Below are positions 1 through 64,000 of a DNA stretch of 64,000 bases, piece by piece. This DNA is from Stictocephala bisonia (taxonomy: Eukaryota; Arthropoda; Insecta; Hemiptera; Membracidae): NCBI GenBank assembly GCA_035578905.1, contig JAQJVL010000152.1, positions 682,001 to 746,000 on the forward strand. The letters run 5' to 3'. The notes beneath the pieces were generated by a model. That model was given only the letters and a program-made list of their open reading frames with translations. It searched no databases and was not told the origin of the DNA. The position numbers and the translations under genes were made by a program. Each line of letters starts with the position of its first letter. The stretch's first letter is position 1.

Positions 1-884
1 CTGCCTCTCACTGGACACGCCTCCAATTTCGGAAATACCAATTATTATCGGTGGTCCTATTACGGATCACCCTATAGGCCTGTTTTTGTGATGGGCGGGA
101 CCAACTCCTTCCTTGGGCTTCTGCTGATTCTCCGCCGCATCAGCATTCATCGGCCTAATTTTTGGTGAGTCTAAAAATTTATTATTCTGATTATCATTTG
201 TACACTGCTAACCCTGCTTCCTTGACATCCGATCCCTTGCTTTCTGAGTTAAAACTCTCAGGATGTCCTACTCAAATGTTACCTACTCCACTTCCTGTAC
301 CGTATTTCCTGTTGTAATAAAACCTCTTTCTCATTCTTACTGTTAATCTTTATTTTAATTTTACTATTATTATTATTAAAATGGTATTATAAATGTTTGT
401 AATTATGAGGGAATCTTGTACAATCTAGTGTTGCCGTTAAGTAGATCTCTAAGGTTTACACCCTCTGTATTTAAAAATAATGAATCGGATTTGTCATCAA
501 ATCATTTAAAAACTCTTATCTTTTAACTTTTTTATAAAATGTATGGTTTTTAAGGTATTTAATTTAGTAAATTTTAGACAGCAGCCATTTTCAAATGGAT
601 AATCTTGGACTTACCGCCTTAATCCTACCAAGAATAATGTGTCTTTCTACGATCAACTTTCGTACTGAATTATCGTCTTAGATCTCATATCGGTTTTAGG
701 ATATTTAGCTATGTAAAAAAACACATACAAACAGAGATACAAAAACCAGATCAAGAGAGGACACATGCTGCATTATTTGTTTGTTTTGATCTAACATACA
801 ATTCTATAAAACAGGGGACAGTGGAAGATGAACACCCTGTATAAGCAATTTTAAACCATTAAATTAATCTACAACACTACAAAC
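1..884. other. AT-rich intronic or flanking DNA
   Basis: The first 165 bases are relatively GC-rich and open in frame 1 on the plus strand from the window edge to a TGA at 166-168, but the translation resembles nothing I know. An AATAAA-like signal sits near 318. The rest is AT-rich without a convincing exon. Because it follows the EPG5 exon at 885-1040 on the minus strand, it should be the next EPG5 intron. Confidence 0.3.
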
Positions 885-1040
885 CTGAAGTTTGATGACT
901 TCACATGTGTATGCACTTAAAGCATATGATTCTGAGATCAGTTCTCTTAAGGAACTAAGACTTCTGGAAAGGTTGGCTGCAACAGTCTTGTTGAAGTGGG
1001 CTGTTTGGAATTCATGAGACGCTTCCACAGGATTACCATC
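885..1040 (-). CDS. EPG5: EPG5 homologue, internal exon (52 codons)
   Basis: This is the exon that follows 4910-5797 in the same gene. On the minus strand it is bounded by an acceptor (TTATTAG at 1041 and above) and a donor (GTTTGTAG at 884 and below). It is exactly 156 bp, phase 0 at both ends, and open throughout. The peptide begins DGNPVEASHEFQTAHFNKT and ends YTCEVIKLQ. It matches the conserved EPG5 stretch in which a Cys-x-Asp/Gly segment is followed by an HxYQ-like motif and a helix ending in (S/K)RLQ. EPG5 is a large metazoan autophagy protein that tethers autophagosomes to late endosomes and lysosomes through RAB7 and LC3/GABARAP and supports the SNARE complex that fuses them. The phase match with the preceding exon is what makes the identification firm. 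Later exons lie beyond the left edge. Confidence 0.8.
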
Positions 1041-1984
1041 CTAATAAAAACATAAATATACTCTAGTTTTAAAGACAACAGACAATTTTCAAATACCAAT
1101 ATTGTGATCTGAATACATCTGTGTTTTAAAAATTACTTCACAGTTTTTGTTAAAATTATTATTTATTTAAGCTGTTAAAGTTACAAACAAAAGTTAAATA
1201 AAAGTACGTAAGTTCATACAAAAATGTTAAAAAATCAGCAGTAAATATGAAGTATAAAATGATTACCCATTTATGCAATTTATCTTGTTATCTATTAATA
1301 TACAAAAAAACTGTAATACAATCAGGGAAGATTTACAATATTCTCCTCCTAAGCTTCTGGTGTCAACTGCGTTGAAAAACTATTTCTTAAGATCAGTTTT
1401 CCTGTACAGGTTTTTAATCCTACTTTTTAAGCTTACACGACTAGTGTTAATTACATATATGATGGGTTTTCCTTTAGAAGTACTATGTCAACCGCCAAAG
1501 AATTAAATTGTTTGTGACCACAAATAACCTAGCTACAATGGCAGGGTAGCTTTAAGGGTACCTAAATGTCGTACAAAGTATTTCGGTGTTGGATCAGAGG
1601 CACGAAATAGTAACACTATTTAATTGCGCTTAATCATCATCTCCACATGTATAAATGAAAATAAAAGATGTCTTCTACGTAGTTAAAAAAAATAAATAAT
1701 TATATTTATCTCCTGTAACGTCTACTAATAGGGGAGGAGGGTGTGAGGATTCAGCACCGTACGCAGCTACAAGGGTCACACCTCAGTACAACAAGACTAT
1801 AACGTAGTTACGTCACTTATACGTGTATCTCGCCAGTATTACATACTGTACAAGTTAGTGTTACAGTTGCCATGTTCCCCTGGTAGGTTTATCACCATAC
1901 AATACCACCTCTAGGTTCAACACAGCAAAAGTGTTATTATAGGTTTATCCACTGTACTAGTTTTCTGAGACGTATGATACTTAT
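1041..1984. other. EPG5 intron, no gene seen
   Basis: This AT-rich intronic DNA shows no exon. A 55-bp segment at 1748-1803 recurs at 3430-3486, just after the LINE that occupies this intron. Confidence 0.5.
1748..1803 (+). repeat. Direct repeat, copy 1 (partner 3430-3486)
   Basis: The segment beginning TTCAGCACCGTACGCAG is repeated at 3430-3486 with about 80% identity and the same orientation. The two copies bracket the LINE at 1985-3420. It is either a small dispersed repeat or a diverged duplication around the insertion. Confidence 0.55.
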
Positions 1985-2138
1985 ATACTATCTGATAAGC
2001 AGCATGGGTTTCAAGCTAAAAAGTCAATTTTTATAAACATGATCAATTTTACAGAATACGCATTGCTTCAGTTGGATAATAACTTGTAATTAGATGTAAT
2101 CTTTACAGGTTTTACTAAGGCTTTTGACACAGTAGTTT

Positions 2139-2624
2139 GATTTTAAGTAAACTGCATCACCTAGGTTTCTCATCTGATTTTAAGTAAACTGCATCACCTA
2201 GGTTTCTCATCTGATTTTAAGTAAACTGCATCACCTAGGTTTCTCATCTGATTTTAAGTAAACTGCATCACCTAGGTTTCTCATCTGATTTTAAGTAAAC
2301 TGCATCACCTAGGTTTCTCATCTGATTTTAAGTAAACTGCATCACCTAGGTTTCTCATCTGATTTTAAGTAAACTGCATCACCTAGGTTTCTCATCTGAT
2401 TTTAAGTAAACTGCATCACCTAGGTTTCTCATCTGATTTTAAGTAAACTGCATCACCTAGGTTTCTCATCTGATTTTAAGTAAACTGCATCACCTAGGTT
2501 TCTCATCTGATTTTAAGTAAACTGCATCACCTAGGTTTCTCATCTGATTTTAAGTAAACTGCATCACCTAGGTTTCTCATCTGATTTTAAGTAAACTGCA
2601 TCACCTAGGTTTCTCATCTGATTT
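2139..2624 (+). repeat. 37-bp minisatellite, 13 copies, born inside LINE RT
   Basis: A 37-bp unit starting GATTTTAAGTAAACTGCATC is repeated 13 times head to tail (2139-2619), followed by a 5-base partial unit. By eye all units are identical. The unit is the LINE's own RT coding sequence just downstream of the AFDTV motif (peptide SKLHHLGFSSDL). The array is therefore an in situ expansion. Since 37 is not a multiple of 3, each unit shifts frame and the expansion destroys the ORF. There are no spacers, so this is not a CRISPR array. Confidence 0.95.
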
Positions 2625-2842
2625 AGTCAAGTTTTTTTATTCATATTTTTCTAATAGGTGTCAGTATGTTTCTTATATGGGGCACAACACTAGTAAATAT
2701 GTGGTGACTTTAGGGGTCCTCAGGGATCAAATCTGAGTCATGTACTTTTTAATTTATTCATTAACGATATTGTTAACTATAAAAACTTCACAGATATTAC
2801 TTTTCGCAGACGACCTCAAACTTTATAGAATAGTTAATGGCC

Positions 2843-2928
2843 AGCTGGACTCTAAAGCATTAAAGGAGGATCTGGATGCAATTGTAGCTGGACTCTAAAG
2901 CATTACAGGAGGATCTGGATGCAATTGT
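2843..2928 (+). repeat. 43-bp tandem duplication in the same RT
   Basis: A 43-bp segment starting AGCTGGACTCTAAAGCATTA occurs twice in tandem (2843-2885 and 2886-2928) with one base difference. It lies just after the FADD motif and adds another frameshift. Confidence 0.9.
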
Positions 2929-3429
2929 AGCTTGGAGTGTTAGAAATAAGGTCTTTTTTAATATTAGCAAATGTAAAGTCATGACATTTACCAGGGAAAA
3001 AATATCTATTTTATACTATTATTCTATTAATGGTAGCACTCTTGAAAGACTATATGATTTTAAAGATTTAGGCTTGATTTTGGATTGTACTTTAAATGTT
3101 AATCACTTGTTAGATCTCATTTAGGATTTGATAGTTTAATATGGAATGCTTATTTTGCTCTTCACATCAATTCAATAGAAAAGATAAAAACCGTTTTTAC
3201 GTTATTTATATTTATTATGTTATATTATATGTGTGTGTTTGTTATTGTTATTTATTATTTATATTTTTACTATTAGTTTATTAGTATATATTTATAACAC
3301 TGGACTGGACGGAAATATGTTAGACTTTGAATATTTAATTGCATGTCTTCTTCTGCAGAACATGCATAATGTAATTGGGTGTATAACCTGTATTGTTGCA
3401 TGTAAAATAAATAAATAAATATACCGTAT

Positions 3430-3486
3430 AGGTTCAGCACCGTATGCAGCCACAAGAGTCACACCTCTATAAACAAAAACCATTAC
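3430..3486 (+). repeat. Direct repeat, copy 2 (partner 1748-1803)
   Basis: This copy lies about ten bases after the (ATAA)n tail of the LINE and is similar to 1748-1803 over about 55 bp. Confidence 0.55.
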
Positions 3487-4140
3487 GTATTATGTTGGCT
3501 AGTGGTAGTAAACTATAATGTTTGTCGTGCATTGACCAACCTATACATTCATATTATAACTGTAGTTGTATATATGTATGTATAGACACTACGTACGTTA
3601 TTATTATTGCTCACGAGATGGATGGTTACAGTGGCATTGCTTCAGTATGTTTCTCTCAAGAGCCAGAACGGATTACTCCAGGCCAGTGCTCAAGGTATTA
3701 CTCCGTCCCCCCATTCATGCACTCCCACTACGGTGTGGTGGAGGCAATGCCTGTAGACAGGTTCACTTGCCTACCTGATCGGCCGTTAACGAACAATAAA
3801 ACACGTTTTCAAGATTAGAAATTTAAACTTTCCCTCGTCGCCAAAATGAATTGTTACAACCATCCAACCGGAATTAACATCAGAACTCTTCCAAAAGCAA
3901 TGTTCACACTCGTGCCTTTTTAAGCGCAAGCGTTGTCACCAGGACGAATGTCTTAAGATTTGGAATTCAAAATACCAGTTTTTCGTAGTGCATGTCGCAG
4001 TGCATAGAGTTCCACCACAGTTGAATTTCTGTACGCTTCAATGAGCCATCTTCTTTGACTTGATGACAGTTTGGTGTGTTGTGTTATCACAAATAACAAC
4101 AAACTCTTGAGTTTTATGAAAATAGTCTTACAATTATTTA
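3487..4140. other. Unassigned intronic DNA
   Basis: Short open frames exist here, but no recognisable protein, RNA gene or repeat was seen. Confidence 0.4.
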
Positions 4141-4560
4141 TAGGACATACTTTGGTGATTTTTCATCCAGTGCTGTGCAACATAGCTCATCTGGATATAA
4201 GACACAAAGAGGCACTTCTTAGAGAGTTCAAAAAGATCCTATCTACTACGAATCTCCCCATTTTGCAAGATATCCCACAACGTGCAGGGCAACGTAAATC
4301 TAGATCTCAAATTAGGCTTCGCTAAAAAGCAACGATTCCAACCAATGAGAATAAACGTGTAACTTGGGATATGTTTGACAGTCAAACAAGTTTCTGGTAC
4401 AGACCCCAAGACCATAATCGGTGGAATGAACCTTCCTCGTAAGGAATGGACTTTGTTGAATCGCTTTAGCATGGATGTGGGAAGATGCAATTACTGGATA
4501 TAAAAGTAGGGAATGGCCAATGATCATTCATGTGATCACATAGTTAATTATTGCCTATTG
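4141..4560 (+). pseudogene. 3' fragment of an old LINE (same family as 20745-23990)
   Basis: The conceptual peptide includes VLCNIAHLDIRHKEALLREF, followed in other frames by a GMNLPRKEWTLLNRF-like block and a region equivalent to a Cys-x-Cys-Gly tail. This is the C-terminal region that follows the RT in some non-LTR retrotransposons. The same blocks, including VLCNIAPPEITRQ and GMNLHEGSG, appear at 23560-23960, so the two loci belong to one family. The copy is strongly 5' truncated, frame-broken and in the EPG5 intron. Confidence 0.65.
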
Positions 4561-4909
4561 CATTATTATCTGGGAGGATTAGCTTAGTGAATGCAAATTT
4601 TTTAATGTAAAAATATTTGTTATCTACAAAATTGTCTGAATTGTATACAGTTTGACCTTGTAAACTTGATTTACTAAATAGTATTAATGTAAAAAAATAT
4701 ATAAATAAAAGACAGTCTTTGTTAGGAAAACATATACATCACATTTTTTTTATAAATAATCAAACCTTTTTAATATCTGATGGTTGGGACTGAATCTTGA
4801 AAACCCTTTTGTATTGATCAAAATGAAACTGAAATAAGCTGCATTATAAATTCAACCTAACTTATGTCTAGAAAGTCTCCTAATTAAATCAATACTCTTG
4901 CTGATTTAC

Positions 4910-5797
4910 CTGACATTCTCCTGATTCAGTGATTAGACATTTTTCAAGTGTCCAAAGACGAAACTGATGTTCCTGACAAACTTTTCTCAAGGAAACTGAT
5001 TCCGTGTTGTTGACTGACAGCTTAGCCCGAGCTCGCTGGTAACTGGAAAGCAGCTCATAGAGAGGGTGACTCACAATGTCTCCTCTTCGTAATTCAGTCT
5101 CAATAAACTCTGTCACAAAATCTTCTGCAGCTTCTAATTCTTGGTTGTGGTACAAAGCTGTTAACTGAGACAAAGTAAATGGTTTTACCACCTCTTCAAC
5201 ATTATTTTCTTTTTCTTTAACAAACGGGAAAAATGGCTTGTGATTTAAAACCAGAGTAGGTGTTACTTCATTAACATCTACGTCAATTGAAGATGACTGC
5301 AAAACCGGTGCTGATGGACAGGCTTCATTAGCAATTTCTGTTTCTTCATTTGATTCAATCCATAAGTCTAGAGGACTTTCAGTAGAGGGCCTGGGTGGTA
5401 AGTGTATGGGTGATTCAAATGCAGTATCAGCATGGTATGAGCCCTTATGGAGCTGTGACACTGAGGGCTTGATTTCATTTAGCTCAGTTAAAGAAGCCTG
5501 GAAACTGGAATGTTGTATACATTCGCTTATTTCTGGATTCTGAAGTAAAGTATTTTCATTGGAGCTGTCCCAAGAAGAATGTGTTTCATTTGGTGGACAC
5601 TCCAGATGATCTTTGCCCTCACACTTCAACAGTTGTGCTGACTCTTCACTTGTGTCATTTCCTACACACACAATCTGTGTTAGCAAAGTTTCTTCACTAT
5701 CTGATAGCTGCAAACTTTCCACATTTTGAGGCAATGTTTCATAAGAACAATTCCTGACATTGTTCTTGGATTTTGCTCTTTTTGATTTTTTTCTATC
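4910..5797 (-). CDS. EPG5: EPG5 homologue, large N-terminal exon (296 codons)
   Basis: The minus-strand exon runs from an acceptor (TTTTATTTTAG, with the exon starting at 5797) to a donor (CAG|GTAAAT at 4910/4909). It is 888 bp, open and phase 0 at both ends. It opens with a Lys/Arg-rich run (DRKKSKRAKSK), has a long acidic Ser-rich low-complexity segment, and ends in a conserved helical block: FTLSQLTALYHNQELEAAED, then HPLYELLSSYQRARAKLS, then LWTLEKCLITESGECQ. The order basic N-terminus, disordered segment and YELL-x3-Y-x-R block is that of EPG5 proteins, and the next exon (885-1040) continues it in phase. In this family the protein acts at late endosomes and lysosomes as a RAB7 effector in autophagosome fusion. 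The initiator Met must be in an upstream exon (higher coordinates) that I could not identify. Confidence 0.8.
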
Positions 5798-6545
<748 letters not shown>

Positions 6546-8779
6546 CATAATATAAACCCTTAATTAAAATATAAAAATGATTAAGAAAAAAATTATTTGT
6601 ACATTTCATCCAAATGGTTGTAATAAAGTCTTAGAAGTTGTACACTTTATCAAACCAAATGCATAAACAAAAAACTTTATACCACTTTTTAGACAAGTAC
6701 TATTGAATCAAATTCTTCTTCCAAATTTGGACTGTCCCCAATCGTCCTAGGAGGGCGAACCCAACTCATGTACTCTCTAAGAGTGAACATATTCAGTCAG
6801 GTGACCGTGTTTAACAATAGAGATACTACCAAATATATGCACAAAACAAGAAACACACAAACTATGTATTCCTGTACACGATGCACAGGGCAACCTTCAC
6901 TTTATGAGGTTGCCTATTTCGATAAGTGGCACAGCAAACAAGTTCAAAGAAATAAATAAAAACTGTAAATAATGTAAATATTTTTGTCAGTACAACTGGA
7001 CTGTTTATTGTTAGCCTGCGTACAACTATATATGTACTCTATCAAGAGAAACTCAAGGATCAGTGGCTCCTCCTAGAATCTACAATTTGTATAACTAATC
7101 TTTCTACCTCATTATTATTTATTTTCATTTTTTAAATTTTACAGATAGGCCTACTAATAATTGTCATTCAAAAACATTATTCACACTTGTTGCATTGCTG
7201 GCTCCCATTGTTGGACTGCCGGCTCCCAGATGCTAGAATTTGACTTGCCTTGGCAACTGCCAGCTTTAGAAAAAAATGCTAGCACAATTAGTTGGAGTCA
7301 ATAAAATATGACATCATTTTTCACATATTTGAATGAAAGATTATTTCTATAATCTTCACAAAATAACAAAGCTTCCAAATTATATATATAGCCTAATAAA
7401 ATATGGTTAACTTATAGATAAAATAAATAATCAGTATCACATTGAAAATTGAAACTAGTTGGTATATCTAGGTGTCCTAGCAATCACAAGCGGTGTTTCA
7501 CTTCTACAAGAATTTACTCATGTAAAGTGTTTTACTAATTTTTCTAAATGTACTATCAGTAAATATCAGTACTATCAGCACAATAATTTCAAATGAAAAA
7601 AATGTAAACAATGAATGAAGACAAAACATCTGACCTCTACACATCATATACACAGATCACGCACGCCACAAGTTGGGTTATGCCCATATCAGTATGACGT
7701 TTATCTAATATGTACCAGATATTTTTAATTAGTTATTTTTAATTTTGAGTTTTTATGATAAAAATAGCACTGCAGCAAAATTCTTAAAAATTTAAAAATC
7801 ATAGCATAACACATTTCAGCAGAAACACATAGCACAATATCGTTGTGAAACAGTTTTCAGTAAAAAAATATGCACAACGATACATCATCCCCAACAGTCA
7901 AAAGGTTGAAAATATGTTAAATATTTTCCTAAAATGTCTTAATGAGTGTGATTTTCCTGAAGCTATACATTTTTTTTTTAAATGTCAAGTTTTCCTTCAA
8001 AAAATATATAGGCCCTAGTTTTATAGAAGATATTCTTGGTAAATATTTACAAAGAGTTCTTTGGTTTATACGGTTTTTTACTCAAAACTCCTATAAAATG
8101 GCATAATTTTGAAGGGACATACAACACTTTTTTCGGAAAGTCAATGTTCCCCAAAAAATATATTTTTACCCATCAAAATTCAACTATCTCAATTGGTAAT
8201 TATTCAGATAATTGGTAAATATAGCATTATTGGAACTCAAATTGTGCGGAATTTTGTCCCGATCACTAATGTGGGAAGGGTTTAGCAAATTACGAAGCTT
8301 GTTAGCAGCAGAAATGTTTCTAACTTAACCTTACCAAACCTAACCAACTAAAACCTCTACATTTCCTATGCTTGCACGCTTAATAATAGTGAGTTGGTAG
8401 CAATGGAAAGTAAATATTGTCTTCACATTGTCTGCATAGTGTATCTATCAACAGTATGATAGTTACAAAAGATATCAACATTTTTATTTTCCCCAACTGT
8501 TATTTGATTTATTTAATCTTCTGACACCATTTTACATTCTTTTTTACTTTTTAAACCTGAACATATTAGATTTAGTCATTGTAGATAAATACCACATAAT
8601 ATTTTTCTGTCTTTCAACACCAGTAGAATTTCTTACTTGGTGTTTCAGCTTAGTCATGAGACTGCATTCCAAACCTATCAAGCTAGGCATAAATTTAATT
8701 GTACCCTATCTTCCAAGATATGAGACCATGACAACTGAATTAACAAATTATTTTTTCAGCTGGTATTCTGTTTGGAACC
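6546..8779. other. 2.2 kb AT-rich DNA without a gene
   Basis: No recognisable protein, RNA gene or transposon end is visible on either strand. Short ORFs here have no family resemblance. Confidence 0.5.
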
Positions 8780-9224
8780 ACTGCATAATTTCAACCTTTC
8801 AAACAGAATGACAGCTGAAGAAATAATTTGTTCAATGGAGACAGCTATTAAAGATCTGCCATAACAGGAAGCTGAAGAAGTTAGGCAGGACATTGCGGTA
8901 GCACTGTGAAAAGTTAGACCACCAAAAAGTAATCTGACTCGAAGTTGCACTAAAATGTTTGAAAGAAGACACGACAAAGATTGTACTACCAAAGGAGCAC
9001 TGCAAACCACTAGTTGGAAACCTAAGGCATGGTTCCAATATGTTCATGATGTATGGGCAGAGTGGCCTCATGGAAGAGAAAATATGGATGAGTTTCTTCA
9101 ACATATTAACTCTGTACATCCTAATATAAAATTCTCTATGGAGATTGAAAGTGACAGAAATTTTCCAATTCTTGATGTTTGTATTGGTGTTGTCACCACA
9201 GAAGCAAACCACTTTATTTTCTAA
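8780..9224 (+). pseudogene. Penelope-like element, internally deleted
   Basis: The sequence encodes two separate parts of a Penelope-like element polyprotein. First, from about 8800, comes the region upstream of the RT (DLP...AEEVRQDIAVAL..., then a PPKSNLTR block near 8920-8945). Then, from 8990, comes an RT segment with WFQYVHDVWAEWPHGRENM and HINSVHPNIKFSMEIE followed by FPILDV. The YVDD-WPHG and HPNI-F-ME spacing is diagnostic of Penelope-like RTs. Here YVDD reads YVHD, so one catalytic Asp is lost. The RT core between the two parts is missing and the GIY-YIG endonuclease is absent. This is a dead, deleted copy. Confidence 0.8.
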
Positions 9225-9865
9225 ATAATTTTTTTCTATTACAGACATTAAGTGAGTTGATAAAATCCCCCCTATCTCACCTGGGGCTGTTTGAAAGCTA
9301 ACAGCTTTACCTTAACTCCCTCTTGTTGAGTGAAATAGCGTACAACAAACGGAACTATCTTAACCTCTTTCTGTTCGAATCATCCATGCTTAAAGATAAG
9401 AAATTGTTTTTCTTAAGATCATCAATAAGCTCCCCATGAGCCAGTGGAGCTAATATGTTAAAAACTATAGCCTCACATTTTGTCTTTCCTAGAGAAAATT
9501 TGGGCTCGAAAACTTGCTGAACAATTTAGAAGAGCAAACATCGAGTTGAATCGTAAATTATGGTTTTCAGTGTGGTATGCCAACATCGCTTCTATTGCTG
9601 CCAATTCCAAATCTGTGTCTTATAGACATTTATTGCTAAAAAAATATGTCAATTTGGATGAACCAGCAACAGCTTTAACTGTTTCCGTGGTTTTTTACTT
9701 CCTATGTGATCATTAATATCTGATCCTACCTCCATGTTGTACTGAAAATTCAGAACTGCACTGTGTGCACCAAACTCTACTATCCTGATTACGTTCCTTT
9801 TTTAAGAAAGGAGATTCTTTTTGAAGACCATCTGTAAACTTAGTTTCTTTTTGGCTTTGTAGTTT
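9225..9865. other. Unassigned DNA with one unexplained ORF
   Basis: An open frame at 9480-9716 (+) encodes a peptide containing ARKLAEQFRRANIELNRKLW. It is preceded by a sequence resembling an acceptor (TTTGTCTTTCCTAG at about 9479-9492). I do not recognise it. It could be a fragment of an unknown exon or chance. Confidence 0.25.
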
Positions 9866-9876
9866 ATCTTAATAAT
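9866..9876 (+). repeat. Target-site duplication, left (ATCTTAATAAT)
   Basis: The 11-base sequence is identical to 12981-12991 and brackets the LINE in between. Confidence 0.85.
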
Positions 9877-10021
9877 TACGGGCTAGGGGGGCACTTCAGA
9901 GGCCACAGGGGTCCCTGGGGGCGTGGGTACGCTCGGGGGGAGGTGGCAAAAGGAATATGGATGGCCCTTGGAACTTGAAAACGGACACACACACACACAC
10001 AAATAAAACAACTTAAAAAAA

Positions 10022-11287
10022 ATGGACAAAAGAAAAGAGAAAACAGCCTTGAACGTGCCAGAGGTGAGTGAGCAGCCCAGCTCAGTGGTGGAGGCAGACA
10101 AGGGCGGCGTGTCTTCGGACCCTGCCCAGTTTGGTAGAGACAAGAAGAGGCTTGGGCTACCCGGAGCTAGAGAGGGGGACCGAGGAACAAGGTGCTGGAG
10201 TGGAGGAAATGGTAAGTTTTTACAAGCCAACCTCAATCATAGTATTGAGGCCTCTACTATACTAGCTAGAACTGTAAGAGATAGGGGGGTTAATGTTGCT
10301 CTGATTCAGGAACCATGGATTCAGGATAACTGTATTAAGGGTCTTAACATTCCTACATATAAGCTCTACGGGGGATCAGGTGGGCTGAAACCGCGGGCGG
10401 CCATTTTGGTTGCAGGCATAGGCAGTTGGCTGATACCGGAATTCTGTGGGGGTGATGTGGTTGCAGTCATAATTAAACTGCAGGAGGTCAATGGCGTAAG
10501 GAGGGAACTGGTGGTTGCATCGGTATACCTCCTATACGATAGGACGATCCTCCCACCATCAAGAAAGATGGTGGCGTTGGTGGATTACTGCCGGAGTGGG
10601 AACCTTGAGCTAGTGATCGGCTGCGACTCCAACTCTCGCAATGAGGTTTGGGGAAGCAGTAACACAAACGAGAGGGGCCTTGCGCTTGCAGAATACCTGG
10701 GAGGTACCGACCTTTTGGTACTCAATAAGGGTAATCTCCCAATCTTTTCGAACATCATTAGGAGGGAGGTTATAGACATAACTATAGCCTCAGCCTCAAT
10801 GTTTCATGACATTAAGGACTGGGAAGTTTCACAGGAACCCTCGTTGTCGGACCACAGACACATCTGCTTTGTGCTTGAGGGCCAGACAATACTGAGGGTG
10901 TACAGGAATCCCAGACAGACAGACTGGGCCTCCTATTTGGTGGAACTGTCTGACAGACTGGATCTAATTCCTAAAGGCCAGATTCGATCTGGACAGGACC
11001 TAGAGGAGAGGGTGGCACTCCTTACGGAGGCCGTAATCACATCTTTTGAGAACAACTGCCCTTTGATTACACAAAGGGATGCTCGAAGCCGGAGATGGAC
11101 TCAAGAATTAGAGGTCCATCGAAGGAGACCAGAAGGCTCCTCGGCAAGCCCAACAGATCCGGTAGTGATGCTGACTGGCTGGCCTACCGGGAGTACCAAA
11201 GAAATTACAGACGAGAGGTTCGCAGATTCTCCAGGAATTCCTGGAGAGACTTTTGTACCTTATAGAGACGACCTCTGCGATGTCTAG
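10022..11287 (+). pseudogene. LINE ORF: ORF1 N-terminus fused to endonuclease
   Basis: This is a 421-codon open frame. Residues 1 to about 60 are Lys/Glu-rich and look like an ORF1 start (MDKRKEKTALN). From about residue 63 (KFLQANLNHSIEAS) it is an exonuclease-endonuclease-phosphatase domain of the R1/Loa type. Visible motifs are VALIQEPWI, the D-x-N block GCDSNSRNEVWGS, a VIDITIAS block and the terminal SLSDHRHICF. Together these are the catalytic N, E, D, N, D and SDH set used to nick target DNA. After about residue 370 the frame drifts off the protein, so a frameshift lies near 11100, and the correct frame resumes as RETNY-like sequence and then at 11253. The fusion is best explained by an internal deletion that removed most of ORF1. 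Confidence 0.8.
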
Positions 11288-11905
11288 GCTTCACAAAGTG
11301 TTGGCTAAGGACCCTGGGGGAGGACTGGGACCCCTCATTAAAGAGGATGGGGAGTGGACCAGATCAGAAGAAGAGACTTTGCAACTTTTATTTGAGACTC
11401 ACTTTCCGGGATCCGTCAAGGAACCAGCGGCGAGCCCCCCCACTTTGGTGAGGCGGGCTTGCACCGGGGTCTCGCACGGGGACTGGAGTGAGGCAAAGAA
11501 GGTTATCACAGAGCAAAGGATTAAGTGGGCAGTTGAGTGCTTCGCCCCCTTCAAGAGTGCTGGGCCGGATGGCATCCTGCCTGTGCACTTGCTGAGGGGC
11601 CTGGAGTCGCTCCTACCCCACCTGACCACAATATATAGGGCTTCCATGGCCTTGGGTTTTATCCCAAGGCTGTGGAGGACCACAAAAGTGGTCTATATCC
11701 CCAAATCTGGAAGATTTCAGACCGATCAGCCTCATGTCTTTTCTATTAAAGACATTGGAGAGGCTGGTCGATAGGCATATGAGGGACGGGGTATTGAGAG
11801 ATAATCCGCTCCATACAAATCAACACGCATACATGGCTGGGAGATCTGCTGAGTCGGCTCTTCACAGACTCGTCATGAGGGTTGAGGAGACGATTCGGCA
11901 GAAGG
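11253..11905 (+). pseudogene. LINE reverse transcriptase, N-terminal half only
   Basis: Two overlapping frames (11253-11774 and 11734-12189) encode RT blocks 0 to 2. First comes a linker with TSAMSRLHKVLAKDPG, then SAGPDGILPVHLLRGL, TTIYRASMALGFIPRLW, TTKVVYIPKSGR and, after a frameshift near 11720, ISLMSFLLKTLERLVDRHM and NQHAYMAGRSAESALHRLV. The D-containing block A and the YxDD block C are absent, because the sequence jumps from VEETIRQKEF to a segment that leads straight into RNase H. Confidence 0.8.
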
Positions 11906-12057
11906 AGTTCAACAATGTCTCCCTGCAGCCTATGATCGCTGCTGTCGTTAGAACGGGCGTCAAGGGCAGAATACCTAGGTACAGAATTGACAGGCAGGTC
12001 AGGGCTTTCCTTCCAAGTAGAGATAAGTGGATAGGGAGTACCGAGCCTGCACAAGTC

Positions 12058-12444
12058 AAAGGAAGCGTCTGGTATACAGACGGCTCACTTACAGAGGAAG
12101 GCGCAGGTGCTGGGGGTACGGGAGGGGGGCACGGAAAGTTCTGTCTGTACCTCTGGGGGCCCATGCTACCGTCTTCCAGGCGGAGGTGATGGTTATCATG
12201 ACAGCCACACAAGAAGAAATGCGTCTTGGTGGCTTCGGAGGAGTATTCAATCTGTTCGGACAGCCAGGCGGCGATAAAGGCGATCATGGCACCACGTACC
12301 AGCTCTAAATTGGTATGGGAGTGCCAGGGAATCCTGGAGACTCTTTGCCAGCGTAAACAGGTGAGATTCATATGGGTCCCTGGGCATGCTGGTATTGATG
12401 GAAATGAGAGAGCCGATGCACTGGCTAGGAGAGGGGCAAAGTGA
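12058..12444 (+). pseudogene. LINE RNase H domain, frameshifted
   Basis: The peptide WYTDGSLTEEGAGAG (first Asp) is followed by HATVFQAEVMVI (Glu). After a frameshift near 12230 come [12 protein letters not shown] (second Asp) and [20 protein letters not shown] (final Asp). All four catalytic acids of a type I RNase H are visible but are split between frames. The domain removes RNA from RNA-DNA hybrids in Loa- and I-type LINEs. Confidence 0.85.
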
Positions 12445-12609
12445 CCTCTGCTGGGGCCGGAGCCGGCTCTTGGTATTCCTATTCAAAAGGTAAAAAGAAG
12501 AATTGACAGGTGGACCTCTGAGGAACATGATGGCAGATGGAGGACCGAGTCCAGGCTCAGGCAGTCTCGTGCACTTATCCAAGGACCGGATTGCAGGTAC
12601 AGCAGAGAT

Positions 12610-12891
12610 ATGCTGAGCTGTAACTGGGCCAAGGTGAGGGCGGTTACGGGAATGCTGACCGAACATAATCTTCTTCACAGACATATGAAGATAATGGGCC
12701 TAACAGATGACTACACATGTAGGCTTTGTGAGGAGGATGAGGAGAGCTCCATACACATCTTTTGTCATTGTGGAGCTCTCTCATCTCTTAGGCATAGGAC
12801 TCTGGGTGCCGCTTTTCTGGAACCGGAGGATATTAGAAGGACTACACTCAGGGAGATCATGTCCTTCATAAGGGGGACTGGTCTCTTGTGA
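12610..12891 (+). pseudogene. LINE C-terminal CCHC zinc motif
   Basis: This 93-codon frame has CRLCEEDEESSIHIFCHC (C-x2-C-x7-H-x4-C spacing), the Cys/His motif found at the C-terminus of R1/Loa/Jockey-type ORF2 proteins, followed by the element's 3' UTR. Confidence 0.75.
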
Positions 12892-12980
12892 GACTGTCGT
12901 CAGGCTCGGGGCGCAAAGGGCCATGGAGTCTAGGCGCGGTGGGTTTGGTGACAGGACCACAACCCGGTGTATCTAATCTA

Positions 12981-12991
12981 ATCTTAATAAT
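12981..12991 (+). repeat. Target-site duplication, right
   Basis: This copy is identical to 9866-9876 and follows the ATCTAATCTA tail directly. Confidence 0.85.
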
Positions 12992-14382
12992 AGTTCACCA
13001 CTTACAATTAAAATGAAATCATACACGCTTAATACGTTAATACTGGTTATAGGCGAACAAGAACAAAGCAACATAACCACAACACAACTGTGGAAATAGC
13101 AGTGGGGTTATTCGTTGTGTACACCGTTACGTGCATCTCCACTGTCCTGCCTTCCCCCGGCCACTATTGCTATTGACTCGTCCAGTCAACTCTTACCTTC
13201 TCCACCCAACAACCACCAAGATATGAGTAAAATTGAATGTAGATTCGGTTTGCAGGTATGCTTATTGGTTTGTCCGATCATCAAACAGACGCCGGAACTG
13301 ATGGTTACTAAATTTATATTTATAATTTATTATTTTACCCATATTTTTACTATAACCGGGGCAAAAGCAAAATATTGGGACTGTCCCTGTCAAACCAGGA
13401 CCTATGGCAAACCTACCCATAGACACAATGTTAGGATAATAAAATGAAAAATGTGAAATAGCCAAAATATTCTAAATTTCATCTAGTTAAAGGAAATACA
13501 TACATTATAAATCACATAGGCATATTAAATTTACTAGAAATTTATTATCACAAACAACACATCAGCTGATGGTTTGTTACCATGGAAACACTATTCAAAA
13601 ATTTATTATAGAATTTAGTATAAAAACTACAGAGTTCATCTTTATACTAAAATTTAGCTAAAACATGCTCTATAAAATAAATAATGAGGTTATTTATGAA
13701 ATATTTATAGCCTTGCAACATAGTTAAGTACACCAAATAATATCTTATCAGGTTATGACATAAATAAATATTTTATTTTATAAGCTATTTTGGCCTTATA
13801 TAACACACTTCTATTTCACTTTATATTATTATAATATCACTAAATAAACTCCCAAATACACACTTATCAATATGTAAACAGACTAAAACACATATTTACA
13901 TAATAAATAAATTTCCATGGTCGTATATTTACAAACAATTATTAACCTGAAAACAGCAACATTCTCCTATTCGAAATCATTAGGTCATGTCAAATAATAG
14001 ATAACCTGTGCATATCAAGTTGTAATCAACAACTAATTTAGATTCCATAGAGACCAAAACATTGTTATAACTTTTAAGATTTGTACTGTATGATTTTTTG
14101 CGCCCATGTCTCAACGCCTGAAACCAGGCGTTCGCTACTTTGGTATCACATTTCAACGCTTGGAATAAGATATTCGCCATTTTTATGGTTAAGCGATAAA
14201 TGTACCAGAGTTTGACAACTACTGCTTTGCTGTATAACTTAATAATAGACCTAGTATCGCTTATGTTATGAAATCAATAAATATCAGCAAAAAACCTTCG
14301 AGAGTCAGAATCAAACTTTCCATCTTTTCAAACTAGTTACAATAATACCAACTACTAAAAAGTACACTAGAACCCACCCGCC
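12992..14382. other. AT-rich DNA without recognised genes
   Basis: A GC-richer stretch at 13110-13260 contains short open frames with splice-like sites on both strands, but no family is recognised. The rest to 14382 is AT-rich and featureless. Confidence 0.4.
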
Positions 14383-14720
14383 CACCCATACACGGAGAGT
14401 GGTATTGCCCCATCCGCCAAGCCCATACACTTACAGTGGAATCGAAAATACACGTACAGTGGTATCGACCCACCCGCCCGCCCATACACGTACAGTGGTA
14501 TTGCCCCACCCGCCAGCCCATACACATACAGTGGTATCGACCCAACCGCCCACCCATACACGTAGAGTGGTATTGACCCACCCGCCCACCCATACACGTA
14601 CAGTGGTATTGCCCCACCCGTCCGCCCATACTCGTACAGTGGTATCGACCCACTCAACCGCCCATACACGTACAGTGGTATTACGTTTTGTGGTTGCCCA
14701 TACACGTATTGTGGTTTTCA
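14383..14720. repeat. 36-bp minisatellite, about 10 diverged copies
   Basis: The unit is about 36 bp and begins CCCATACACGTACAGTGGTA, alternating TATTG/TATCG and CCCC/ACCC variants. Because 36 is a multiple of 3 and the unit lacks stops, several frames on both strands stay open. These frames are not genes. Three related units occur at 33225-33325, so the unit is dispersed. Confidence 0.95.
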
Positions 14721-14960
14721 ATTTGTATTCAGCGCAAAAAACACATCAAAATAAAAAAAGATGACTAAAATACTATTTAAATTAATGGAAATATGACAAA
14801 AATACTAAAAGTTGACATAGTTTTTTTCGAATTTTTCAATAAAATGTGTTATTTCCGCGGAATAAAATGCATATCTCGTCAAAATACAGCCAATTCTAGA
14901 CCCTTTTCAAGAAAATGTTCCAAATTTGTTTGGTGGCAAGAAACTGCATAAATACCTAAA
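14721..14960 (-). repeat. Dispersed repeat (inverted relative to 47712-47945)
   Basis: Read on the minus strand, this segment matches 47712-47945 over about 235 bp, including ATGCAGTTTCTTGCCACCAA, an ATTCTGCGGAAAT-like block, a TTCGAAAAAACTATGTCA block and TTTTGATGTGTT-TTTGCGC. Identity is roughly 70-75% by eye. No coding potential is seen. Confidence 0.75.
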
Positions 14961-16401
14961 TATTATTGACCACACACATATTTTTCTTACTGATAACTGA
15001 TAAAATATGTAGAATAATAAGGAATTATTCACTTTGAATATTAAAATAGACAAGTGTTATAGAAAAAAATACAATAGGCCTAACTATCCTAGTTTCACTA
15101 TTGGCATTATCATACCTGGTTAGGTTTTGTTTTCAATGTCTCCATTTTAAATACGTCCCTTGCACATTTTCAGCTACAAATCATAATTTTAATAATGCGT
15201 AAATATCTGTTTAATAACAGAACCAACACAAAAGAAAGTAAATACAGTAAAAGCCTATCACACAACTCAGATGCTGAGTAGACAATATTTCAAAATAACT
15301 AACATCTGATGACTATCTGACATTCTGACAGATGAAAACATGATAAGATAAGCAAGCAAAACAAAAATATTCTGATTTACTTTACACCATAGAAAACAAA
15401 ACAAAACTGTAAATTATATATGTAAGCCATTTGATATAGCTTTATAATATAGCCCTTCTATCATAAACCTTCTATTATAGCTATAATAGAATAGATGTAA
15501 TATACCTGTAATACGACTATGCTTCTATTATACCTATAATAGAAGGTATATGTTTATACTCATAGTAAGTCAAGAAGCTACAAAATACGATAGGTTAAAC
15601 CATTATAATACTAAAAAAAAAAAAGGTCATGGTTATTATGAGATGATTTTGTAGTCCCAACGTCTCTAATTGTTACATTCTTTTATATAAGTTCTTTTCT
15701 TTCATTCTAAATAAACCAAAAGTATGACAAGAGTTTAAAAGTGGTTATATAAATTATAAATATATATTTTCCTAATGTAATATTATTCCTGTTTCTTATA
15801 ATTTAACATGTATCAATTATGCTTTAACCGTATTCTACCAAAATACTATAGTCTAGTAACATACGGTGAAGACAGTTTCATTGCAGTGTTGTAGAGCTAG
15901 AACGATGTTACCTCTCCCAGTAGCAGGAGCATACAACTACATCACATTACCAGTAGCGGCTCGCCCATAAGAGGTCTAGGGTGCAGCCCATTCAATAAAA
16001 TTACAACAACAACAAATTTTGTCTATAAACACCTTACAGACTACAGAAGTTATAATGAAACTCGATGGACATGAGTACTCAATATATTTTCAATGAATGA
16101 TATACACCAAAACGAATGTTTTCAGGTTGCTCTGTACACGGAGCTCTTGCTAAAGCACCCACCACTATAAATGCTAAAGGATAGGAGAGACAGTAGTGGG
16201 AGGGTATCTGCGAATGTAACAGGAGTATTTGGGTCCGCCAGGCTGACGGGTTTAGCGTGGCTCGAGAATCAGCTGTTTGGTACGGCATTCGACTACGTGC
16301 GTGGTTTGACGTTTGCGCGTATTTTATTGACGATATTTTTATTAATTATTTGGTATGTGTTAACATTGATTGTGATATTTCTGCAACGTTTAAATTATAG
16401 T
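14961..16401. other. AT-rich DNA with two palindromes
   Basis: No gene is recognised. A perfect 22-bp palindrome, TTCTATTATAG/CTATAATAGAA, lies at 15470-15491, and a near-perfect one built on the same arms lies at about 15521-15545. An ORF at 16171-16419 has a hydrophobic C-terminal stretch but overlaps the start of the gypsy LTR and is probably chance. Confidence 0.4.
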
Positions 16402-16580
16402 TGGATTGATGCCGTCTAGGTATCAATTATTACTCTTAATTATATTAATAAAATACGTCCTAACAAACAAATATAACCCCACCTTTAATCTCTATTTCAA
16501 ACTCTCACCCCAAAACAATATAACAATTATTTTTCATATGGTTTCAACATATGTTTAAATAAATATTAATTAACAACACA
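16402..16580 (-). repeat. 3' LTR of gypsy element (179 bp)
   Basis: On the minus strand the repeat begins TGTGTTGTTAATT and ends GGCATCAATCCA. It matches 20456-20599 over about 140 bp, with extra sequence near its 5' end. A polypurine tract precedes it immediately. Confidence 0.8.
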
Positions 16581-16595
16581 TCTCTCCTTCTTTTT
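16581..16595 (-). other. Polypurine tract
   Basis: AAAAAGAAGGAGAGA on the minus strand directly abuts the start of the 3' LTR. This is the expected position of the plus-strand primer for LTR retrotransposon DNA synthesis. Confidence 0.75.
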
Positions 16596-16749
16596 AAATA
16601 AGTTCAATTTTCACTTAATAATCAGCATGCATCCATTTCGGTCAACTACTCTATCATTCCCCTCATTCTTATCTCATAGCGACGTTATACTCCTTTTATT
16701 TTCCAAACAATTTTTCCATACTCTTCTCTATCTTTTACAATATCTCTTT

Positions 16750-17630
16750 CTTATACAATATCTCCCTCTTGAAGTTCGGGCAAGTCTTTGGTTTTATGTC
16801 TTAAATCATAATTTTTTACACCTGTTCTTTCTTTGCTCGTCATTCTTTTTGAACTCCTCCAGGTCAGACCATTTCGGTTCTAAGTTTATTGGATATATTG
16901 GTAAAGTTCCCCTAATTTGTCGTCCCATAAATAATTCACAAGGGCTGTATCCCAGCTGTTTTAGTGGTACGGTAAGCAAGTAAAACCAACTCCATATCTC
17001 CTCTTAATATTATTCTTTTTGCTATTTTCACGATAGCCTCCGCAAACCCATTACTTTGGGGATACTTTGCACTACTAGTTAATATGTGAAATCCCCACGC
17101 TTTAGCGAACTCCTTCATTTCGAAACTGTAGACATTAGTTCCTTGGTCACATCTTACAACATCGAGAATGCCAAACAATGCAAATAATCTTTTTAAGTAT
17201 TTTATGGCTGTATTTGATTTTAAATCATACTTCATATTTTGTATATCAATATATCGAGAAAAATAATCTCCTACAACCAGATGCCAGGATCCATTATTCT
17301 AACAGTAATCAAGACCCAATACTTGCCAAGGTCTCTGAGGAACCGGAGTAGGCATGAGAGGTTCTGGTGGTTGTGTTCTCTGTTCTATGCAAGCTCTGCA
17401 CTTTGAAACCATACGGTGCCCTTAGCTCTCCACAATGACTTCTTCTGACCACCATGTCCTTCATGTATTTTCTCTAAAATTTCATTGCGTAATTTGAAGA
17501 GAATGACGACTCTGTGATCATACATCAAACCCCCATTATTTATCCAAAATCCATTCTTAAACCGGCTGTACTGAACACACATTGTAGGAATTTCTGTCGG
17601 CCATCCCTTCATTATATACTCCTTTACCAT
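16750..17630 (-). pseudogene. Gypsy integrase remnants
   Basis: Minus-strand frames give an HHCC-type N-terminal piece (IHEGHGGQKKSLWRAK, 17385-17630). The catalytic core follows: SRYIDI..., then FGILDVVRCDQGTNV and SAKYPQSNGFAEAIVKIAK (16936-17290). The second Asp is in RCDQG and the Glu in NGFAEA. A C-terminal block contains GYSPCELFMGRQIRGTLP (about 16860-16960). Stops and frameshifts separate the pieces. Confidence 0.85.
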
Positions 17631-17932
17631 TTGGATTTCTTCATCACCATCTTAGGCTATTTTTACTTCTTCCATTCGCCTGTCTGAAACATTTGAATGT
17701 CCTGCACACCTTACAAAGATTTCCATATTCTTCTCTTAACTTCTTATCACTATTTTGCAAAGGACTTCTTGAAAGAGTATCTGGTGTGTAGAATGCTTTT
17801 CATGGAACATACTTCATTATATACTGAAATCTCATAAGTCGCATTCTAAATTTCTGTATCCTTGGCGTCAATTCACTTAAGGGCCCAGGTCCTATGGTTT
17901 GCGATTCGTCTGAATAATCACTTCTCCACCTA

Positions 17933-18166
17933 TTAAAAACTCTTGAACCGTTCACACGCCAACACAATCGCTATTGTTTCTCTCTCAATATTCGAATATC
18001 TCTTCTCAGTGTCTGACAAACTACGGTATGCATACTGTACTGGTTTCCAAACCCCACTGTCATTTTGCTGATCTAGAACTGCCCCTAATCCATAAAGTGA
18101 TGCATCAGCAGCTACTCTGGTCTTTCTGTTTGTTTCAAAGAATGCTAGTAAAGGAGGTTGAGTCAT
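17933..18166 (-). pseudogene. Gypsy RNase H remnant
   Basis: The frame contains TRVAADASLYGLGAVLDQQN, VQYAYRSLSDTEKRYSNIER and ETIAIVLACERF, the standard Ty3/gypsy RNase H with Asp in AADAS and Glu in NIERE. Confidence 0.9.
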
Positions 18167-18293
18167 AGTTTTCTTTATACTTTGAAAACTTTTTGCTTGT
18201 TGGGTTTCTCAGGTCCAGGTATTTTGTTTTCGTAGCAGATCACGTATAGGTTCTATAACTGTTGCTAATTGAGGAAAATATTTTAAGTAATAG

Positions 18294-19196
18294 TTACACA
18301 TTCCTAACAGACTGCGCGCACTTCCGGTACTTTTTAGGGGCTTCAAGGTTCAATATAGCATTGATTTTATCATTATCCGGGCTTATCCCTCTGTTTGAAA
18401 TTATATGCCCCAAGAACTTAAGTCTTTGAGTTCTGAAAATAGACTTTGATTCATTCAAATTAATCCCATGTGATTTAAGTTTGCTTAAAACAGCATTCAA
18501 TCTACTGTCGTATCCCTCTACAGTCTTCCCATAAATAATAGAATCGTGTAACAATGTTAACACCCCTTCTAGGCCATGAAATAATTTTGTCATTTTTCGG
18601 TGGTATACTTCAGGTGCACTCGTTATACCCATGGGCATTCTGTTGAAGCAATATCTGCCCATGTGCGTAATAAATGTGGTAAGCAGCTTCGATTCTGAAT
18701 CTAAGGGTATCTGATAGTAACCCGACCGACAATCTAGTTTTGAAAAATTTCTACGCCTTGCAGCTGTCCCAGTATATCATCCACCAATGGCAGCATCAGT
18801 CTTTCTCTTTTGATTGCTTTATTCAGCTGTGTTTGATTGCTTTATGCAAATACGAACATCCCCGTTAGCTTTCGGGACTGCTACCATCCCAGCTACCCTG
18901 TCAGTAGGCTTATCAACTTTAGAAATTATGCTATTTTCTTCTAATTTGATCAGTTCATTTTCAGTTTTCGATCGTAATCTATAAGGAATACGCCTTGGAC
19001 ACCCAATAGCATATGGTTGAATACCTTCTTTTAGGCCAATTGAATAAGCGTCAGTTTTGAACAACCTAATTCCATCAAATAGCTCAGGATATTTATTCAC
19101 TATATGAGTATGGGTTTTCAATGAATTAGCCCTTTTAATTAGGCCCAATTCTTCAATAGCTGGCCTACCTAATAAAGGTTTTGTTCTCCCTACCAT
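18294..19196 (-). pseudogene. Gypsy reverse transcriptase remnants
   Basis: The first piece (18819-19196) has the entry to the RT: PYRLRSKTENELIKLEEN, DKPTDRVAGMVAVPKANGD and VRICIK. The second (18294-18662) has GRYCFNRMPMGITSAPEVYH, then LTLLHDSIIYGK where functional copies have a YVDD or HMDD box, then LNESKSIFRTQRLKFLGHII. The second catalytic Asp is replaced by Ser (HDS), so the active site is dead. Confidence 0.9.
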
Positions 19197-19349
19197 AATA
19201 TTCGTGCATTTTGTGCTTGTATTGTAATATATTTGTACATTTTGTGCTTATATTTTAATAAATTTGTGTTGTGTGACGTTTACTTGTACTGTATATGTAC
19301 CAACACGTATTATGCTAATTAAAAAACTATTCTCCCAACATAACATAAA

Positions 19350-19560
19350 TATCTTGCCAGCAAGTCTTATCCTCAGAGTAGACCAACCTAGCTCGGAATT
19401 TCCCAAGTACATGTATTGGAGACCTACCAAGCCCAAACAGTTTAAAATCACAATTATCAGAACGATATTTCTTTTTAAAGCATTTTTCATATGTTGCTTC
19501 AGATATAATAGTAACATCTGCGCCACCATCTACACAGAACTTGAGTAAATTACTCCCTAT
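19350..19560 (-). pseudogene. Gypsy aspartic protease remnant
   Basis: On the minus strand the sequence reads LLKFCVDGGADVTIISEATY and then LFGLGRSPIHVLGKF. This is the retropepsin flap and active-site layout. The usual D-S/T-G is D-G-G here, followed by ADVTII. Confidence 0.7.
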
Positions 19561-19719
19561 AGGTAAATCTACTTCCTATGATTGATATCGAACACAGTTT
19601 GAGTTATTCAAAAACGCTTCGCCTTCTGATATTACATCTAATTGCGTTACATTCTGATTGTGGAATTCAGTGTTTTCATTACCCGCAACATAGATGATTT
19701 TGCTTTTACACATCTTTTC

Positions 19720-20478
19720 AAAATGACCAACTATGAAACATTTCCGGCATTTAGCTTTTAGAGCAGGACATTTAGAATTAACATGAGGAAATGACTTACC
19801 ACAATTCCAACATTTTCTGTTTTCATCAAGCTTATGTTCTTATTGACTTCTTAATGGTCTTTTGGCTGCTACCCCAATAACAGATTCCGATACATGACTT
19901 CTAACTATTGATTGCTGTTTCTTTACTGTTTCACTTTTCCTTCCACAATTCTCAGAGTTAAATTACCTTGTATTTGCATTTCTTCCGATAGTCTGGTATC
20001 TTGGATCCGTTGTATAATCTTAGTCATCACCAGCTCATCTGTAAGGTTTCCAAACTTGCAATTTACAGACATATGATGCAAGTCTTTAATAAATCTCTTA
20101 ACTGGTTCTCCTTCCAACTGGTTCCTTCCTAAAAACTTTGTACGTTCATATACTACGTTTGTTTTTCCTTTAGAATACTCAATTAGACAATCTATCACAT
20201 TATCATAGCAATTCAGTTCGTTGGAGGAGAGGTGACACCTCTTCAGAACGTCTTCTGTTTCGTATCCTAGAGTATAAATCAAAGTATTCACTTGGTAAAT
20301 ATCTCGAGCCTCATTCAGCTTCGAAACAACTCTATATCGTTCCTAGCGTCTAAGCCAATTCTCCCAGTTGGGATTTTCCCGATCCAGTTTTTCGGGAGCA
20401 TTTATAGGTAATGGACGAAATGTTATATCTTCTTTGTCTTCTACACCTGACACCTTGGATTGATGCCGTCTAGGCATC
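19720..20478 (-). pseudogene. Gypsy gag with two zinc knuckles
   Basis: Gag opens at MPRRHQSKVSG (about 20478), which lies inside the 5' LTR and reads through the primer-binding site. It continues with LPINAPEKLDRENPNWENWL, then after a stop with a capsid-like segment (19923-20291, including ERTKFLGRNQLEGEPVKRFI), and ends with two knuckles at about 19735-19825: CWNCGKSFPHVNSKC and CRKCFIVGHFEKMC. A start codon in the LTR is unusual for Ty3/gypsy but is known in Ty1. Confidence 0.75.
20438..20454 (-). promoter_or_regulatory. Primer-binding site, tRNA-Leu-like
   Basis: GGTGTCAGGTGTAGAAG on the minus strand starts one base inside the 5' LTR end and resembles the complement of a tRNA-Leu 3' end (TGGTGTCAGGAGTGG-type). 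Confidence 0.5.
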
Positions 20479-20599
20479 TTAATTATATTAATAAAATACG
20501 TCCTCACAAACAAATATAACCACACCTTTAATCTCTATCTCAAAACTGTCACCCCAAAAGAATATAACAATTATTATATATATGGTTTCAACAACACAA
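20456..20599 (-). repeat. 5' LTR of gypsy element (144 bp)
   Basis: On the minus strand the repeat runs from TGTTGTGTTGTTGAAACC to GGCATCAATCCA. It is about 85-90% identical to the 3' LTR over the shared part and shorter by a deletion near its start. Confidence 0.8.
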
Positions 20600-20744
20600 C
20601 AATTCAATACGTTATTATTAATAAAAAACTTCAAATTTTAATATTTATTAGAGTTAACGAAACCCTTTTATCCGGGGAAGGACCTCCAAATTCAGACCTA
20701 GCTTGGTAAGATATTTCATACCCGCTCCCCCCCCCCCAAGCCCC

Positions 20745-23700
20745 GCTCGTGCCGCTCCTCCAAATTGGTAGTCCACCAGCCTCTACTGCACATTACCATT
20801 GCATTGCATTGCATCTTGCAAAGAACTGGAATAATAATAAAAGAAAATTGCTATGACGGATTATAGATATAAGTTATTTTACATTTAATAATAACAGCTG
20901 GGGATATAAACATTGCAGAAATACACGCTACTCTGATCCGGCTACTAGAAGTGGCTGATCTCACGTGTACTAGTAGTTTGAAAATTTTTAAGGGAGTGTC
21001 GCGACTGAACATATTAGGGGTGGTGTTGTTCACATCCACAGCAAATCTTTAAAGCTGTACCCACTGTTGTAACCACTGGGTAATTAAACGAGTAACAAAT
21101 CTGGTAGCTGGACTGTCACGAATGTGTGATCTTCCAGCTATGGTAAATATAACACCAAATAATAAGGTTCTGTTTTGAACGTAATTCATATTAACCCCGA
21201 GGGCTTAAGCAAAGCGGATAATGAGTGTATCAGTAGGGTTTTTCATGTAAACAATGTTGATATCTTTGTACTCCAAGAGACCCATATTAAAGATAATAAG
21301 AGGCAATATTCCTAGGTACAGACTTGCTGATTCTGTAGGGCCGTATGGTGTATGATATTACATTTTACGTGAAGGAAGATATTGACAATGTGTCAGTTAT
21401 CAATAAGAGCTCTGACGGTGGCATCTTTTTCTTGGCAATCCAAATGTCAGAAACAACAATAGTCAATGTGTATAAGCCATCTAACATTCAATGGCCTGAT
21501 GACAGGATTTTACCAAGTTTTTAAGACCCTCTCCTCTACGTGGGAAGCTTTAATAGTCACCGTTGCCAATAGGGCTACAACACCGATGATGAGAATGGCA
21601 GTAAGCTTGCTGACTGGTTGAAATGAATAACCTTTTCCCGGTCTTTGATGCTAAATTTTGAGCCACTTTTTATTTGGCTCGTTGGCGTCGAAGTTACTCA
21701 CCTGACCTAAGGTTCTGCTCATTAAAACGATCAATGAGACCAAAGCCAATAAGAAGGACAGTTCTTGATGTTTTTCCTCACTCTCAACATTGGCCAGTAC
21801 TGTTTTCGTTGGGGTTCCAAATTACCATACTTCGATCTTTTCCAAGACCTAGATGGAATTTTAATAAAGTACACTGGGAGGCCTTTACCACCAGGCTTGA
21901 TGATAGCATCAGGTTCATTCCTCCTACGATAAGAAATTACTATCGTTTTACAAATCTCGTCTCGTCCATTGCTAAAGCTCTCACACCGAAATGATACAGA
22001 AAGGAGTATATAACAAGATGGAGTAAGGAATCAGATAACCCTTACAAAGGTAGTAATGCTACCGAAAACTCCAACAGGGCTAATCAGCTGCTGCACTCTC
22101 TAGACAGCACTAGAAGAAAAAATGGGTTAAAACTGTTTTAAAAAAGATATAAACTTTCCCCAAAGCAGTAAAAAAACGTAGTTACTTTAAAAAAAAAAAA
22201 CTCAACTGGCAAATCAAAGAGAATTGCTCCGCCCAAACTCCACTAATATAGCTAAACAGGTCGTCAATTTATCAAAGTCAACCAACCACCATCCTTCTGA
22301 CAAACATGTACTTTACAAGTTGAATGAAAAAAGAGTCAACTGGCACTCTTGTAAGTCTCCAGAATTTTCACGGAGGAGGAGATAGTCAAGGTGATTTCCG
22401 TTATAACAGCACAGAAATCAGCCGGTCTTGACGGTATCTTTCCGGAATTTCTGTTACATGCTGGTAGCAAAGTGCAACAATGACATTAAACAATCTACAA
22501 AAATATACTAGTCATTTGCCAAAAGCATTCAAGAGATCAAAAGATGCTGTTCTGAAGCCTAGCAAAGACCCAAAATGAGTAGAAAGTTATCTCTTTATAA
22601 GTTTTACATTTATTCATATCTCCTTAATGTTTAATATAACTTCCTGGACAGACTATTATACAATAGAATATCACCCATTATTGATTTTAATGTTTCAATT
22701 GAGCAGACTGGTCTTCGCTTGGTTGAAGTTGTTTCGATAGATTCTAGCTCCGACATCATTTATCGAGAATGGGTATGAAATGAAAAGAAATTTAAAATAT
22801 CTACAGCTTTTGTTGATCTTACAGCGGCTTATGACAAAGTGTGGAGCAAAGATTTGTTGTTCAAGTTCTACAGCCTTCTACCATGTCCCTTTATTTTGTG
22901 ACCTTTGGAGTCATTGCTCAATGCCAGGCTAATAAAAATTTATCTCAGTCGTGAAAAAAGCTGTTTTAGACGACTGAAGGACGATGTGCCACAGGGGTCT
23001 CTACTTACTTCAACTGGGTTCAACGTGTATACTGGTGACATCCCAATCACACAATCTTGAAAATCTATATATGCAGACGATATTTCTTTAACTTACCGAC
23101 ACAAACACTAAAGAAATACTCACTACTGACCTTGCAGGCCTCGAAGAATATTTTAGAATCTGGAAGTTAAATCTAAATCCAGCAAACCGACTGAACCTGT
23201 TTCCAATTAACAGACTAGCTAATTGAAAATTTAACATCTTTCTGAATTGTCTAAAACTCATCATAATAATCATTCACAGTACCTAGGAGTAATATTAGAT
23301 TGATCACTGACGTTCAAAATCTTTCTTAAAAACAGCAGCTAAAATTTAAACCAGAGCAAATGTATTACTGTGCATCATATTACCGGAACAACTTGGGGAG
23401 CCAACAATATACTACTTTGTCGCTGGTCTATTCATCTGCTGAATACAGTGCTCCCATATGGCTAAATAGTGTACAGACTCAAGCGATTGATGTTGAGCTT
23501 AATAGGGTAATGAGAGCTGTAGCACTTATAAGTGGCACTCTCATAGCAAATTCACTAAATTGGTTCACGGTGCTGTGTAATATAGCTCCTCCAGAGATAA
23601 CACGTCAGTAGGCATGACTTAAATAATTCAATAAGATCTTAAATGCTCCGCAAGTCCCCATCACACAGGACCTCCCACGTTAGGACGGTCGTTTAAAATC

Positions 23701-23990
23701 GTATTGTTCTCCAACTGACCAAATCAAATTTACCAATAATAGCTGAGCCATAGCGTGGAACAGTTTTGATGGACGAAATAAGTTCCTTATTAACGATGCG
23801 TCGATACCTGTAGGTGGGATGAACCTCCACGAAGGGAGTGGACACTGTTGAATTGGTTTCAAACTGGCGTTTGTAGATGCAACAACTAGAAGTATAATTG
23901 GGGATTGACACTAGATGAGTCATGTGACTGTGGGGAGTTCGTCTAAACAATGGATCACTTAGTTATAGGTGCCCCTGCGCTTTTTTAGAT
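20745..23990 (+). pseudogene. Old full-length-scale LINE (family A), heavily decayed
   Basis: The sequence contains, in order, a 5' UTR-like part (20765-21010, repeated at 27755-27985), an endonuclease start (about 21185-21300: NPEGLSKADNE..., then NVDIFVLQETHIK), a linker (21674-21994), RT block 1 (AQKSAGLDGIFPEFLLHAG at about 22405-22465), a TAAYDKVWSKDL-like block A (about 22800-22860), a DVPQGSL-like block near 22985, a YADDIS-like block near 23075, and the C-terminal region SAEYSAPIWLNS ... VLCNIAPPEI (23440-23605) with a terminal CDCGE-like motif near 23930. There are dozens of stops and frameshifts. It is related to the fragment at 4141-4560. Confidence 0.8.
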
Positions 23991-24019
23991 CTAGTGCATG
24001 CTAACCATTTTTCCATTGG

Positions 24020-24110
24020 CCAATAGTAAAATTGACCGATTAAACAATTGCCTCGCCCGAATGTTGCGGCGCACACTATGGTGATTAATCACCTGCAGAT
24101 TAAGGTGGTC
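24020..24110 (+). repeat. Short dispersed repeat with palindromic core, copy 1
   Basis: The segment GCGCACACTATGGTGATTAATCACC... resembles the reverse complement of 27395-27442 (GCACACTAGCGATTAATCACC...). Both contain GATTAATCACC and a GATTA-rich palindrome, so they may be MITE ends. Confidence 0.45.
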
Positions 24111-24159
24111 CTATAGTTAAATACTTGTGTATGTGGTCTTGTTATTCGTGTGAGAAAAA

Positions 24160-24167
24160 GAAGAGAT
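24160..24167 (+). repeat. Putative TSD left (GAAGAGAT)
   Basis: The 8 bp are identical to 26407-26414, immediately outside the two ends of the LINE at 24168-26406. Confidence 0.55.
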
Positions 24168-26406
24168 ATGAAATCTCTTCTTGAGAAAAAAAAAAGATCA
24201 AAGATATGAAATCTCATAGAATTAAACTAAGCAAAGAAATATTTGTACTAAAAGAGAAGGTGACTGATCTGTATATAACAACGAAAGATCTCCCTTCTGA
24301 TAATTTTATGAGGCAGTATTATCTTAGAACGAAAAACAAGTACAGGAAAGCAATACATCAGGCCAAGGCTGAGAATATAAAAAAAATAATTGAAAAGTCA
24401 GATCAGAAATCAAAAGCTATATGGGGTATAATAAATGAAAATAAAGCACCGTTGAAAAAAACAAATACAATATCAGAGTTTTGCATTGAAAAAGATGATG
24501 GTGAGCTAGTTTACGACCCTGGTGACATTGCCAACATACTCAACAGTTTTTTCAATAATGTTGGAGAAAATAAGAAAACATCTCAGATATGTTCACCAGA
24601 CAGAATACTCCAGAATGGCACATCAATAAGCAGAGAATCCCTTTTTTTATTACCAACGTCAGAGGAAGAAGTAAGCTGTGCAATAAAAAGTAAGAAATCA
24701 GCTGGTAATGATGAAATACCTAATATTTTGATAAAAGAAATGAACGAGTATCTAGCTGGCCCTATAAGTTACTTGATAAACGAGTCTTTTGTAAGTGGTC
24801 TGTTTCCTGACGCACTGAAGCTCGCCATTGTAAAACCTATCTTGAAGAAAGGCAACAAGTTTAAGTGTGATAACTACAGGCCAGTTTCCATTCTTTCCAC
24901 CATGTCGAAAATCTTTGAAAAAACTCTAAACAGATTGAGCAGTTTTTAGAGAAACACAGCATTATATGTAAAAACCACTTTGGCTTTGTGAAGACAAAAT
25001 CAACTACCAATGCTATATTCTCTCAACTACATAAAGTAGTTAGAGGATTGGATAGGAAAAACCACTGTGGCGGCCTATTTTTTGATCTGAGCAAGGCCTT
25101 CGATACAGTCAACCATACCTTGTTGTTAAATAAAATGGTTCCCATCGGAATACGAGGCCATGCTCTAGAATGGTTTTCGTCTTATCTTCAGGGTCAGAGG
25201 CAGTTCGTGGAAATATCTGCAGTGAACACTGCGGGTTTTCAACTGCGTCACTCCTCTGCTGTGACCACAGTAACTAGTGGGTCCCCCAGGGGTCTATACT
25301 CGGCCCAATTCTGTTTTTAATTTTTATTAACAATCTTCCAATGACAGTAAAAACTGCCCAAGTTTGCCTTTTTGCTGATGACACTTCCCTCTCACTGTCC
25401 GCTCCTTCTCGTGAACAATTAGAAATCAATGCTCTTCTGGAATCTAATAACCTCCTTCAATGGTTTGAGGATCATTCACTTAAAGTCAATTCATTAAAAT
25501 CACATCTCATTAAATTTCACCTTAGTCAAAATTCGTCTGATTTTGACTTTGGGTTCAGTGTTTTCCTTGGAGACACAGAACTAGAATCATCGGAGACTGT
25601 GAGATTCCTGGGTCTAACTATAGACGATAAATTGAGTTTTTATCCACATATTATGAATGTATCCAATAAAATGAGCACTGGAATTTTCATATTGAGGAAT
25701 CTGGCAGGGACGGTGGGCCCTGAGGTCCTTCTCACTGCCTACTACGGATTGCTGTATCCACATCTTGTGTATGCAGTTCCCGTGTGGGGTGGGGAGTCTC
25801 GGAGGACGCTATTCTTGTTTAGATTGCAAAAAAAAGCAATAAGAGTGATATTTTCATTAAAAAGGCGTGACTCTTGCCATGAATACTTCCGAACGTTTAA
25901 CATTCTTACCTTCCTTTCAATTTTTATCCCAGAAACCCTGAGTTTTGTTAAACAAAATTTCCAACATTTTTCAACAGCTTCTAATCATATTTACAACCTC
26001 CGCAATAACCACATGATTAACATTCCTTCTCATTCTACTTCTTTTTTTAAACGTAACCATCTATACAGTGGAGTCAAAATCTTCAATAGCTTACCAACTG
26101 CACTGAGGATGGAGTCCGATAGCACTAAGTTCCGGCGTCAGGTAAAAACATACCTCATTGAAAAATGTCATTACAGCGTCAAGGAATATGTGGCTGGTGG
26201 TCATGTAAAATAGTTCCGACATTCTTGATTTAAAGGTAAATAAGTTTTATGTATTTTTAGTTTTCTTATTTTGTAAATACAAATATTGTCTATAGTTAAT
26301 ACTGACTTTGTAAAATTATTTAGCTATATACTCAATGTATAATATTGACTTGGCAAATGCAAGATACATTGTCAATTGTGCCCAATAAATGATTGATTGG
26401 TTGATT
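24168..26406 (+). mobile_element. 5'-truncated CR1/L2-like LINE, fairly young
   Basis: The element encodes the linker and a nearly complete RT in three frames with only two frameshifts. It ends in a (TGATTGATTGGTTGATTG)-type tail and is bracketed by the 8-bp repeat GAAGAGAT. It lacks the endonuclease and ORF1. The CR1/L2 assignment rests on the C-terminal thumb region (GVKIFNSLP near the end) and on the short-repeat tail. Confidence 0.85.
24206..26213 (+). pseudogene. LINE reverse transcriptase, three frames
   Basis: The first frame (24206-24949) has the linker and RT blocks 1-2: KSAGNDEIPNILIKEMNEYL, FPDALKLAIVKPILKKGN, NYRPVSILSTMSKIFEK. The second (24988-25320) has HFGFVKTKSTTNAIF and FFDLSKAFDTVNHTLLL (block A, catalytic Asp). 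The third (25341-26213) has VCLFADDTSLSLS (block C, intact FADD), SETVRFLGLTIDDKLSFYPH, LLTAYYGLLYPHLVYAVPVW and GVKIFNSLPTALR. Frameshifts fall near 24945 and 25290, in the GVPQGSIL block. All catalytic acids are present. The enzyme primes reverse transcription at nicked target DNA. Confidence 0.85.
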
Positions 26407-26414
26407 GAAGAGAT
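26407..26414 (+). repeat. Putative TSD right (GAAGAGAT)
   Basis: This copy is identical to 24160-24167 and lies directly after the TTGATTG tail. Confidence 0.55.
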
Positions 26415-26780
26415 GCTTTCTTTAGTGAAAGGATTTTGAACGGTCAACTTTATAAAAAATATACAGTTATCTACGTGAAGACTAGAACGAATTATGTCTA
26501 TGTTCATTAAATTATGTCTTATCACTGTTTTAATACTTCACTATTGGTTTTAAGGGAGATAAAGTATATATTATATTTTGAATTATAAACTTTTCTACGT
26601 ATAAAATTTATAGTGCATGTTAAAAGTAATCTAACTACTAATTTTAATTATACTCTACGTATTAATATATATATATATATATATATAATTATGAACGCAT
26701 ATAAATAAATACTTTTGTAGCCTGTTTCATCTTTTAACTTACACCTAAAATGAGGCCTCTCTTTCGAAAAAAAAAAAAAA
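26415..26780. other. AT-rich DNA, (TA)n at 26665-26687
   Basis: No gene is present. There is a TA dinucleotide run and a 15-base A run just before the inverted repeat arm. Confidence 0.5.
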
Positions 26781-26881
26781 ATAAAGAAATCCGTCATTTT
26801 ATTGTATCAAATACAAAAACATCAAAATTTAATAGAAATCTTTAAGCTATATTGTAATACTAAATTTGAATTAAACACAAG
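26781..26881 (+). repeat. Inverted repeat, left arm (about 100 bp)
   Basis: The reverse complement of this segment matches 27564-27665 with about 96% identity (four clear mismatches in about 97 bases), starting from CTTGTGTTTAATTCAAATTT at the inner edge. The pair encloses 682 bp without a transposase, as a foldback or MITE-like element would. Confidence 0.9.
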
Positions 26882-27289
26882 CAGACGTATGTGTAGAAAA
26901 ATGTCCGTTTAAGTTAAACGGTATGGTTTTTATGCCGATGTAAAATATGTTTGTCTATATGAACTAGTTAATATATGACATTAAGACTACATTTTCCCCT
27001 TCTTTCTGTGTCATGAAGGCAGTTGAAATTTGTAATAAACGTAATGTACAGTTCATTCCAAAAAATTTCTTTAACTTTTCTGTCACTAAACTCATTGAGA
27101 TTTTTTATTATATAATTGACACTCTATTTCAATTCAATTTCATTAATAGATATGTCTGTGTACAAAACAAACCATTTTCAATAAAACACAACAGAAAAAC
27201 TTTTAAAAAATCAAGGTTGGTAACTAGCTGATGATACAGACAGGCGATTGAATGTGCGTAGAGAGGTTAAAACCTGTACGTTACAGATT

Positions 27290-27445
27290 TTAGACCGACT
27301 ATCACCTCCCCTGCAAATCTATAACAGCGGCGGCAATTTAAAAATCGCCGTTCACTCTGTGTACGCAACATTTTAAAACTATGTTGCATAGATTTGCCGA
27401 TTACATAATCGGCGGTGATTAATCGCTAGTGTGCATCTAGCCTTA
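27290..27445. repeat. Palindrome-rich segment, MITE-like, copy 2
   Basis: It contains GCAACAT/ATGTTGC arms (27365-27371 and 27381-27387), the palindrome CCGATTACATAATCGG (27398-27413), and an outer block related in inverted orientation to 24020-24110. It sits inside the loop of the 26781/27665 inverted repeat. Confidence 0.5.
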
Positions 27446-27563
27446 TGGAGGGATTAGCCACCATAAACAGATTCAGTGAGCCAGGTCTTAAATGGCTTGA
27501 TGGATTTTACAGCTTTGTGACAGGAGATCATTTAGATTTTATCCTTATTATTAAACAGCAAGA

Positions 27564-27665
27564 CTTGTGTTTAATTCAAATTTAGTATTACAATATAGCT
27601 TACAGATTTCCATTAAATTTTGATGTTTTTATATTTGATACAATAAAATGACAGATTTCTTTTTT
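27564..27665 (+). repeat. Inverted repeat, right arm
   Basis: This arm is the partner of 26781-26881 in opposite orientation. A (TA)n run (27680-27701) follows, mirroring the TA run outside the left arm. Confidence 0.9.
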
Positions 27666-27754
27666 TTATTTTTATTTTTATATATATATATATATATATA
27701 CAGTTACGACACTTCCGTTCCAGCGTGATAGAGCTAGCTAGTGCTTCAAGTAGC

Positions 27755-27985
27755 CAGCTACACAACTACACCAACTACCATTGTATTGCACAGTATCTTG
27801 CAAAGAAGTGGAATAATAACAATAGAAAAAGTGGCCATGACAGACCATAGACATCAGTTATTTGACATTTACTATTACTAATCACAGCTGTGGATATAAA
27901 CAATGCAGAGATACTGCTGGTGGCTGGACGCTTTGATCGCTACCACCCTGCGTATCGTCAATTTAAGCGGAGTGTTGTGACTGTA
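27755..27985 (+). pseudogene. Isolated 5' UTR piece of LINE family A
   Basis: This segment aligns with 20765-21010 in the same orientation, sharing ATCTTGCAAAGAA-TGGAATAATAA, CAGCTG-GGATATAAAC and GGAGTGT-G-GACTG at matching spacing (roughly 70-75% identity). No LINE coding sequence follows it, so it is a 5' remnant. Confidence 0.7.
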
Positions 27986-28119
27986 TGTTTTTAGATCGTG
28001 CTTTAACCAAGTAGTTTAGGATTGAAATTCTAAAATGTAAGTTGGATAAAATTTAAAACTAATTAAGCATTTTTGCGTCAAAACAGCATGGTCATCCTCA
28101 CATCTACTTCGAGTAGAGA

Positions 28120-29470
28120 CAAGCAATTATACGATGATAGATCGGAAGATATATGATTTATGATCCGACATTGATGCTTCATGAGAGATTTTCCAGTCTT
28201 TTACGAAGTCTAATAATTATATTTACAGAAAGTAGCAATCTCGCTACACACCCTTTTAACGAGGATTGGATTGTTAATGACATTTTTTAATCTGTAAGTT
28301 ATTAGCTAATATAAATTCAAGGAGAGACTCACCTCTAGTATCGGAGCTCCCCCAGACAAGTTTGTGGTGTGCGTTGGTGTCACACCCCACAGGAAGGTGT
28401 CACACATGTGTATGTTTGTTAGCCAGAAGTCTAAGCTCTGGCGTTGGGAGTGGACTAGTTGAGTCATAGAGGAGGTAAACTGAACATAAAGTTAGGTTTC
28501 GCATACCTAGCTCAGCTGGTATGGTGTTTATGTCCCTAGAACAAAGTTCAAAGATTATAATAAACTGCATCCCTTGCTTAATTAGAAAACAAGTGCTCAT
28601 ATTGTTAGTGATATATGATATTAGCTTACTTTTAGAGTCTCCCAGCACAACAATGAGACCTCGATGTATACAAGTTAATATCGTATTTACCGCTGGTAAT
28701 ATGTTAGATTAGCTAAAATTTAAGCTAAAAACTAAACTAAAGTTCGTTGAGGCCGTCTTACTCTGGTGGAGGTTTACTTGCAGAACCCTTAACGTCACTG
28801 CGTTCCTTTTGAAGAATCTCAAGTGACGCTTTCCAGAGGCTAAATGCGTTTTTCCTGCCGAAGCTCTGGTGGAAATAAGGACCTTGTCGAAAAAGAGAAA
28901 CACAATGGTGAAGCCTTTTGGGTCCTTTCTGGTTATAAGAAACTACCACTCAGCCACCTCCAAGGACGAGTTTTGCCTGTCAATCGTCTTTATGATGCAT
29001 TCCGGAGAGGTACCCGAAATTTTGCCAGACACTTTGGCGAATAACTTGGTAGCCTTTAGGATCTCCTTCCTTTCACCAGCAATCATCCTGACAACCCCCT
29101 GGAGAGGGCTGAGTGTGGAGACTACGTTAAGGATTCAATCCTTCGTAGCCTTGTTGGAGCATAACACAATGACTGTGCCACGCTTAATGTTAGTACCCTC
29201 TAAATGAGCGAAACTGCTATACGAAAGAGGATTGAAGATTTCAATTGTATCCATAACCAGCCCATCAACTCCCATGTCCTGCGATTCTGGAACCTTAGAG
29301 GAGTGATAATCCGAAGGATCCACAGCAACTTTCAAGATTGAAAGCACATCTTTGAAGACTGGTCCGAATGAAGTAGAAGCTTCCGTCTGGCTTTGTCGGG
29401 GCCTTTTCCGACTGCCTGAGAGTTTAATATATATTAAATCAATCGCGTAGGCGAACGGGCGCACACCAAA
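28120..29470 (-). pseudogene. R1/Loa-type LINE fragment: ORF1 and endonuclease
   Basis: On the minus strand, an ORF1 piece (28750-29464, including GTVIVLCSNKATKD and KASLEILQKERSDVKG) runs into an endonuclease beginning LRVLQVNLHQSKTASTNF (28709-28903). The endonuclease continues with LTLCSVYLLYDSTSPLPTPE (28400-28550), GCDTNAHHKLVWGSSDTRG (about 28320-28385, catalytic D-x-N and the W-G-S block) and DWKISHEASMSDHK (about 28150-28200). RT is absent. Frameshifts occur throughout. It is a relative of the element at 9877-12980 but clearly not the same family. Confidence 0.8.
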
Positions 29471-31339
29471 GCAAGTAAGAACATTAATTTTACATTATAT
29501 AAATGGTTTATCTAAGGAGCTATTTTTCAAAACCCCATCTTTTAATAGTCTGTAGCGATGATCACACGCGATTAAAAATATATTTGATAGACTTATCTAA
29601 AAATAATAAACATTCTGCAACCCCTTTCTAAATGTATCCCCACTGCTAAATGGTTCTCTTTATTGCTAACCACAAATGCGGGTATTAAATATTGTTTCCC
29701 CCATAGATGCTTCTGTATGTATTCATTAATTTTCTCTCTAGCCATTCCTCTGTAATGGCGAAAGGTTTCCTCTATTTCCTACCAATTCTAAGATTCAAAG
29801 ATTCGTTTCCTCATACTCAGTACATAAATTTGTCGAAGAAAATTTTTCTGATTAATAGAATGTAGGGGTTTTTTATTACTGTTCCTCTTTCGCAGTTTCT
29901 GGGGGAAATATAATTAGTACTGATAACCCCTACAAGCAAAATATATTTATCGTATGATGGAGAAATGTGTGTTGATAAAAAAAGAATCCAATGCCTTAAT
30001 TTTACACGTCATGGTTAGTTTGTACATTGACTTCACCACAATGTTCTGTTACTTCTAATTAATTAGTAATTTATAGGAAGGCAATTAAAACTAAACACAG
30101 AAAGAACAACCGAACAACTTTTTATGATACTGAAGACCATTTGATAGAAATTTTATTTTTTTACACCTGTTAACTTTATAGTGTTTCCATTAGCCCAATC
30201 AAAGTACTGCAAACGCTGCACAACACCTCTTTTGACACAAGAGACACCAGCTATTTTAACGTTACGATTAACACCTTAACAACCCAACCCTTAACAGGAC
30301 ACGTCTGCCTTGGAAAATATCTTGATCGTTTTCGAATTTATGAACCGTTAGCCTTTTTTGTAAGGCCAACGGTAATTGTTATTCACTAAGGAGAGATAAG
30401 GAGAAAGGAACGAAAATTCACGTTAAGATATAAGGGTGCGTGATTCTATTTATTAAACTATTGATACCCATTTAGGAAGTGGATCGGTTTTATCCTTTTT
30501 TTAAAACTGACGATAATGATTTGGAATTAATAAGGAACCAAGAACTGGTTCTTGACAGTCGTTCCAATTTTGGATTTCAATATTTCAACCGAACAATTTT
30601 AATTATACAAAGTTGGTTATATTCATGCGCATAGAAATGTAGTTTTTGTTCCTCATATCAGAATGTATGTCATAATATTCTTCTATTATCTTATTACTTC
30701 TAAGCCTGTAAGTTTGCAACTCAGTATTAATGAACCTAATATTTTTCTTATAATCTTTCTTTCTCTTTTTTGAATTCGTTCGATGTCAATATTTCTGTTT
30801 AAACTAATTTTTTTGTTTCATAGAGGCATTTGGTTTAATTTATTTTGCTATAGTATCTGAGTTTTTTTTAACATATGGGAGGGGTTTCCTACATGTGACT
30901 CAATTACAATTAAATGTTTTTGTATAGGAACGGATTTGGCATTCCACTTTGCTTGCTATCCAACTGTCTAGAGGATGAATACTAAGAAATTAGCTATTTA
31001 ACATTTTCTTGATACTTTTAAGTTTTCTATAATTTTGTTTTTGAACCCTTTGAAAAGTCATAGATTTTAAAAGTTCATTAATGTTTGAACTTTTGGAGAG
31101 TAACACAAGGTTCTTAGAAAAATAATGGTTCATTGTTTTAACATTAAGATAGAATAGAAATGTCTTCCTTTGTAACTAAACGTTCAAAAAAAGGTGAAGT
31201 TAGGTGCTCATACTTAAGGTTAAGTTTCTTACTCTTAACCTTAAGTAAAAAATTACTATGAATATATAAAAAAAAATAATCATACAGAAAATAAAATCTT
31301 TTAATATTTTATATTAACTTCATTCATTCTCACAGTCAT
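29471..31339. other. 1.9 kb without recognised genes, one hairpin
   Basis: The region is AT-rich. A perfect 14-bp inverted repeat, TACTTAAGGTTAAG/CTTAACCTTAAGTA, with a 9-base loop lies at 31211-31247. A weak open stretch on the minus strand near 29640-29760 resembles no family I know. Confidence 0.4.
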
Positions 31340-32390
31340 TCTTTTCTCTCTCCCGTCCATAGCAAGCCAGACCCGAGACCTAGACAAATCCTGCAATGGT
31401 CATTCGTTCCAAGTTACATTGTTTCAATGACGTCACAAACCGGGATTTGTCCGGCATGGAAATTATATCAACAGGAAGGGAATTCCATTGGCGGTAGGCT
31501 GATATGGTGAATGACCTGTCTTACGTTGCAATTCTGTGGTGAGGCATGCGCAGAAGTAACGATCCAGAGTGGGAACAACTATGTCTTCTTTGAGAAACAA
31601 AATTAAAAATATAAGAGAAAATATTTAGGAGTTCTTGAATTAATAAAAGAAAGTCGAATATAGATTTTTTTGTCTTTGCTAAGCCAATTTTAGAATTTTT
31701 GAATTGATATAGTAAGGATATGTTCATATCTCCTTAAATCAAAGGCAAACCGTAGACAGTAGTTTTGGGCACATTGCAGTAGTTCACTAAGTAACACAGT
31801 CATATCGTTTACAACAGAGTTGCAGTAATAAAAGTGTAGGCAAAATAGTGATTTTACAAGGACGAGTTTGATTTCAGTAGGAAGAAACTTTTTTTCCTAA
31901 GAAGAAAGTAGTCTTTTTTTCCAGTAAGAAAGAAGTCTTTTTCAGTGAATGTATTTCAGAAAATGCTTAGTTACAGATCTCGACAATGACTTCATCCCAA
32001 GTAAGTGATCCCAAAACACTTTACCTCATTACAGAAGGGATTAGCTTGCTTCATTACATAAATATTTAGTAGATTGTTAAAGTTTATTGATTTCCTTAGC
32101 TGAACATGACTGATTATGATAGGCGTAATCTTATTACTATTTAAATTAAGTCAATCTTTATTTGTACACTCTACTACTTTTAAAATGTAATCATTCATTA
32201 TATTTATACTGTCATTTATTATATTTAGGCCAAAGTTCAAGTGTATTTGGAGGTTTTCAGCATACCTGTGATATTTATATTGAGAAATACATGAATTTAT
32301 ATCATTGCGAAGGGGGTAAATAGAAGAGTACCCAATATTGAACCTTGAAGCGCACTCCACTAGTCACTGATTCTCAGTCTGAGGTCCGGT
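31340..32390 (-). pseudogene. LINE RT fragment, 3' part (interrupted by hAT)
   Basis: Minus-strand pieces read GSILGTLLFTPFA..., YHRYAENLQIHLNFGL (YADD has become YAEN), MNDYILKVVECTNKD, LPTEIKLVLVKSLF and HFYYCNSVVNDM, and end in AYRQWNSLPVDI and SLKQCNLERM (31390-31480). This is the palm-to-thumb part of a CR1/Jockey-like RT. Its upstream part continues at 36731 on the other side of the hAT element. Confidence 0.8.
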
Positions 32391-32398
32391 CACCTATC
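32391..32398 (+). repeat. hAT TSD, left (CACCTATC)
   Basis: This 8-bp sequence is identical to 36723-36730. Confidence 0.95.
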
Positions 32399-33224
32399 CA
32401 GGGCCGCCCAGAGACTTTTGGTGGCCCCGGGGCAAAGTTTACCATGTGGCCCCTTCCTTCACTTCAAAATAAATGTAATTACCCTGATTGTCAAATATAT
32501 TATAATTAATATTTTACTTTTAGCACATTCTACGATATTCTTACCATCTCTTTTATTATATTACTAATGTGCGAGTAATTAAGATTCTTGTTCATTGACG
32601 TTTTCTCAGGGCTAGCTGCGAAGCTCCAGTAAGTTTTTCTCTAATTGTCATATAGTTTTTAAACATTTCCTTAAGTATTACCATTACAATAACATCATCT
32701 CTTATAACAAAACTGCTATTCTTTAATATTAAATAAATAATAACGAACCAAGCAATGCCACAGTCAGTTGCATAGTTGGGCGCAGCAGCTCTTCAATTGC
32801 CAGTTGAGGAACCATCCTCGCCAATGATATTAGCTGTGGGAGAGGGAGGGAGGGGCCAATAAATTTGTATAGGCCACTTGGCTTCGCTAGCTTAAGAGCA
32901 AGTGGCCGAATGTTCACGAAGTAAAATAATTTGGTGAGCGCGAACACCTAGTGCTTTAAAAACAGTCAACTGAGAGTTGAGGTTATGTTATTGTTTTCGA
33001 AACAGGTTGTAGACCACTGGGTACGTAGCTTATTGATGTTGGACATTAAAACATCTAGTTTATATTCGTGATTTTAGTTTGTCTTTGTGCTAAACTTTAA
33101 AACTATTCAATTTTTATTTCACAGGCATAAAAGGCATTTTGTACCAACTCAATTTTCTCAGCATAAAACATAGTAAAATTTATATCTGTCAAATTGGATA
33201 CTATATCATTGATGTACATCACAG

Positions 33225-33325
33225 TGTACACATCCGTACAGTGACAGTGGTATTGACACACCCACACACCCATTCACGAACAGTGGTATTGACCCTCCCG
33301 CTCAACAATACACGTACAGTGGTTC
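33225..33325 (+). repeat. Three-copy relative of the 14.4-kb minisatellite
   Basis: It contains repeated ACAGTGGTATTGAC-C and CACGTACAGTGGT motifs with the same spacing as the 36-bp unit at 14383-14720. Confidence 0.8.
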
Positions 33326-34802
33326 AATCTTAGTTAATTTCACGTATCACGCAACAAACAATAAATAAATATTATATTAATGATTGTCAAAAATATAAAT
33401 GGCTTACTCGTTCGTCAGTGACAGTAAACAATTATGAAAACTATTTTGATTGGTCGTAGATTTGATATGTTAATGAATGACAACATTAATCAATTATGCT
33501 ATTTGTTTGGGAACAACCTGTACGTGGGCATAATTGGTTTTTAATCAAGAGCTACTCTACTGAATATGTTGAGAATACACCCCTGTTCCTGTTACAGTTT
33601 CAGGGTAAATTAAACCAGACAATAAAAGAGTTACAACAAGTTAAATGTCACAAAATAAATATTATTCAAAAGGAGTTTTACAAATCTGAACAATGATGAA
33701 GCTGTTTTATCTATTAACGGTGTACTTAAGAGCTCCTCTTTTCATTAAGACCTATGTCATAATATATTGGTAAAATGTCTTTACGAACATCCATGTCATA
33801 ATAACTAGTAAATTTAAAATGTCTAAGGAAACATTACAGTAGAGAGAAAGTAAAAAAATTGCATATACAGTAAACTCTGGTTAACCAGTTAAATATGATG
33901 GAAGATGAATCCGGATAGTACAGAACGTAACAAAATTATAATTTTTAGACAATATTATGCCACGCAATTCCTCCCGCGATAGCGTAGGGCAAGTTGAATG
34001 TAATGCATCATACACACATATTGTTGCACATCCGATAAGCGAGCGGTGATGTTGTTGTATGCATATTTACCAGATTTACCTAGAAATCTACTGTAATTTA
34101 GTGGTTTCATCGTTAATTTATTCTTTTTATACTGTAAAAATATATAATTTACTTTGCAGTATATTACAATACTATATTGAAACATTTATAGTCTATTTTT
34201 ATTGATTTCAATAAAACGTTACCATAAATTACTGGGCTTAAACTTTAGCTTTTTGTTCTCTCAAACTCTTTAAATGGAATATGAATCATCGCAAATTAAA
34301 TTAATTGATAATTATAGTAGGTTACTAAGAAATCCAAAAGAACTCATTAAATTACAGAAATATCACTATAAAATACAACAATAACAAAATATTTCTTTTG
34401 GAGTTTACTGGAGTTTACTTAAGTTTACTGGACGACAGTAAACAAACAGACTGATGATTGACGATGTTCCCGATCTACCCTTCATGACAATTAATTGAAC
34501 TCTTCCAGCCACGTTGTTACAACATTGTATGTTTTGCCTGTGGGTTTTTTTTGGGTGCAAAACACAGTTACTACTGAAATACGACTACTATGTCTTAAAT
34601 TTTGTGCATATATTGAAAAATTAGCTGATCAGTGTAATCAGTGAAAGAGTGCAACGTTACCACGTTCGAAAGGAGTGCCGCCGCCTACTACCACCTTTGA
34701 AACCAAGTTTGTAATATTTGATTATGGTATTGGTTTATTCCTAATAATTGTTGTCTTTTCAGGTTAAAATGTAATTTTAATAGTAGTCTCAGTCCTTCCG
34801 AG

Positions 34803-34803
<1 letters not shown>

Positions 34804-34862
<59 letters not shown>
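34804..34862. repeat. (AT)n microsatellite
   Basis: This is a perfect AT dinucleotide run of about 58 bp inside the hAT element. Confidence 0.97.
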
Positions 34863-34868
<6 letters not shown>

Positions 34869-35189
34869 TTGTGCGTGTTGAATGTTATTTTAAATTAATT
34901 GTGTTTTTCAGGTACCATATATTTATGATTAGTTAATGTAATCTTATTTCAGTCTGATTTGAATATTAATTTTATTGTGTTTTACATTTTTCGTTGATAT
35001 CGTGACCTTGACAGTGCCTATTTGGCTATATTAATTTAACCCTGTTAATATTTTTTATATTGAGTAGAAGTTCATTTTGTTGTACTCCATTCTAGGATCT
35101 AGGTTAAAATGTAGATAATTATTAAAGTAGATAAGTTTATTAGTTTAAGAACGTAGTTTAATAACATGTTTTTGTAGATGTAATTTAGT

Positions 35190-35300
35190 TTTTAGCACTT
35201 GAAAAAGGTTTGGGTTTTACCAAATCGAAACGTCGTGATTGTTATTTTTCACGTAATGATGGCAAATGTCCAACTACCTTTGTCTCCCTCATCAAGTTTG
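35190..35300 (+). repeat. Possible Penelope-like 3' end (hairpin plus CGAAACGTCG)
   Basis: The sequence CACTTGAAAAAGG-hairpin-CGAAACGTCGTG (stem GGTTTGG/CCAAATC at 35207-35226) resembles the noncoding 3' regions of Penelope-like elements. There is no coding part next to it, so the call is tentative. Confidence 0.35.
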
Positions 35301-35904
35301 TAAGAACCTTTTCTCATAAATACTTTTCGACCTTTTTAAAATGACAGATTTAAAATGGTTTTACTGTAATTTTGTTTTCTTATTTAATTGTGTTGTTCTT
35401 AGGCTTCCACTTTTTTACTACAATATATTAATTTGCATACTTTAGGCCGCAGGTTACTGATCACTCGTTTTCACATTATATAGATCTATTATTTTGCTAC
35501 GATGAGTCAAGGGATTTTCGAAACACTAAATCAAGATTATTTATCTACATAAACAGAAATTGTGAAAAAATACAAAATAAGGATAAAAGCTTAATCAACA
35601 AACCACTACAAATACAAATCAATTCGCAATTGCTGTATTATCTTAAGTTTATAATAGTAATATATCATAACTAATGGTTTTGTGAGGATAATAACGTGAC
35701 CACGCGATTGATTTTCCTACCACTAAAAGCCAAGATAGAGTTGAATTTAGGACAAGTATAAAAATTTTGTTTGAACTAGTATATAAAGTTAAAAAATAAA
35801 ACGTACAGAAACGTATTTGTCCACCTTGTATTAAACACGTCCAAAAACGGAGTTTTGAGTAATACAAATGTAAAGTTAGTGGGTCTTTTGACATGTTTTA
35901 TAGA

Positions 35905-36310
35905 ATATAATAGAATATGTTTTATTGCCGTAGGATATTTTACAAAAATACATAGCAAAAGTCATTAAAACTAGGATTGTCAACGGTGACTACTTATTTA
36001 AAATCTGTCCAACTCCATAGTCCATCGGTAAATTCTGGAATGGAATAAAACACTTTCTTCATAAGAAATTTATGCACAGTCTTCTTGAAGATTTTAATGT
36101 CAAGGCCTCTGACTTCCACCGGTAGCTTGTTCCAGAACTTGCTGCCAGTAATAAGAGGGTTTTGGTCACACTTATGTAGCCTACTACGGGGAATATCAAT
36201 AGTAACATTATGTTTAGTGCTATAAGTGCTGTAAATAGTGTACGAAAACAGGACAACTCATAGAGGTGGCCCACTGTCGAGTGTCCACACCACTCAAGCA
36301 TATTTATATG
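35905..36310 (-). pseudogene. LINE 3' fragment (thumb and 3' UTR)
   Basis: On the minus strand it reads IDIPRSRLHKCDQNPLITGS, KFWNKLPVEVRGLDIKIFKK and VHKFLMKKVFYSIPEF, followed by a short 3' UTR ending in GGCAATAAAACAT. This is the C-terminal end of a LINE ORF2 nested inside the hAT element. Confidence 0.75.
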
Positions 36311-36722
36311 TTCGCATACTGGAATTTATAATTTGGTGTGTTTAACAAGCTACATGCCTTTACACTTGTTCGCAAACAAGACAACTGGCGAGGGGTACAG
36401 TTGCAATCACACACCAAGCAGAGCGTATGCTGTCACACCACTATGTCCACCGCTGACAAACTTCAAAGACCAGTGTACAACTTGCTCCAAAAGGCTCCCT
36501 GGTTGCTATAAAACCAATGGTTTAGTTTAAACGTTTTATAACTAAAATTGGAAGACTTATCTGGCCTAATATCACTTTTGATACAGGCCTGAATCGTTTC
36601 TTATCTAGTAGATTATTAAGTATTTTCTTTTTTGTTGCATGAAATGTGGCCCCCCTGTTAACTAAGTCTGTGTGGCCCCGGGGCAATTTGCCCCCTTTGC
36701 CCCCCCCCTCTGGGCGGCCCTG

Positions 36723-36730
36723 CACCTATC
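36723..36730 (+). repeat. hAT TSD, right (CACCTATC)
   Basis: This copy is identical to 32391-32398. Confidence 0.95.
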
Positions 36731-37296
36731 TGCACACGCTGCCGCCGGTCAGACAAATAGGACCTCACCCAAGAGATTGCCTGTTAGAAAATCCTTTTGC
36801 TGTAAATTCAATTAAGTAAGTCTTGGGCTGATACACATTTGCACATTTGCGTGAAACCCGGGCTGGCAATTGTATATGCTATTGTTTTCAGTCAAGTATT
36901 CAGTTATATGACAGTTTAAACTCTTTCAAGGCTTTTAGAGAGAGCGGGAAAAATAATAATATACTGTGGATCGGCTAGAAATCCTTACAGATGAAGGGGT
37001 TGAGGTCTTTGCCAAGTGACGGACAAGGACAGACTTCCATTGAGCAGGGAAAATATGTCTACCAAGAGATGTATTATATTTTTTTGTAACCCTAGGTAAT
37101 AATTCAAATGAAATGTCTTTTACCATAAGAATTGGAATTATATCAAAGCCCCCAGCATTACTAGTTATACGGCGAAAAGCCTTCAAAATAGCCTGAAAGA
37201 TAGGTTTAAAATAAAATTCAGAGGGATGAGCTGTCTGCCGATCATTAGAAAGTTTAACAAACTCTTGGATATACTTCTCAACTGAAACCTGGTCAT
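36731..37296 (-). pseudogene. LINE RT fragment, 5' part (same copy as 31340-32390)
   Basis: On the minus strand: ILKAFRRITSNAGGFDIIPI (block 1), LPRVTKKYNTSLGRHIFPAQ and WKSVLVRHLAKTSTPSSV (block 2). It then degenerates to the TSD, across which the RRQRVQIGD motif is completed by 32390. The hAT insertion split one LINE copy in two. Confidence 0.75.
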
Positions 37297-37456
37297 TGAA
37301 ATGAAATGAAATAGTTGTTATTGCTTTATGAAAATATGTACATATTGTATAGCAAAAGCCATATTATTAGTAATAATGATCATACAAACTAATGATACAT
37401 TAAGTGATGGGATAAAATAAATATAATAACAATTTCAGCAAAGTTTAGTGGGGGAA
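37297..37456 (-). repeat. LINE 3' UTR with (TTTCA)n tail
   Basis: The minus strand ends TATTTCATTTCATTTCA at 37297 after an AT-rich stretch containing GCAATAACAAC. It looks like a short LINE 3' end inserted next to, or into, the older LINE. Confidence 0.45.
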
Positions 37457-37660
37457 TTAATAATAATAATAAATCTTTTATTGCGTGAACAATATAAAAA
37501 CATTGTATCGCAAACGTCAGTATTAAAATGAATTAATCTAAGGCTTTATTTTAAACAATCATTCATAACAATAAATACACACAAACATACATACAAGGAG
37601 GGCATTCACACACATCTACCTATAGTGTTTGAAACTCCCACAACAGTCAACGGGATGTGT

Positions 37661-39186
37661 CTAGCCAATTAAGTTGGTTTCCCAGTCGTGTGCTAGGAAC
37701 TCTCCGATGCTGTAAAAAGCCTGGGACAACAGTATGTCTCTCAAGCGGGTCTTAAATATTTTTGAATTTGGAGCAATTTTAATTTCTTTAGGTAAGCTGT
37801 TAATTAATTTGACACCCACCTGCGAGGGCAGGTGTTGATAGACTACCGTTCTGTGTTGCCCAGTACGGTAGTCATCTCTGCCTCTAGTATTATAATTATG
37901 TAAGTCACTGCCCCTTATCAGGTTGCAAGGCAGAGTCAACAGCTTGAGTTGTTTGAACATTGGTTTGCACGACTCTCTGCTCATTAAATTTGCAATAATT
38001 CGGACTGACTTCTTTTGTAGTCTAAACACTCTCAAGAATTCACTATATACACCACCTCCCCAAATCACCAGTCCATAGGAAAGGTGAGGGTAAATGAGAC
38101 CACAATATGCCGTCATCAGTACCTGAATAGGGCAGTATTTAGAGAGAGTTCTCAGTACATTAATGCCTGAGGATAACTTAGAGCATACACTATTAATATG
38201 GTCATTCCATGTCAAACCTCTGTCGAGGTATATTCCAAGGAATTTAGTGGACTCCACTTCTTCTAGCACAGAGTCCGCCAGTAACACAGAGGGGCTACTT
38301 CTGAAATAAATGGGCCTCAAACAAAAGTTGATGACCTGTGATTTTGTTGAATTTGTTGTAAGGTTCAGCATATTAAAATGCTGAGCACAACTGTTAAAAT
38401 CAAGGTAAACGTTTGATTCTAGATTTTCTTTACAGTTTTCACTAAAGCAAAGAGTCGTGTCATCGGCATATTGGACGAGTTGACCATGCTGCAGGATGAA
38501 CCAATATCATTGACATAAATCAAGAACAGAAATGGGCTGAGTATTGATCCCTGGGGGACGCCATAACTCAGCTGTTTGGATTTTGAACGTTTGTTTGAAA
38601 TTTGGACTTGCTGAGATCGATGGTTCAAGAATGATTTTAACCACAGGTGTGAAACACCTCTGATACCATACGTCTCAAGTTTTTGTAGTAGTATACTGTG
38701 GTCAACGCAATCGAAAGCCTTGGAAAGGTCTAAGAATACACCTAGGGTGTGCTTGCGACCTTCAAGGCCCCTGACAATTTTATCGACAAGGCTTACAACA
38801 GCTTCTGTAGTCGATTTACCTTTCCTAAAACAAAACTGATTTTTTGAAAGCACATTGTGTTTTTCAAAAAAGTTCATCAACCGTGACAGAAAAAGTTTCT
38901 CGAAAATTTTACTGAACACGGGTAAAATAGAAATAGGCCTGAAATTATCTATTGAATAGAGATCTCCTTTTTTAAATATTGGTGTTACTTTTGCTGCCTT
39001 AAGAGAATTTGGAACGGTTCCATTTAAAAAAGAAAGGTTGACTAACATTGTTAATGGGCATAGAATATGCTGATAACATTTCTTAATCAGCCACATTGAA
39101 AGATAATTTATATCATTCGATTTTTTAGAATGGAGGTGACGGATCAGAGAAGCCAGTTCGTCCTCTGTAACCAGAGCTAATGCCAT
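37661..39186 (-). pseudogene. Reverse transcriptase of the FLYWCH/SGNH LINE
   Basis: The upstream frame (38419-39186) has [78 protein letters not shown] (catalytic Asp) and [21 protein letters not shown] frameshift falls just before the catalytic box, which reads [16 protein letters not shown] in the neighbouring frame (about 38445-38490). The downstream frame (37661-38371) has STKFLGIYLDRGLTWNDHIN, LMTAYCGLIYPHLSYGLVIW and GVKLINSLPKEIK and ends in a stop after about 236 codons. All three RT acids are present, so only the single frameshift breaks the enzyme. Confidence 0.88.
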
Positions 39187-39579
39187 GGAGGCTAGTGGAT
39201 TATGACAACGAGAAGGAACTGAGGATGACTGTCCCGTTACAGGCCGTTGTTGGGCTTTGTAGAGAAGAACTGGTTGAACTAATCCGCCACTCTAGTAGCA
39301 TCAGTTACCAACTCGTCACCAATCTTTAATGATATATCTTTTGTTGTGCTTGTATTTTTTTTTTTTTTTAGAATTAATTATGTTCCAGGTCGTTTTGGAA
39401 ACATTACGTGAGTTTAAAATGTCTTTGTTAATTTCATAGGCCTTGGAAGAGTTTATCACCTTATTGTATAGTTTCTTATATTTTTTAACTTATAGTTTGA
39501 AGTTAACATTATTTGTACACCTCATTAGTTCGGAGTAAAACTTAATTTTTTCTCTCGCGACCAAAATTCCTCGTGTAAT

Positions 39580-40340
39580 TCAGGACCTACTTTTAGACTG
39601 AATACAATATTTGATTTCTTTAATTGGACAGCACAAATTTACGTGATACAAAAAACAATTTTCAAATGCATTGAAATTATCCTCAACAGAGTTGTTGTAA
39701 TTTAAAAACTGCCAATTTTCTGTAGCTAACGATTGGTTGAGAAGAGTTATATTTGCGGGGCTAGTGTCCATTATCTTACGACAGATAGGAGATTCCTTTT
39801 CTGGGCAGAGCCCGCTGATAACGGCCTCTAGGCCGTAATGGTCGCCTACAGCTGTGTTGACCACTGTAACTACGGTGTTTGGTATGTCAGTGATTACGAT
39901 ATCAATTGCCGACTGAGATCCGATTGTAACCCTTGTGGGAGAGTTCACTAGCCACTCGAGGCCAAATGATTTTAAAGTATCTGCAAGTCACTCTGTGGAG
40001 GGATTTTCAATATCAATAGTATCAATATTGAAATCCCCCACAATAACGAAATGAGATTTACTACTGGTCGTCACGTTTGTAAGTAGCGTTTCTAATTTAT
40101 AAAAAAATTCATTTATATTGCCACTAGGAGACCTGTATAAGCCAATAATAATAATGCTTTTTGTCTCTGTAAGCAGCTTTATAGCTGTTACTTCAAAATC
40201 TTTTTCAGTCAAATTTTGAAGGGTATAACCTTGTAACTATTTTTTTGTAAATATTGCGACACCTCCCCCTTTGAGGGAGGTTCGACAGAAGCTGTTTGCT
40301 ATTGTGTAGTTCTCAAGTTTACAGAACTCTATATTACTGT
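39580..40340 (-). pseudogene. AP endonuclease of the FLYWCH/SGNH LINE, C-terminal part
   Basis: Frames 39988-40212 (IIIIGLYRSPSGNINEFFYK, FVIVGDFNIDT) and 39580-39948 (SAIDIVITDIPNTVVTVVNT, VGDHYGLEAVISG) give the D-x-N and terminal D-H motifs of the endonuclease. The N-terminal motifs lie in the neighbouring ORF (40237-40500). Stops near 40230 and 39960 interrupt it. Confidence 0.8.
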
Positions 40341-41260
40341 TGCTGAAGCCAATTTCTGACAGAACCAGTACGTCTGGATGGCGTTCTTTCCATAAAAGGT
40401 TAATATCGTCCAGTTTGTTAGTTGCGTACTGTGCGTTCTGATGGATAATATTAATGTTTTCATTGGTTATTTCGGATTTTAAATTTTGAATGTTGTTTTT
40501 AAATTGTTGCTTTTTTAATTTTTCCTCGTTGACTTGTGTGGGGGTCCCTAAAAAAGATAAAACACTTGAATTTACAATATGTTCCCCAATTAACAAAGGA
40601 GATGGAACATCTTCGTGAGTAGGGGACTGCAAAACCACTGGCTGGGAGCTAGTGACGGCTTCGGCGTAAGTGTCGTACCGCAGCGTGAATGGGCCGGGTG
40701 AAGGCAGCGGTGAGAGGTTCATCGCTGGTTTTCGGGGGACGGGTCGTCGACTCTCAGTTGGAAGGCTCCTCACCACCATATCCGCCAGCAGCCTCTTGTC
40801 CCGCATCGAGAGGTGTTGGCCGTGTGTGGTAAAATACTTTCGGTCCATTCTGTCAAGGTTCAGCACCGGGATGTTGTGTCGGGCAGCAAGTTTCTCAATG
40901 AAAGCATTTACCAAGACGATCTCCTCATGGACAGGGTCAACTGGGTCATGCACGTCGTGGCGATGTGGTAGGATTGCAACTATCAATTCAGTGGTGGCTG
41001 AACGGGCAGTGATAATATCCTCAAAGTGGCGGTAGATGTTCCGCTGCGCACCGACGGCAACGTCATTCGAGCCGGCGATCAGCACCTCACAGTGAAGTTC
41101 GGGTCCAGGTGCTGGTGGAACTGCTGCTCGGCTCAGGTCAACAACGTTGAGGAGCCGAGCGCCAGGTTTACAAATCCCGCTCACCGAAGTTCTGAGGCCG
41201 ATCCGATCACTCACTAGTCTTGCGATATGACGAGTGTGACTGTCACCCTTTATGATAATA
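40237..41260 (-). pseudogene. SGNH esterase joined to endonuclease N-terminus
   Basis: The open frame shows all four blocks of an SGNH/GDSL hydrolase: IIKGDSHTRHIARLV (Ser, about 41215-41260), SGICKPGARLLN (Gly), EVLIAGSNDVAVG (Asn) and YFTTHGQHLSMRDKRLLAD (Asp and His). A Pro-rich spacer follows, then the start of the AP endonuclease, INIIHQNAQYATNKLDDINL, HPDVLVLSEIGF and KGGGVAIF. The ORF therefore carries esterase and endonuclease in one continuous frame. In CR1-type LINEs the esterase is thought to act on lipids or acetyl esters, but its role in transposition is unknown. Confidence 0.85.
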
Positions 41261-41400
41261 GATTTTATATTAGAATTGTAAACTGAGAAAAGTGTTTTAC
41301 GGAATTTTCGATTTATTTAGCTTTTGTTTAATATTTGGATTGCTTTGCCCTTTTTTAACTGGCCTTGGTAGGAATTCCTTTGGTATTTTATTTTCATTTT

Positions 41401-41434
41401 TCAAAGCCTATGGTTTGCGGTAATTTGTGTTACG

Positions 41435-41472
<38 letters not shown>

Positions 41473-42297
41473 CTGCCATGCTTGATTTGACTCCTTACAC
41501 GCACAGTTTTGTAATTCGAGTTTGAGGAGGCAGTTGTTTTCTGCACCAAGCACTTCTACAGTCGTCCTTAGACTGGTTATTAACTCGCTACACTCGTCGT
41601 CTGGCAAGATTGTGTTCGCTTTGGGATGGGCTAGTGCGTCGCATTGTACAGAGATATCCCTGGTGTCCATCGTGGATGCAGCATGCGCGGAAAAATTTAA
41701 AGATGGCATGAGGTCACACTGTACACTACAGTCAGCTGACGAAGATGCCTGGTTGACATGAGGCGAAGAAATTGGAGAATTTACCACAAAAATCTGGTCA
41801 TTGTACTGTAGCAAACGTTTGTCAGATTCAATGGTGTGATCTAAGACTTTTTGCATTTCGTCTTTGAGACGGGCAATCTCTTTCTTGAGGCGGAAGATCT
41901 CTGACGCCTGGTTCTCGGGTGTAGCTGGGGTCACGAAAGAAGTGACGGGAGTAGTCAATGTGGCACAGGTTTCGGAGCTGGACGTATCCAAGGCAGGGGT
42001 TGAAACAGAGAGGGGTGAAGAGTCTTCAACCATGGATGGCAGCTGGTAGCGTCTTTGCTGAGGTGGAGTGGGCGTCAGGGCTCTCATAGTGACTGGGTGA
42101 GGCCCGTTGTGTTTCTCGTCAGACAAATAAATTACATTTTTGTCTGGATTAGTCCTTATTTGGGCTTTGCAGACTTTACCTAAGCATCGCCAGACAAGAT
42201 CTCCATTCTTTACAGCGTAGCTCTCACGATATTTGTTATTATTGTATAAGATCCTGTCTTTGCCATTTTTACCGTCTCTAATATAAAGGACATTGTC
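41401..42297 (-). pseudogene. LINE ORF1: FLYWCH finger plus coiled coil
   Basis: The frame is open from 42297 to 41401. Near the N-terminus (42090-42297) is a FLYWCH-type zinc finger with the expected Tyr-Trp-Cys-Cys-His-His pattern: ILYNNNKYRESYAVKNGDLV, WRCLGKVCKAQIRTN, IYLSDEKHNGPHPV. Then come a Pro/Ser/Thr-rich stretch and a heptad-like coiled coil (EIFRLKKEIARLKDEMQKVL). The frame ends after a run of about 12 Lys codons encoded by a 27-28 base A tract (41439-41467), where slippage probably broke the continuity with the esterase. An in-frame TAA lies just upstream of the finger and no in-frame ATG precedes it, so the true start is uncertain or lost. Confidence 0.75.
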
Positions 42298-42979
42298 AAT
42301 AAATTATTTACAAATAACTCTTATAGATTTAATAATATAAAATAATTGCCAGTTAAATAAATAATATTAATAAGTTAAGGTTGAATTATAAAATTTTTTT
42401 TAATTCCAAAGATTGCACATTAAGCAAAATCAAACACTTTTTCAGGCAAAAAGTATTGATATCCATGCAAGTATTGAACCCATTATATCCACTTTACTGA
42501 GTGGAGGCGGTATCGGTTACGCCACTTCTACTGATAAGCATCTGCCGTAGTTTGTTATTCAAATGGTGCGTCACTCGCAAAGTTTGAGTCAGCGAGGGAG
42601 TATAGAAGTTTGTTCAAGTCTAACCTAGAACTGTGAGTGGTTAGAACGTTACTGCATTACTCACGTAAATCATTCAGTTTGAGTCCATATCAGTGTTCAA
42701 AATACACCCCTTGCACTTGCATGTAAGTCACTACACCAGTAAAGTGTTAACGGATGGTAAAAAACCTATTTAAAAAGTATAAAAACTCGGAGCGTGCCGT
42801 TAGTCGTGTGTACAGGTAGAACCAGGCCTACCAATTCATTCATTCACAGAGTCACGCATACATTCGCTACAAAAACTCTTCTACAGCAAAAACATTCTTA
42901 CAGGATCTCTCCCAAGCCGTCTGCAAATTAGAGGTCTGCTATAAATTCACCCACAGAATAACAAGTGAGAGCCACTAAG

Positions 42980-44370
42980 TAGCCTTTTATTCCAGGCTTA
43001 ATTTGTTTAAATTTTGTTCCCTTATAATATAATCTGGAAGAATGTTTAAAATTTTGACGCCTGCTAGAGATGGTTTGCGTTCCATGGCCGATGTACGGTG
43101 CCGAGCCACTCTAAAACTGTGACTACTTCTTGTTTCGTGTTGATGGATGTCGCTACCTCGTGTTAAATTACATTTGAATCTACAATAAAATGCAGTATCC
43201 AAAATGTAAATGTAAGGCAGTGTTATCAAACCTAATTCCCTGAAGGGCTTTTTACATGACTCTCTAACTTTTAATTTTGAAATTATTCGGATTGCTCTTT
43301 TTGGTAGCCGAAAAACTCTTTGAAGTTTGTCTATGAAACAGCTATCCCACAGTATTACTCCGTAGGTAAGGTGAGGTTAAATGAGACCAAAATAGGCCAT
43401 TAACTGTACATTAACTATGCAAAATTTTGAAATGTTTCTCAAAGCAAAAATACCAGTGGCAATTTTTGCACAAACACTGTCAATGTGACAGCTCCAGGTC
43501 AACGCCCTATCTAGGTGAATTCCCGGGTACTTGACAGAGTTTGTTTCATCAAGAAGAATGCCATCAACCATTATCAGTGGCTTTAAGCAAGACTCTTGAT
43601 CTCTTAAAGAAAACTGAATGTAATTTGTTTTTAAATGGTTTGTAGATAAATATTTCTTTTCAAATTGTTGAACACAGGCATTAAGATTAGTGAATGCTTC
43701 AATTTCAAGTGCATGAATGGACTTAGCTTTGAAGCAGAGTGCTGTATCGTCCGCATATTGAACGATATTTCCACTCAAGACAGAAGACCCTACCTCACTA
43801 ACGTAAACCAGGAAGAGAACTGGGCCTGTGGAACTCCACAATGAACTCTTTTACTATTAGAAAATGAATCACCAATTTCAACACATTGACTTCTGTCGTC
43901 CAAGTAAGATTTGAGCCATGAGTAAGGAAGGCCGCGAATGCTACATCTTTCAAGTTTTGCTAATAAAATGTTGTGATTGACACAATCAAAGGCCTTGGAC
44001 AAGTCTAAAAAAAACACCAACCGTTTTTTGTCAGTTTTCAACGATATCTTTTTGTCATTCACATGATACAAGTGGTAAAAAATATATACAACTCGTTTAA
44101 GGGTACATAGGCTGGATGATACTCTTTCTGTTTGCCAAAGACAAGCAAGGTCTTTAACTTTCCGCTAAAATTCACGGATTGACTGTTTTTGGTTTAAAAC
44201 AGAATATGATGTGTACACTTAAGTCTAGAATTTCTTAAAAGTTGTTTAACTCGATTTCTCATGTGTCGATATTTTTGTTCATTCGGCATTTTACGTTTGT
44301 TTGGATTTTCTAAAAAGTGAATCCCTCCAAGTCTAATTAAACATTCTGGCAATATTTTAATCAGACCCTG
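42980..44370 (-). pseudogene. Second, 5'-truncated copy of a related LINE
   Basis: On the minus strand: linker RHMRNRVKQLLRNSRLK (44240-44300), [20 protein letters not shown] (block A), GDSFSNSKRVHCGVPQ, NIVQYADDTALCFKAKS (intact YADD, 43740-43790), VKYPGIHLDRALTWSCHIDS, a VQLMAYFGLIXP block and SLAGVKILNILPDYI near the end. It matches the RT of 37661-39186 block for block. A small internal deletion or rearrangement lies near 44075-44110 and a frameshift near 43820. Confidence 0.85.
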
Positions 44371-44695
44371 AATTTTTTTATATCACGTAATGACTAGGAG
44401 TTGGCTAATACATAGTAAAAATATAAGAAAATTAACACTCTTTCCGGTAGTTATTAGCCGCTAATATTAAACTATTTCCGTTCCGTTTTTCTCTCCCGGA
44501 ACATGCTAAACCGAAACCGAAACTGAACAGTCCAAACACGGAAAAAACCGTTTTTGTAAAGTGAAGTAGTTCAGTTCAGTTCTAGTTGTACTTAGAGTTT
44601 TGGCTTTACTACATTTAAACTGTGTTGAATACGTAATGATTGACGTGTTTTGTGATGTTGTTTTCAATTTAACTATTTTAAACTAGATTCTAAAA

Positions 44696-44746
44696 ATGAG
44701 TAATTTACCAGAGGAGTCGTACTTCAATTGTAACATGTCTTTCGAT
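44696..44746 (+). CDS. Candidate first coding exon of an unidentified host gene
   Basis: An ATG after CTAAAA opens 17 codons, MSNLPEESYFNCNMSFD, followed exactly by a consensus donor GTAAGTAC (phase 0). The upstream 200 bases contain initiator-like TCAGTT motifs (44575-44585) and are free of transposon proteins. The peptide is too short to identify, and no following exon was found in the transposon-rich DNA downstream. It could be chance. Confidence 0.35.
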
Positions 44747-45595
44747 GTAAGTACACTAAATTTGAGTTATACTGTAGGCTTAGTTCTTAATAGCTTTAGT
44801 GAAATCCCTGTAGATTAACCATATCACTGAGAGTGTACATACTTAGAGGTTTAGTAAGTTAATTATTTCTCTCCACTCTGAAGTAGGTTCTTCTGTAGCA
44901 CAGGTTAACTAGGCTTTGGCCCAAGTGTTAGACTTACTACTAGGCCTGGGTGTTGGGTTTAGGTGAGATTTGTTTAGGCCTACGCCCAACATGATATTGG
45001 GTATTTGTACACTTCCATTCAACAGAAAAGTGAAAAAAGTCATACGAAATAAGAAACAAATCTGTGAAATGGTTCGAGACGAGCTACATTTTTATATGAT
45101 ATTCTTTTGCCATATTCTACTGAATGGGACAACTAAATTATAATTTGTAGTAATTTTTATGGAAGCTGAATTTGTGCTAAGCTAAGTTTTTAATGTAACT
45201 AGGCCTAGATGCACATTCTAAACAGCAATTGAATTGTGGAAACTTTATGAAATATGTCAAGAATGGACTAGGCCTATATTCACAAGTTGTTTGGAAGCTC
45301 TGTACTTCCTACAAACTATTGAAGATAAGAATTCTTGTTAATAAAGTGGGTAACTAAGCAGTTTCCGCTCATCCTACAAAATTTGACAACTAGGCCTATC
45401 TGAATATAGCCTAGCCGCTATATCATTAGCTATATTTTCACTGCAGCTGTGCTACCTAAAGATGTTTTGGTATCCATGCTATTTCTAGATGCTTCTCAAA
45501 TCTTGAATATTTCATTACCAATGAGTAGAATCAGGTGAATATTTTTTTGGTAAATGCTTTTTATTTGAACATGTTTTGTATAAAATGAAGGAAAA

Positions 45596-45600
45596 TCTTG
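45596..45600 (+). repeat. 5-bp flanking repeat, left (TCTTG)
   Basis: It is identical to 49251-49255, immediately outside the CAGGGTGGC termini. Confidence 0.55.
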
Positions 45601-46378
45601 CAGGGTGGCTTCTCACCGGGAATTTCGGGAAAACCTGAAATTATGCTTGATTTTTACGGCGCCTTGAAAAAAACCTGGAAATATGCTTGAATTTCGATTA
45701 CAATCAGGAATTCTCGTCGAGCGAAACGAGATTAATCTGGTGACGTCAGCAAGGTTCGGACTTCAAGGCTCCATTTAAACACGCGATAAGTTCGGGAAAC
45801 CTCGTCAATCTTCGTATGATAAGACACAAAGTCGACTCGGCACATTGATATGTTCAAAATAATACACATGGAATAGTTGACAAAACGGTTGCAACCGAAA
45901 CAGTTTTGATGTCAAAACAGTTGAATGAAACTGTTGCAGACAATATGATAGCTTCACCCACCGCATTTTGCCGAGACACACAAATCAATCCAATGTCAAG
46001 CGTCGCCCCTTAGATTTGTTGACATTCTGTTGCGACTAAACTTTGGGAGTTTTCGTTTTGTTCTATTGATATCCGATAACGCTCACTGTTGCTGTCTGTT
46101 CTACTGCAGCTATTTGCAAAATTTTGAAACGTTTTGGTGCCGAATTATTGTTTCAATGAAACTGTTGCTTTCTTTTTAAATAACGAAAATACATCGACAA
46201 CAGGCTGGGCAAGGATGGGCCGATGTATTTGTTTTGTTTACGTTTACCATTATCGGCAAAAACAGGTGGGCAACAAGAAGAGATAATGTGAACGGTAATT
46301 TTTCACCAGCTCAGATCGTGTTTTGTTAATTAACCTTCCAGTTTATTTATTCAGTTACTATCAATTAACCCTTTCCGT

Positions 46379-46492
46379 ACTAACGTCCTGATATCCGGAC
46401 GTGAGCCGGGTAGTCGAGAAATACTAACGTCCGTATATTAGGACGTGGGCTGGGCGATCGAGAAATACTAACGTCCGTATAACAGGACGCTT
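46379..46492 (+). repeat. 44-bp subterminal tandem repeat, 2.6 copies
   Basis: The unit starts ACTAACGTCC, contains GGACGTG and ends CGATCGAGAAAT. Each unit carries an inverted CGTCC...GGACG pair, which could be a transposase-binding repeat of the piggyBac-like element. Confidence 0.85.
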
Positions 46493-46708
46493 GGAATTTT
46501 TTTATTTTTATTTTAAAACTACCAATCATATTTTATACGAAATTAATCTAATAAACAGAGATTACGAATATATAACTATTTATTAACATAAACTTCCATT
46601 TTGTTGTCATTGTTTGGCTTCTGATTTAGAAGGTGTTGACAAGTCAGCTGTTTGTTTTGCTCGATGCGCAGTTCAGGCAGTGGTAGCGTCAGTCAAGTGT
46701 TTGTCGTT

Positions 46709-46710
<2 letters not shown>

Positions 46711-46744
<34 letters not shown>
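46711..46744. repeat. (ATT)n microsatellite
   Basis: This is a perfect ATT trinucleotide run. Confidence 0.97.
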
Positions 46745-46745
<1 letters not shown>

Positions 46746-46811
46746 GACAGCTGCTTACCATTTTAGGTTATAGTTATTAGTGAATTATGTTATACTGCTA
46801 ATTTCTAAAAA

Positions 46812-46961
46812 ATGAAACGGTCAAGATCACCAGTAAGTGAGAATACAGTTCGTGTTTTATTGGACGAAGACGATCTAAGTGATGGATTATTATCAGACGA
46901 TAGTGAAGACAGTTCTATTGTTGACGATACCGATGAGGACCCTTCATATGATCCAGATTAA
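46812..46961 (+). pseudogene. piggyBac transposase N-terminus, truncated
   Basis: The 49-codon frame MKRSRSPVSENTVRVLLDED is followed by an acidic Asp/Ser run ending DTDEDPSYDPD and a TAA. This is the characteristic acidic N-terminal region of piggyBac transposases. The frame continues past the stop for about 30 codons before joining 3' sequence. The catalytic domain is deleted. Confidence 0.7.
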
Positions 46962-47711
46962 CCATCAACATCAGGTTTGGTTAATCTAAACATTACTACC
47001 GATAGGAAACGACCTAGGCTATTCAGTTTTTCAAGTGAGAGTAGTGAACTTTGCTTACCGACGCACTTTGCTTACCGAACCACAAATGCTAATTTTTTTT
47101 GTTTACTGTAAATAGAACTTAATTTTAGTCCAAACTTTACAAAAATTTGTGTTTGTGTTCAGTGTTAGCTATAGTTGTTAGTGCAGTTACTGGTTTTTGG
47201 ACTAGTAATTTTTTTGAACATGATTTTTTAAGTCAAAATGAAAAAATTAACAAAAGCTTTTTTTGGTAAGTACATTTTAACATTTTTATAAACAAAATAA
47301 ATAACTTATACGTAAAGTTATTGTATTAATTGATGCAAATTTTTTTTAAATTTAATAATATAAAAAATTTACAGGTGTATGTAAAAAAATAAAGAAGTTA
47401 TAGGCAAAAATGTAAATTAGGCTAAAAAGGCCTCGGTATTCTTCAGTAGTCCCTTGGTTAAACTCAACGGTATTTTTCAAATAGAAAAATTTTTTTGCTC
47501 CGTTACCGAAAGGGTTGAATGCAGAATTACTTAAAAAATTTATTGTTGATAAAAACATTAATATAAAGTTCATTGGATGTTGTTTCAAGTGTGGAACGTT
47601 TTGTGTTGTTTATTGACGTAAAGGTCTAAGCCTACTAACTCTAAAATCGTAATTTTTGACAAAGTATTTTAGTTTTGTGTGAATTATTATTTATTAAAAC
47701 CAACAAGGTTA

Positions 47712-47950
47712 TTAAATGCAGTTTCTTGCCACCAAACAAAATTTGAAAATACCTGAAATGGGTCAATAATTGACTACAATGTCGTGAGCATTTTTATTCT
47801 GCGGAAATCGTTTTTACTGAACAATTCGAAAAAACTAATGTCACATTTTTTAGTATTTGTGATATATTTCCGTTAATTTTAATGATATTATAATCATATT
47901 TTTGATGTGTTGTCTTTGCGCTAAATACCTATTTGAAAACTATTTTGGTC
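47712..47950 (+). repeat. Dispersed repeat (inverted partner of 14721-14960)
   Basis: The plus strand matches the minus strand of 14721-14960 over about 235 bp, including ATGCAGTTTCTTGCCACCAA. Confidence 0.75.
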
Positions 47951-48520
47951 TATACAAATTATTTCTCGAGATAATACGGAAAAACTACTTTCGTGTCGAA
48001 TCACGATTAGCGATCATTATATACATCGATTTTAACCACAAAAAACTGAATTCACTCATACCCCTTCCAGAATGACGGACGATAGGCCGTCACGGAGGCC
48101 AGGCACAATAATTTAACGCAAATTACGTCTTATTTGTTGAGTAAAAAGTCATGATAGGTTGGGTTATGTTAGTAAAAAGTGTATTTTTCAGGCAAAAAAA
48201 AATGTTTTTTATTTTTGTACTGAATACAAATTTGATCTATTACCATTATTTCTTGAGATACAACGAAAAACTACTTTCGCAGCGAATCGCGATTAGCGGC
48301 CATTGCACGATCATTGTATACAACAACTATTAATCACAAAAACCAAATTCATCTATATTTCCGCCAACAGCCGCAGGTCGTCATGGACGCCAAACACCTG
48401 AATTTAACGCATATTACGCATATTATTTTTTTTGAGTAAATAGACATTTAGGATAAGTTAGGTTATGTTTGGTTAGGTAAGTATAAAATGCATTTTTCAG
48501 GCTAAATAAATAAGTTTACT
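47950..48520 (+). repeat. Tandem duplication, period about 287 bp
   Basis: ATTTCTCGAGATAATACGGA at 47961 and ATTTCTTGAGATACAACGAA at 48248 begin two parallel tracts sharing CGAATC-CGATTAGCG, TTAACGCA-ATTACG, TAGGTT-GGTTATGTT and TTTTTCAGGC-AAA. They have diverged to roughly 75%. Confidence 0.75.
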
Positions 48521-49250
48521 GCAAACACAATTATAAATTCGTGTTCAGCTTTAAAAAACATGCGAAATGGAAAAGAAATATGTCGGAAAACTATTTTTTT
48601 TAAAGTTGTTTTTTCACTATCAGATTAAAAACTAGTTTTTTCAGTTTTCCGTTAAAAAAGAGTTTTCTGCGGATGAAATCAACCTCCTCAAGAAAAACTC
48701 ACATTTAACCACTTTTTCAACAAAAATTTGTATTTTCAGAGGTGACAAGAAATCGCATAGTTACCAAAATATGTAAAATGAAAAAAAGTTGTCAAAAAAT
48801 AACGATTTTTAAAAATGTTGGTTTTTTCACATACTTATCAGATAAAAAACGAGTTTTGTTTTCAACTCATTGTGTTATTGATATAACAGTAATTAATTAA
48901 AGCTGGGCCTATCGCAAATAGTCCGTAGGCTTATTTGTAAAAATTTTATTAAAGTAATTTAGGCATAGCACTAGATTTTGAGCCTACTTATCAATGAAAT
49001 AAAAAATTGTACGTAACTGCTAATTAAACCTAGGATACTTATGCAATAATTCAATTTCTTTATGGCCTACAAGATTATTGACATGCCTAGCTATAAAACA
49101 TGTGCTTTTTTATGTATTGTACTAAATGAGTGATTACGTTGATTCAGAAATATTTTCCTCTGTAAGTGCGCCTTGAATTTTGTTTGAAACCCCTTGGAAA
49201 AAACCATGAATTGTGCTTGAATTTTTTTACTAGAATGAGTAGCCACCCTG

Positions 49251-50106
49251 TCTTGACTGTTGAGAAAGTTTTTTGTTATGGCCTATCTTATTTTTTCATC
49301 TTTTTTTGTGATTTTATGTAGGCTCAGTGTTTTATACATAGGCTTGCCAAACGTCCCGGTTTACGAGTAAGATCCCGGTGTCCCGCCCGGTTTACTCGGG
49401 CTGTAATGTATTAATCAGGCAACCGTTCGTCATCATTTCCACTCAAAATATCGTACGTTTGCTACTATTGGTACCGTATATGTTATGTGTTCTTTCTGTG
49501 TACAAATGGAGTCAAAACAGTGTTGTGAACTGTCAATATTACAAAATGTTTTAATGTTGTACATTTATATAACTGTGCAATCTATATATTTAAAAACGTT
49601 TTAGTTACTTTTGAATTTTTTTCATGGATGAAAGTGAATAACTGTGTGCTTTACAATATTTGAATTCACAATTGGCATTTGATATTGAAACGTTCTTTGT
49701 TGCCATATTCCAATTCTCCATTGGACAGAAATAAGAAAATACAGCTTGCTATTGGCGGCACCGGACCAGATGTTCGTTGATCAGTGTTTGTTTTGTTTAT
49801 GGTCTATTATATCGTTTGTTGGATTAGAATTGTTCAAAGTGGTGGGCATCTAACTGGCGTGTTTTAGTGTTTAGTTGTGCTTTAAACTTTGTATTTGTTA
49901 ACGGAATTTCGTCAACTTTATAATTCTCTTCTGAGTCTTAAAATTACTAGGCCTATTATTACAGTTAGTTTTTGTTAGGCCTACTGTTTGTTTTTATGTG
50001 TATAGCAATTTTGATGTATAAAGAACTTTAGTATGAAATTGTTGGTTTTTATTATTGTTCAATATAGGCCTAAAATCAGTCAAATAAAAGTAATTAGTGT
50101 TTGTGC
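49251..50106. other. hAT-like 5' noncoding DNA
   Basis: At 49343-49425 the sequence is rich in GTCCCGG motifs (AACGTCCCGGTTTACG, GTGTCCCGCCCGG), similar in style to 62452-62575. Both regions precede hAT N-termini, so they may be hAT terminal regions. No ORF is present. Confidence 0.4.
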
Positions 50107-50575
50107 ACAATGACTGGAAAGTTCAAATTTCAGAACTTGTGGCTCTAAGAAGAAATTTGGAAGAAGTGGCTTCGAAAAAATGAAAGTGATGTACATTCAG
50201 CATTTTGTATGTATTTCAAAAAATCATTTGATATATTTGGGCTCAAATAGAATTAAGTTGCACTCTCAGGGGAAAAAAACCATAGCTCGATATAAAATAA
50301 CCAAAAAAGTGGTAAGCAATTGATGCTAGTTCACTGTTTTGATCAAAATAGACCTTCATCTGATAACCCCTATGCCTTCATGCTCTATGACTAGGCCTAA
50401 TATGAAAATAGAAACAGATACTGATACAGGTAATTTATTAAAAGCTTCTCTAACAACAAGCTCAAGACATGAAATAGAATCTTCATTTTCTAAAGAACAG
50501 GCCTCACCAAGGCTTCAAAGTTGTTTATTGTCTAAGAGTGTGACCAAGGCTGAAATTTTATGGGGCTGAAGAATT
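50107..50575 (+). pseudogene. hAT-like transposase N-terminus with zinc finger
   Basis: Broken frames read KFKFQNLWL..., KWLRKNESDVHSAFCMYFKK, SHSQGKK..., SGKQLMLVHCFDQNRPSSDN and, in the frame at 50339-50569, LSKSVTKAEILWG. The order WL-x-W-L, C-x-x-C-like, S-H-x-G-K-K, then TKAEI-WALK is the N-terminal finger region of a family of hAT-like proteins. The catalytic part is missing. A decayed copy. Confidence 0.6.
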
Positions 50576-51537
50576 GTTTGTTTATATGATTTTTAATTGT
50601 GTATTGAAATTTTAAATTTATATTTACTACAAAACAAATGACAATTTTGTTTATTAGTGTTTATAATAGTACATGGGAGCACATGGTGGTACATAGGAAC
50701 ACTTAGACTGTTTACAAGGTAAATTAGTCCACTATACATTCAATTTACTGTTCAACTTAGGTTAGGCCTATTTGATTTGTTCATAATGCTAAATTAAGAA
50801 TTGAACCAACTGCAGACTTGTGTCATCATCACAAATCATTGTGAAAATATTAGTAGGTAATGTTCAATTTGCTGGGTTTCTGGAGTCTGAACCTGTTTTT
50901 TGTTTTGTTTTCATATTAATAGTGAAATATGTCTGCAAATCCATTTTACTCACACAATACTGAGCTTATTTTAATAAATAGTGTTAGCCTACTTTAATCT
51001 GTTGTATTTTATGTATATTTATTTGTCTATTAAAGGTTAATAATGGCATCTTTAATTTAGTAGAATGTTATAACGTGAACCGTATTCACCATTATTCGGG
51101 TGATGAATTTCATGTTGTAAGGTCATGAAAAGTCATGAATTTTCATTTCTATTTGACAGTAGACACCCTGTTACTACACGTCCCGGAATAATTGAATTTT
51201 GACGAGATTAATTTAATACTAATAGATTTCTATAAAGTAAACGATAAAACAAAAATACAAAGTAGACTCTCTCATTACGTTCACGCTATAGAACCTCGGC
51301 TCTCCACTAACCTACACCCCCTGTTAGTCGCATAATAGACTCGCCTATGCTGTGGGCTCGTTCCGTCAAAGTCACTGTTGTTTTTGTAGGCTTTGTAGGT
51401 CAGTGAGAGTCAACCTTCTGCTTCTGCTAGATGCCGTGCCGACTGTGCTGTGACTGTGAGTGAATATTACTGTTGAACAAAGTAATCGTATGGTGTGCTT
51501 TGTTACTGTTGTGTGTTGGATTTTTTTAGTTTATAAC
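50576..51537. other. AT-rich DNA with a transposon end at 51171
   Basis: The reverse complement of about 51100-51171 reads CAGGGTGTCTACTGTCAAAT followed by TCATGACTTTTCATGACC. This is a right terminus of a CAG-ended DNA transposon whose left end is not visible. GC-richer DNA at 51270-51440 looks like the 5' leader of the hAT remnant at 51538. Confidence 0.45.
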
Positions 51538-51627
51538 ATGCCAAAACGTACATGTAAATTTACCGAGGACTTGCAAAGTGATTTTCCTTTTTTTAAAAAG
51601 GTATGTACATCATCTGGTCTTCTAGAT
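51538..51627 (+). pseudogene. hAT transposase N-terminus cut by a second hAT
   Basis: MPKRTCKFTEDLQSDFPFFK at 51538-51597 parallels MPKRVSKFNADLEKEFKFIN at 63213-63272, so both are starts of the same transposase family. The reading stops where a second hAT terminus (CAGAGGTTCTC) begins at 51628. Confidence 0.7.
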
Positions 51628-53481
51628 CAGAGGTTCTCAAACTTATTTTGTCTACCGCCCACTTCGAGAATTAATTATTTTCTAACGCCCCCCCAAATTT
51701 GTTACTTTACTATATCTTAAGAATCACAATCGCAGTCATTATTTTAATAATTAAATTATGTGCGTCATGTGAAAATAAGACTTTCTGGTGAGAGTATTTA
51801 AAACACCGTATTGTAATATTAGAACAAATTTTATTCATGTTATTAAAACAAACACTTCAATTTGAATTTTAAAACTAATGTGAAAGATGAATCTGATGAT
51901 TTTTAATAAGTTTGTTAATATCAGGCTCGAATTTATTAAAAAACAGCCGTAAGTCATCGCGTTCGGTAATCTGCAACCGATTTCTCTTTTTAGTTAGCAT
52001 TCTTGCCATAGCACTAAATCCACGTTCACACAAATACGATGATGGGAATGCTATCAAAAATCGTTGAACGATGGACCACAATTCAGGGTACAATTGCAGG
52101 ATTGGCTATTGTAACCAAAATTCTTGGTATCCATTTTTTAATTTTATTTTTATTTCCTCGTTCGTTATCAGTTCTATGAGTTCTTCTTCCAGCTGGGGTG
52201 TTCCTGCTGTGTTGACATTTGAAAAAGGATCCAACACCCAGTCCGGTATTTCCAATTTTTAAATGTCCTGGAATCGTTCTGTGAAATCACTGTGGAGGTT
52301 CTCCAAATGATGGCAGTAAACAAGCAAGTCTCGTTGTTGATGTTGAAGGATACTGCTGACAAATTAGGGAAATTGTGAAACTCACGTCTGCCGATATTAT
52401 TCTTGTATAAGAGCAGTTTGGCTACAAAAACAGCAGTGACATTTTTTGTTTTAATCAAATTCAAGTCGTCATCTTGAAGTTGGAGATTGACATCATTCAA
52501 TGACTTATATAGGTCTGTCAAGTACGCAATATCATTCTTTGAAGTGATGAGGTTGTCGTGCAATTCTTTGTCTTTGTTTGCTAAGAACTCTATCACAGAG
52601 TCAAACAGATTGTAAAATTGAGTCAGACAGTTACCTCTTGATAACCAATGCACTTCTGTGTGAAATAGCAATCGGTTGAAATCTTCATCATTAGCAACAC
52701 AAAGCTGATTAAATAATCTGTCATTTAAAGAGCTGTTTTTAAGTACGCTATGAAGCCTTTGTGACATCCCGTCATAGCCGGAGCGCCATCCGTAGCAGCT
52801 GATATAATATTTTTCAGTGGAATTTCTTTCTCATCACAAAATTTTTCCAGTGTATTAAATATGGTTTCTCCTATTGTATCTGTCTCTAACTTTTTGGCAA
52901 ATAGTAGTTCTTGACATATTTTCTCATTTTTAATAAACCTCATGTACGATAACAACAATGCTTCATTGGTTGGTTAAGTAGACTCATCTAACTGAATTGA
53001 GAATTTAGAAGTCTTCAGATGATTGCACAATGACTCTTCAATGTTTTCAGCCATCTCATCAATTCGTCTTTGCACGGAACTATTGCTCAAAGTAATTTTT
53101 CGGATAATGTTTATAGAGCACAGTAGTTATTACTTCTTTTATTGCCAGTAAAATTAAATCATCTCCAATAGTGTGAGGTTTACCTGTTTGAACAATTAGC
53201 TAGGCGATATAGTAGGAAGCTCGGAGTCTGTCGTCGTATTGCTTAGAAGCCGCTGAAAAAAGTATTGACACAGTTGCCTGAGTTGCATGCTTCTTTTCCA
53301 GGTCTTGAAAATAAGTCACATTTTTGTATTTTTTATCTGAATGCATTTTATTCAAATGATCTTGTAGCCTATAGGGTTTCATCGCTTCATTGGAAAATGT
53401 TTTTTGACAAAGAAGGCACAAAGGTGAAGATTGATTTGTGGGATTTTCAATAAATCTATATTTTATATATTCCGCACTATA
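51628..53481 (-). mobile_element. Charlie/SPIN-like hAT element, main part
   Basis: The terminus CAGAGGTTCTCAAACT at 51628 follows TTCTAGAT (51620-51627), which fits the nTCTAGAn TSD preference of this hAT group. The transposase is on the minus strand and extends to 53481, where a 3.0-kb element interrupts it. Its first codons resume at 56484-56516. The opposite terminus was not found. Confidence 0.85.
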
Positions 53482-53505
53482 TAGTCCAGTCAATAAATGA
53501 CCCAA
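51875..53505 (-). pseudogene. hAT transposase (BED finger to dimerisation domain)
   Basis: Order on the minus strand: SAEYIKYRFIENP and a BED-type finger CLLCQKTF...HLNKMH (53330-53480); middle frames with FCDEKEIPLKNIISAATDGA and PAMTGCHKGFIAYL (52725-52958, RNase H-fold core with Asp); EVHWLSRGNCLTQFYNLFDS (52600-52660); and the C-terminal dimerisation block FPSSYLCERGFSAMARMLTK with NRLQITERDDLRLF (51930-52050). At least four frameshifts or stops separate these. Domain order and motifs are those of the Charlie/SPIN/ZBED5-like branch of hAT transposases. Confidence 0.88.
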
Positions 53506-54057
53506 AATGAGGTGTAGAGTGCGTGAGCAGGTAACTAAGCGATTCCTTCAGAAACTTGTTCAGGGGGCTTAGGTTGTTAACATACCAAAAGTCCTGACTC
53601 CTAGGTGATGAGCGGGGGGGAGGAGGGGGGGCTAAAGGTACGAATTTTGGGTTTTTCGCTTATATCTCGAAAACGGTGCATCGGAGAGAAATATTTTTAG
53701 ATAATAAAATGGAGTTCTTAAAATTATCTAAAACTTTTATATCATATGTTTTTTTTCTAATTCCTAACCCTTTTCGAGCTATACCCTCAGAAAAAGTTGA
53801 AATTTACAAAAAAAAATCAATTTACGTCAAAATATTTATAAACATTGCATCATATTGTCTAAACCTATTCATAAACGAAAAGTATGAATAGGAAAGAAGT
53901 TGTAGATTTTTAAATTCCCTTTTAGAATATATATACATATGCTGATTAATGTCCAACCCGCCTAAAGTTACAGCTATTTTAAAACTTGTATAGCATTTTG
54001 CAATTTTCAGAAAATTAGTTTGTATATCATATTCTTAACCCACAACCTTTGTTCGTG
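53482..54057 (+). repeat. Left terminal inverted repeat, 576 bp
   Basis: It begins TAGTCCAGTCAA. Apart from a 10-base insertion near its outer end, G-run length differences and scattered changes, it matches the reverse complement of 55913-56483 at roughly 95% or better. It contains a G-rich run (53614-53628). Confidence 0.95.
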
Positions 54058-54165
54058 TATTTTGTTTAAATTACAGATAACAATATCAGCAATTTGTTAG
54101 TCAATTAAATTTAATATTGTTAGTCAATTAATTAACTTGATGCTGTTCGAGTTGGTAAAAGGGCT

Positions 54166-55731
54166 ATGAATTCAATAGTTGACTTGACATTTGCAGACGT
54201 AAAGTTATCGTGCAAGGATCGGGCATTGCCAATATCTTCTGTCAGCTCATTGATAAAAGTTCACGATGAAAGGGTAGTAGTTACCCAACATTGCTCTTTC
54301 AGCGGATATGTATAAGCAAACGGTCAGATGAGGATTTGACGACATATTTTGAGTATGAGTTGGCCCTATTTCCCTTAGCACTGTTCAACGAAAGTGGCAT
54401 GAGAAAGACAAACAAATCAGTGCTGTACAACTTGTTTGAGCCAACCAAGAAAGATATTCTTCTGCCTCAAATGAACATTGTAGTCGATGGAGGATTTCTA
54501 CTCCACAGAGTTATTTGGCCAAAAGATGCATCGGTTGTGACTATTTGTAATAGTTATATCACCTACGTCGACCACCATTATCCTGGGACTACTCGCACTG
54601 TGGTGTTTGATGGGTACGCAAACACAGCCAATAGCACTAAATCACAAGAACAAATGCGTCGTTACAGACTAAAAAGGTCAGCCTACATCAATTTGACATG
54701 GGACACACAAATACCTGTTAAACAGGAAGACTTTTTATAAAATCCTACCAACAAAACTAACTTCATCTCCTTACTGGAGATAAAGCTGCAGGAGAAAGGG
54801 ATACATACTCTTCAGGCTACCGATGACGCTGACATCCTAATCGTGAAGACTGCTGTTGAACAATCCACTCACAACTCTGTGGCTGTCGTTGGTGAGGATG
54901 TAGACCTTGCTGTCCTGTTGTTTGCTTCCACTCCTGCGACCCGAGATATCTTTATGCTGAAACCCGGACGAGGGAAAACCAAAACAATAGTACTGTCCAC
55001 CCAAGAGATGCAGCACCGTAGATTTGAACACATCCTGTTCCTTCATTCATTTACCGGATGCGACACAACTTCTGCTACTTTCAGGAGAAGCAAGATGGGC
55101 TTCTTTAAATTGTACTTGGAGTCAGAAATCATCCAGCAAGCAGCAATGACATTTTCTAACCCCTCCTCTACTTACGACCAGGTTGAAAAGGCTGGGGAGA
55201 TGTGCTTTCTGAAGTGGTATAAGGTGCCAAAAAAAACAAACCTCCCTTAACCAGTACCGCTTCCAATCGTTTACGAGGTCAGTGGCAAATATGAAGCCTG
55301 AAATCAGCTCCCTACCTCCAACAGAGAATGCAGCTAAACAGCACTCTCGGCGAACCTACCACCAAGTGCAGCTGTGGCTCGGTAATGAGCTGCCCCCTCA
55401 AGATTGGGGGTGGAAACGTGTAGGAGACACCCTGGTGGCAATTACAATGGAAAATCTACCAGCACTAGAGGTTCTTCTGAAAACTATATTTTGCCGCTGC
55501 ACCAAGGATTGTGTAATTGGAAAATGTGGCTGCCGAAAAGCGATGATCACCTGTTCTGCAGTGTGCCTCCACTGTCAAGGGAAGTGCCTGAACAGTGTGC
55601 CTGTTGACGATGAGGACGATGAAGACGATGTAGAGCCCATTCAGCAAGAGCCACCCGCTACTGAGGAAGAAGATGCCATGGAAGAACAATCATTGCCTGG
55701 GCCCTCAAGTTCAAAGAGGATGAAAATTTGA
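54166..55731 (+). pseudogene. FEN1/XPG-like (PIN-fold) nuclease with Cys-rich C-terminus
   Basis: Frames run from 54166 (MNSIVDLTFADVKLSCKDRA), via a frameshift near 54285, to 54291-55250, and via a second frameshift at an A8 run near 55232 to 55731. One in-frame TAA lies at 54738-54740. Conserved acids sit where FEN1/XPG nucleases have them: NIVVDGG (Asp codon about 54486), VVFDGY (54609), TDDADILIV (54822), VGEDVDLAVLL (54894) and FTGCDTTSA (55062; compare the G-C/S-D motif of FEN1). After that come RTYHQVQLWLGNELPPQDWG and a Cys-rich module (55489-55590, CRCTKDC, CGCRK, CSAVCLHCQGKC), then an acidic Ser-rich tail. Proteins of this layout are scattered through animal genomes as uncharacterised repeats. 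Its role as transposase or passenger is inference. Confidence 0.75.
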
Positions 55732-55912
55732 TTACTTTTAAAGTTGAGAGTAAAACATTAGGAATATATTGAGAACAATGGGGTTTACAATTATTATTGT
55801 AATGGTGTAACGAAACTATCTGTAGAATAAAGTGTGAAATTTGTCATCATCATTATTTTTTCTACTTAATTTAATAACTTGCTTATAAGTGGCCATATAT
55901 GTTATTAGATGA

Positions 55913-56483
55913 ACGAACAAAGGTTGTGGGTTAAGAATATGATATACAAACAAATTTTCTGAAAATTGCAAAATGCTATACAAGTTTTAAAATAGCTGTA
56001 ACTTTAGGCGGGTTGGACATTAATCAGCATATGTATATATATTCTAAAAGGGAATTTAAAAATCTACAACTTCTTTCCTATTCATACTTTTCGTTTATGA
56101 ATAGGTTTAGACAATATGATGCAATGTTTATGAATATTTTGACGTAAATTGATTTTTTTTTTGTAAATTTCAACTTTTTCCGAGGGTATAGCTCGAAAAG
56201 GGTTAGGAATTAGAAAAAAACATATGATATAAAAGTTTTAGATAATTTTAAGAACTCCATTTTATTATCTAAAAATATTTCTCTCCGATGCACCGTTTTC
56301 GAGATATAAGCGAAAAACCCAAAATTCGTCCCTTAGGCCCCCCTCCCCCCCCCCCCCCCCCGCTCATCACCTATGAGTCAGGACTTTTGGTATGTCAACA
56401 ACCTAAGCACCCTAAACAAGTTTCTGAAGGAATCGTTTAGTTACCTGCTCACGCACTCTACACCTCATTCCTTGACTGGACTA
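55913..56483 (-). repeat. Right terminal inverted repeat, 571 bp
   Basis: This is the partner of 53482-54057. The C-rich run at 56338-56362 corresponds to the G-rich run of the left TIR and differs in length, as slippage would produce. Confidence 0.95.
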
Positions 56484-56516
56484 ATACTGCTGTTTCTTCT
56501 TTTTTGCTTCCAACAT
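56484..56516 (-). pseudogene. First codons of the interrupted hAT transposase
   Basis: On the minus strand ATG at 56516 opens MLEAKKKKQQY, which runs to the insertion point. The next residues, SAEYIKYR, are at 53457-53480 on the other side of the 3.0-kb element. Confidence 0.7.
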
Positions 56517-56767
56517 AATTTTGTTTTCAAAAATGCCGAAGTAAAGAATCGAGTATTAAAAACTTGCAAATGACACCACTCACAGTATTCTTACTGAGAA
56601 AATAAGGGACCGTACGTACAGCACTTTATCTCGTCACTAAATTCACTTGTTTTCGTAATATCGTCGAATGACACTGACTGACTAGATGTATTAATAGTTT
56701 TTTAATTAGCATAATACGTGTTGTGTGTCGTTTACTTGTACTGTGACTAGATGTCGCACGTTTTTAT
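56517..56767. other. 5' flank of the interrupted hAT
   Basis: This short AT-rich stretch lies between the hAT start codon and the next transposon. No hAT terminus is recognisable. Confidence 0.4.
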
Positions 56768-56772
56768 ATGAG

Positions 56773-57279
56773 GGTCATTCCATGTCAAGTCAACCAGGTC
56801 ATGACACCCATCTCTTTAGATTTTGATGAAACTTGGCACAATTGTTGCATTTGCTATCCTATTGATAAATACCAAATTTTATTTCTCTATCTCTTATAGT
56901 TTTTTTTCTACAAATTTTTTAATTTTCTTAATTTAACGCGATTTTAGGCCTCGGATTTCGCGTCTTGCAATGTAACTTGTAGCTTAAAAAATTAATATCT
57001 TGAAAACTATTTGAGATATCACCATGAAACTTTGCATAATATTTAATTAATATATTTAAAATAAAGAAAAAATACATTCACTAACCTATCTCAACTCCAA
57101 AAAAATAATAAAAATATTATAATCAGAAATTTTTTTATTTGAAAACCGTTGTCGGGATTTACTTAAATTGCAATATCTCAGGTCTCAGACCTGGTAGAGT
57201 GTTCATATTTTTTTTACATACTCCTAGATACATAGGCTAACAGATAAACAAAAGAGATGTATGGCTTTTTCACATGTTA
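56773..57279 (+). repeat. Left TIR of the 5.3-kb element, about 507 bp
   Basis: It starts GGTCATTCCATGTCAAGTCA and matches the reverse complement of 61541-62059 at roughly 95% apart from small indels near the outer end. Confidence 0.93.
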
Positions 57280-57842
57280 GACTGATATTCAACATTATTT
57301 ATGAGTAACAAAATTACAGACCAACTAATCAATAATTATTATAACCAATAAAATCAATTAATTATTGATAGAGCAAGGGGTCAGAACTAAGACATGACAA
57401 AGATTTATAAAAGAGAAATTATAAGCACTAATATTTACACAGCTTGTATGACTCATCTATCTTGTCTCAACAGGATCCTTTCATGTTGGTTCATGCTCCT
57501 AGCTCTACAGCTAACCACTGAACACTGCCTCAGTTTAGATCTTGCTTTGAGTGAGTGAAGACCTATAGTGCAAACTTCTTGTGCAGTGATTGTGATTTTT
57601 AATTTTATTAAGTGAAAAGTGAAACATAACAGTTACAGTATATAACTATGTGATTTCCATTAAATGTTTTAATTTAATAAAACTATTTAGTTTTGAAGTA
57701 AAGATGCACCTTTTAATTTTGGAAATCAACAAGAGTCAATTTTCTCTGACTCAGTGATTGTGTAAAACTAAGTGAATAGGCTAGTTACAGGTTGTATCTA
57801 TTTTTCTTCTTGGACTTTAAAATAGGGTAAGCGGAAATCAAA

Positions 57843-60389
57843 ATGACAAATCCTCAAGCTTGTAGCATTGGACTATTTAAACAATCAGACTGTTTTCAGA
57901 CAACTTATACACCTTCCAAAAAATTACAATCTGTATCAGAATTAACTGAGGAAGAAAAAGAATTAATTCAACTTAGATCTGGAATCAATTTAATTGAATT
58001 TAAAAATGTTTGTTCTCATCACAGCTACTACTTTCTCAATGTGCTTGAAAAATATCAAACAGTATGCATAGATCCATTAAAAAAACACAAAAAGCCAATA
58101 AAAAAGTCACTAAGAAGTGTATCTTTAAGTTTTTCAAAACAATTGTGTGAAAAAAATATTTTAATTAAACCTGGACAAAAGATATGCCCTTCATGTCGAA
58201 ACTTCTGTGAAGAAAAAACTAAAATCACTGAAAATGAATCTGACGACGAACTAATGATTGAATTGGATTCATTTGAATCTAGAAATGTCTCCCTTTCACA
58301 AACAAATGCAGCCTTAGATGATTTGGGTTTAACTCCAATTAAACTTCATAATTTGTCATCACATAGTAAGGGATCGTATTACAAAAGAAAAGTTGAAAAA
58401 GTAACAAAAGAAGTAAAGAAAAAAATCTCCAAAGCTCTAGATTATGACATTGAAATGTCAGAAGACGAAAAAGAAGATGAAAGAAATGTTATCAAAAAAG
58501 CAGAAGATTTTGATAAGCTCGTGGGCCTTTTAAAAGAAAAACTTATGTCTGTTGGGAGATCCCAAAAAGTCCAGATTCTGACTTTAGTGCCAGAATCTTG
58601 GAGCCAGAAAAAAGTTGCTACAGAATTTCAGGTGACCGAATATATGGTAAAACAAGCAAGGAAACTTAAACGAGAGAAAGGTATCCTAGCTATCCCTGAC
58701 CCTAAAAAAGGTAACACACTCTCCGAAAACACAGTTAAACTTGTGACAGACTTTTACCAAAGTGATGAGAATTCAAGAGTTTTACCCGGAGCAAAAGATA
58801 AAGTGAGCATTAAAAAAAATATTTATATGCAAAAAAGACTTATTCTCAATAATTTGAGAGAGCTTTACTCTTGTTTTAAATGGAAATGTTCCGACTTGAA
58901 AATAGGATTCTCGAAATTTTGCAGTTTAAGACCAAAGTGGTGTGTCCTTGCTGGGTCAGCAGGTACCCATACAGTATGTGTATGCAGCATACACCAGAAT
59001 GTGAAATTGTTACTAGATGCTGTAAAAATTGAAGAAAGATACAAAGATTTGATCAAGATGTTGGTTTGTAATGTTGAAAACAGTGAGTGTATGCTACGCC
59101 ATTGTGACAACTGTCCGTCTGATGATGCACTGATTGAATACTTAACTGCAACATTGAGCGAAGATTATGATTTAGAAGAAGAAATAATTATAAGCCAATG
59201 GGTTAATACTGACAGGACAGAAATGGTTAAGCAATCAATCAGCGTTGAAGACTTTATTTCTTTACTGAGCAAATCTGTAGAAAACCTAATCCCACATTCA
59301 TATATTACAAAATCACAGTCTAAAACTTTCAAAAAACTGAAAGAAGATCCGCCTTTGAATACAGCAATTGTAGTAATGGATTTCAGTGAAAATTATTCTT
59401 ACACCATTCAAAATGAAATCCAAAGTTATCACTGGAACAGAGGTGGATGCACAATTCATCCAGTTGGTCTCTACTTGAAAAAGGATGATAAAGTTTTAAT
59501 TTCCAACCACTGTTTCATAAGTGATGATTTACAACATGACACTTGTTTTGTGAATTACGTACAAAAAGAAATTTCGAAATGGCTGAAAGAAAATCATCCC
59601 GAAATAAACCAAGTTCATTATTTCACTGACGGCTGTGCTGGTCAATACAAAAATAGAAATAGTTTCAAAAACCTAACAAACCATCATGAAGACTTTGGAA
59701 TGAAAGCCGAACATTCATTCTTTGCAACAAGCCACGGGAAATCAATATGTGATGGCTTGGGAGGAACTGTTAAGAGAATTTTGAGAAAAGCCAGCCTTCA
59801 ACTTTCAGATGAAAATCAAATCAAGACAGCAACTGCAGTTTATGACTTCTGTAAAGTCAACATTGAAAAAATAAATTTTCACTTTATTGACACAAAATAT
59901 GCTGAAGCTTTCAGATTGGAGTTAGCGTCACGATTTTTAACCACCAAGACTATTCCCGGTACTTGAAGTTTCCATTATTTCAAACCATTAAATACAAATG
60001 AAATTGAAATAAGGAGGACTACTGATAGTCCTAATCCTACTCTAATGTTTTCTTTTGATTCTGCTACGGATTGGGTCTGCATTCAACCATCTTTAAACGA
60101 TTATGTGGCTGCAAACTACGATGGAAAGTGGTACTTTGGACTCGTTAAAAATGTGTTTCATGAAGAAGAAGATGCTGAAATTCTTTTTCTTCACCCTCCA
60201 GGACCTGCTGCCAGCTTTTACTGGCCTCAAAGAGAAGACTTGTGCATAATACCTGTGGAGCACATTATCAGTACAGTTGATGCACCGCAATCAAGTAGCA
60301 CTGGCAGAATGTACTACTTCAAAAAAGAGTTTATCAGAAAAACAGAAGAGTGTTGGATGAAGTGGAAAAAATATAACAAGCACAACTAA
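57843..60389 (+). pseudogene. DDE-type transposase, one in-frame stop
   Basis: The frame runs from ATG 57843 to TAA 60387-60389 (about 848 codons) with a single TGA at 59964-59966 (after KTIPGT), a position where a CGA to TGA CpG transition is likely. The N-terminal part has a Cys pair (KICPSCRNFC, about residue 117) and a Lys/Glu-rich region. An HTH-like segment (SWSQKKVATEFQVTEYMVKQ) follows at about residues 256-280. The catalytic core reads IVVMDFSENYSY (Asp about 512), HYFTDGCAGQYKN (Asp 596) and FFATSHGKSICDGLGGTVKR (Asp 637). A C-terminal SH3/Tudor-like part (YVAANYDGKWYFGLVKNV, 60090-60150) lies past the stop. No introns are needed. The three acids suggest an RNase H-fold transposase that cuts at the TIRs. 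Confidence 0.8.
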
Positions 60390-60509
60390 TAATTGCTATA
60401 AAAGATATTGATTCTAGACTTCAGTTTTTATTTTATTTCACATTTATTAAATGTAAGTAAACCGCAAATTTATAATTTCTTAATAATATTCTACTTTTTG
60501 GAATATTAA

Positions 60510-61536
60510 CCCTCCTAGTGTTTATTGTCGGCTAGCTGACCTATTATTATCGTGTCGAAATGTTAAAGGTCGGTTTACCGACAATTGAACAGGCCTTTGC
60601 TATAAACGCTGTTACTATGCGACCGTTAATTCAACAATTATTATTTTAGTATCTATTGAAAGCTCAGATGTTGTATGACGTCACTGACCAATCAGACTTC
60701 AGTGATACATAAAACTATGTATCACAACTCTTGTAATAGAATGACTAGGAAGTTCTGGAAAAAAATGTTTTTCAACCTAGTCGACATTGCAGTATTCAAT
60801 TCCTATATTATTTATAAAGATAATACAGATAGGCCTATGGCTAGAAGGGACTTTATAATTGACATTGTAGAGTCTCTTGTGGAAACTGAGGAAGTCCAGC
60901 CAGCTCATGACACCAATTTACACAAATTGGAAAAATTACCTGGAAAAACCGAAAGAAAATGCATAATATGTTCACGGCCTAATAAACGTGACAGAACAAC
61001 TTTTTACTGTCCAGGTTGCAATGTAAGTGTCCACAAGCATTGTTTTCACAAACTGGATCACTATTGGAGGCCCACTAGGGCTGGAAGAAAGAGAAAAGCT
61101 TCTGAAAGTGACTCAGACTAAACTTAGAGGATTTCCGAGTGTTGTATATAGCTGTATATATTTATTCTATAAATTTAAAATTAAAAATAAATTCTACAAA
61201 CTATATATTTTTTAAATCTAGACAATATGTGAAACAAAATGGCTATTTTGGATTTCTTTTTTGATGTGTGTAAGTGTGCTCTGCAAGGTTGCAAACTTTG
61301 AAAAAAAAAGAAAAAAAAACATTTTTTTCAACTTTGAAGAAAAAAAAAATTGAAATAAACAGGTATGTGAATATTCTTTTACGTATTATTATTGGATAGT
61401 TTATTACAAATAAAATAGTGTAAATTTTATATTTGTAGTGTATCAAATAATCATTTTATGTACATTTAAGAAAATGTATGCGAAATGGGTCAAAATGGCT
61501 GAACATTGAAGGTTAAAACAGTGAACACAAGGAGGG
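60510..61536 (+). mobile_element. piggyBac-like element, internally deleted (1.03 kb)
   Basis: TTAA at 60506-60509 and 61537-61540 flank termini CCCTCCTAGTGTTTATTG and, reversed, CCCTCCTTGTGTTCACTG. The interior keeps only the C-terminal part of the transposase. It inserted next to the inner edge of the right TIR of the host transposon. Confidence 0.92.
60675..61121 (+). pseudogene. piggyBac transposase C-terminus
   Basis: The frame contains MTRKFWKKMFFNLVDIAVFN, SYIIYKDN, FIIDIVESLVE and a Cys/His-rich end CIICSRPNKRDRTTFYCPGC plus VHKHCFHKLDHYW, the C-terminal cross-brace zinc motif of piggyBac transposases used to bind DNA ends. The catalytic DDD region and the N-terminus are deleted. The first residues before about codon 22 are probably not original protein. 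Confidence 0.88.
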
Positions 61537-61540
61537 TTAA

Positions 61541-62059
61541 CTAAACATGTGAAAAAGCCATACATCTTTTTTGTTTATCTGTTAGCCTATGTATCTAGGA
61601 GTATGTAAAAAAAATATGAACACTCTACCAGGTCTGAGACCTGAGATATTGCAATTTTAGTAAATCCCGACAACGGTTTTCAAATAAAAAAGATTTCTGA
61701 TTATAATATTTTTATTATTTTTTGGAGTTGAGATAGGTTAGTGAATGTATTTTTTCATTATTTTAAATATATTAATTAAATATTATGCAAAGTTTCATGG
61801 TGATATCTCAAATAGTTTTCAAGATATTAATTTTTTAAGCTACAAGTTACATTGCAAGACGCGAAATCCGAGGCCTAAAATCGCGTTAAATTAAGAAAAT
61901 TAAAAAATTTTTAGAAAAAAAACTATAAGAGATAGAGAAATAAAATTTGGTATTTATCAATAGGATAGCAAATGCAACAATTGTGCCAAGTTTCATCAAA
62001 ATCTAAAGAGATGGGTGTCAAATTAATTATTTACTGGGTGATTTGACATGGAATGGACC
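61541..62059 (-). repeat. Right TIR of the 5.3-kb element, about 519 bp
   Basis: This is the partner of 56773-57279 in inverted orientation. A 10-12 base difference lies near the outer end (TTAATTATTTACTGGG). Confidence 0.93.
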
Positions 62060-62447
62060 ATGAGGCAGCGGGCGGGCTTAGTTCTTTCCAGAATGTTCCA
62101 GTCAATCCTCGCTTCGCATCGTAGCTTAACGCCATCTATGGTACAGCAGCAGTACCACTCCGTTTGACAACTATCCCCTAGCTACATTATACCTTCCCAA
62201 ATTGTTGTTTTAAATTTATGGAGCTATTAAAAATCATTTCCTTTAGTAATATTTTATTTTTACATTTTAATGCATTATTTACAATGTTATATATATATAT
62301 ATATAACATATATATATATATATACACACATATATATTTATTGTTTTTCAAAGTATTGTTGAACGTTTATGGGCCTAGATAGCGTTACACGAGGAAACAC
62401 GCGTTATGCGTATAGGAGCAGTGAAGTTTGTGTTAAAATAAGGTGAC
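62060..62447. other. Spacer with TA-rich palindrome
   Basis: This is a GC-richer stretch followed by AT-rich DNA with a palindromic (TA)n block at about 62286-62340. No gene is present. Confidence 0.5.
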
Positions 62448-63212
62448 CATCCGTCCCACTTTCGGCGGGACAGTCCCGCTTTTTAGGTTAGTGTCCCGCT
62501 GTCCCCAGATTTACTCGAGGGACGCTATTATGTCCCGCTTTGGCAGGATAAAGATAAACAAATAAACGTTCCGCTTTAAATATTATCTAATATTATATCC
62601 CAAAATAAAATGTTCTTGACTGACTCTTTCACAATATAAAAGCAACAAGAACATTGCATTCACTTAAACATTTAAGCGTATTGTTTATTTGGTTCCCTGT
62701 AAACTATACCTGCATCGGGGAATTTTGTAGTTTTGGATAGTTTGTAGTTTCATGTAGCATAGGTTATCTCAGTGAGTGAGTTCGCTACTTTTTACCTTTG
62801 TATTGTTACGGGAGTGACCTAGGGACCAGAGAGAGAAAGAGAGAGAGAGTGAGTTTGAGACACTTTGGCACCACAACTTTGTTTGTTTGTATAGTTGGAG
62901 TCACTATCGGAAATAAGTAAACAGTTGTGCGTCTTTGTGTGAATTCTAGTTTCTTCTGTGTACACAATGAGAACGTTCCAGGACCTTCTCTTTGATATTA
63001 GAATGTTCTAGTAATCTAGTATATTCCAAGTAGACATATCAGCCGTTTCTGTTTACATTCTAGTGTTTAATTAATTACTAATAGAAACTTCTAGAAGACT
63101 TGTAGTATATAAAAGGCTTCTGTTGTGTTAGTTTTAGTCAGTCTTAGTCGAGCAGTGTGACAGTCGTTATCTAGTCTGTGGAACAGTAAGAAAATTATTT
63201 CACAGTGTTAAT
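62448..63212 (+). other. hAT 5' noncoding region
   Basis: The stretch begins with repeated GTCCCGC/GTCCC motifs (62458-62545), then a GAGAGA run near 62830, and leads to the transposase ATG at 63213. It probably contains the left terminus of the hAT element, but the exact end was not determined. Confidence 0.45.
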
Positions 63213-64000
63213 ATGCCCAAGCGTGTGAGTAAGTTTAACGCGGATTTAGAGAAGGAATTTAAGTTTATAAATAAGTGTGCAATGGAGAGTTTAGTGTTTC
63301 CCACGGCGGAAGGTCTGATATAACAAAACATATAAACAGTGACCGACACAAGAGAGCTCTTCAATCTGCATCTTCTTCAAAGGCAATAAGTACGTCTTTT
63401 TTAATGAAAAAATTGGAGGGAAAGAAGCGGAAATTGCGGCAGCCGAAGGGACAATGTCTTACCTTACTGTTTGCCACAACCATAGCTTCAGATCAACAGA
63501 CTGTACTTCAAGGTTAGTGCAGAAGATTTTTGAGCCAAAATTCACTTGTGCTCGCACAAAAACGGAAGCAATAGTTGTCAATGTTCTCGCGCTATATGTA
63601 AACAATTCTACTAAATCAGAGCTTGAACAAACTAGATTTGTCTCAGTATATGTTGATGCATCAAATCACAAAGACATAAAATTGTTTCCTATATTGGTCC
63701 GATATTTTCACCCATCCACAGGTGTACAAGTGAAACTACTCAAACTTGGCTTTACCTGGAGAAACGTCAGAAATAATAACAAATTATTTAATCAGGGTTC
63801 TTCAAAATAAGAACATTACTGATAAAGTTGTGGGGTTTTGTTCAGACAACACAAACACTAACTTTGGTGGGTCTGCTCGAAAGGGTACTCGAAATGTATA
63901 TTTCAAACTTAAAGACTCTTTGAATAAAGACATTATTGGCATTGGTTGTGCAGCCCATATAATTCACAATGCGATCCAAACAGCTGCAAATGAACTGCCC
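63213..64000 (+). pseudogene. hAT transposase N-terminal half, runs off the window
   Basis: ATG at 63213 opens MPKRVSKFNADLEKEFKFIN. After a frameshift near 63273 comes a finger CNGEFSVSHGGRSDITKHIN with SDRHKRAL. After another near 63440 comes TMSYLTVCHNHSFRSTDCTS, EPKFTCARTKTEAIVVNVLA and VYVDASNHKDIKLFPILVRY (first catalytic Asp). After a third near 63755 come LPGETSEIITNYL, FCSDNTNTNFGG (second Asp) and DIIGIGCAAHIIHNAIQTAA (conserved GC-x-AH of hAT). Three frameshifts make it non-functional, but the motifs are well kept, so it is not old. Confidence 0.85.

Follow-up and report, generated by a model that had tools for sequence, protein, structure and literature searches.

The AcademX lineage of the Academ superfamily carries a nuclease of the XPG type, and Harbinger transposons prefer TWA as a 3-bp target. 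The paper that defined AcademX is reportedly Kojima 2020 (Mob DNA 11:15). The relevant passages of one account describe AcademX elements as DDE transposons that also encode a nuclease and have target duplications of 3 or 4 bp, against 9 or 10 bp in AcademH, a difference that seems related to the encoded nuclease and helicase (PMC10045372). According to a second source, four Kolobok groups (KolobokE, KolobokD, KolobokH and KolobokP) are likewise DDE transposons that have gained a nuclease or a helicase, and they are marked by 4-bp duplications of TTAA and by a C/DxxH motif (PMC9587614).

Within a 64,000-nt stretch of the genome of the membracid Stictocephala bisonia (the window), we analysed a transposon (Table 1) that, with very little room for doubt, is non-autonomous and derives by internal deletion from a larger DDE-plus-nuclease transposon; such copies were probably spread in trans. 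The larger parent, combining a DDE transposase with a FEN1-like nuclease and 3-bp duplications, fits within the AcademX lineage when compared with its published description.

The two terminal inverted repeats (TIRs) of the window element, with terminal sequences TAGTCCAGTCAA / TTGACTGGACTA, are identical in 551 of 563 ungapped columns, with 21 additional gap columns; the long, near-identical TIRs and the ATA duplication noted in the preliminary description of this DNA were therefore borne out. When the TIR was searched against the 1.68-Gb genome assembly (G000; 40 of 249 first-look candidates scored), at least 40 rows, that of the window among them, matched at 98-100% along almost the entire TIR, and one further row matched in part. 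Of 20 places that were fetched, 18 had both ends, which together with the window gives 19 two-ended copies. Matching 3-bp flanks were found in 18 of these 19, the exception (L052) showing TA (2 bp), and the duplications took ten different sequences (ATA, ATC, CAA, TAA, AAT, TAG, GTA, TTA, TCT and TAT). The number of genomic places and the matching flanks show that the window TIRs and duplication are not due to chance. A duplication of TA alone (2 bp), which would give the element GTCC ends, is not favoured, given the match at 3 bp with varied sequence. Removal of the window element with a 3-bp join produces a 116-codon open frame, with an ATG, across the empty site; a 2-bp join also gives an open frame, and the upstream ATG is obtained only with the 3-bp join or with no duplication. 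Since so many copies have matching 3-bp flanks, the length of the duplication is settled independently of this join. The frame into which the element is inserted belongs to a BED-finger-like gene on the minus strand (52174-53478 and 56487-56560), which we take to be of the ZBED/hAT type.

Table 1. Features of the element and of its coding remnant, in window positions
Feature	Position	Strand	Remarks
Whole element, very probably a non-autonomous internal-deletion derivative	53482..56483	+	3,002 bp; based on TIRs and flanks, and on copies elsewhere
Left TIR	53482..54057	+	576 nt; starts TAGTCCAGTCAATAAATG
Right TIR	55913..56483	-	571 nt; terminates ...CCTTGACTGGACTA
Left target-site duplication	53479..53481	.	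ATA
Right target-site duplication	56484..56486	.	ATA
Filler at deletion junction	54117..54137	+	21 bp; replaces 3,485 bp (962-4446) of L057
Start of coding remnant (DAVRVGKRAMNS...)	54139..54282	+	From the region that separates the nuclease from the DDE domain lost here; profile positions 932-984
Nuclease remnant, part 1	54285..54737	+	VVDGG, VFDGY
In-frame TAA	54738..54740	+	Common to 14 of the 18 short copies holding the site
Nuclease remnant, part 2	54741..55238	+	DDAD, GEDVDL, GCD
C-terminal part	55240..55731	+	After the A-run frameshift of the window copy, to the element's stop codon
Cys-rich (CXC-like) module	55492..55587	+	Several relatives publicly named 'Tesmin/TSO1-like CXC domain-containing'

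The single coding region that had been reported for this element, with acidic motifs in FEN1/XPG order followed by a Cys-rich block, is present as nuclease coding sequence but not as an intact frame. The motifs and the Cys block are where they had been placed, and all seven active-site acids of the nuclease are kept (Asp codons at 54486, 54609, 54825, 54831, 54897, 54903 and 55062). The frame itself is broken three times, by a 1-base deletion after 54282, by the in-frame TAA and by an extra A in the A-run at 55229-55236. Homology to related proteins begins abruptly at 54139, and Pfam gave no credible match for the four window pieces.

The FEN1/XPG-like fold proposed for the nuclease holds at the level of structure prediction: the model (pLDDT 88.2) finds EXO1, FEN1, XPG and XRN as structural matches, and in VIA 49 of the 50 rows shown were titled EXO1, FEN1, XPG, Rad2, XRN or GEN1, the remaining one being a nucleotide-excision-repair complex. 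Six of the acids were matched to EXO1 by profile alignment (E 0.0074) and the seventh (DGG) by order, and for labelling them we assumed the residue numbers of EXO1. Across a 68-row family alignment, six of the sites are D in 66-68 of the 68 rows and the seventh is D or E in 67. The nuclease thus shares a predicted fold and seven active-site acids with the FEN1/EXO1/XPG/XRN 5' nucleases, and differs from them in its 13% identity to the EXO1 chain, in its fusion to a transposase, and in one position where the Glu of EXO1 is aligned with D in 62 members of the family, E in 5 and A in 1.

The larger form is represented in the same genome by a 6,448-bp element (L057; G000:C5:2547530-2553977) that has the same ~570-bp TIRs as the window element and is flanked by TTA on either side. 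Its identity to element positions 1-635 is 97.3% and to positions 657-3002 97.1%, the latter part being the same 3' 2.35 kb with the right TIR included; between the two shared parts L057 has the extra bases that are replaced by the filler in the short form. DDE motifs are found inside this extra stretch (VFDN at 2901, TFDQPLY at 3389, LGGFH at 3476 and DMTIETTL at 4118), and the nuclease motifs follow downstream at 4793-5201, with the GCDTT motif not found in L057. The coding region of L057 is split in three pieces. A second copy of the same long form (L056, on C7843) has a truncated right TIR and a stop directly after the second catalytic D. As both long copies read are interrupted, no demonstrably working helper of the window's own family was seen among them.

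Comparison of the short copies bears on how they spread. The 21-bp filler junction is common to 17 of the 19 two-ended copies, the exceptions being L037, with a further deletion across the junction, and L051, with an independent deletion; L051, in which neither the frameshift site nor the TAA site is present, does not enter the counts of 18. The same 1-base nuclease deletion is found in 17 of 18 copies and the same TAA in 14 of 18, in insertions that have different flanks. Most simply read, the copies multiplied after the nuclease had been broken, which points to movement in trans: disabling mutations common to separate insertions suggest that the short copies probably spread with a broken nuclease gene, although part of this sharing could be due to gene conversion between copies. 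The counts of 19 do not include two of the 21 short-copy places, L045 and L049, where the right half is missing; both contain element positions 1 to ~1535 and end within a few bases of each other, and the sequence that follows is unrelated.

It might be argued that selection favoured the short element as a source of functional nuclease acting in trans, as a helper or regulator of the full-length transposase. Indeed, one short copy (L055) keeps an uninterrupted nuclease frame of 486 codons, and the TAA is absent from 4 of the 18 copies; yet with the frameshift in nearly all copies and the TAA in most of them, we regard such selection as very improbable.

The internal deletion is set in a wider context by the relatives of the protein. 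The joined window pieces retrieved 244 relatives, 120 of which were listed; the named ones among the matches listed come mostly from arthropods, chiefly insects, but a clam and a sea anemone are also represented, and an Aphis craccivora protein has 86% identity over 47% of the query. When a long relative was used as the query instead, 124 matches were obtained (120 listed), and a soft-coral protein is among those listed. Full-length relatives have ~1,500 aa and extend far upstream of the window remnant, in the order of two zinc-like N-terminal modules, the DDE region (FVFDNxDxN, TFDQPLYxKA, LGGFH, DMTIEQ), the nuclease and the CXC module. All 236 collected proteins match a profile built from 13 full-length members, and in 75 of them the DDE region and the nuclease occur in a single chain, by the loose criterion that the match starts before profile position 500 and runs beyond 1250 (a few of the 75 are gapped); many of the others are fragments on short contigs. 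Searches of IMG/VR and GTDB contigs, by protein patterns and by an exact 30-base TIR pattern, retrieved no relatives.

The three DDE residues are invariant wherever they are aligned in the 68-row alignment (D 59/59, D 64/64, E 68/68). A structural model of one relative, P0190 (pLDDT 85.4, pTM 0.63), has an RNase H-like order of strands and helices ahead of the nuclease. Its Foldseek and VIA lists contained no DDE enzyme, since nuclease matches filled them, and the DDE fold is for this reason unmatched to a solved structure. The Pfam family DUF6589, of unknown function, matches the DDE region above the cut-off in P0184 only, just below it in P0203 and below it in others.

These data also bear on the possibility that the nuclease is cargo, a host or foreign gene that an unrelated transposon has captured. 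The nuclease can be separated from the DDE part as a domain, and of the 199 relatives with at least 150 residues aligned to the window, 124 continue upstream beyond the catalytic Glu, whereas the other 75, many of them fragments, do not. The two domains nevertheless share a chain in the 75 of 236 relatives mentioned above, and their pairwise distances correlate (Mantel r 0.78 over 64 rows, with 0 of 2000 permutations as high); fusion within the chain and correlated divergence make capture by an unrelated element so improbable that we take it to be ruled out for this family. The preliminary description had offered, as one of its two readings, a non-autonomous element with the nuclease as cargo, and the first half of this reading stands. 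Cargo is not the most apt word, since the nuclease is the C-terminal remainder of the element's own transposase protein after internal deletion.

When the genome was searched with P0003, the 54 candidates scored, out of 1,722, gave 56 rows, and by our tally these separate the forms in which this nuclease occurs. Twenty-five rows start at or after the deletion point and were classed by this start as nuclease-only matches, probably of the window's kind. Twelve rows, at ten places, belong to the same family (55-69%), at places that also hold sequence upstream of the nuclease, and the remaining 19 (38-43%) represent other families. A further family in this genome encodes a protein of this kind (L058 and L059) and has a left end, TAGTACAGGCAATA, that by eye resembles TAGTCCAGTCAATA of the window family; L058, the only place where a stop-free frame of 1,488 codons was read, has TIRs of its own, ~556 bp long or more, with no matching target duplication found.

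The other reading in the preliminary description, in which an undescribed class of DNA transposon has the nuclease as its sole transposase, has virtually no probability left and is ruled out. In its favour, the active-site acids are intact, and the short form is abundant and recent (at least 40 TIR places at 98-100%) and holds no DDE gene. Against it, a larger relative with the same TIRs and a DDE region upstream of the nuclease exists in L057, a finding of the sort that the preliminary description had itself named as a refutation, relatives encode the two in one chain, most short copies were amplified despite a common frameshift and stop in the nuclease, and all 19 other-family rows among the 54 candidates scored start upstream of the catalytic Glu.

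The parent family carries the features of AcademX as described. Its invariant motifs and the RNase H-like order in P0190 indicate a DDD/E transposase of the RNase H type, the whole of which has been lost from the window copy; the nuclease, by its predicted fold, accompanies the transposase in the same chain; and the duplications are of 3 bp, in L057 as in the short copies. L057 is also close in length to the bivalve Academ elements, which average 5,565 bp (PMC10294476). Membership in Kolobok is not indicated, given the mixed 3-bp duplications of the window family, against TTAA in Kolobok, and LGGFH after the second D, against C/DxxH. The ten duplication sequences likewise do not follow the TWA preference of Harbinger.

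Deletion derivatives spreading in trans are an ordinary process, and this explains the anatomy seen in the window. The parent carries coding sequence for one long protein with zinc-like N-terminal modules, a DDE domain of the RNase H type, a nuclease of the FEN1/EXO1/XPG type and a Cys-rich C-terminus. The 3,485-bp deletion, beginning before the reading frame, removed the entire DDE domain, and the joint was patched with 21 bp. This most likely happened through aborted gap repair after excision; the first 15 nt of the filler repeat 54094-54108, and such partial copying of nearby sequence would be expected if repair synthesis slipped and the ends were rejoined. The short form, with both TIRs, probably then multiplied through mobilisation in trans by the full-length protein. 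In that protein the DDE domain most likely cuts and joins with a 3-bp stagger, and the FEN1-like domain would most likely deal with flaps or gaps at the element ends. A more specific proposal, which we put forward only tentatively and consider rather unlikely, is that transposition also requires catalysis by the FEN1-type domain, which would trim the ends and thereby fix the duplication at 3 bp. The parent protein would then be a two-enzyme transposase, and if this were true, its nuclease could be tested separately.

A candidate class of nuclease-only transposons is removed by these results. Gained instead are a short and a long element with the same ends and a well-defined DDE-FEN1 fusion family, whose named members come mainly from arthropods but include relatives from soft coral, sea anemone and clam, through which the role of a flap-type nuclease inside a DDE transposase becomes testable. 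The remaining interest of the locus lies in this conserved FEN1-type domain.

Other repeats were observed elsewhere in the window. An adjoining element at 56776-62055, with TIRs of ~500 bp and ends near CATTCCATGTCAA, has the look of a further DNA transposon whose gene is of the DDE type; it contains a 707-aa open frame (57843-59966) with MDFSENY, FTDGCAGQYKNR and CDGLGGTVKR, for which Pfam gave no credible match. Open frames at 10022-12189, 24206-26213, 37661-39186 and 43377-43841 resemble, by eye, fragments of non-LTR retrotransposon endonuclease and reverse transcriptase. A small inverted-repeat unit at 26767-27678 has arms of 115 nt that are 94% complementary.
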